Assembly (NCBI GenBank): GCA_020629755.1
Contig: JAHDCS010000024.1
Location: 2,314 to 35,445 of the forward strand
Source of the DNA: Flavobacteriales bacterium
Lineage (GTDB): Bacteria > Bacteroidota > Bacteroidia > Flavobacteriales_G > JALEGO01
DNA: 33,132 nt
Direction: 5' to 3'
The translations under genes and the position numbers were made by a program. The notes below the pieces were generated by a model. The model did not search any database. It saw only the letters and a list, made by a program, of their open reading frames with translations, and had not been told where the DNA came from. This document shows, piece by piece, positions 1 to 33,132 of the stretch. Numbering within the stretch: the first letter of the stretch is position 1; the number at the start of each line of letters is the position of its first letter.

Positions 1-124
1 AGAAGAGAGTAAAGAACCTGCTGCTGAAGACGCTAAGCCAGAAAGCCCTGTCGCAGAAGCTTCTGATGATTCTTCTGATGCTGAGAAGGCAGCAGACCAA
101 GATTCTCAAGAAGAAAAAGCATAA
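1..124 (+). CDS. rpsP: 30S ribosomal protein S16 (bS16), C-terminal tail, partial
   Basis: The window opens inside a + strand reading frame (first full codon at position 2) that ends with TAA at 122-124. The visible ~40 residues are almost only Glu, Asp, Ala, Ser, Lys, Pro and Gln, a low-complexity acidic tail with no domain of its own. The call rests on context: the next gene, 14 bp on, is rimM, and rpsP-rimM is a widespread ribosome operon. S16 proteins of many Bacteroidota carry an acidic, alanine-rich C-terminal extension like this. The conserved S16 core lies outside the window, so the identification is an inference from tail composition and gene order. Confidence 0.7.
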   Translation, partial: EESKEPAAEDAKPESPVAEASDDSSDAEKAADQDSQEEKA

Positions 125-138
125 TCAACTCAGTTGTA

Positions 139-657
139 TTGCGGACCCTACCAAGTTCGTTTATAAAAGTTGGGGAGTTTACATCGACCCACGGCACACA
201 AGGGGCTCTAAATTTTTATTTAGAACAACAAGAAGACCGGTTTAATCAGCAGTCTGTAGAGTTTATTTTTTTAAGGCACTCAGGCTCATATGTGCCTTAT
301 AAGATTTTAGCGTTTGCACATAAAAAAAAGAGTATTTATACCCTTAAAATTGACACAGTTCATACCATTGAAAAAGCAGAGACATTTGTAAAGAAAGGGG
401 TGTTTCTTGCACAAGAATTCAGTACAAGATCACAAGTTATTCAACAAAAGAATAGCTTTACAGGATTTTCTGTATACAATCAAGATCAGACTTTTTTAGG
501 TTATGTTTTAGAGCACAATAATCAAGTTAAACATAATCCTCTGATATTACTTGAAACAGAAGATCAGACGACTTACTCCTATTCATACCTCTTTGATTAT
601 CAATATAAATACCAAGAAAAAGAGTCTTACACTCCAAGTAGCTTCTGGCTTAAGTGA
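139..657 (+). CDS. rimM: 16S rRNA processing protein RimM
   Basis: RimM binds ribosomal protein S19 in the 30S head and assists maturation of the 3' domain of 16S rRNA. The 172-residue length is normal. The N-terminal barrel begins with F-I-K-V-G-E-F and then T-H-G-T-Q-G-A-L-N, the family's characteristic opening (hydrophobic-G-x-[IF] followed by HG-x-x-G). The second half (about residues 100-172) fits a PRC-barrel. The first in-frame start codon is TTG at 139, and no ATG lies between the rpsP stop and the conserved region, so TTG is the likely start. The gene lies 14 bp after rpsP and touches trmN6. The protein is divergent, but motif and context together make the call firm. Confidence 0.88.
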   Translation: MRTLPSSFIKVGEFTSTHGTQGALNFYLEQQEDRFNQQSVEFIFLRHSGSYVPYKILAFAHKKKSIYTLKIDTVHTIEKAETFVKKGVFLAQEFSTRSQVIQQKNSFTGFSVYNQDQTFLGYVLEHNNQVKHNPLILLETEDQTTYSYSYLFDYQYKYQEKESYTPSSFWLK

Positions 658-1370
658 TGTATAATACATTAATGGATTCAAATAGCTCATATTTTGAGTG
701 TAAAAATCTTGTCATTAAACAAGATCAGGGTGTTTATAAAATAACGTCTGATGCTATGTTACTCGCATTATTAACACCTCTGACACAAAAAGAAAAGCAT
801 ATATTAGAAGTCGGCTGTGGCACTGGCATTATATCACTTTATTTGGCTCAAAAATCACAGGCGTTTTTCCATGCTATAGATATTAATCAAAATGCAGTTT
901 TATGTTGTTCTCAAAACATTATAAATGCAAATTTATCACATAGGGTAGTGGTTGAGAAAAAGGCTTTTCAAGCTCTTAGATCTTTTAAAACCTATGATTT
1001 GATTGTCTCAAATCCTCCTTTTTTTGGCGCGGTAAACAAGTATAAAAAAAGATATTTAGATCAGGCTAAAAACGCAGAACACTTACCAATAGACTTCTTT
1101 TTTAAAAAAGCATATGAACATTTAAAAAATCAGAGCTCTAAAATCGTACTGCTTATACCATTTGATAACTATTTCAATACTGTACTTAGTGCAAGCAGTT
1201 GTAAATTATTTCTTTGCAAAAAAATTTTAATTCAAACAGGCCAGAGTAAAGTAAAGCGAGTGATTCTGGTGTTTTCAAAATCTTGGCAGACTAAAATTAA
1301 GGTTGAAACCTTTACGTATAGAGACAAAAATAACAAGATATCAAAAGCCTTTAAACAAGCCTTAAAATAA
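654..1370 (+). CDS. tRNA1(Val) A37 N6-methyltransferase (TrmN6/YfiC type)
   Basis: Class I SAM-dependent methyltransferase of the YfiC/TrmN6 group, which N6-methylates A37 of tRNA1(Val) in E. coli. A SAM-binding motif LEVGCGTG lies at residues 51-58, the acidic end of strand 2 (HAIDIN) near 73-78, and the N6-adenine catalytic motif NPPFF at 120-124. The N-terminal F-x-x-K-N-L-x-I-x-Q-D and T-S-D-A-M-L-L segments are typical of this family. The frame opens with GTG at 654, but ATG at 657, sharing one base with the rimM stop (TGATG), or ATG at 672 are equally possible. It is the last gene of the rpsP-rimM operon and runs into a terminator. The substrate is inferred from the family. Confidence 0.85.
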   Translation: MMYNTLMDSNSSYFECKNLVIKQDQGVYKITSDAMLLALLTPLTQKEKHILEVGCGTGIISLYLAQKSQAFFHAIDINQNAVLCCSQNIINANLSHRVVVEKKAFQALRSFKTYDLIVSNPPFFGAVNKYKKRYLDQAKNAEHLPIDFFFKKAYEHLKNQSSKIVLLIPFDNYFNTVLSASSCKLFLCKKILIQTGQSKVKRVILVFSKSWQTKIKVETFTYRDKNNKISKAFKQALK

Positions 1371-1408
1371 AAAAAGCCAGATGTATAGTTTAACATCTAG
1401 CTTTTTTA
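1371..1408. terminator. Bidirectional intrinsic terminator
   Basis: A-run, then stem AGATGT (1379-1384) pairing with ACATCT (1393-1398) around an 8-nt loop, extended by AGC/GCT with one mismatch, then a T-run. Symmetric A and T tracts mean it can work both ways. It sits between the end of trmN6 (+) and the tRNA-Arg/M48 unit (-), exactly where convergent units need it. Confidence 0.75.
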
Positions 1409-1414
1409 CTGCAG

Positions 1415-1488
1415 TGACCCAGGAAGGATTCGAACCCTCAACCTTCTGATCCGTAGTCAGATACTCTATCCAGTTGAGCTACTGGGCC
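1415..1488 (-). tRNA. tRNA-Arg (anticodon ACG)
   Basis: The minus strand reads GGCCCAG at the 5' acceptor arm, pairing with CTGGGTC (one G-U) plus discriminator A. The D arm is TAGCTCAACTGGATAGAG, the anticodon stem TCTGA/TCAGA with loop CTACGGA, and the T arm contains GGTTCGAATCC. Bases 34-36 are ACG, so it decodes CGN arginine codons; A34 is normally deaminated to inosine in bacteria. The length is 74 nt and CCA is not encoded. It lies 15 bp downstream of the M48 protease gene on the same strand, so it may be co-transcribed with that operon and released by processing. Confidence 0.97.
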
Positions 1489-1503
1489 AATTACTTTTTT
1501 GAG

Positions 1504-2313
1504 TTACCTGTTTTTGTAATATTGCATTGCTTCAGGTAAAAATTCTTGAATTCGTTTAATTCTTGTGTCATGTGAAGGATGAGTACTTAAAAATTCAGGT
1601 ACACCAGCGCCTCCTGTTTGAGACATTCTTTGCCAAAAATCAACCGATTTAGAAGGATCATATCCCGCCAATGCCATAAAGACCAATCCCATCTTATCCG
1701 CTTCAGATTCGTGATTTCTTGAAAATTTAAGAGTCCCTAAATTGGATGCCATCCCAAAGCTTTGTAGGAACAAATTTTGAGTTTGTTGAGGCTTACTGCT
1801 CATAGCTGCGCCTAAACCAACACCCGCTAATTGTGTAGCTAATCCAGTGCTCATTCTTTCGTTACCATGTCGGGCAATGGCATGGGCTATTTCGTGCCCA
1901 ATAACAGTAGCAAGTCCTTCATCGGTCTGAGCAACAGGAATCAATCCGGTATAGACCACAATTTTTCCGCCAGGCATACACCACGCATTTACAGCCGGAT
2001 CTTCAACAACATTGTATTCCCACTTGAAGTTTTTTATCTTTTTTTGCATGTGTTCCTTGACCATGAATTGCTCAACAGCGCCCTGTAGTTTTTTACAGAT
2101 ATTTATTACACGTTGTGCCTGTGGATCATTTGCAGGTAGCTTTTTATTTTCTTTTAAAAATTGATCATAGTTGGTTAAACTCATTCCAATCAGTTGTGTT
2201 TCAGGTAAAAGATTGATTTGCCTTCTGCCTGTAATAGGGACTTTATGACAAGAAATAACAGAGAGAATGAGTAATCCCCAAATAGTGAATTGATGTGTTC
2301 TTTTTATAAACAT
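1504..2313 (-). CDS. M48 family zinc metalloprotease, lipoprotein
   Basis: A 269-residue periplasmic M48 protease of the BepA/LoiP-like outer-membrane quality-control type. An N-terminal hydrophobic segment ends in a lipobox-like V-I-S-C with Cys22, so it is probably lipid-anchored. P-I-T-G-R-R-Q (26-32) is a typical post-signal motif. The zinc site is HEIAH at 140-144 with the third ligand Glu204 in N-H-E-S-E-A-D, and STHPSHDTRIKRI near the C-terminus matches the family. There are no TPRs, unlike full BepA. It starts 19 bp after the stop of the 1580-aa gene and ends the tpiA operon, but a TAAATTTG motif 4 nt before its ATG suggests its own promoter as well. Substrates are unknown; assembly or turnover of the neighbouring giant envelope proteins is possible. 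Confidence 0.93.
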   Translation of the reverse strand: MFIKRTHQFTIWGLLILSVISCHKVPITGRRQINLLPETQLIGMSLTNYDQFLKENKKLPANDPQAQRVINICKKLQGAVEQFMVKEHMQKKIKNFKWEYNVVEDPAVNAWCMPGGKIVVYTGLIPVAQTDEGLATVIGHEIAHAIARHGNERMSTGLATQLAGVGLGAAMSSKPQQTQNLFLQSFGMASNLGTLKFSRNHESEADKMGLVFMALAGYDPSKSVDFWQRMSQTGGAGVPEFLSTHPSHDTRIKRIQEFLPEAMQYYKNR

Positions 2314-2317
2314 AAGG

Positions 2318-2325
2318 CAAATTTA
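2318..2325 (-). promoter_or_regulatory. Putative Bacteroidota -7 element (TAnnTTTG) for the M48 gene
   Basis: The minus strand reads TAAATTTG, an exact match to the Bacteroidota -7 consensus TAnnTTTG, followed by four bases and the M48 ATG at 2313. An ATTG lies 21 nt upstream of the element, near the expected place for the -33 TTTG. The site sits between the stop of the 1580-aa gene and the M48 start. If it is used, the transcript would have almost no leader. Confidence 0.4.
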
Positions 2326-2332
2326 GTTTTTT

Positions 2333-5300
2333 TTATTCAGCAAGCACAATGCCATCCTTAACTTCTTGAACCTTTGGATCAATGGCATATGTTTCTTTGA
2401 GAATGTTTAATAAGTCATTGGCGCTTTGCGCATCTTTAAAGTTACCTGTCGAGTACACGTTAAATCCATTTTCATGTTTCAAAGAAAACACATTGTAGGT
2501 ACTATCAATAGAAGTAATCAAATCAAAATCTTCAAGGGGCACAAAATCATTTTGGGTGTAAATTACAATTGTATATCCGTTTACAGGGGCTGTTTCATTC
2601 GCTTTTGAAGACAAGTTTGTTTCATTAGATGTTGATGTATTTTCAGGCTGATTTGGAGCTGTAAAATCGTTTTTAACGTCTTGTTCAGCCTCTTCTAAGT
2701 CTTTAGCGAGAAGTGCAGCCATTGAAGGGTCAATCATTTCTTTTGCATCGGCGATCGTAATTTTTTCGCCCTGATGATACGCCACTACAAAGGCATCTGG
2801 GATATTATATTGCTCAGCTATGGCATTTCTTCTTGCAATAGCTTCATCCACATTTAAAAATACACCCGTTGTATATTTGACCCATCCACCTGATTTTAAA
2901 TCTGCTTTTAAAGGAGATATTGCCTGGAGTCTATTGTTTTTAGGCACGCCCCTGTAGGCTCCAACTTGAATCGTGAAATAGGGTTGATTTAATTTTTCTA
3001 TGTCTTTTATGGTCTGCGCCATTTTTTCATCTGCTTTATGATCTGTTTTTTGTGTGGGTTCATCTGAAGAGACTAAAGATGAATTGTTATCTATATTTTG
3101 CGTTGGTGCTGGTGTACTTATTTGAGAAGCATCAGGGCTCAATTTTTTTGCTTCTGATACAGACGTGCGGTTCGAATTATTGTAAGCAACCACAAAAGCA
3201 TCGGAGTACCCTAAAGCTCTAATTTTATTTTTTGCTTGATTAGCCGTTTCAAATTCAGTAAAAAAACCAGCCATGTATCGGGTTAAACCAGAAGGCGTTT
3301 GCTCTCCTGTTAAAGGATTAAATTCGGCAAATAAATCTTCAGGAATAGGGTTTCTAAATGCGCCAACTTGCACTTTGTAACTCACTCCTTTAGGAAGTGT
3401 TGGATTCATTTCAATGGTTCTCTTTGAAATGCTTTTTACAATTGTTAATCCTTCAACAATAGGGTTTGTTTTATCTTCTAAGTCAATTTCTGAAGGCTCT
3501 TCTAAAGCGCTCGAATCGGCACTGACAAGAGCCGTAGTATTGGTTTGAGTGTCTTTAGTGTACTGTTTAAAACTTGTTGTATAAGCTAAAAAATCTTTAG
3601 CAGTTTTAGCTTCTTTGTCTTGTAAAATGGAGGCATTTTGTGTCAATAATTCAAGACTCGTGGCGCTTAAGTCGTCAATTTCTTTTACTTTTTCTGGATC
3701 TTCACTATACGATACATTGGCCGATTTAATACTTTTGATCTTCTTTTTATTTTCTTCTATAGTCTTTAAGTTTTGGGCGTATTGATCGAAATCTGAATCT
3801 TCAGATAGTGTGTTGAATTCGTCTTGAGTGAGTCTGAGTTTAAGCGTATTTTCCTGCATTAAATCCTCCACAAAAACAGCGGTTTGCTTTTCTTCTAATG
3901 TTTTGATTTCATTGTAAAGTGTACTGAGTGTTTTTTGTTTTGAGAGATTGTAGTGCTGTGCAGCTTCAGTACTATCAAGTTTGTACTGCATTGCTTTTCG
4001 CTTCTTTTTTTTCATTTCAGAAATGTCTTGACTTAACTGTGCCGTTTGCAGAGAGTCATCAGAGATAGTATTGTTAAGTGCGTCGAGTTGTTTGAGAAGC
4101 GCATCGCTTTGAAACAGATTATCATAATCTTTAACATTAGCCTCTTTTATTTTTTTGGCCGCTTCTTTGGCAGAGGCAAGCGCATCTAATTCTCCCTGAA
4201 TGGCAGATGTTTCTTGAATAGCTTTAACTAATTCTTTCTCAATTTCTTTTCTTTTTTTCTTATTCTTTTCATTGGCTCTTTGGGTGGATAGTTCAGATTC
4301 TACTTGTTTTGAAGTGTCTAATTTTTTTGAGCTTTCAGTATGTTGATCTATAAGGGTAGTATTTGTGGTTTCAATATATTGATTGGTTTTTGATGGATTA
4401 GAGAGCGAGAGCGATTCATTAATGTCATTTTCGGCTGATGTAGTATTTGAATTTTCACTAATTATATCAGAGGCCTCTTCTTTTGGCAATTTTGATGCAC
4501 TAGTTAGCTCATTTAAAAAGGTTTGATTCAGCGTAAGTTGCCCCTTTAAATTATTAAGTTCAATTTGATTTTGTTCGCTTGAGGTAGAAGATTCATCAGC
4601 GCTTTCAGATTCAAGAGCGGCTATTTTGGCATCAATTTGACTGTTCCATTGTTCAAGTGTTGTTTTTTTTAGGGCATTATTTTCTGGGGTGTTGTCTAAA
4701 GTATTTAAACTATCTATTTGCTGGGCATAACCGTCTAACAAAGCCTGTTCTTTTAGCGCTATCTCTTCTTTATTTTTAGCATTTTGTGTTATGCTGTTTT
4801 CAGTGAGATTTTCGGTAGTCAATTCACTTTGGTCTTCTTTCTCAGATTGATCATTGGTGGGGAGCTCGACATTGTTTTGATTCTTAGAAGTTTGGGTCTC
4901 GCTATTATTAGTTTGTTCTTCTAATTCAATTTGCTCTTCTTTTGGGGGGATGATGTTATTTTCTGCTATTTGATTTTGTGTATCGTCAAGCGTAAGTTGG
5001 TCTAAAAAGGACTTCGCTTTATTTTGTTTCTCTTTTACTTTTGCAGACGCTTCTCGGTATGTGTTTAATTCTGTTTGTAGAGGAGGGATTTGAGTGTTGA
5101 TTTGCTCAATATCGTCTTTTAGAAGATGAATTTGATCGTGAATATCGTGTTGCTCTTTTTTCTTGGCTGTTTTTAGTTTGTCTTCTAGGGTGGATAAGTC
5201 ATCTTTTAAATTGGTTCTTTCAATTTCTAGAAGTTCTAATTTTTTGTAGACAGGCCCTGACTTTTCTTGAATTTCAGAAAGTTCATCCGTGTACAAAGTA

Positions 5301-7075
5301 AGGTGTGCGCCTTCTGGTTCAGTATCTAAAGCACTAATTTTATTTACGGTAGCATTGATGTCTTCTTGAGATGCTGCCTGGTTTATTTGAGAGGCGATTT
5401 GTTCGAATTGTTGTTTGATGTCTTGATGGTGTGCTTTCTTTTTTTGAAGTTCATTCAGTACTTCTTGTGTAAATGGATCGTTTTTTTCGGTGGCACTTAA
5501 AGATGAAATAGCAGCGATTCGAGAATTGATTTTTTCTATTTTTTCTTGTTCTTTATCAGCCATAGACAAAGCAAGTGTTTGGTGTTCATTGCTTTTTTCT
5601 TCTTGATCAGTCTCTTTTATAGCAGTATTATCTATTTGGCTTTGATTATCAATAGGCTGAATGTCTTGATAATTAACTTCAAGTGCTTCTTTTTGTTTTA
5701 AGAGTTGTGCTTTAATCGCCAGGTCTGATATAGAAGATTTTTCATTGAATTTGTTTATAATATCTAGAGACTCTTCTCCAGCAATGGCATCTAGATTTAA
5801 TTCTTGATTTAAGCTTACCAATTCTGTTTGGTAGGGGACTGTGATGGTTCCTTTATGTATGGACTCTGCTTTGTCTGATTCTATAAACACATCAAATGCT
5901 CCGCCATTGGGTATGGCATAGGCGTATTTCCCGGTCGATGAATCTACGGAGACGGATGCAATTACATCATCAGTGCCAGAGCGTTTGACAATAATCTTAG
6001 GGGATTTATCGATTTGAGAACTGTATGTCCCTTCAACAACAGTTTGTGTGATGGCAACTTTACCCACATCAATGGTGTACACATGACAATTGCCAAAATT
6101 GGCATTTCGAGTAGAGGCAAAAATAGCTTTGCTAAAATCTTCATTTGTCACATACATAAAATCATCCCCAGGTGAATTGATAGCAAAGTCGAGATTTTCA
6201 GGTGTAGACCAAGAATTATCATTGCTATTGTAAGTGGTTTTAAAAATATCATATCCCCCCATAGAGTTGTGGCCTTTTGAGGCAAAAAAAAGCGTGACCC
6301 CATCGGGGTGTAAAAACACAAAATCTTCATCAAATTCAGTATTGATATGACTTGGGAGTTTCACAGGATCAGAGAATTCACTGTTTTTCAACTTACTGAC
6401 ATAATAAATGTCTGTACTGTTTTCTGATTTGTCGCCATAGCTAGTAAAAAAAAGCTTCTGATACGAAGGATCTGAGTACATCAAAGGCTTGTAAGAGAGT
6501 TGTTTGTCTTTTTTACTCAGAAATAAAGGAGGTACTTTAATGACCTTTCCTTTTAACCCAATACTATGAAAGCTTCTATGAAAATCAGTACGTTTTATTT
6601 GCTTTTTATCGCGAACAGAAATATCTGTAATTTTTTGCAAAAGCGTTTGGCCGTTTTCACACATTTTTATTTCTTGACTTACGGGCAATTTTTTTCGCTT
6701 TTTACCAGTAGATTGATATTTTTTGTAATAGGTAATCGCGTCTTTAAATCTGTAATTTAAATGATAGGCCTTTGCTAAATAAAAGTATAAATCAGGGTCT
6801 GTACATCCCATATTTTGCGCTCTTTCTAAAAAAGTAAGAGGCTCTTCTTTATCTTCTTCTCCCATAAGCTTACTGGCCCCATATCTAAAGCAGTAATTGG
6901 CATTATCATTGTAATTGCTATAGAGTTTAGAGTAAAGGCTAATAGACTGAACAAAGTCATCACTTTCAAAGCTCTCTAGGGCTTCTTTGGCGAGTACTTC
7001 TTCTGAGAGTTGATCGCTTTGTGCGAGAAGCCATCCTCCCCATAAAAAGAAAAATATGCAAAGATTAATCTTCAT
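2333..7075 (-). CDS. Giant exported TPR / PD40 / coiled-coil / triple-SPOR protein
   Basis: A 1580-residue cell-envelope protein of unknown exact role. Residues 1-18 are a signal peptide. About 25-150 are TPR-like, with F-x-D-A-I-x-Y-Y-K-K-Y near 110-120. About 196-325 carry PD40/WD40-like beta-propeller repeats (L-F-F-T-S, L-F-F-A-S-K, A-I-F-A-S-T-R). About 345-430 look like a small carboxypeptidase-regulatory-like beta domain. About 430-1200 are low-complexity, Glu/Gln/Lys/Asn/Ser-rich and predicted coiled coil. Then come two related SPOR-like repeats (about 1230-1305 and 1365-1440, each with VQVGA[FY]R or IQVGA[FY]R and DAFVVAY) and a third, weaker one (1497-1578). SPOR domains typically bind denuded peptidoglycan. 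The N-terminus recalls PorE/OmpA-type Bacteroidota proteins, but there is no OmpA domain. Its start overlaps the preceding 1497-aa gene by 11 bp, so the two are co-translated neighbours. An envelope scaffold role is inferred. Confidence 0.85.
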   Translation of the reverse strand: MKINLCIFFFLWGGWLLAQSDQLSEEVLAKEALESFESDDFVQSISLYSKLYSNYNDNANYCFRYGASKLMGEEDKEEPLTFLERAQNMGCTDPDLYFYLAKAYHLNYRFKDAITYYKKYQSTGKKRKKLPVSQEIKMCENGQTLLQKITDISVRDKKQIKRTDFHRSFHSIGLKGKVIKVPPLFLSKKDKQLSYKPLMYSDPSYQKLFFTSYGDKSENSTDIYYVSKLKNSEFSDPVKLPSHINTEFDEDFVFLHPDGVTLFFASKGHNSMGGYDIFKTTYNSNDNSWSTPENLDFAINSPGDDFMYVTNEDFSKAIFASTRNANFGNCHVYTIDVGKVAITQTVVEGTYSSQIDKSPKIIVKRSGTDDVIASVSVDSSTGKYAYAIPNGGAFDVFIESDKAESIHKGTITVPYQTELVSLNQELNLDAIAGEESLDIINKFNEKSSISDLAIKAQLLKQKEALEVNYQDIQPIDNQSQIDNTAIKETDQEEKSNEHQTLALSMADKEQEKIEKINSRIAAISSLSATEKNDPFTQEVLNELQKKKAHHQDIKQQFEQIASQINQAASQEDINATVNKISALDTEPEGAHLTLYTDELSEIQEKSGPVYKKLELLEIERTNLKDDLSTLEDKLKTAKKKEQHDIHDQIHLLKDDIEQINTQIPPLQTELNTYREASAKVKEKQNKAKSFLDQLTLDDTQNQIAENNIIPPKEEQIELEEQTNNSETQTSKNQNNVELPTNDQSEKEDQSELTTENLTENSITQNAKNKEEIALKEQALLDGYAQQIDSLNTLDNTPENNALKKTTLEQWNSQIDAKIAALESESADESSTSSEQNQIELNNLKGQLTLNQTFLNELTSASKLPKEEASDIISENSNTTSAENDINESLSLSNPSKTNQYIETTNTTLIDQHTESSKKLDTSKQVESELSTQRANEKNKKKRKEIEKELVKAIQETSAIQGELDALASAKEAAKKIKEANVKDYDNLFQSDALLKQLDALNNTISDDSLQTAQLSQDISEMKKKKRKAMQYKLDSTEAAQHYNLSKQKTLSTLYNEIKTLEEKQTAVFVEDLMQENTLKLRLTQDEFNTLSEDSDFDQYAQNLKTIEENKKKIKSIKSANVSYSEDPEKVKEIDDLSATSLELLTQNASILQDKEAKTAKDFLAYTTSFKQYTKDTQTNTTALVSADSSALEEPSEIDLEDKTNPIVEGLTIVKSISKRTIEMNPTLPKGVSYKVQVGAFRNPIPEDLFAEFNPLTGEQTPSGLTRYMAGFFTEFETANQAKNKIRALGYSDAFVVAYNNSNRTSVSEAKKLSPDASQISTPAPTQNIDNNSSLVSSDEPTQKTDHKADEKMAQTIKDIEKLNQPYFTIQVGAYRGVPKNNRLQAISPLKADLKSGGWVKYTTGVFLNVDEAIARRNAIAEQYNIPDAFVVAYHQGEKITIADAKEMIDPSMAALLAKDLEEAEQDVKNDFTAPNQPENTSTSNETNLSSKANETAPVNGYTIVIYTQNDFVPLEDFDLITSIDSTYNVFSLKHENGFNVYSTGNFKDAQSANDLLNILKETYAIDPKVQEVKDGIVLAE

Positions 7076-10000
7076 TGGCCGCTTGCATTTTTCTTACAAA
7101 GTCTTTCTGTTTTTTAGGCGAAGAAAGCATGTATGAAAATGTTTTTCCTTTGTCGTATTTTGTTTTTCGTTTATCATTTTTTGTTCCCTTAATAATATCG
7201 TTAAATCCAGAATCAGACGAGAGTACTTGCAGAATTTGTCGGGTATAGTAAAAGAAATACCAAGTATAGTCATCAACCTGAATGTTCATGGCTAAAATAT
7301 CACCACTTCGTCTTTTGGTGATTTCTATATACCCTTCAAACTTTTTATTAATAGCATCGTTTTTACTGTTGCTAATGCTAATGGGACTGATAGATTGATA
7401 AGACCTGGTTTCGCCATTCCATTTAAATTTAACATCAGTTATAAAAAGTGATTTTTTAAGCTCGCTAGGCATTTTTTTAATGTGTCCGTGCAGGCTTAAA
7501 TCTGTAATGAGTTTATCGGCCTTTTCTTTGCCTACATACTCTTGAAGCCCGTGGTTGAATAGCTCTGTGTCAAAATCGATGCCTTCGGCAGTTGAGGCAA
7601 TCATAGCCTTTGTCATGTAATTCATGGCGTCTTCACTCATGAAAAAATCAAGGGTCATCATAGACTGCACAATGGCAGAGTCTGATTTTGTGTAGTAGTT
7701 GACATTTCCAACAGGGTTAAATTCAATGTTGCCAAAATCAACCCCATAGTTCATAGTACCTTCGGCATACATGTCGCAGGTTTCAGCATTTAATCGCACA
7801 TAATTGCCAGGTAAGCTCATCTCTTCTAGTTTGGCTAGATTAGAGATTTCAAAGGCATTATTGTCTTTGTTAAACCGCATAAATCCACTGGCATGAACAA
7901 GCTCATGATCTGAGTATTTTTTGGGGAGGGATGCAAAGCGCGGATAAAAATGCGCGGAATCGTTTTTGATCATCACACTCGCGGCAATGGGGTTTTTCTT
8001 TTCATTTCTAAGTACTGTATCTATAGGGATGTAAATATCATTCGGATCAATCTCACCTCTAAATCTAAACCAGTCTGCCGGAATCATCTCACACTGGTGG
8101 TTAAGCTGGGCATTACCGTTAAATGTTAAATGCTTTTTTGAACCATACAACTCAAGTTCGCCTTTAAAGTCATACAAGGGGCTGATGGTAAAACTGTCTT
8201 CTTCTTTAACTTCTGCTTTTCCAAAGGTTTGTTTTGAGGAGTCTACCACAATATCAGAGAACAAAACCTCTTGTTTGTCTCCGGTTTCATTGACATAATT
8301 GTATTTGCCAGATGCTGTGTAGTTGTAACGGCCTTTTACCTTTGTGGTAGCGTCAAATATTTCATGGTTTCGATCAGTACTATTGGCGACAATTTTAGAG
8401 TTTTTAAGCGGATCGATTCTGGCATCTTTTTTAATCGTAACATCTCCTGAATCTGGATATACAAGTGCATCTGCTACATAGATGTATTTTACCTTGGTAC
8501 AGTTTATAATGTTGTTTTTTACATCATAAATAGCACCTCCTGCGAAAAAACGTAAAGAGTCTTGATCGGGATGCACAGAGATAAATTCTGCCCCTTCTAA
8601 CGAAACACCTGTTTTTTCATCCTTCACTTTTGTGCTTGCAGAGAGCTCAATATCTTCACTTTCCATGTACCAGGTGAAGCGATCCATAAAGGCGATGTAT
8701 TTGTTTTTCGGAAAATCAACGAAGCTTCCGCCATCGTTGGCAATAAAATCGCCTTTCATGTCTTTAAAGGATACGTGTGCTTTTACGTTGTCTGTAGCAA
8801 AGGAGATTGCTTGCGCAGCTTCTTGCGCGTTTTCATTGGCAATATCATCCTTGAGTCTAAAGGCGGCTGTATCGGCATCAAATTCAATAAATTTAAACTT
8901 CATTAAGTTTGACTCCACTTCGGCTTTTTGAAAAGCTAACATCCCATCTCCTTCTAACCCAGTGGGTTTATTGGTTAGGGTACCTGTAAATTTAGACCCA
9001 TCATACATCGCAATTGGTTTTTTGCCACTTTCAACGTCCATGAAATCATCATAGGGTTCCCAATGCACATGTACGTCTTGGGCAAATACAGGCGGATATT
9101 CAGTGCCAGAAATTTGTTCTTCAATTTCGTAATTTTTAGCCAGTGTATTCATAGAATCCGGAAAGAATTTAAAGTCGTTAGATTCTATATTAGACGTAAT
9201 ATAGTTGAGAAGCCCATCCCCCCTTAAACCTCTATTACTCAAATTGATTTCTTTGTTATATGTGCCTTTGCCTTTATAACAAGGTAGGCCATTACCAGGT
9301 GTTTGTGTGCTGAAACCCAACGAAAGGTCATTCATTACCACCAGTTTTTCATCAATATCCGGGAAAATATCATAAGACACTAATGTACCCCCAAAATTTA
9401 AATTTTTAACCGTTAATTCATCTAAACTGTCGTACTCGTATGGATCAATTTCAAAATAGAATTTACTGCGATCATATACGCCATTAAAAATAGGTTTAGC
9501 GTCATAATACACATAAGAAGGTTGGGTGCTTTTAAATACGGGATATCGGGGCAAACTTTTAATGCCAGATTTATTGCCAGGGTTATCAATCAAAAGCTCT
9601 CCAGTAATATGTTCAATGGTTGATCTTACTTTAGATTCTATAGGCCTTAAATTTTCATCGTGTTCTCCTGTTTCTACATAGGTGTGCGCTGAATCTACTT
9701 TAGGCATGTCAATTTTGAAATTTTGATAATCAAAGGCATATTCTTTACCAAAGAATTCAAATCCGCCTGCGTTGACCACACCATTAAAGGTAAAGTCTCT
9801 ATTTTTCTTTAAGACTAATTTTTGATCTTTGGGGTACACATATACTTTTTGAGAATCGCTTAATATAACCATGTCGACCCCTTCCATTCTAATGTCATTA
9901 CTCAAAAGGTCAAGCTTACCATTGATGAGCCCTTCTTTGGTGGTTGAGCGAAACTGAATAATATCGTAATCTTCTTTTTTAGCGTTTGAAAGTACAAAAT

Positions 10001-11558
10001 GTTTTACTTTTCTCTTGACTTTTACCACATCACTCGCCACATCATATTCTACAAAACCTAGAGTAGAGAGTCTTAATAACATGCCTTTAACTTGTGATTT
10101 TGACATTTTCCAACATTTGGTTAAATCACCTAAGGTTAATTCAGTGGCGTCATTATGTTCTCTAGCACAGCGGTTAATCACATACAAAGGGCTTTGCGCG
10201 TCAATGCCCATTAAACGGTCAAAGTTAGCCTGGTTATAAAAATCATTCGATTCTAAAAGCATGTTACTGACTTCAGCACCTCTAATTGGACCTAGATCTA
10301 CGGTAGGAGTGCCAATAAACCAACTAAACTGATCGAAGTACATTTCTGTTTTATGATAAGTATTATAGAAAGGGGTTTTTTGGAGCCCGTCGCCAGAACG
10401 GGTTAAGGTTAAATGCCGTCCTTTAGATTGTATACTTAAGGTAATTTGTGGGTGAGTAATAGAGTCTTCCTCGCCAATATATATAGTGACAGCACTTTTC
10501 TGAGATTGAATATTTTCTGGCCGGATGATAAAAGCTTCTGCCTCTGCGATAATAAAAGGAGCGTTTTCTCTGTAGATGTATAAGGTAGCCATCTGTTCAG
10601 AATCGCCATAGCCTACCACACGTGACCCTTTTTGGGTAAAGCCACCATCAAAATCAACATCTTGAATGATATTGGGTATTTTAATCCGCTTATCATACGA
10701 TTTAAATTCTGGATAACTGGCATTTTTTGGTGTGACATTAGCCATTACCTTTTCTGTAATACGACCGTCTAAAGGCTTGTTAAACCAAAAGGTATTATAG
10801 AATTTAACGGAATCGGCAGTGAAGTTAGATTTTTTTGTATTAATAGTATACTTACTAAGTTCAGCACGTACCTCTTGTTGGGTAAACCCGGCACGTTGCC
10901 AGTATATTTCACCAATCTTTCCTTCAAATTTGTCTAAAGTAGGATAAAAAACACCCGAGGTGTGATGAATCACCGAGCTGTCGCCTTTGGCATAGCACTT
11001 TAAATCTAAAGACGGAAAAATAATAAAGGGCACATCGGCATATTCAAAAAAGTATTCATCAGTTTCGACTTTCCAGGTAACGGCATTCGATTTAAAAATG
11101 GCATTTTCTTCAAAAAAGTAGCTGCTAAATTTCAGATACCCCTCAAGCTTTTTTTTATGATTGCCATTGATTAGTTTTTCAAGGTTTAAAGCCCATGCAT
11201 CAAAACTGTCTTCGCTTTGTCCACTATGGTAAAAGCCAATAAGCGCCAATAAATAGTTTTGAAAAAATGGAAAAGGACTCATTTTTTTCTTGAGCATAAA
11301 ATTAGACACCTCATAGATTAATTCTCTCTGATGATCTGAATAAGCCCCGTGAAACCATGGTTCTTCGAATTTTTCTAAAAGTTTTTTTGCATCTTTTTCT
11401 CTATTAGGAGCATTTTTCATTAAGGTTTCAAGCTCTTTATAGAATGCAGCCGTATCTGAAGTAAATTTTTTTAATTGTGCTTGTGTACTAAATGTACAGC
11501 AAAAGAAAAAAAAGAAAAAGCCTAAGTATGTGTTTGTATTAGATGTAAACAGGCCCAT
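7065..11558 (-). CDS. Large exported protein of unknown function (1497 aa)
   Basis: I do not recognise a named family. The N-terminus is a signal peptide: a long Phe-rich stretch with C-C, then ...S-T-Q-A-Q near residue 28. The ATG lies inside prmA (37-bp overlap). Residues ~30-200 look helical. From ~200 on the protein is beta-rich with aromatic and acidic repeats. Similar segments recur, for example L-R-G-D-G-L-L near residue 777 and L-E-G-D-G-M-L near 867, each followed about ten residues later by E-S-N. Residues ~468-520 resemble a winged helix (L-T-L-G-D-L-T then S-Q-V-K-G-M-L-L-R-L-S-T-L-G-F-V-E-Y-D, then a wing-like V-V-K-V-K-R-K-V), which is odd in an exported protein. The C-terminus has a well-formed E-G-Y-I-E-I / T-W-Y-F-F-Y block. 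The gene is intact and in one operon with the 1580-aa gene. Surface or periplasmic structural role is inferred. Confidence 0.85.
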   Translation of the reverse strand: MGLFTSNTNTYLGFFFFFFCCTFSTQAQLKKFTSDTAAFYKELETLMKNAPNREKDAKKLLEKFEEPWFHGAYSDHQRELIYEVSNFMLKKKMSPFPFFQNYLLALIGFYHSGQSEDSFDAWALNLEKLINGNHKKKLEGYLKFSSYFFEENAIFKSNAVTWKVETDEYFFEYADVPFIIFPSLDLKCYAKGDSSVIHHTSGVFYPTLDKFEGKIGEIYWQRAGFTQQEVRAELSKYTINTKKSNFTADSVKFYNTFWFNKPLDGRITEKVMANVTPKNASYPEFKSYDKRIKIPNIIQDVDFDGGFTQKGSRVVGYGDSEQMATLYIYRENAPFIIAEAEAFIIRPENIQSQKSAVTIYIGEEDSITHPQITLSIQSKGRHLTLTRSGDGLQKTPFYNTYHKTEMYFDQFSWFIGTPTVDLGPIRGAEVSNMLLESNDFYNQANFDRLMGIDAQSPLYVINRCAREHNDATELTLGDLTKCWKMSKSQVKGMLLRLSTLGFVEYDVASDVVKVKRKVKHFVLSNAKKEDYDIIQFRSTTKEGLINGKLDLLSNDIRMEGVDMVILSDSQKVYVYPKDQKLVLKKNRDFTFNGVVNAGGFEFFGKEYAFDYQNFKIDMPKVDSAHTYVETGEHDENLRPIESKVRSTIEHITGELLIDNPGNKSGIKSLPRYPVFKSTQPSYVYYDAKPIFNGVYDRSKFYFEIDPYEYDSLDELTVKNLNFGGTLVSYDIFPDIDEKLVVMNDLSLGFSTQTPGNGLPCYKGKGTYNKEINLSNRGLRGDGLLNYITSNIESNDFKFFPDSMNTLAKNYEIEEQISGTEYPPVFAQDVHVHWEPYDDFMDVESGKKPIAMYDGSKFTGTLTNKPTGLEGDGMLAFQKAEVESNLMKFKFIEFDADTAAFRLKDDIANENAQEAAQAISFATDNVKAHVSFKDMKGDFIANDGGSFVDFPKNKYIAFMDRFTWYMESEDIELSASTKVKDEKTGVSLEGAEFISVHPDQDSLRFFAGGAIYDVKNNIINCTKVKYIYVADALVYPDSGDVTIKKDARIDPLKNSKIVANSTDRNHEIFDATTKVKGRYNYTASGKYNYVNETGDKQEVLFSDIVVDSSKQTFGKAEVKEEDSFTISPLYDFKGELELYGSKKHLTFNGNAQLNHQCEMIPADWFRFRGEIDPNDIYIPIDTVLRNEKKNPIAASVMIKNDSAHFYPRFASLPKKYSDHELVHASGFMRFNKDNNAFEISNLAKLEEMSLPGNYVRLNAETCDMYAEGTMNYGVDFGNIEFNPVGNVNYYTKSDSAIVQSMMTLDFFMSEDAMNYMTKAMIASTAEGIDFDTELFNHGLQEYVGKEKADKLITDLSLHGHIKKMPSELKKSLFITDVKFKWNGETRSYQSISPISISNSKNDAINKKFEGYIEITKRRSGDILAMNIQVDDYTWYFFYYTRQILQVLSSDSGFNDIIKGTKNDKRKTKYDKGKTFSYMLSSPKKQKDFVRKMQAANED

Positions 11559-12358
11559 GAATTTTCAGTGTTTTGGTTTTGAAATTTGAGACCGAATTGC
11601 TGAGCAAATACAAGAATGTCTTGGCAATCTTTTTCATAAAAGCCACTCAGTAATAAATGACCGCCTGTGGCTAATATGCTTTGGTAAGTCTCTATAAGTT
11701 CTAAATTACTATTTTTTGTGATATTCGAAAGAATAATATCATATTTCTTAGACCGGTCAATTTTTTCTTTACCGCCTTCAGTAGTGCTAAAGAGATGGCG
11801 ATGTAAATGATTTAATTCTATATTTTCAAGTGTATTTTGAATGGCCCAATTATCAATATCTATAAAATGGACGTCTTTAGCCTTTTTTTGTAGGCCCAGT
11901 ATGCCAAGCACACCAGTGCCGCAGCCCATATCAAGCACCAGTTTGTCAGCGCAATTAATCTGAAGAAGCGCGCGAATCATCAGCCGAGTGGTTTGATGAT
12001 GTCCAGTGCCAAAACTCATTTTAGGATTGATGATAATTTGATGGGGGATGTTTTTTTTGGGGGGATGAAAATCGCATCTAATATAACAGGAATTTTCAAT
12101 CAGAATAGGCTCAATGTGTTCTTCCCACTTTTTGTTCCAATTTTCTTTAGGATGCTCAATGATTTGATAAGGTTCTTGTATGTGAGAGGCTTTAATGAGC
12201 GATTTGAGATCTTCAATTAAGAAGTGTTCTTTGGGGATGTAAGCAGAGCATCCCTGATCCACCCTGAAACTATCAAAAGGAAGGCTGCTTAAAAGTGCCG
12301 TGATGATTTCACCGCGCGCCTCACTAATGTTTGGGAAATAGATTTCTATATAGGTCAT
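11522..12358 (-). CDS. prmA: Ribosomal protein L11 methyltransferase PrmA
   Basis: A 278-residue SAM-dependent enzyme that methylates amino groups of ribosomal protein L11. After a family-typical N-terminal domain (residues 1-95) come M-S-F-G-T-G-H-H-Q-T-T at 114-124, the PrmA signature, then SAM motif LDMGCGTG at 142-149, the acidic ribose-binding segment F-I-D-I-D near 165-169, and D-I-I-L-S-N-I near 210. It starts 9 bp after tpiA and its last 37 bp contain the start of the 1497-aa gene in another frame, so translation of the two is probably coupled. Overall similarity along the full length makes this secure. Confidence 0.95.
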   Translation of the reverse strand: MTYIEIYFPNISEARGEIITALLSSLPFDSFRVDQGCSAYIPKEHFLIEDLKSLIKASHIQEPYQIIEHPKENWNKKWEEHIEPILIENSCYIRCDFHPPKKNIPHQIIINPKMSFGTGHHQTTRLMIRALLQINCADKLVLDMGCGTGVLGILGLQKKAKDVHFIDIDNWAIQNTLENIELNHLHRHLFSTTEGGKEKIDRSKKYDIILSNITKNSNLELIETYQSILATGGHLLLSGFYEKDCQDILVFAQQFGLKFQNQNTENSWACLHLIQTHT

Positions 12359-12367
12359 TTATCGAAC

Positions 12368-13090
12368 TTAAACGGCATGAATAATGGAATGAAATGAATC
12401 ATATTGCAAAGAAGCCCCTCCAACCAATACACCATCTACATTTTTGGTCGATAAAATTTGGGTAGCATTTGAAGGCTTACAACTGCCGCCATAAAGGATT
12501 TTAAAAACATGATTTAAGTCTTCTTTGCAAACGTTTTTGATATGTGTATGGATCGCTTCGATTTGCTCAACTGTAGCGGTTTGGCCTGTGCCGATGGCCC
12601 AGATGGGTTCATAGGCTAAAATAATTTTATTATAATTTTGCGGATCAATGTCTTTAAGAACATCTAATACTTGTTCTTTCACAATGTTTTTTTCTTCTCC
12701 TTTTTTTCTTTGCTCTAAATCCTCCCCAAAACAAAATACAATATTTAGATTATGCGCCAGGGCTTGCTTGACTTTTAAGATTAAAGAGGCGTTTTTTTCA
12801 TTAAAATATTTCCGACGCTCAGAATGGCCTATTAATACATAGCTGGCCTTAGTCTGTGCAATCATTTTTGCCGACACTTCACCTGTGTAGGCGCCATTGT
12901 CAAAAGCGGCACAATTTTGTGCTCCAATAGCGATGTTTTTTGTAGAGTTAGTCATTTGATTTAACCACACAAAGGGCGGGAAGATAATAATTTCATGGGT
13001 AGATTTTATGGCATCTAATGCTTTGCAAAGCGTATGGCTCTCTTCAAGCGAAAGATTCATCTTCCAATTTCCGGCAATAATTTTTGGCAT
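12368..13090 (-). CDS. tpiA: Triosephosphate isomerase
   Basis: Interconverts dihydroxyacetone phosphate and glyceraldehyde 3-phosphate in glycolysis. The 240-residue TIM barrel begins with the N-W-K-M-N loop (catalytic Lys10). It contains the I-G-H-S-E-R-R motif with catalytic His89 and the Y-E-P-I-W-A-I-G-T-G segment with catalytic Glu161. The phosphate-binding Y-G-G-S and V-G-G-A-S loops follow near the C-terminus. It is slightly shorter than the common 250-255 residues but nothing essential is missing. It heads the minus-strand operon with prmA and the two giant envelope genes, and diverges from pseB across a 70-bp gap. Confidence 0.98.
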   Translation of the reverse strand: MPKIIAGNWKMNLSLEESHTLCKALDAIKSTHEIIIFPPFVWLNQMTNSTKNIAIGAQNCAAFDNGAYTGEVSAKMIAQTKASYVLIGHSERRKYFNEKNASLILKVKQALAHNLNIVFCFGEDLEQRKKGEEKNIVKEQVLDVLKDIDPQNYNKIILAYEPIWAIGTGQTATVEQIEAIHTHIKNVCKEDLNHVFKILYGGSCKPSNATQILSTKNVDGVLVGGASLQYDSFHSIIHAV

Positions 13091-13094
13091 AGTT

Positions 13095-13102
13095 CAAAAG
13101 TA
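13095..13102 (-). promoter_or_regulatory. Putative -7 element (TAnnTTTG) for tpiA operon
   Basis: The minus strand reads TACTTTTG, matching TAnnTTTG exactly, with four bases to the tpiA ATG. A CTTG lies 15 nt upstream, a shorter spacing than usual for the -33 element, so that half is weak. A promoter must exist in this 70-bp divergent gap, and this is the best match on the minus strand. Confidence 0.45.
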
Positions 13103-13147
13103 ATTTTTTTTCTTGCACAAGATTGTTACATTTTGTAAATAATCTGG

Positions 13148-13155
13148 TAATTTAG
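13148..13155 (+). promoter_or_regulatory. Weak -7-like element for pseB operon
   Basis: TAATTTAG differs from TAnnTTTG at one position and ends five bases before the pseB ATG. An ATTG lies 22 nt upstream. The match is imperfect; it is listed because the gap between the divergent tpiA and pseB must hold a + strand promoter and the spacing equals that at the other sites in this window. Confidence 0.28.
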
Positions 13156-13160
13156 CATTT

Positions 13161-14174
13161 ATGAGTTTGAATGGAAAATCTATATTGATTACGGGCGGAA
13201 CTGGATCGTTAGGTAAACAGCTTGTAAAAAGACTATATAAAGATTTTCCTGACATAGGGAGAATAGTTATCTATTCTAGAGATGAACAAAAGCAATTCCA
13301 AATGGCTCAATTATACCCTAAAGAGAAATACCCGCTCTTGCGTTTTTTCATTGGGGATGTTAGAGATAAAGAGCGTTTGATTAGAGCCATGCAAGGCGTC
13401 GATTATGTGATTCATGCAGCCGCTATGAAGCATGTGCATTTAGCAGAATATAACCCATCAGAATGTATTAAAACCAATGTGGGTGGGGCTGAAAATGTAA
13501 TACATGCTGCTTTAGAAACCGGTGTGCAAAGAGTGGTAGCGCTTTCTACCGATAAAGCCTGTGCGCCTATAAATTTATACGGGGCTACAAAGCTGACTTC
13601 GGATAAGCTTTTTGTGGCAGCAAACAACATAAAAGGAAAAAATCAAATAAGGTTTTCTGTGGTCCGTTACGGAAATGTGATGGGCTCTAATGGGTCAGTG
13701 GTGCCCTTTTTTATTAAAAAAAGAAAAGAAGGCGTGTTGCCGATTACACACGAAAAAATGACTCGGTTTAACATTTCACTTGATCAAGGAGTGGATATGG
13801 TTTTTCATGCTTTGCAAAGGGCTTGGGGAGGAGAGATATTTGTACCAAAAATACCTTCCTTTAAGCTTGTGGATTTAGCCAAAGCTGTTGCCCCTGAAGC
13901 CAAACTCAATATTATTGGGTTGAGGCCTGGAGAAAAAATTCATGAAGAAATGATTACGCCTTCTGACTCTTATAACACTTATGATTTAGGGGATTATTAT
14001 GTTATTCTGCCTATCAATCCGGTGTGGGATTTAGGTTCTTTTATCTCTGAACAAAAGGCGCAAAAGGTAAATGAGGGCTTTCATTACCAATCCGGAAAAA
14101 ATGAGGCATGGCTCTCACCAATTGAACTTAAAGAATTGGTCACTCATTTTGAAGAGAAAGAGTTGGTGAATTGA
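13161..14174 (+). CDS. pseB: UDP-N-acetylglucosamine 4,6-dehydratase (inverting), PseB type
   Basis: First enzyme of CMP-pseudaminic acid synthesis: dehydrates and C5-epimerises UDP-GlcNAc to the 4-keto-6-deoxy-L-arabino sugar. The 337-residue length is normal. It is a short-chain dehydrogenase with NADP-binding T-G-G-T-G-S-L-G at residues 11-18, the S-T-D-K-A segment at 129-133, and the catalytic Y140-x-x-x-K144 pair in L-Y-G-A-T-K. S-R-D-E-Q-K-Q near 39-45 and L-R-P-G-E-K-I-H-E-E near the C-terminus are family signatures. It opens the glycan operon and runs directly into pseF; the usual next gene, pseC, is missing. PseB rather than a CapD-type retaining dehydratase is supported by size and by pseF and pseI in the same operon. 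Confidence 0.93.
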   Translation: MSLNGKSILITGGTGSLGKQLVKRLYKDFPDIGRIVIYSRDEQKQFQMAQLYPKEKYPLLRFFIGDVRDKERLIRAMQGVDYVIHAAAMKHVHLAEYNPSECIKTNVGGAENVIHAALETGVQRVVALSTDKACAPINLYGATKLTSDKLFVAANNIKGKNQIRFSVVRYGNVMGSNGSVVPFFIKKRKEGVLPITHEKMTRFNISLDQGVDMVFHALQRAWGGEIFVPKIPSFKLVDLAKAVAPEAKLNIIGLRPGEKIHEEMITPSDSYNTYDLGDYYVILPINPVWDLGSFISEQKAQKVNEGFHYQSGKNEAWLSPIELKELVTHFEEKELVN

Positions 14175-14863
14175 TGAAAAACATTGCTATTATACCCGCT
14201 CGCGGCGGAAGCAAGCGCATCCCCAGAAAAAACATTAAAGCGTTTTTAGGCAAGCCGATTATTGCGTACTCAATTCAGGCAGCTTTAAATTCAAAACTTT
14301 TTGATAGGGTAATGGTTTCTACTGAGGATCAGGAAATTGCTCAGATATCCAAACAGTATGGGGCTGAAGTGCCCTTTATGCGTAGCGAAAAAACGGCAGA
14401 CGATTTTGCAACAACAGTAGAAGTTTTATTAGAAGTTATTTCTGAGTATAAGTCTAGAGGTGAAGAATTTGATGCTATTTGTTGCATTTACCCTTGTGCT
14501 CCGTTTGTAACACCTGATTTACTGCACAAAGGGCATAAAAAGTTAAAGGAATTTGATAGTGTTGTGCCGATTGTGCCTTTTGATTTTCCGATTCAAAGAG
14601 CTTTTAGGCTTGAAAATGAACGTGTGAGGTGTTTTTATCCAGAGCATGAAAAAACCAGAAGCCAAGATTTAGAAACCGCCTACCATGATGCCGGGCAATT
14701 TTATTGGATCAAGCAAAAGGTAGTGAGTGAGAAAAAAACATTAATCCCTCAATATACGGGCTTTGTAATTTTAGAATCAAATCTTGTGCAAGATATTGAT
14801 GTAATTGAAGATTGGGAATTAGCAGAATTAAAATATAGTACTTTTTGTAATCATGAACTATAG
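14174..14863 (+). CDS. pseF: Pseudaminic acid cytidylyltransferase
   Basis: Activates the nonulosonic acid with CTP to give the CMP-sugar. The nucleotide-binding start I-I-P-A-R-G-G-S-K-R-I-P-R-K-N is the hallmark of CMP-sugar synthetases, and C-C-I-Y-P-C-A-P-F near residues 107-115 plus D-A-G-Q-F-Y-W near 175-181 fit PseF more than NeuA. The chosen ATG shares one base with the pseB stop (TGATG); a TTG three bases earlier is also in frame. The last 11 bp overlap the next gene. Pse rather than sialic or legionaminic specificity rests on the partner genes pseB and pseI. Confidence 0.9.
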   Translation: MKNIAIIPARGGSKRIPRKNIKAFLGKPIIAYSIQAALNSKLFDRVMVSTEDQEIAQISKQYGAEVPFMRSEKTADDFATTVEVLLEVISEYKSRGEEFDAICCIYPCAPFVTPDLLHKGHKKLKEFDSVVPIVPFDFPIQRAFRLENERVRCFYPEHEKTRSQDLETAYHDAGQFYWIKQKVVSEKKTLIPQYTGFVILESNLVQDIDVIEDWELAELKYSTFCNHEL

Positions 14864-15743
14864 ATTATGCATTCTTGCTAGTGGAGGTCTTGGGTTTCTT
14901 TGTTTAGAGTGGCTAATTAATAATAACTATAAGATTTCTAAAGTTTTTACAGATAAGAGTTCAATTTCGATTTTAAGAATATGTAAAAAAAACGGAATTA
15001 GTACATATATTGGGAATCCAAGAAAAGAAAGAGCTTCCAATGAGGTAAAAAAGTTAGAGGTAGATGTGATTATTTCATTAAATTACCTTTATTTAATTCC
15101 TGAGACTTTAATTAAATCTGCGAAAATATGTGCTGTTAATTTTCATGGCTCACTTTTGCCTAAATATCGCGGAAGAACGCCACATGTTTGGGCTATTATT
15201 AACGGAGAAAAATATTCAGGAGTTACTGTACATCTTATTGAAAAAGAAGTTGATTCTGGGCCTATTATATGTCAAGAAAAGGTAGAGATTTATACCTATG
15301 ATACTGGAGCAAGTATTCTTAAAAAGTTTTCTGTATTATATCCAAAACTTTTAAAAAACCTTTTAGAAAAGCTCGTTTTAAAACCCATCGAGGGTTTTAA
15401 AGTACAAAATCACGAGAACGCAACTTATTTCGGAAAGCGAACACCTCAAGATGGATTGATTAATTGGTCATGGCACGCTAATAGGATTATTAACTGGATT
15501 AGAGCTCAATCGCCACCATATCCAGGTGCTTTTAGTTTTCTTGAAGGGTATAAAATTACATTTATATCTGCTGTAAAATCAAATATAGGCTTTGATAGCG
15601 ACATGCCAGATGGCACGATTTTGAAAAACTTACCTTTGGTAAATAAATTGTTTGTTAAATGCCCGAACCACGTACTTGAATTGAAGTATATTGATTTTGA
15701 TGAATCAAAGGAAATTCTTAAAGAAAAATTATTACTAAGGTGA
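14853..15743 (+). CDS. Sugar N-formyltransferase-like protein (methionyl-tRNA formyltransferase fold)
   Basis: A 296-residue N10-formyltetrahydrofolate-dependent formyltransferase-fold protein. The catalytic triad is visible: Asn96 and His98 in N-F-H-G-S-L-L-P-K-Y-R-G, and Asp134 in E-V-D-S-G-P-I. The C-terminal ~100 residues resemble the Fmt C-terminal domain. It sits between pseF and a GNAT gene, overlapping both, where pseG would be expected, so the substrate is probably an amino sugar on the way to a pseudaminic-acid derivative, with formyl in place of acetyl on one amino group. That is an inference; a housekeeping Fmt is unlikely given the operon and N-terminal divergence. It is more AT-rich than pseB. 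Confidence 0.82.
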   Translation: MNYRLCILASGGLGFLCLEWLINNNYKISKVFTDKSSISILRICKKNGISTYIGNPRKERASNEVKKLEVDVIISLNYLYLIPETLIKSAKICAVNFHGSLLPKYRGRTPHVWAIINGEKYSGVTVHLIEKEVDSGPIICQEKVEIYTYDTGASILKKFSVLYPKLLKNLLEKLVLKPIEGFKVQNHENATYFGKRTPQDGLINWSWHANRIINWIRAQSPPYPGAFSFLEGYKITFISAVKSNIGFDSDMPDGTILKNLPLVNKLFVKCPNHVLELKYIDFDESKEILKEKLLLR

Positions 15744-16318
15744 TTTTTCCTCTCAAATATAAAATTCTAAATCAAAGTTTAGTTGAAACAGGAAGCTATA
15801 AAATTTCTCCTCTCAGATATCAGGATAGGTATAAAATAATGAAATGGAGAAATGAGCAAATGTATCATTTAAGACAAAATGAGCTTTTGACTAAATCTAA
15901 TCAGGATAAATATTTTAAAGAAATTGTGCTTAAAACCTTTGATCAAGATAATCCTGATCAAATTCTTTTTTCATATTTAGAACAGGACAACTGTATTGGA
16001 TATGGTGGTTTAGTCCATATTAATTGGACAGATAAAAACGCTGAAATTTCTTTTATAATGGAAACTAAACTAGAAAATGATTTTTTTTCTTTTCATTGGA
16101 ATTGTTTCTTAAAAATGATACAAAGGGTAGCCTTTCAAGACTTGCAATTACATAAGGTTTTTATTTATGCTTTTGATGTTAGACCTCATCTCTATGATGC
16201 AATTAAAACTAGTGGTTTTTATAAAGAAGCAGTACTTAAAGAACATTGTCTATTTAATGAGAAATTTATTGATGTGGTGATTTCTTCTAAAATTAATAAT
16301 TATGCTTCAAAAAAATAA
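15740..16318 (+). CDS. GNAT-family acetyltransferase, possible PseH equivalent
   Basis: A 192-residue protein with a GNAT-like pattern: I-S-P-L-R-Y-Q-D-R-Y-K-I-M-K-W-R-N-E near residues 22-39, a central antiparallel sheet (C-I-G-Y-G-G-L-V-H-I), and a C-terminal L-H-K-V-F-I-Y-A-F-D region ending in a G-F-Y-K-E-A-V-L-K-E segment as in RimJ/RimL-type enzymes. In PseH-type enzymes the substrate is UDP-4-amino-4,6-dideoxy-beta-L-AltNAc. It starts at GTG 15740, overlapping the formyltransferase stop by 4 bp, and ends 17 bp inside pseI. The acetyl-CoA loop is not a strong consensus match, so PseH identity is contextual. With a formyltransferase beside it, one of the two may modify a different position. 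Confidence 0.72.
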   Translation: MIFPLKYKILNQSLVETGSYKISPLRYQDRYKIMKWRNEQMYHLRQNELLTKSNQDKYFKEIVLKTFDQDNPDQILFSYLEQDNCIGYGGLVHINWTDKNAEISFIMETKLENDFFSFHWNCFLKMIQRVAFQDLQLHKVFIYAFDVRPHLYDAIKTSGFYKEAVLKEHCLFNEKFIDVVISSKINNYASKK

Positions 16319-17312
16319 AGTTTATATTATTGCCGAACTCTCAGCCAATCACGGAGGTAAAATAGAGACGGCTATAAAAACGATTAAAGCGGCAAAAAAG
16401 GCGGGTGCTGATGCTATTAAATTACAAACGTATACGCCTGATACTATGACCCTAGATTCTCAGAGAGATGACTTCATGGTCAAAGGAGGCACTCTGTGGG
16501 ATGGGCAATCGCTTTATGATTTGTATAAAACAGCTTACACGCCTTGGGAGTGGCATGAGCAGCTGTTTGAAGAAGCTGAAAAAGAAGGTTTAATATGTTT
16601 TTCAACTCCTTTTGATAAAACGGCTGTTGACTTTTTAGATGAGCTCAATAACCCTATTTACAAAATAGCCTCCTTTGAAATTACAGATATCCCGCTTATT
16701 AAATATATAGCCTCTAAGCAAAAGCCTATTATTTTATCTACGGGTATCGCAGCGTATGATGATATTGATTTAGCCTTAAAGACCATTAGAGCAGAAGGTG
16801 TTACAGATATTACGCTGCTTAAATGTACCTCCGCGTATCCGGCCCCCATTAATGAAGCGAATTTGTGTATGCTAGACCAGTTTAAAAAAGATTTCAATGT
16901 AAAAGTTGGCTTGTCAGACCATACACTCGGTATTACTTTGCCAGTGGCCGCCACTGTTCTTGGGGCCCAGGTCATTGAAAAGCATTTTATTTTAGATAAA
17001 TCAATTGGCGGCCCTGATGCCGAATTTTCTTTAGACCAGAATGAATTTACACAGATGGTTAAAGCTGTAAGAGAAGCAGAGTCGTGCATTGGCCAACCTT
17101 CTTATGAATTGACAGACAAACAAAAAAAAGGCAAACAATTTTCAAGAAGTTTATACATTGCAAAAGATATTCAAAAAGGAGAGGCGTTTACTGAAAAAAA
17201 TATTCGAAGTGTTCGTCCAGGGTTTGGCACACATCCTAAACATTTAGACAAAATTTTAGGCACTAAAGCGCAAAAAGATTGGAAATTCGGCGATCGTTAT
17301 ACATTCGAATAA
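16302..17312 (+). CDS. pseI: Pseudaminic acid synthase
   Basis: Condenses the 6-deoxy-AltdiNAc sugar with phosphoenolpyruvate to make pseudaminic acid. This 336-residue NeuB-family protein opens with I-A-E-L-S-A-N-H-G-G, and the segment G-G-T-L-W-D-G-Q-S-L-Y-D-L-Y around residues 62-75 followed by T-P-W-E-W-H is specific to PseI rather than NeuB/LegI. S-F-E-I-T-D, L-L-K-C-T-S-A-Y-P, G-L-S-D-H-T and I-E-K-H-F-I-L-D are the barrel motifs. The last ~55 residues form an antifreeze-like SAF domain (S-R-S-L-Y-I-A...R-P-G-F-G). It starts inside the GNAT gene and closes the five-gene operon; the hairpin element begins 7 bp after its stop. Confidence 0.95.
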   Translation: MLQKNKVYIIAELSANHGGKIETAIKTIKAAKKAGADAIKLQTYTPDTMTLDSQRDDFMVKGGTLWDGQSLYDLYKTAYTPWEWHEQLFEEAEKEGLICFSTPFDKTAVDFLDELNNPIYKIASFEITDIPLIKYIASKQKPIILSTGIAAYDDIDLALKTIRAEGVTDITLLKCTSAYPAPINEANLCMLDQFKKDFNVKVGLSDHTLGITLPVAATVLGAQVIEKHFILDKSIGGPDAEFSLDQNEFTQMVKAVREAESCIGQPSYELTDKQKKGKQFSRSLYIAKDIQKGEAFTEKNIRSVRPGFGTHPKHLDKILGTKAQKDWKFGDRYTFE

Positions 17313-17318
17313 ATTCCC

Positions 17319-17499
17319 GAGTTCTTTTCAAAACTAAAATTCAAAATTTCATTCCGCTTTTAGGAATACTTATCTCCTCTTTTTGCCCCTATTTTCGTTG
17401 TTTTTTATCCAAAAATCCTCACATACACTAGTATGCTGTGGTATTTTGTCAAAAAAACGCCTTAATAGGAACAAAAATATGAGGTTTTGAAAAGAACTC
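17319..17499. repeat. 181-bp imperfect inverted-repeat (hairpin / MITE-like) element
   Basis: Perfect 16-bp terminal inverted repeats: GAGTTCTTTTCAAAAC at 17319-17334 and its reverse complement at 17484-17499. The arms continue to pair imperfectly inward (for example TTTTTG..CCTATT on the left against the reverse complement of the right arm, then GTTTTTT, AAAAT, and CATAC/GTATG) to an apex loop ACTA at 17427-17430. The left arm has about 40 extra bases that do not pair. There is no ORF inside. The element fills most of the gap between pseI and the next glycosyltransferase. It could be a non-autonomous mobile element or a large RNA hairpin acting as terminator. Confidence 0.7.
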
Positions 17500-17516
17500 T
17501 TCCCGTTTTTTATCTC

Positions 17517-17524
17517 TAAATTTG
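17517..17524 (+). promoter_or_regulatory. Putative -7 element (TAnnTTTG) for the GtrB-like gene
   Basis: TAAATTTG matches TAnnTTTG exactly and ends seven bases before the GTG at 17532. No good -33 TTTG lies at the usual spacing; the nearest is in the right arm of the hairpin element, 27 nt upstream. It follows immediately after that element, so the element may have separated the pse operon from a new transcription unit. Confidence 0.35.
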
Positions 17525-17531
17525 TGCCCAG

Positions 17532-18479
17532 GTGGACGGTGATTTACAAATAAGTATTGTTATTCCTCTTTTAAATGAAGAAGAATCTCTTAAAGAGTTA
17601 TTTGGGTGGATAAAAAGTGCGTTGCAAGGTTTTTCATATGAAGTAATTTTTATTGACGATGGCTCTAAAGACGGCTCTTGGTCTGTGATTCAGGCTCTTA
17701 AAAAAGAGCATCCTGACTTAGTTAAAGCCATAAAATTCAGACGAAATTATGGCAAATCTGCCGCCCTTAATGAAGGGTTTAAGCTCGCTTCTGGTAAAGT
17801 TGTTTTTACTATGGATGCAGATTTGCAAGATTCTCCAGATGAGCTGCCTAAGATGTATGAGATGATTGTTAAAGAAGGCTATGATTTGGTCTCTGGTTGG
17901 AAGAAGAAACGGCACGATCCTATTACTAAAACCATTCCTACAAAGCTATACAATTGGGCAACTCGTGTGATGTCAGGCATTAAATTACATGATTTTAATT
18001 GCGGATTAAAAGCCTATAAAAATGAACTAGTAAAATCTATTGAAGTCTATGGCGAAATGCACAGATACATTCCTGTGATGGCTTCAAGAGCAGGCTTTAG
18101 ACATATTGGTGAAAAAGTTGTGCAACACAGGGCACGAAAATACGGACATACCAAATTTGGCCTTTCAAGATTTATTTACGGCCCACTTGACTTACTCTCT
18201 ATTTTATTTATCTCAAAATTCGGCAAACGTCCCATGCATGTGTTTGGCGTGTGGGGGATGGCGATGTTTGCCATAAGTTTTTGTATAGTTGGGTGGATGA
18301 TTATTGATAAATTATTCGTCAATACTTCGGCAAGATTAATCGCTGACAGAGCTGAATTTTTCATTGCTTTAACAGCAATGATAATTGGATTTCAATTATT
18401 TTTGGCTGGATTTTTAGGGGAACTAGTGAGTAGGAGTTCGAGTAGGAGGGATGAGGATTTGATAGAAAAAATTATATGA
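17532..18479 (+). CDS. GtrB/DPM-like family 2 glycosyltransferase with C-terminal membrane helices
   Basis: A 315-residue GT2 enzyme likely to move a sugar from a nucleotide donor onto undecaprenyl phosphate on the cytoplasmic face of the inner membrane. The GT-A domain begins I-S-I-V-I-P-L-L-N-E-E-E-S-L, with donor-binding D-D-G-S at 42-45 and metal-binding D95-x-D97 in T-M-D-A-D-L-Q-D. R-N-Y-G-K-S-A-A-L near 71-79 and R-K-Y-G-H-T-K-F-G are typical of the GtrB/ArnC/dolichol-phosphate-mannose-synthase group. Two hydrophobic helices follow at about 230-260 and 275-305. GTG at 17532 is the only plausible start before the conserved domain. It begins a new unit after the hairpin element. The donor sugar cannot be read from sequence. 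Confidence 0.92.
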   Translation: MDGDLQISIVIPLLNEEESLKELFGWIKSALQGFSYEVIFIDDGSKDGSWSVIQALKKEHPDLVKAIKFRRNYGKSAALNEGFKLASGKVVFTMDADLQDSPDELPKMYEMIVKEGYDLVSGWKKKRHDPITKTIPTKLYNWATRVMSGIKLHDFNCGLKAYKNELVKSIEVYGEMHRYIPVMASRAGFRHIGEKVVQHRARKYGHTKFGLSRFIYGPLDLLSILFISKFGKRPMHVFGVWGMAMFAISFCIVGWMIIDKLFVNTSARLIADRAEFFIALTAMIIGFQLFLAGFLGELVSRSSSRRDEDLIEKII

Positions 18480-18487
18480 CAAATTAA

Positions 18488-19960
18488 ATGGGTATTGTTT
18501 TTAGACAAAGCTTTAAGAACAGCTTAATTAATTATTCTGGTGTCATAATAGGTGCAGTAAGTACTTTATTTATATACCCTTTAAATTGGGAAATGTATGG
18601 TGATATACAGCTTTTTATTGCTTCAGCGTCTTTATTAGTTCCTTTTTTATCAATGGGAGTTCAAAGTATAGTTAATAAGTACTATCCGTATTTTGAAAAA
18701 CATAACTCTACAGGATTTATTAGACTATTATTAATGATAGCTTTAAGAAGAGTCATTATATTGAGTCTAGTTATTATTCCATTGGTATTTTTTATGTTAA
18801 AATATAATATAATAGAATCAAGAACTGAACTTCCAACTATCTATATACTATCAGTTATAATGGTTTTTATTTCAATATTTAGAATTCATTGCTCAAATAT
18901 GAAAAGAATTGTTGTGCCTGATATTTTTACTAAGTTTTTTGTTAAAATATTTATTCCTCTAATATTTTTATTAAGCGTTTACGATTTTTTTCATAAAGGT
19001 CAAATAATCTTAGCCCTAATTTTTTTATACGGCATCATAATGTTATGCTTAATCATTTATTTAAAAAAAATAAATGCATTTGACATTCAAGAAAAAGAGG
19101 CATCTAAATTATTTAAGACTAATTTGAAATCTAAAATGAATAACTACATGTTGTATAATTCATTTAGTCATATTGGGTCTTCTTTGTCTATTAACCTTGA
19201 CAAGGTAATGATAGGAAACTTGCTTTCTTCTTTGGCTGTGGGATTATACACCCCGTTTTTATTTTTAAATACCTTAATGGACATACCTTTGAATGCAATT
19301 AATTACATAGCAAATCCAATAGTGTCAAAACATTTTGAATCTGATAAGTTATTTGAGATTGAGCAACTCTATAAAAGCACAGCTGTAAATTTAATTTTAG
19401 TGGGAGTGTTTATTTTTTCTATTATTTGGTTAAACTTAGATTTTATTTTAAGTATTATGACAAATGGAAAAGACTTAATTCCATACAAAATATTGTTTGT
19501 TATTTTAACGTTATCTAAGATGACTGACATGGCAACAAGTATAAACACGTCAATAATTACGTTTTCACCATTCTATAAGTATAATATTTTGTTTGTTTTT
19601 ATTTTAGGTCTGGCCGCTTTAGTGTCAAATTTTTATTTTATCTCTTTGTGGGGAATAATTGGAGCCGGAATTGCAACAGCATGTTCAGTTTTTATTTATA
19701 ATGTTTTAAAGGTGTTATTTATAAATATTAAATATAAAATACATCCTTTTTCATATAAACTTACTTATCTTGTCTTACCACTGATAATAGTCTTTCTAAC
19801 TGAGAGGTATTTTTTTGAAGACAAAAACTTATTTTTAAGATCAACTACTTCATCGTTATTATTTTCTTTTTTTTATCTTTTTTTTGTTTATAAAATTAAA
19901 ATTTCAAAAGAGCTTAATTATAGGCTAAATGATTTAATTAATTTTATAACTTCAAGATGA
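18488..19960 (+). CDS. Polysaccharide flippase, Wzx / MOP superfamily
   Basis: A 490-residue, very hydrophobic protein with about 12-14 predicted membrane helices, starting with the F-x-N-S-L-I-N-Y-S-G-V-I-I-G segment usual for polysaccharide-biosynthesis (Wzx-type) flippases. Such proteins move lipid-linked oligosaccharide units across the inner membrane. The S-H-I-G-S-S-L-S-I-N-L-D-K-V-M-I-G-N segment near residue 228 is another family feature. It starts 8 bp after the GtrB-like gene and its stop overlaps the next start by 4 bp. Codon use is strikingly AT-rich (ATA, TTA, AAT) compared with pseB and pseI, pointing to a transferred cassette. Confidence 0.88.
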   Translation: MGIVFRQSFKNSLINYSGVIIGAVSTLFIYPLNWEMYGDIQLFIASASLLVPFLSMGVQSIVNKYYPYFEKHNSTGFIRLLLMIALRRVIILSLVIIPLVFFMLKYNIIESRTELPTIYILSVIMVFISIFRIHCSNMKRIVVPDIFTKFFVKIFIPLIFLLSVYDFFHKGQIILALIFLYGIIMLCLIIYLKKINAFDIQEKEASKLFKTNLKSKMNNYMLYNSFSHIGSSLSINLDKVMIGNLLSSLAVGLYTPFLFLNTLMDIPLNAINYIANPIVSKHFESDKLFEIEQLYKSTAVNLILVGVFIFSIIWLNLDFILSIMTNGKDLIPYKILFVILTLSKMTDMATSINTSIITFSPFYKYNILFVFILGLAALVSNFYFISLWGIIGAGIATACSVFIYNVLKVLFINIKYKIHPFSYKLTYLVLPLIIVFLTERYFFEDKNLFLRSTTSSLLFSFFYLFFVYKIKISKELNYRLNDLINFITSR

Positions 19961-20712
19961 AAATAGTTTATAAAGCTTATGATTTTGTTCGATCAATTAA
20001 AGTAAATATAAAGTTTCTTTTTAGGAAATTATATCTTTTGTTCATTACAGATGAATCCTTTGTTAAACATTTAAATAAGCAAATTAGCTGTTATTCTTCT
20101 TGGTTCGGATCTAGCTATGGAGGTTTCTATCTCAATGATGCGATATTGGATGAAAATTCTGTCGTTTATTCTTTTGGAATAGGAAGAGATATAAGTTTTG
20201 ACCTAGAGGTAATTAAAAAAATTAAATGCAAGGTTTATGGTTTTGACCCTACGCCTAAATCTATTGAATGGGTTAAAAACATAAAGAATGAAAAATTTAT
20301 TTTCCATGAATATGGAATAGGGGTCGAAGATTGTGAACAGGATTTTTATTTACCTTTAAATGAAAGAGCTATTTCTGGAAGCGCTGTTAATAATCACAAT
20401 ACTGATAAAAACAAAACAGTTAAAGTAAAACTAAAACGGCTGTCCTCAATTTGCAGAATGTTAGGTCATAATAAAATAGATGTTCTTAAAATGGATATTG
20501 AAGGTTCAGAATATAGTGTGCTGGATCAAATTCTTAGCTCAAATATCAAATTTGACCAATTATTGATCGAATTTCATGATAGATTTTTTGGTGAAGATGA
20601 TCCTAAGTCTAAAAATATTGTAGAAAAACTTGAAGCTTCAGGATATAAGATTTTTGCTCATTCTTCTTCATTTGAGGAAGTGTCATTTATTAAAGCTAAT
20701 GTCTTAGATTAA
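19957..20712 (+). CDS. FkbM-family methyltransferase
   Basis: A 251-residue SAM-dependent methyltransferase of the FkbM group, which usually O-methylates sugars. The glycine-rich SAM motif is Y-S-F-G-I-G-R-D at 71-78, the acidic strand F-D-P-T-P at 96-100, and the FkbM signature K-M-D-I-E-G-S-E-Y at 178-186, followed by L-L-I-E-F-H. The first ~50 residues are basic and hydrophobic without a clear domain. The ATG overlaps the flippase stop by 4 bp. Its place between flippase and glycosyltransferase suggests it methylates a residue of the exported glycan; the position is unknown. Confidence 0.88.
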   Translation: MKIVYKAYDFVRSIKVNIKFLFRKLYLLFITDESFVKHLNKQISCYSSWFGSSYGGFYLNDAILDENSVVYSFGIGRDISFDLEVIKKIKCKVYGFDPTPKSIEWVKNIKNEKFIFHEYGIGVEDCEQDFYLPLNERAISGSAVNNHNTDKNKTVKVKLKRLSSICRMLGHNKIDVLKMDIEGSEYSVLDQILSSNIKFDQLLIEFHDRFFGEDDPKSKNIVEKLEASGYKIFAHSSSFEEVSFIKANVLD

Positions 20713-20718
20713 CTAACA

Positions 20719-22278
20719 ATGAGGCTTTTTGCAATAGACTTAATACAATTATACCAGTTTGAGGTAGTTGAGCAACTAATTTTAAGAAATTCTTGTGAAT
20801 TAGTATACTTTACTTCAGGCACGGATAAGAGTTTTTATGGCGATAATACAAAAATAAATAAGATAATTGATTTTTTTATTGAAAGAAAAATAAAGTATAA
20901 TACTTCTGATGATTTAATATTTACAGATAAAATAGTTAATCTAGAAGCCTTTAATTGGGGAGTATTTCCAGAAACGATAAAAAAATTTAGATATGTTGAA
21001 AATCTATTTTTAACTCTTACAGATAGATCAGCTACCACTCCGATTGGGGTACATCAAAGAAAAGATATATATATGGTGTTGTTAAATTATTTTAATGAAC
21101 TAATAAATGATTTGAAACCTACTCATCTAATTTGTTTTGACACACCTCACACATTTCCAAGTATTTTAATATACGAGTTAGCGAAGTATTATAACATTAA
21201 AATTATCAGACAAGAGTACCATTTCTTATCTAATTATTCTCTTTTTTTTGATCATAGATTGTTTAAAAAAATTCCTCAGAATTATCTTCCATTTAAAATG
21301 AGTGAAGATGTATTTGAGAGGCTTCCTGAAATGATAAAATGTGATTTAATAACAGAAGGAGAGTACATAAAAAACTATATAAAAAAAGGGAATAAACCAA
21401 TTTATAGCAACAATATTGCCCAAAGAATGAAATTGATATTTAGATTAAATTTAAAAATAGCTACTAATCTAATTCAAGGATTATTTCCATTTTTTTTTCC
21501 AAAAATACTACTTCACTTTAACTCTTTAAACAACATTAAAAATCATTTGTTTTACAGAATTAGCCTTACAAAATCATTGTTTAAGTTAGTCAATCAGAAT
21601 AAATATTATAATAAAATATCTAATCAGCCTGATATAAAAGTCCCCTATATATTTTTTGCACTCCATATGCAACCTGAAAAAACCAGCATACCCATGGGGG
21701 GAGATTATCAGAATCAAATATTAGTTATTCAAATGATTTCTAAAATGATTCCTAAAGATTGGAAGTTATATGTAAAAGAGCATCCTAATCAATTCAATTT
21801 AAAAAAAGCACCTAACTCTAATTTTAGATCTGAATTTTTTTATAAGTCAGTTCAAAAATTATCTAATGTAGAATTTATTTCTTTAGATGTTTCATCTAAA
21901 GAACTTATTAATAATTCAAAAATAGTGGCTTCCCTTACAGGAACAGTTGGTATAGAAGCTCTTAAGGTAGGAATTCCGGTTATTTGTTTTGGAGAGGCAT
22001 ATTATTTGCCTTGTAATTCAGTTTTTCAAATAGAAAATTTGGAAGATATATCAATGGCAATTGATTTATTCCAAAAAAAGTCTCATGAAGATGTGAAAAA
22101 AGATTTTTATGAGTATTTACTTTATATGCATAAAGAAAACTATATAGTTGAATGTTCAAATTCAGAACAAAAAATACTTATGTCAAGCCTAGATAGAAAT
22201 TATCAGATTGATAACCTTGTCAAAAAAATAATGGAGTTATGTGAATTTTCTCATAAAACTAGTTTTAATATAAGATAA
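20719..22278 (+). CDS. Capsule/surface-polysaccharide glycosyltransferase-like protein (KpsS/KpsC-type GT-B)
   Basis: A 519-residue protein resembling capsule-polysaccharide synthesis proteins. The C-terminal half (about 305-460) holds the recognisable part: F-A-L-H-M-Q-P-E near residue 315, Y-V-K-E-H-P-N-Q near 354, then V-A-S-L-T-G-T-V-G-I-E-A-L-K-V-G-I-P-V-I-C-F-G near 410, the nucleotide-sugar end of a GT-B fold as in KpsS-like enzymes. Such proteins often transfer nonulosonic or ulosonic acids, so this is the best candidate in the window for the transferase that uses CMP-Pse, though that is inference. The N-terminal half is not recognised. It starts 6 bp after the FkbM gene and its last 42 bp overlap the opposite-strand GT2. 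Very AT-rich. Confidence 0.65.
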   Translation: MRLFAIDLIQLYQFEVVEQLILRNSCELVYFTSGTDKSFYGDNTKINKIIDFFIERKIKYNTSDDLIFTDKIVNLEAFNWGVFPETIKKFRYVENLFLTLTDRSATTPIGVHQRKDIYMVLLNYFNELINDLKPTHLICFDTPHTFPSILIYELAKYYNIKIIRQEYHFLSNYSLFFDHRLFKKIPQNYLPFKMSEDVFERLPEMIKCDLITEGEYIKNYIKKGNKPIYSNNIAQRMKLIFRLNLKIATNLIQGLFPFFFPKILLHFNSLNNIKNHLFYRISLTKSLFKLVNQNKYYNKISNQPDIKVPYIFFALHMQPEKTSIPMGGDYQNQILVIQMISKMIPKDWKLYVKEHPNQFNLKKAPNSNFRSEFFYKSVQKLSNVEFISLDVSSKELINNSKIVASLTGTVGIEALKVGIPVICFGEAYYLPCNSVFQIENLEDISMAIDLFQKKSHEDVKKDFYEYLLYMHKENYIVECSNSEQKILMSSLDRNYQIDNLVKKIMELCEFSHKTSFNIR

Positions 22279-23127
22279 AAAGTAAAATGTTTTTTGTTTA
22301 AAATAGAATAAAGATTTAAGAATAAACTTTTTAGTTGATTTATTTTCAGTCTTTTCAAATAGTAACAAATTATTTTTAATAAGATTTCCCCATATTTTCA
22401 TTTTTTTTCTCTCTGAAATTTCACTGCCATGGTGTTCATGAAATACTTTTCCTATGGGGGTGAAAATAATTCTTTTATTTAATTTTTTCTTAATGAACCA
22501 ACACCACAAGATATCCTCACAATACATAAAGAAATCTTCATGTAATTTGTCATTAGGAAATTTTTTTAATAATCTTCTAGGAAACATTAAAAATGCTCCT
22601 GACACCCAATCACATTCTATTTCTCTTTGATGGTCAAAATAATGATGTAGCATTAGCTCTTCTCTTTTGTTTTTTGGAAACACCCAAAATATTGGAAAAA
22701 TTTCTAATAGCTCCCATGAAATAGTTCTGAATCTTCTACAATTTTTTTGAATTTTGTTGCCAGGATTAATTAATTGACATGTTATTACACCAATTTCTTG
22801 ATCATTAGAAATCTTATTTAAACAGATTGATATAGCATTATTAATAAGTTTGGTGTCGCTGTTTAAAAGTAAAATGAATTTTCCAGAGGCTTGCTTAATT
22901 CCAATATTATTACCTTTGGCAAAACCACCATTTTCATCATTTATTACTAAAGTAATAGCAGGATATTTCCTAATAAATTTATTTGGGTCACATTCTGATG
23001 AACAATTATCTACTAAAATTATCTCATAATTTACATCTGTGGTATTTAAATAGATTGATTCTATACATTTTGATGTCAACTCAAAAGTATTGTAATTAAC
23101 AATTACAATAGATACTTCAGGAATCAT
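22237..23127 (-). CDS. Family 2 glycosyltransferase (rhamnosyltransferase-like)
   Basis: A 296-residue GT-A enzyme. It starts V-S-I-V-I-V-N-Y-N-T, typical of WbbL/rhamnosyltransferase-like GT2 proteins, with V-D-N-C-S-S near residue 40, G-G-F-A-K-G-N-N-I-G near 68, and the metal-binding N-S-D-T in L-L-L-N-S-D-T-K. C-D-W-V-S-G-A-F-L-M-F and H-E-D-F-F-M-Y-C-E-D complete the acceptor side. The C-terminal ~70 residues are basic. Its start overlaps the YfhO gene stop by 11 bp, so it is co-transcribed with it; its 3' end runs 42 bp into the converging + strand gene. Confidence 0.92.
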   Translation of the reverse strand: MIPEVSIVIVNYNTFELTSKCIESIYLNTTDVNYEIILVDNCSSECDPNKFIRKYPAITLVINDENGGFAKGNNIGIKQASGKFILLLNSDTKLINNAISICLNKISNDQEIGVITCQLINPGNKIQKNCRRFRTISWELLEIFPIFWVFPKNKREELMLHHYFDHQREIECDWVSGAFLMFPRRLLKKFPNDKLHEDFFMYCEDILWCWFIKKKLNKRIIFTPIGKVFHEHHGSEISERKKMKIWGNLIKNNLLLFEKTENKSTKKFILKSLFYFKQKTFYFLSYIKTSFMRKFT

Positions 23128-25531
23128 TTAAAAGCTTTTCTTTCTCAAAAAACAGGTTAAAGAATAAATACAAAAGCATTAATGAAGAACAGAATAAAGA
23201 TATTTTGTCACCAGTCTCATAATAATAAGGCTTAAACTCAAACATAATCTCATGTTCTCCAGCTGGAATTTTCATTCCCCGTAAAATATAGTTCGTTCTA
23301 ATATGTTCTACTGGTTTTCCATCGATATATGCCTGCCATCCTTTTTTGCCACTTTCATACCAAACTTCTGAAAACACAGCAAATTGATTAGTTTTTGATG
23401 TGCTCGAGTATATTAATTTATCTGGGTAGTATTCTTTTAATTTGATAGATGCACTTGAGTCCATGCTATTTATCCCAGCTGTATAGTCTTTATACTCTTC
23501 ATGAACATAAGCTGTTTTTAACATGTCTTTATTATTTAAAGCTTCAATTTCTTCATTGTCGTTTTGAACAGGTTTAATATTATTTACGAACCAAGCATTA
23601 CCATAGTGATTTGGATTTTTAGAATAGAATTCTTGCCCGGTTTGTTCATTTTTTTGAATAAAATATTTAGTGTTTAACATATTTAAAACCGCTATATTGT
23701 TTTTTGAAATATGATGGTCAATGATGTCTTGATAACGTCTTAATTTAGCAGCGTGGTATCCTCCAATCGCTTTTAAAGAACGAGAGGCAATATTACTATT
23801 AAAGGTATTGATGCTTAAATCTAAAATCCGGTAGTGTAAGTCTGTATCCTGGAGAATTTGAGAATCTACAGGTCTTGGTTTTTTAAATTGGGTCATGTAT
23901 TTTTTTTTCTTCACAAAATTTTCAGAGTTTAAGTACCGTTTTCCTACAGGAGCCAAATCAAAGATCATTAATACGAGTAGACTCAGAGGTAAAATATATC
24001 TATTTGGTTTGATTTTTTTTGTAATTGATAACCAAAGTAATATGCCTGCTAAAATAATAAAAATTAAAGAGCGAAAAGCATCACTTTTTAATAAGCTTGC
24101 TCTGTCTTCTAATAGAGCATCAAGATTATAACCGTATTTGGCATACATTTGATCTGATTGGGCTGAAAAATCTGAAAACTCTCCACCAAGTAAAGCAAAA
24201 AAAAGACAAATCCCCCCTGTAATTAAAAAAGAATATTTAAGATGTTTTTTTTGTAAGTTTTCGTTTAGTTTAAGAAAAGAAGATAAACCTAAAATGGCTA
24301 GAAAAGGAACAGTTAATTGTAAAACGGCTATTATTGAATTCACAGCCCTGAATTTGCTATACATCGGAAAATAATGATAAAAAAAGTCATTAAACCAAGC
24401 TAGGTTTTTTCCAAAAGAAAGCAAAGTAATCAAAATACTAGAACTTAGAACCCACCATTTTAAGGGGCCTTTCACAGAAAAAATACCAAGTATAAACAAT
24501 AGTAGTGTGATGGCTCCAAGATAAGTAGGGCCAGAGGTGCTTGGCAAAGTGCCCCAATATAAAGGGGCAGTTTTAAGATCTTTCTTAGAGGCTCCACGAG
24601 CCAACAAGTCTTTTGCAAACGCACTTTTTTTATAATTAATAGGTTCTTGTGAACTACCTCCATAAAAACCAGGAATTAAAAAAGTCGCAATTTCACCTAC
24701 ATCCTGACTCCACTGAAAGACATAATCTTTAGTAAGCCCCTTTTTGCTATTTGTTGATTCAGTTTCAAGTATAGCTGGCCCTCGCATGGTGTATTTCATA
24801 TATTCATAAGATGACCATAATCTTGAAGCATTTGATCCGATTGCCAAAACAGTTCCAAAAACAAGAAATGCACATATTTTTAATAACTTTTTTGTCTTTT
24901 TTTCTTTTAGTAATGCACACGAATAGAAAAGAAAAAGTATCGATAAACAAATACCTAAATAATAGACCATCTGAATATGAGAGCTTCTTATAGACAAGCC
25001 AAGGGCTAAACCAAAAATTGACGAGCCTAAAAACATACGGTCTCTGAAAGTAAGAATTAATCCAGCTGTGACCAAAGGGAAGTATGAGATAGCTATGAAT
25101 TTACTGGTATGCCCTGCTTCAAATATTACAAAATTGTTAGTCATCAGCGCGCAAGAAACACTTCCTAATGCGCTAAATAAAGGGGCAATGCCTAAGCTGA
25201 GAAACATAATATATGCGCAAAGCATACTTACAAAGAAAATGCCAACTGGTTTTTCAATGCCTATGTGTAAAATTTTCTCTACTTCATAAAGTAAGTTTCC
25301 GTTATATGGAGCAAAAACATAAAAAGCAGGCATGCCTGAAAATAGTGAATTGGTCCAAAGGCTAACTTCTCCTGTTTTTTCATAATGATTTTTACATTCG
25401 TTTTCTTTGCCTGTGCTTTGAATCATATCAGGCTGGTAAACGGTTTTGTCTTTAAAAGCATCTGGGAAAAGAGCACTTGAAAGAGCTAAAAAACCGATAA
25501 TAATAAAAATATGTATTGAATATTTTTTCAT
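23117..25531 (-). CDS. YfhO-family polytopic membrane protein
   Basis: An 804-residue integral membrane protein of the YfhO family, membrane-embedded GT-C-like proteins linked in Firmicutes to glycosylation of envelope polymers and common but uncharacterised in Bacteroidota. An N-terminal helix is followed by an extracytoplasmic loop (V-Y-Q-P-D-M...L-F-S-G-M-P-A) and then about 12 hydrophobic helices up to ~residue 525. A soluble beta-rich C-terminal region follows (R-I-L-D-L, N-M-L-N-T-K-Y, W-Y-E-S-G-K-K-G-W-Q-A-Y-I-D-G, E-H-E-I-M-F-E-F-K-P), then a last helix near the end. It lies 4 bp after the methyltransferase gene. A role in glycan or lipid-linked sugar transfer is inferred from family and neighbours. 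Confidence 0.9.
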   Translation of the reverse strand: MKKYSIHIFIIIGFLALSSALFPDAFKDKTVYQPDMIQSTGKENECKNHYEKTGEVSLWTNSLFSGMPAFYVFAPYNGNLLYEVEKILHIGIEKPVGIFFVSMLCAYIMFLSLGIAPLFSALGSVSCALMTNNFVIFEAGHTSKFIAISYFPLVTAGLILTFRDRMFLGSSIFGLALGLSIRSSHIQMVYYLGICLSILFLFYSCALLKEKKTKKLLKICAFLVFGTVLAIGSNASRLWSSYEYMKYTMRGPAILETESTNSKKGLTKDYVFQWSQDVGEIATFLIPGFYGGSSQEPINYKKSAFAKDLLARGASKKDLKTAPLYWGTLPSTSGPTYLGAITLLLFILGIFSVKGPLKWWVLSSSILITLLSFGKNLAWFNDFFYHYFPMYSKFRAVNSIIAVLQLTVPFLAILGLSSFLKLNENLQKKHLKYSFLITGGICLFFALLGGEFSDFSAQSDQMYAKYGYNLDALLEDRASLLKSDAFRSLIFIILAGILLWLSITKKIKPNRYILPLSLLVLMIFDLAPVGKRYLNSENFVKKKKYMTQFKKPRPVDSQILQDTDLHYRILDLSINTFNSNIASRSLKAIGGYHAAKLRRYQDIIDHHISKNNIAVLNMLNTKYFIQKNEQTGQEFYSKNPNHYGNAWFVNNIKPVQNDNEEIEALNNKDMLKTAYVHEEYKDYTAGINSMDSSASIKLKEYYPDKLIYSSTSKTNQFAVFSEVWYESGKKGWQAYIDGKPVEHIRTNYILRGMKIPAGEHEIMFEFKPYYYETGDKISLFCSSLMLLYLFFNLFFEKEKLLNDS

Positions 25532-25535
25532 AACA

Positions 25536-26327
25536 TTATGACTTAGATAAAAGAAAGTAACAACAGGTTGTTACATAATTCTTGAAATAAGGTATTTTGT
25601 TGATTAAACTAAATTGTTTTTTTGGAGCCATTTTAAATTTTATTTCATAGTTTGGGTTAATAAGATATGGTGTTTTATTTAAAATCTTAAAATTTAAATT
25701 ATTCACAATCTTATCTAATCTATCAATAGTTATACCTGTGTCTTTAATCTCAAATCTAGAATTAATAGTAGCTTGAGATTCACCAAATAGCTTTAAAATC
25801 CATCCATAAATAAATTTTGGGAATAAATGAATGTAGGGTAGTTTCGATACTATTTTATTTCTACACGCTTGTTGATGCCCGCCAAAAGGCATTTGCCAAG
25901 GAGGAAAGCCAATAAAAAGTCTAGTCTTATTGTGCATAAAAATTTTAACATGCTCCATAAATTTTTCTTGATTAGGAATATGTTCAATAACGTCTCTTAA
26001 AATAATGACATCAAATTGTCCAAAAGTATTTTGATCAGCCTTATAGATATCTTTGAGAATCAATCTAAGGTTATTTTTTTGAGGATGATCTAAAAAAAAG
26101 TTTTCTGCTTTTTTAAGTGAGTTTTCATTTAGATCAATGCCTGTAACTTTACATTCTAAATCAAGAAAAGGCTTCATGTTACCACCTTCTGCGCAACCTA
26201 TTTCAAGAATTGAAGTGTTTTTATTTATTTTAAAATCTCCATTTTCTATATAAGGAATCACGTATTTTTTTGTAGTGAATGCTTGTTCTTCAAAATATTG
26301 CTTTCTATTCTGGTGCCTTGTTTGCAT
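25536..26327 (-). CDS. Class I SAM-dependent methyltransferase
   Basis: A 263-residue methyltransferase of the Methyltransf_11/23 type. The SAM motif is I-L-E-I-G-C-A-E-G-G-N near residues 39-49, the acidic residue of strand 2 is in V-T-G-I-D-L-N-E-N, and motif IV is D-V-I-I-L-R-D-V-I-E-H-I near 108-119. The C-terminal ~100 residues contain a substrate-specific part that I do not recognise. It is the first gene of the minus-strand trio with the YfhO and GT2 genes and diverges from a GT2 gene, so a glycan or lipid-linked substrate is likely. The start was chosen as the ATG just before the conserved R-K-Q-Y-F-E-E-Q segment. Confidence 0.87.
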   Translation of the reverse strand: MQTRHQNRKQYFEEQAFTTKKYVIPYIENGDFKINKNTSILEIGCAEGGNMKPFLDLECKVTGIDLNENSLKKAENFFLDHPQKNNLRLILKDIYKADQNTFGQFDVIILRDVIEHIPNQEKFMEHVKIFMHNKTRLFIGFPPWQMPFGGHQQACRNKIVSKLPYIHLFPKFIYGWILKLFGESQATINSRFEIKDTGITIDRLDKIVNNLNFKILNKTPYLINPNYEIKFKMAPKKQFSLINKIPYFKNYVTTCCYFLLSKS

Positions 26328-26365
26328 TTAAGAGCACAAATATGCTAAAATTGTTTTAAATCGCA

Positions 26366-26373
26366 TACTTTTG
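26366..26373 (+). promoter_or_regulatory. Putative -7 element (TAnnTTTG) for the GT2 gene
   Basis: TACTTTTG matches TAnnTTTG exactly and is identical to the tpiA element. It lies six bases before the ATG at 26380, in the short gap between divergent genes. No good -33 partner was found at the standard distance. Its presence argues against the in-frame TTG at 26371, which would lie inside the motif. Confidence 0.4.
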
Positions 26374-26379
26374 GATCCG

Positions 26380-27396
26380 ATGGACGTCAAATTCTCCTTA
26401 ATCATTGCCACCTACAACAGGCTCGAAGAACTCAAAGAGCTATTTGCTTCACTCAATGCGCTTTTAAATAGAAATTTATTGGAGGTTATAGTAGTGGATG
26501 ATGGTTCTACAGATCTGACTGAACACTTTATTACATCCTTTTCTGCAGATTTTCCTATTCGATATTTTAAACAAAAGAACAAAGGTCCAGGTGCAGCACG
26601 TAATAATGGAATGTCTAAGGCCAAAGGGGAGTATTTTATTTTTATTGATTCTGATGTTATTTTGCCCGAAGATTACATCCGTAAAATAGATGATGCGTTA
26701 GAACAAAATAAATTTGATGCTTTCGGAGGGCCAGATACCTATCATGAATCGTTTTCTGATTTGCTCAAAGCGATCAATTATTCCATGACGTCTTTTTTAG
26801 GTACAGGAGGTACACGTGGTTCTAAAAAAAGCGTCACAAAGTTTTACCCAAGAAGCTTTAATATGGGTATTCACAGAAAAGTGTATGAAGAAATAGGAGG
26901 GATGAACGATTTGAGACATGGCCAAGATATGGACTTTTCGGCACGTATTTACAAAGCAGGTTTTAAGGTAGGTTTAATTAACGATGCCTTTGTGTATCAC
27001 AAACGCAGAACCAGTTTTTGGAAGTTTTTTAAACAAATTCACAATTGGGGTGTCACGCGGATTAATTTACAATTGTTGCATAAAAATATGCTCAAGCCCG
27101 TGCATCTTTTGCCGGCTTTTATTGTTTTGGGGGGATGTGTAATTTTGCTTTTAAGCTTCTTTTTTGTGTTTGCAAATAAGGTGTTGTATTTGGGGCTTTT
27201 GGTAGGATTAGCAGTAGCTTTGTTGGCGTTCATGCAATCCTTTTTTATGTATAAAAGCATAAAGATTTCATGTTTGTCTGTTCTTACTTTGTTTATACAA
27301 GTTTTTGCCTATGGCTGTGGTTTAATTAATGCGTGCTTGCAAATTTTGTTTGGCGCTAAGCAAGCCAAGGGCATTACCAAAAACTATTATAAATAA
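26380..27396 (+). CDS. Family 2 glycosyltransferase with C-terminal membrane helices
   Basis: A 338-residue GT2. It begins K-F-S-L-I-I-A-T-Y-N-R, has V-V-D-D-G-S-T-D near residue 39, K-G-P-G-A-A-R-N-N-G near 70, and D-S-D in F-I-D-S-D-V-I-L for metal binding. H-G-Q-D-M-D-F-S-A-R-I near 185 is the acceptor-side acidic motif. Two to three hydrophobic helices at about 245-325 anchor it. An in-frame TTG at 26371 would add three residues; the ATG is preferred because of the conserved start and the promoter-like motif. GC content is closer to the flanking housekeeping genes than to the AT-rich block. It is the last glycan gene before gmhA. Sugar specificity cannot be told. Confidence 0.92.
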   Translation: MDVKFSLIIATYNRLEELKELFASLNALLNRNLLEVIVVDDGSTDLTEHFITSFSADFPIRYFKQKNKGPGAARNNGMSKAKGEYFIFIDSDVILPEDYIRKIDDALEQNKFDAFGGPDTYHESFSDLLKAINYSMTSFLGTGGTRGSKKSVTKFYPRSFNMGIHRKVYEEIGGMNDLRHGQDMDFSARIYKAGFKVGLINDAFVYHKRRTSFWKFFKQIHNWGVTRINLQLLHKNMLKPVHLLPAFIVLGGCVILLLSFFFVFANKVLYLGLLVGLAVALLAFMQSFFMYKSIKISCLSVLTLFIQVFAYGCGLINACLQILFGAKQAKGITKNYYK

Positions 27397-27412
27397 GTTT
27401 TGAAAAGAACTC
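27397..27412 (+). repeat. Solitary copy of the 16-bp hairpin-element terminal repeat
   Basis: GTTTTGAAAAGAACTC is identical to the right terminal repeat of the 181-bp element (17484-17499) and in the same orientation. It starts directly after the stop codon of the GT2 gene. The bases that follow (27413-27433, including AATTCAATTCGCTTTTA) weakly resemble the unpaired insert of that element (ATTTCATTCCGCTTTTA). No matching inverted copy was found nearby. Confidence 0.6.
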
Positions 27413-27452
27413 TTTGAATTCAATTCGCTTTTATGTAATCTTGTTCTAAACC

Positions 27453-28023
27453 ATGCTCGAGCGAAAACATCATTCAAAGTTCAATAGGCACTAAATCAGC
27501 ACTTTACTCTGATACCGAACTATTAAAAAAGATTAATAAGGCTGTAGAGTGTTCATGTTTGGCCCTAAAAAACAAAGGCCAACTCCTCTTCTGTGGCAAT
27601 GGAGGTTCGGCTGCTGATGCGCAACATATCGCTGCCGAATTATCGGGGCGCTTTTATATAGATCGCCCACCGCTTAATGCCGAAGCGCTGCATGTGAACA
27701 CGTCTTATTTAACAGCCGTGGCTAATGACTACGGCTATGATGAGATTTTTGCAAGACTAGTAGAAGCGAAAGGCAAAGAAGGAGATGTATTGTTTGGACT
27801 CTCAACCTCTGGTAATTCTAAAAATATTGTAAAGGCCTTTGTAAAAGGCAAAAAAATGGGGATGCATACCATAGCGCTAACAGGTCAAAAAAATTCTAAG
27901 ATTAGTGAATTGGCAGACCTTTGTATTAAGGTCCCGTCTGAAGATACGCCAAGAATTCAAGAATGCCATATTCTGATTGGACATATAATCTGTGAACTGA
28001 TCGAACGTGAATTGTTTGGCTAA
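27453..28023 (+). CDS. gmhA: Sedoheptulose-7-phosphate isomerase, 5' end apparently out of frame
   Basis: Makes D-glycero-manno-heptose 7-phosphate for LPS or other heptose-containing glycans. SIS-domain motifs C-G-N-G-G-S-A-A-D-A-Q-H and A-E-L-S-G-R-F are present, with the family's catalytic Glu in the latter and His in the C-terminal Q-E-C-H-I-L-I-G-H. The longest frame with a standard start begins only at TTG 27559 (154 aa), lacking the N-terminal helix of a ~190-residue family. The same frame is open upstream to 27439 and encodes family-like sequence (N-I-I-Q-S-S-I-G-T-K...L-L-K-K-I), but has no ATG, GTG or TTG there. The ATG at 27453 is one frame off; removing one A from the AAAA at 27464-27467 joins it and gives 189 residues. 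So either a one-base insertion (mutation or read error), frameshifting, or a rare start such as ATT 27472. Confidence 0.8.
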
Positions 28024-28043
28024 ATAATAAAAAGAATAACGCT

Positions 28044-29105
28044 ATGGTACACAACTTCTCAGCAGGCCCTTCCATCCTTCCAAAAGGCGTTTTTTTAGAG
28101 GCGTCTAAAGCAGTGGTTGAGTATAAAGACACGGGGCTTTCGCTTTTAGAAATGTCGCATCGTGGTGAGCATTTTGTTGAGATCATGCAAGAAGCTCAGA
28201 ACCTTGTGAAAGAACTATTAGGTCTTAATGACGACTTTAAAGTGTTGTTTTTGTCGGGCGGAGCCTCCACGGGTTTTTATATATCAGCCTTAAATTTTCT
28301 GAAAACAAGAGCAGGATATATAGATACAGGCACATGGTCGTCTAAAGCGATAAAAGAAGCAAAACGGATTGCGCCTATAGAGGTTGTGGCGTCTTCAAAA
28401 GATAATCAGTACAAACACATTCCATCTATTCCTTCTGATTTGGAGGGATTGGATTATCTGCATATTACGTCAAATAACACCATTTATGGTACGCAATTTC
28501 AAGATTTTCAAGCGCTCAAAACCAAACAAATTTGTGATATGTCATCAGATATTTTCTCAAGACCCATTGACGGATCTAAATTCAGTTTGATTTATGCAGG
28601 GGCTCAAAAAAATATGGGGCCAGCGGGCACCACGCTGTATATAGTAAATCAAAATCATCTAGACAAAGACATCAGAGATTTGCCTTCAATGCTTGATTTA
28701 AGTTTGCAGATCGAAAAAAAATCGGCTTTTAACACGCCTCCGGTGTTTCCGATCTATGTGTCTATGCTTAATTTAAGATGGCTCAAAGACAATGGAGGGG
28801 TTGAGGCCGCTGAAAAAAGAAATGCTGAAAAAGCAGATCTTTTGTATGCTGAAATTGACAGAAATAGCTTATTTACAGGAAATGTAGAACACAAAGACCG
28901 CTCTAAAATGAACGTGACCTTTACCTTAAGCCAAGAGGGTTTAGAAAACACTTTTTTAGACTTATGTAAACAGGCAAATATTGTGGGCATCAAAGGTCAT
29001 CGCTCGGTGGGTGGCTTTAGAGCGTCACTTTATAATGCCTTGCCTTTAAAGAGTGTGCAGGCCCTAGTAGAGATTATGACGTTTTTAGAACAAAGCCATG
29101 GATAA
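28044..29105 (+). CDS. serC: Phosphoserine aminotransferase
   Basis: Converts 3-phosphohydroxypyruvate and glutamate to phosphoserine in serine synthesis. This is a 353-residue PLP class V aminotransferase. It starts N-F-S-A-G-P-S, has L-F-L-S-G-G-A-S-T-G at 68-77, the T-S-N-N-T-I-Y-G-T-Q segment at 142-151, and the PLP lysine K189 in Y-A-G-A-Q-K-N-M-G-P. C-terminal G-H-R-S-V-G-G-F-R-A-S-L-Y-N matches the family. It starts 20 bp after gmhA and overlaps serA by 8 bp. The next enzyme upstream in the pathway, SerA, is thus co-translated. Confidence 0.97.
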   Translation: MVHNFSAGPSILPKGVFLEASKAVVEYKDTGLSLLEMSHRGEHFVEIMQEAQNLVKELLGLNDDFKVLFLSGGASTGFYISALNFLKTRAGYIDTGTWSSKAIKEAKRIAPIEVVASSKDNQYKHIPSIPSDLEGLDYLHITSNNTIYGTQFQDFQALKTKQICDMSSDIFSRPIDGSKFSLIYAGAQKNMGPAGTTLYIVNQNHLDKDIRDLPSMLDLSLQIEKKSAFNTPPVFPIYVSMLNLRWLKDNGGVEAAEKRNAEKADLLYAEIDRNSLFTGNVEHKDRSKMNVTFTLSQEGLENTFLDLCKQANIVGIKGHRSVGGFRASLYNALPLKSVQALVEIMTFLEQSHG

Positions 29106-30060
29106 AATATTAGCGAACGATGGTATAGATAATTCGGCTAAAGAAGCCTTAGAAGCGAAAGGCTTTATGGTCTCTACTCAAAAAGTAGAAGCCGATCAGC
29201 TGATCGAAACACTTAATGCTGAGCAGTACGCGGTGTTGATCATCAGAAGTGCTACAAAAGTAACCGAAAAGGTTCTGCGTGAAGCAAAATATTTAAAACT
29301 TGTCATTCGGGCTGGTGTAGGGCTAGACAACATTGATTTACAAGCGGCTGAAAGCTGTGGTATTCAAGTTAACAACACACCAGCAGCTTCTTCTCAGGCG
29401 GTAGCTGAATGGGGGATGGCGGCCATGTTTACTTTAGCTCGGAAAATGAGCATGCTCTCAGAAAAAATGCCTTCTAAGGGACATCAAGAATTTAAATCTT
29501 TAAAAAAAGCAGCTAAGGGGATGGAGTTGTCTTCTAAAACTTTAGGGATTGTAGGGTTTGGGAGGATAGGGCGCACGCTGGCCAGTTATGCACTTGGCAT
29601 GGGCATGCAGGTTCACGCACACGATCCGTTTATTAAAGAAACCAAAATCGAAGTGCCACTAAACATCACAGGTCATTCGCTTAAAGCTATGGTATCTCTG
29701 GTCGAGCAAGACGTGCTTTTTTCTTCTTCTGACTTTATTTCATTGCACGTCCCAAAGGGCGATAAGCCATTAATAGATGCCAATGTGTTAAGTAAGATGA
29801 AATCGTCTGCCTTTTTATTAAATGCTGCTAGGGGAGGAGTAGTTGATGAATTTGCCTTACTAGATGCACTAGACAAAGCACACATAGCAGGTGCTGCTTT
29901 AGATGTGTTTGAGAATGAACCCCATGTAAATTCAGCTTTATTGAAACACCCTAAGATTTTTTGTACGCCACATATAGGGGCATCTACCATTGAAGCCCAA
30001 AAACGCATTGGCGATGAAATTGTATCAATCATTGATGCGTTTAATGTAGCTGATGCTTAA
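29098..30060 (+). CDS. serA: D-3-phosphoglycerate dehydrogenase, short form
   Basis: Oxidises 3-phosphoglycerate with NAD to 3-phosphohydroxypyruvate, the substrate of SerC. A 320-residue D-2-hydroxyacid dehydrogenase with G-F-G-R-I-G at 153-158 (NAD loop), R-A-G-V-G-L-D-N-I-D at 71-80, and catalytic Arg245, Glu274 and His292. It ends after the catalytic domain with no ACT or intervening regulatory domain, so serine feedback through ACT is not expected. It overlaps serC by 8 bp and is followed 17 bp on by the DUF1015 gene, an order common in Bacteroidota. Confidence 0.95.
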   Translation: MDKILANDGIDNSAKEALEAKGFMVSTQKVEADQLIETLNAEQYAVLIIRSATKVTEKVLREAKYLKLVIRAGVGLDNIDLQAAESCGIQVNNTPAASSQAVAEWGMAAMFTLARKMSMLSEKMPSKGHQEFKSLKKAAKGMELSSKTLGIVGFGRIGRTLASYALGMGMQVHAHDPFIKETKIEVPLNITGHSLKAMVSLVEQDVLFSSSDFISLHVPKGDKPLIDANVLSKMKSSAFLLNAARGGVVDEFALLDALDKAHIAGAALDVFENEPHVNSALLKHPKIFCTPHIGASTIEAQKRIGDEIVSIIDAFNVADA

Positions 30061-30077
30061 ATAAACTCTATTATAAA

Positions 30078-31241
30078 GTGGCCAAGGTATTTCCATTTAA
30101 AGCATTAAGAGCACAAGAGAATAAGGTGCATTTGGTTACCACCCGTTCATACATTTCATATTCTGAAGTGCAACTTAAAGACAAATTAGAAAACAATCCG
30201 TTTTCATTTATGCATGTATTAGCTTCAGCAGCCCAAAAAGCCAATGGTTCTTTTAAGCAGAAATACAAAGCAGTCAGGGAGCACTTTCAGCTTTTTAAAA
30301 AAGAACATTTGTTAAAAGAACAAACGGCTAGTTTTTATCTATACGAACAATCTAGTGCGGCAGGTTTTTTTACCGGACTGGTTAGCTTAATTGATTTAGA
30401 AGAATACAAAGACAATCGAATCAAAAAACATGAGCAAACCATAGAGAAACGGCGCGAAATGTTTAAAAATTATTTAGATCAAACGGCTATCCATGCTGAG
30501 CCAGTACTGCTTACCCACAAGCCTCTAGTTGATTTAGAACGTTTTTATGATCAGCTTAAAACCCAGTTGCCTCTGTATGATTTTTACACGCATAATCAGG
30601 TACTGCATCGCGCCTGGAGAGTTGATGCGCCTGAAAGCATACAAAAAATTCAAACACTTTTTAAAAATACCCAAAGCTTTTATATTGCCGATGGTCATCA
30701 CCGATTGGCCTCCTCTTTAGATTTATACACAGCCAAAAGTGATCATAAATATAGATATTGTCTCTCTTTTCTGTTGTCTGAAAAACAATTGGTTAATCGT
30801 GGGTTTCATCGCGTTTTAGAGTGGTCTAGTAAAGTAGATTTAATAGAGATTCTCAAAAACATTTATACGCTTATCCCTCAAAATAAAATAATTAATGACG
30901 CTCCGCAAGTTCAGCTATACTACAAGCAGAAATACTATACACTCATCCCCCCAAAAAATAACACGCAGCTGCCCGTTTCATATTTATCAGAGATGTTTTT
31001 TTATAAAGCATTAAAGATCAAAGATTTGAGAAATACTAAAGCCATTTCTTATGTAAGTGATCAAAAACAAATTGAGGCCTTATTTTTAGATGCACAGTTT
31101 ACACATGCGCTTTTTTATATGCCTGTGGTACGGTTTAAAGATGTTATGGATCTTAGCGACGAGCATAAAACCCTTCCGCCTAAAAGCACATATATTTTAC
31201 CTAAGCTTCGCAGTTCATTATTTATCTATGAGTATGAGTAA
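30078..31241 (+). CDS. DUF1015 family protein
   Basis: A 387-residue member of the DUF1015 family, whose function is not established. Its N-terminus V-F-P-F-K-A-L-R and the motifs K-H-E-Q-T at 117-121 and A-D-G-H-H-R at 204-209 are the most conserved parts of the family; the Asp/His cluster looks like an active or metal site. The start is GTG at 30078. The gene follows serA by 17 bp, and its association with serC-serA in Bacteroidota suggests a link to serine metabolism, which remains unproved. The last bases overlap the start of the YggS-type gene. Confidence 0.92.
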   Translation: MAKVFPFKALRAQENKVHLVTTRSYISYSEVQLKDKLENNPFSFMHVLASAAQKANGSFKQKYKAVREHFQLFKKEHLLKEQTASFYLYEQSSAAGFFTGLVSLIDLEEYKDNRIKKHEQTIEKRREMFKNYLDQTAIHAEPVLLTHKPLVDLERFYDQLKTQLPLYDFYTHNQVLHRAWRVDAPESIQKIQTLFKNTQSFYIADGHHRLASSLDLYTAKSDHKYRYCLSFLLSEKQLVNRGFHRVLEWSSKVDLIEILKNIYTLIPQNKIINDAPQVQLYYKQKYYTLIPPKNNTQLPVSYLSEMFFYKALKIKDLRNTKAISYVSDQKQIEALFLDAQFTHALFYMPVVRFKDVMDLSDEHKTLPPKSTYILPKLRSSLFIYEYE

Positions 31242-31896
31242 GCCATTGATGCTTAAGGCTTACCAAAAGGTGAAGGCTGAGCTGAATGCTAAGGTCAAGC
31301 TTATTGTAGTAACTAAAACCATTTCTGCAGAGCAAATTCAAATTCTTTACAATGCAGGACACCGTGATTTTGGTGAAAACCGTGTTGAGGTTTTAACAGA
31401 AAAATATAAGCGTTTGCCAAAAGATATTCGCTGGCATTTTATTGGGCATTTACAACGCAAAAAAGTCAAGAAACTCTTACCAATGCCTGAATTGATTCAC
31501 AGCGTTGATCGATTAGAATTGCTAGACGAAATCAACAAAAGAGCCTTGCAAGATCAGCGCATACAAAATGTTCTGCTTCAAATTCATGTGGCTCAAGAAT
31601 CGTCTAAGCATGGCTTTAGTCTTCAAGATTTTGAAGAGAAATGTCAAGAGATTCAGAGCGCAAAATATTCTAATATTCAGATCAAAGGACTTATGGCGAT
31701 GGCCTCGTTTTGCGAAGATCAAAATCAAATAAAAAATGAATTTTTAGAGGTTCAAAATATGTTTTTAAAAGTAAAACCGTATTTTAGCGAAGCCTTTTGT
31801 GCATTATCAATGGGGATGAGTTCTGATTATCATATAGCCATTCAGTGCGGATCTACCATGGTTCGTGTGGGCAGTACAATTGTGCGTCAGTTTTGA
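31228..31896 (+). CDS. YggS/PROSC-type PLP homeostasis protein
   Basis: A 222-residue PLP-binding protein of the YggS/PLPBP family that keeps pyridoxal phosphate and some amino-acid pools in balance; no enzymatic activity is firmly known. The PLP lysine is K30 in L-I-V-V-T-K-T. F-G-E-N-R-V, W-H-F-I-G-H-L-Q-R-K-K, I-H-S-V-D and C-A-L-S-M-G-M-S-S-D are family signatures. The open frame extends back to 31090 inside the DUF1015 gene, but that part is not family-like. ATG 31228 or ATG 31234, overlapping the preceding stop by 14 or 8 bp, is the likely start. The next gene begins at its stop codon. Confidence 0.94.
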   Translation: MSMSKPLMLKAYQKVKAELNAKVKLIVVTKTISAEQIQILYNAGHRDFGENRVEVLTEKYKRLPKDIRWHFIGHLQRKKVKKLLPMPELIHSVDRLELLDEINKRALQDQRIQNVLLQIHVAQESSKHGFSLQDFEEKCQEIQSAKYSNIQIKGLMAMASFCEDQNQIKNEFLEVQNMFLKVKPYFSEAFCALSMGMSSDYHIAIQCGSTMVRVGSTIVRQF

Positions 31897-32876
31897 GAAA
31901 AAAGTCTATACATATAGTGTTAGCGATGAGTGTTTTTGTGATGCTTATTTCTTTTTACTTTCCTGATAATAATTTTTCGGGCTCTGCAAGTGAAAAGAAC
32001 CTTTACTCAGACAGCTTGTCATTTTATATTCCAGAGAGTAGAGAGGAAATTCATTTTTTGGTAGATTCTCTTTTAGAATTAGAAGAAGTTCCTTTTGATT
32101 ATTTAAATGTGTTACATGCCTGTTTGTATGAAAAGTTTTACAAGAATGATGATATTGCTTCTTTAAAAGAATCAGTTCATGCAACGCATGCGTCTGATCA
32201 ACTTTATCACACCTGGGAAACCGAGCATGCCAATCCGTATGATTCGGTGTTTAATTTGTTGAGTGCAGACACGACCTTTGAGTTGTATTTGTCTGACTAT
32301 ACCCATCCGTACATGGGGGTAGTGACATCTCCCTTTGGATGGCGTGATGGCAGGCCTCATAAAGGGATAGATGTTGATTTAGAAGTCTGGGATACTCTTA
32401 GAGCCGCCTTTGATGGAGAAGTCAGAGTGGCAAAGGTGTATGGGGGGTTCGGAAGGGCTGTTATTATAAGACATAACAATGGCCTTGAAACCATTTATGC
32501 ACATTTGCATAGAATTAAAGTAAAATCTGGCGATTGGGTAAATGCTGGAGATCTGATAGGTTTAGGCGGGAGTTCAGGCCATTCAACAGGCAGTCATTTG
32601 CATTTTGAAACCCGTTTTTTAGGACGAGCCATTGACCCAGAAATATTTATTGATTTTACCACGGGCATGCTCAAACACGATGAACTTATCATTAAAAAAT
32701 ATAAAAAACGCTTTATCTGTTACCCTAAAGGAGCAGTCTTTCATACGGTACATAAAGGCGATTATCTCATTAAGATTGGCAACTGCTATGGAGTGAGCGT
32801 TTCTGAGATATGCAAACTCAATAGAATTTCGCGTAAAAAACGCCTTAAAATTGGTGAGAAAATCAGAGTGATTTAA
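31893..32876 (+). CDS. M23 family metallopeptidase with C-terminal LysM
   Basis: A 327-residue envelope protein, probably a peptidoglycan endopeptidase. Residues 5-23 form a signal peptide or anchor. The LytM/M23 domain spans about 140-255, with zinc ligands H156 and D160 in H-K-G-I-D, H204 in Y-A-H-L-H, and H237 in S-H-L-H-F-E, so all catalytic positions are kept. A LysM domain (about 284-327: H-T-V-H-K-G-D-Y-L...L-K-I-G-E-K-I-R-V-I) should bind glycan strands. The frame is open from 31845, but TTG at 31893 overlaps the yggS-type stop by 4 bp (TTGA) and gives a proper signal sequence, so it is chosen. It ends the serine-gene unit. Confidence 0.92.
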   Translation: MRKKSIHIVLAMSVFVMLISFYFPDNNFSGSASEKNLYSDSLSFYIPESREEIHFLVDSLLELEEVPFDYLNVLHACLYEKFYKNDDIASLKESVHATHASDQLYHTWETEHANPYDSVFNLLSADTTFELYLSDYTHPYMGVVTSPFGWRDGRPHKGIDVDLEVWDTLRAAFDGEVRVAKVYGGFGRAVIIRHNNGLETIYAHLHRIKVKSGDWVNAGDLIGLGGSSGHSTGSHLHFETRFLGRAIDPEIFIDFTTGMLKHDELIIKKYKKRFICYPKGAVFHTVHKGDYLIKIGNCYGVSVSEICKLNRISRKKRLKIGEKIRVI

Positions 32877-32988
32877 GCTTTATATTGATTTAGGTTAGAT
32901 ATTTTTGGAGTTACCCTATTTTTTTTAAGTTATTTTCTTCTATCCTTATTTTTTGTCCTTTTCCTTGAAGAAAAGAACGAAAATTCAA

Positions 32989-33097
32989 GCCAAGAATGAA
33001 GCTATCTGCCCACCTCTAGAAAATGTAGCTCACAAGGCCAGAGCTCTGCAAAGCCACATTTTCTATTCACCTTCAGCCCACGCCCGCCATTCTTGGC
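32989..33097. repeat. Nested palindromic intergenic element
   Basis: The 256 bp after the M23 gene hold no gene. Within them GCCAAGAATG (32989-32998) pairs perfectly with CATTCTTGGC (33088-33097), and inside that TAGAAAATGT (33017-33026) pairs perfectly with ACATTTTCTA (33056-33065), with AGC/GCT pairing nearer the loop. A direct repeat GCGCAC follows at about 33104 and 33115. The segment from ~33000 is clearly GC-richer than the surrounding DNA. It looks like a repeat-family unit (REP/BIME-like) or a structured terminator. Confidence 0.6.
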
Positions 33098-33132
33098 AGG
33101 CCAGCGCACTTTTGAGCGCACGATGAAAATTT

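Follow-up and report, generated by a model that had tools for sequence, protein, structure and literature searches.

A giant exported Bacteroidota protein with predicted Lpt-type jellyrolls and its SPOR-domain gene neighbor: a possible periplasmic lipid bridge

Introduction

In the Lpt bridge, LptC, LptA and the N-terminal domain of LptD contribute separate jellyrolls of 16 strands each, which join head to tail, and lipid A is shielded in the groove of the resulting chain, as set out in passages of PMC6164715. Borrelia is without LPS, and an excerpt of PMC10353723 proposes from modeling that its Lpt system carries glycolipids; hence the Lpt fold need not mean LPS. Among other proposed lipid transporters, the AsmA-type protein YhdP of E. 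coli co-purifies with DedD, a cell-wall-binding division protein, according to a passage of PMC12977461, and DedD carries a SPOR domain, as stated in part of PMC7642682. A further wall-binding protein, PorE, is a lipoprotein of the periplasm associated with the outer membrane, whose C-domain binds peptidoglycan and whose N-terminal order is TPR, propeller and CRD, in the portions of PMC5053529 and PMC7192894 that describe it (the N-terminal order being from the former). Neither the route of non-LPS lipids to the outer membrane nor its link to cell division is settled. The preferred target of SPOR domains is denuded septal glycan, and AsmA-type proteins are elongated, beta-rich and of a size similar to that of one of the two proteins described here.

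We analyzed a window of 33,132 nucleotides (the whole stretch of DNA under study) from contig JAHDCS010000024.1, in which two giant proteins of 1497 and 1580 aa, designated BIG and TPS, are encoded back to back next to an M48 protease gene. An earlier note, made from the letters of this window, had taken the two giants to be co-translated envelope proteins, perhaps forming a scaffold between peptidoglycan and outer membrane with the protease as an assembly or quality-control factor.

Results

Gene order in the window

The source genome comprises 2.36 Mb in 92 contigs and belongs to a little-known group of Bacteroidota. According to ORF calls and Pfam and NCBIfam searches in the window, the minus strand carries, in this order, tpiA, prmA, BIG, TPS and the M48 protease gene, followed by tRNA-Arg (Table 1); tpiA and prmA, which lie upstream of BIG in the same direction, are additions to the earlier gene list. 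The 11-bp overlap between BIG and TPS that had been described before was borne out by the ORFs and recurs identically in the nearest relative (L041), and the frames called for prmA and BIG share 37 bp. In many relatives, plsY lies between BIG and TPS and clpS precedes the M48 gene (both identities are presumed, the genes having been named by eye from their sequences without a family search), and the fullest gene order seen was tpiA-prmA-BIG-(plsY)-TPS-(clpS)-M48. In most loci, the neighborhood of BIG consists of tpiA, prmA and plsY.

Table 1. Features of the BIG-TPS locus, with positions in the window.
Feature	Position	Strand	Basis or best match
tpiA, frequent neighbor upstream	12368..13090	-	Pfam/NCBIfam
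prmA, conserved neighbor upstream of BIG	11522..12358	-	Pfam/NCBIfam
BIG, 1497-aa exported protein	7065..11558	-	ORF; fold from AF2 models
BIG signal-peptide-like start (about aa 1-28)	11475..11558	-	sequence
BIG predicted all-helical N-domain (about aa 36-152)	11103..11453	-	AF2 model
BIG jellyroll-like stretch, aa 160-290	10689..11081	-	LptC 4b54_A, Z 8.9, 116 aligned, rmsd 3.4
BIG jellyroll-like stretch, aa 284-439	10242..10709	-	fold matches to LptA and LptC chains
BIG predicted embedded winged helix, aa 441-529, MarR/Rio2-like fold	9972..10238	-	1zar, Z 9.2, 85 aligned, rmsd 2.8
BIG jellyroll-like stretch, aa 532-742	9333..9965	-	fold matches to LptD N-domain and LptC
BIG jellyroll-like stretch, about aa 821-1049	8412..9098	-	LptD N-domain 9rps_A, Z 10.3, 152 aligned, rmsd 3.1
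TPS, 1580-aa exported TPR / propeller / CRD-like / coil-like E,K,L,S,Q-rich / SPOR protein	2333..7075	-	ORF, Pfam, NCBIfam, family alignment
TPS TPR match, aa 94-121, sub-threshold	6713..6796	-	Pfam
TPS propeller and next domain, aa 203-390, PorE/CHU_0125-like	5906..6469	-	75-80 bits, curated cut-offs 600-620; PD40 Pfam
TPS SPOR copy 1, aa 1232-1296	3188..3382	-	Pfam, 31.3 bits
TPS SPOR-like copy 2, aa 1366-1431, sub-threshold	2783..2980	-	15.2 bits
TPS C-terminal SPOR-like copy 3, about aa 1501-1580	2336..2575	-	family alignment
M48 lipoprotein-like protease, probably a housekeeping neighbor	1504..2313	-	Pfam

Sequence and predicted structure of BIG

Both giants begin with a hydrophobic N-terminal stretch, in keeping with the earlier view that they are exported. 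By a simple pattern, which is not a signal-peptide predictor, an AxA-Q-like site was found at the start of 37 of 73 BIG sequences and a lipobox-like motif in one, and BIG has no evident membrane anchor. Among these 73 rows, which are close relatives, the length of BIG is nearly constant (1465-1534 aa, sd 13.6), and three distant relatives are longer (1561, 1590, and 1857 aa). Eight of 80 named loci had been dropped from the set, five being cut at contig ends, one broken (L087) and two interrupted by unknown residues (L081, 1565 aa; L104, 1513 aa). BIG was also found in contigs labeled Competibacteraceae and Chlorobiota (L136, L139); both are placed among Bacteroidota rows in the BIG tree and are therefore likely to be mislabeled MAGs.

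By sequence, BIG has no usable relative in Pfam, NCBIfam, or the PDB. OstA, OstA_2 and LptC were not among the Pfam families listed at E <= 0.1 for 17 BIG members, comparison with four OstA_2 proteins gave no sequence kinship (best hhalign E 0.1), and neither the window protein nor the family members matched TamB or AsmA in Pfam. Matches to Mago nashi, IclR and MarR were sub-threshold and were set aside, and a winged helix was later seen by fold. Within BIG, aa 755-906 and 846-1017 form an internal sequence repeat (E 6e-5). The earlier description of BIG as beta-rich and unrecognized thus holds at the level of sequence, and the fold can now be recognized in the model.

AlphaFold2 models built from an alignment of 55 sequences were confident for aa 25-812 (mean pLDDT 92.3, pTM 0.76) and for aa 525-1497 (mean pLDDT 89.7, pTM 0.57), and the strands in their overlap largely agree. 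In these predicted models, an OstA-like beta-jellyroll fold was found in four stretches with Z-scores of 8.9-11.3, values of 8-11 being modest given that VIA-align puts the usual best Z at 7-8 where a model lacks a clear match. The stretch at aa 284-439 was matched by LptA 2r1a_C (aa 296-439, Z 9.1, 122 aligned, rmsd 3.5) and by the LptC chain 6mjp_C (aa 284-423, Z 8.4, 124 aligned, rmsd 2.9), and aa 532-742 by the N-domain of LptD 9rps_A (aa 533-742, Z 10.1, 148 aligned, rmsd 3.9) and by LptC 3my2 (aa 532-687, Z 8.3). For about aa 821-1049, the best row was a computed LptD model, 9a39 (Z 11.3), followed among others by LptC 6mjp_C (Z 9.7) and LptA 2r1a_A (Z 9.0). Residues 742-821 and 1049-1497 lie outside the separately matched stretches. 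Taken by model, three stretches of the N-part match Lpt chains (Z 8.9, 9.1, and 10.1), and the top 20 VIA-align rows for the C-part are all LptA, LptC, LptD or LptH chains (Z 7.7-11.3, two with rmsd > 14), the first non-Lpt row having a Z of 7.1.

Foldseek returned 10 matches at E <= 0.001 for the C-part, of which eight are LptD chains (counting 4q35, which we take to be LptD) and two are teneurin-3, the best of all (1.6e-5), and ApoB100; LptA chains reached a prob of 1.00 and a TMt of 0.65, and LptC a TMt of 0.70. For the N-part, there was no Foldseek match at E <= 0.001; LptD leads that list (3.6e-3, with a prob of only 0.08), and LptA reached a prob of 0.91. TM-scores are low for the whole BIG models. 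The fold matches listed for BIG include no solved TamB-type or AsmA-type chains, an observation that excludes nothing.

Between aa 150 and 1310, BIG has 88 strands, short ones and a few of the winged helix included, which at 16 strands per Lpt jellyroll amounts to about five to six jellyroll units. Residue alternation along 47 strands scored 1.90, against a mean of 1.35 and a maximum of 1.82 in 1000 shufflings, a result that fits any amphipathic sheet. BIG is accordingly predicted to be a single chain with an embedded winged helix and enough strands for about five to six Lpt-type jellyrolls. This fold identity, as read from the models, is what is new here; a shared fold by itself proves no function. 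The winged helix is of a DNA-binding type, sits inside an exported protein, and aligns at aa 441-529 in distant relatives too; presumably it is a protein-contact module.

Domains and length of TPS

The earlier note had assigned TPR, PD40 and SPOR domains to TPS. In the window protein, SPOR (31.3 bits vs. a gathering score of 21) and PD40 (24 bits vs. 20.9) exceed their Pfam cut-offs, as had been claimed, and TPR stays below its own (18.3 bits vs. 27) and is seen in relatives. At E <= 0.01, Pfam matches among 18 TPS members were to SPOR in 15, PD40 in 13, TPR_16 in eight and CRD in one. The third, C-terminal SPOR-like copy of the window protein had no Pfam SPOR match, the best match there being a sub-threshold one to FecR_C (14.6 bits), and the Salibacter homologue (L153) has a SPOR match (E 1.8e-10) ending near its C-terminus. 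The PorE model matches aa 203-390 with 75 bits against a cut-off of 600, and the Pfam lists contain no OmpA match; by the cut-off of that model, TPS is not a PorE.

By the same simple start pattern, 26 of 55 TPS rows (duplicates included) have an AxA-Q-like site and none has a lipobox-like motif. Unlike BIG, TPS varies by hundreds of residues in length (1482-2405 aa, sd 195, n = 25, with rows < 1400 aa, cut rows and L112 left out). It contains a long variable region of about 770 residues that is coil-like and rich in E, K, L, S, and Q. In L112 and in one genome (G195), TPS occupies more than one frame, which could reflect a frameshift, an assembly error or a real split.

Linkage of BIG and TPS across genomes

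Of the 42 order genomes, 39 gave a BIG match (27 of the 28 good ones), compared with 6 of 148 genomes in the phylum sample. TPS follows BIG in 32 of 33 order loci, window included, the contig ending in the remaining one; prmA precedes BIG in all 33, and plsY was seen in 24. In order loci, the pairing of BIG with TPS is beyond chance. When the best 80 of 117 BIG loci from a broader contig set were read, TPS followed BIG in 31, the contig ended in 10 and TPS did not follow in 39, with prmA preceding BIG in 57. Most named loci are MAGs, and for 23 of the 32 fetched order loci the same BIG also appears in the 80-locus set, so the two counts are not independent. The five BIG loci of the phylum sample that lie outside the order are without an adjacent TPS. 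In a quick tree of 78 BIG rows, TPS adjacency is clustered: the clade that holds the window shows it in 25 of 26 rows and a second subclade in 6 of 7, with the leftover row in each clade scored neither yes nor no.

For a genome-wide search for TPS, 22 genomes were chosen, 17 via loci and five from the phylum sample. Twelve of them (G045, G194-G201, G203-G205) contain a strong match (E <= 4.3e-54), and among these TPS adjoins BIG only in G199, G200, and G201; the copy in G195 is the one in several frames. Put differently, a strong TPS is present in 9 of the 19 chosen genomes in which it does not adjoin BIG. The other ten (G037, G049, G072, G146, G189-G193, and G202, with G189-G193 being Carboxylicivirga/Marinilabiliaceae) gave no match better than E 5e-37, and what aligned there was the TPR/propeller part, in smaller frames. 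BIG therewith occurs without a strong TPS in Carboxylicivirga/Marinilabiliaceae and in genomes of three further families (f6, f9, and f10). The TPR/propeller proteins of Carboxylicivirga, 820-830 aa long with E down to 5e-37 to TPS, are candidates for a short TPS or a PorE-like protein.

In the phylum sample, TPS at E <= 1e-40 was found in 2 of 148 genomes, both BIG-positive, and in none of the 142 BIG-negative genomes, three candidates having been scored per genome at a threshold that weaker TPS would escape. In the three BIG-negative genomes of the order (G148, G168, and G172; 82, 82, and 92% complete), TPS matches do not go below an E of 6.5e-36; a C-terminal piece of TPS stands beside the M48 gene of G172, whose assembly is therefore likely to be broken at this point. 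Collectively, these data indicate that a strong TPS goes with BIG, but that BIG does not need TPS. The proposal that the two giants work together is strengthened by their adjacency in the order, by the strong TPS in 9 of the 19 non-adjacent genomes and by the BIG-negative phylum genomes, and qualified by the neighborhood survey, in which homologues were found apart in several families.

Lpt, TamB and M48 genes

Genomes of the order contain LptC (41 of 42), OstA_2 (39 of 42) and TamB (35 of 42) families, and the window's own genome has a separate TamB. BIG thus looks like an extra system with no transport gap to fill, and BIG as a replacement for a missing LptA/LptC or TamB was ruled out. In the genomes searched, BIG is not directly beside lpt or tam genes. 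The nearest OstA_2 genes lie 34-44 kb away (G149, G164, G165, and G174), and LptC, OstA_2 and TamB are otherwise farther off or on other contigs. All four genomes of one genus of the order (g100; G185-G188, loci L070, L067, L068, and L071) have a gene of the TamB family, with frames of 1491-1494 aa, at a distance of 7-10 kb from BIG. No lipid transporter or outer-membrane barrel was seen beside BIG in the loci viewed.

The M48 gene of the window exceeds the Peptidase_M48 gathering score (130.9 bits vs. 20.3, Pfam). By manual reading of the 42 order genomes, a close relative (E <= 1e-60) adjoins a TPS match in 27, lies elsewhere in eight and was not found in seven. Eleven of the 15 genomes without M48 at TPS are clear cases; in the other four, TPS is cut by a contig end (G151, G152) or a strong TPS is lacking (G148, G168). 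Close M48 relatives also occur in 17 of 60 phylum genomes, 14 of which are not BIG-positive, with M48 beside plsY in three of the 14. These figures rule out M48 as a part of the BIG-TPS module and speak against its suggested role as an assembly or quality-control factor; the gene is probably a housekeeping neighbor. It resembles BepA and LoiP in its M48 domain and lipoprotein-like start, but falls far below their cut-offs (570 and 365), and its close relatives are common without BIG. Among 30 M48 loci with 1.5-kb flanks, plsY was beside M48 in three and clpS in one; at L163, L164, and L174, all from genomes outside the BIG-positive set, plsY adjoins the gene for the M48 lipoprotein. The plsY-M48 pair may be an older housekeeping neighborhood into which BIG and TPS were inserted.

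Discussion

The gene order, co-occurrence and domain content computed for BIG and TPS, together with the confident models and fold match of BIG, lead us to favor, tentatively and at slightly less than even odds, a periplasmic lipid bridge in which BIG is a lipid-carrying jellyroll chain and TPS its wall-binding partner, resembling YhdP and DedD. BIG would be exported, probably to the periplasm, and consist of a helical head, jellyrolls and the embedded winged helix. We infer from its predicted fold that part of a hydrophobic groove is most likely formed by it, in which an amphipathic lipid (a lipid A-type glycolipid, a phospholipid or a sulfonolipid) would be carried across part of the periplasm, as in the LptC-LptA-LptD chain or by AsmA-type proteins. 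The PorE-like TPR/propeller head of TPS could hold BIG, in physical contact with it, or an outer-membrane complex; beyond the long variable coil-like region, the SPOR domains would attach to peptidoglycan, their target perhaps being denuded glycan where the cell divides. The pair would then be a YhdP-DedD-like combination of lipid bridge and wall binder within one gene cluster, with the M48 protease, PlsY, ClpS, PrmA and TpiA as probable neighbors rather than parts. As for the envelope scaffold proposed in the earlier note, a wall tether fits TPS with its SPOR domain, and a scaffold is only one option for BIG, whose predicted fold is that of LPS-transport jellyrolls.

BIG differs from each of the described systems. 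It shares the OstA-like jellyroll, in several predicted stretches, and export with the Lpt bridge, but the latter consists of separate domains, whereas BIG is one chain of 1497 aa with about 88 core strands, to which a helical head and a winged helix are added, and has neither a Pfam match nor, in the genomes searched, a place beside lpt genes. In size and in its elongated, beta-rich kind, BIG is like YhdP, TamB, and YdbH of the AsmA superfamily, and DedD, the partner of YhdP, is a SPOR wall binder as TPS would be; yet BIG lacks a TamB/AsmA Pfam match and starts like a protein with a signal peptide. DedD is much smaller than TPS, which also has TPR and propeller domains and whose contact with BIG is presumed. 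With PorE (PG1058), TPS appears to share the N-terminal order of TPR and propeller, a CRD in one member and a wall-binding type of C-terminus, but it carries SPOR instead of an OmpA-like domain, the variable region, and no lipobox-like start.

BIG might instead be a purely structural rod, a stiff jellyroll stack that spaces the outer membrane from the peptidoglycan, with TPS as wall anchor and no lipid carried. The near-constant length of BIG in 73 rows is explained equally well by a rod, TPS has both SPOR and a PorE-like head, and no lipid transporter was seen beside BIG. The best fold matches, however, are lipid-carrying Lpt jellyrolls and not other rods in the searched library, even though teneurin heads one Foldseek list, and we regard a rod as somewhat unlikely. 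That BIG serves this lineage's canonical machinery for Lpt, TAM or outer-membrane-protein assembly as an accessory, for example by docking to LptD or delivering a second kind of glycolipid to it, appears decidedly improbable. Lpt jellyrolls do join head to tail (PMC6164715, in the passages cited above), LptC, OstA_2 and TamB genes occur in most of the same genomes, and TamB and OstA_2 lie within kilobases to tens of kilobases of BIG in four genomes each; against this, BIG adjoined none of the lpt or tam genes, which in the order lists otherwise stood at greater distances or on separate contigs, and it has no match in 142 of 148 phylum genomes.

A place for the pair in type IX secretion or gliding, with TPS as a PorE paralogue in which SPOR replaces OmpA, is suggested by the N-terminus of TPS, which is like that of PorE as described in part of PMC5053529. 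The PorE match is a small fraction of its cut-off, none of the 26 window proteins scanned with Pfam looks like a type IX secretion or gliding component, TPS apart, and the same genomes contain many other TPR/propeller matches, all of which make this explanation very improbable in our estimation. The lipid bridge remains the reading that we prefer. A broader form of it, which we offer as speculation and consider unlikely as a whole, is that Bacteroidota possess, in addition to Lpt and TamB, another lipid carrier that crosses the envelope, a bridge of near-fixed length built from multiple jellyrolls in a single chain, which is held to the wall by a SPOR partner, probably at the division site, and delivers lipid to the outer membrane where the cell divides.

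The literature searched, with preprints and most subscription papers outside its scope, yielded nothing describing a BIG-like protein, which leaves such an absence unproven. For a family of 1500 residues that is unnamed in the Pfam and NCBIfam copies searched, the present analysis offers a predicted fold and a function that can be tested. Almost every genome sampled from the order has this family, and most of them have Lpt and TamB genes as well. If the bridge is real, a near-constant-length Lpt-type jellyroll chain with a wall-binding partner would offer a natural test case in cultured species, namely Salibacter halophilus for the BIG-TPS pair and Carboxylicivirga for BIG without a strong TPS match.

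Apart from these genes, the plus strand of the window carries an apparent surface-glycan cluster. It includes a gene for a 490-aa protein without a Pfam match at E <= 0.001 (18488-19960). At 13161-17312, epimerase/dehydratase, cytidylyltransferase, formyltransferase, acetyltransferase and NeuB genes for polysaccharide synthesis stand in series and look like a pathway that makes a nonulosonic acid (sialic/legionaminic/pseudaminic-type) for a surface glycan.
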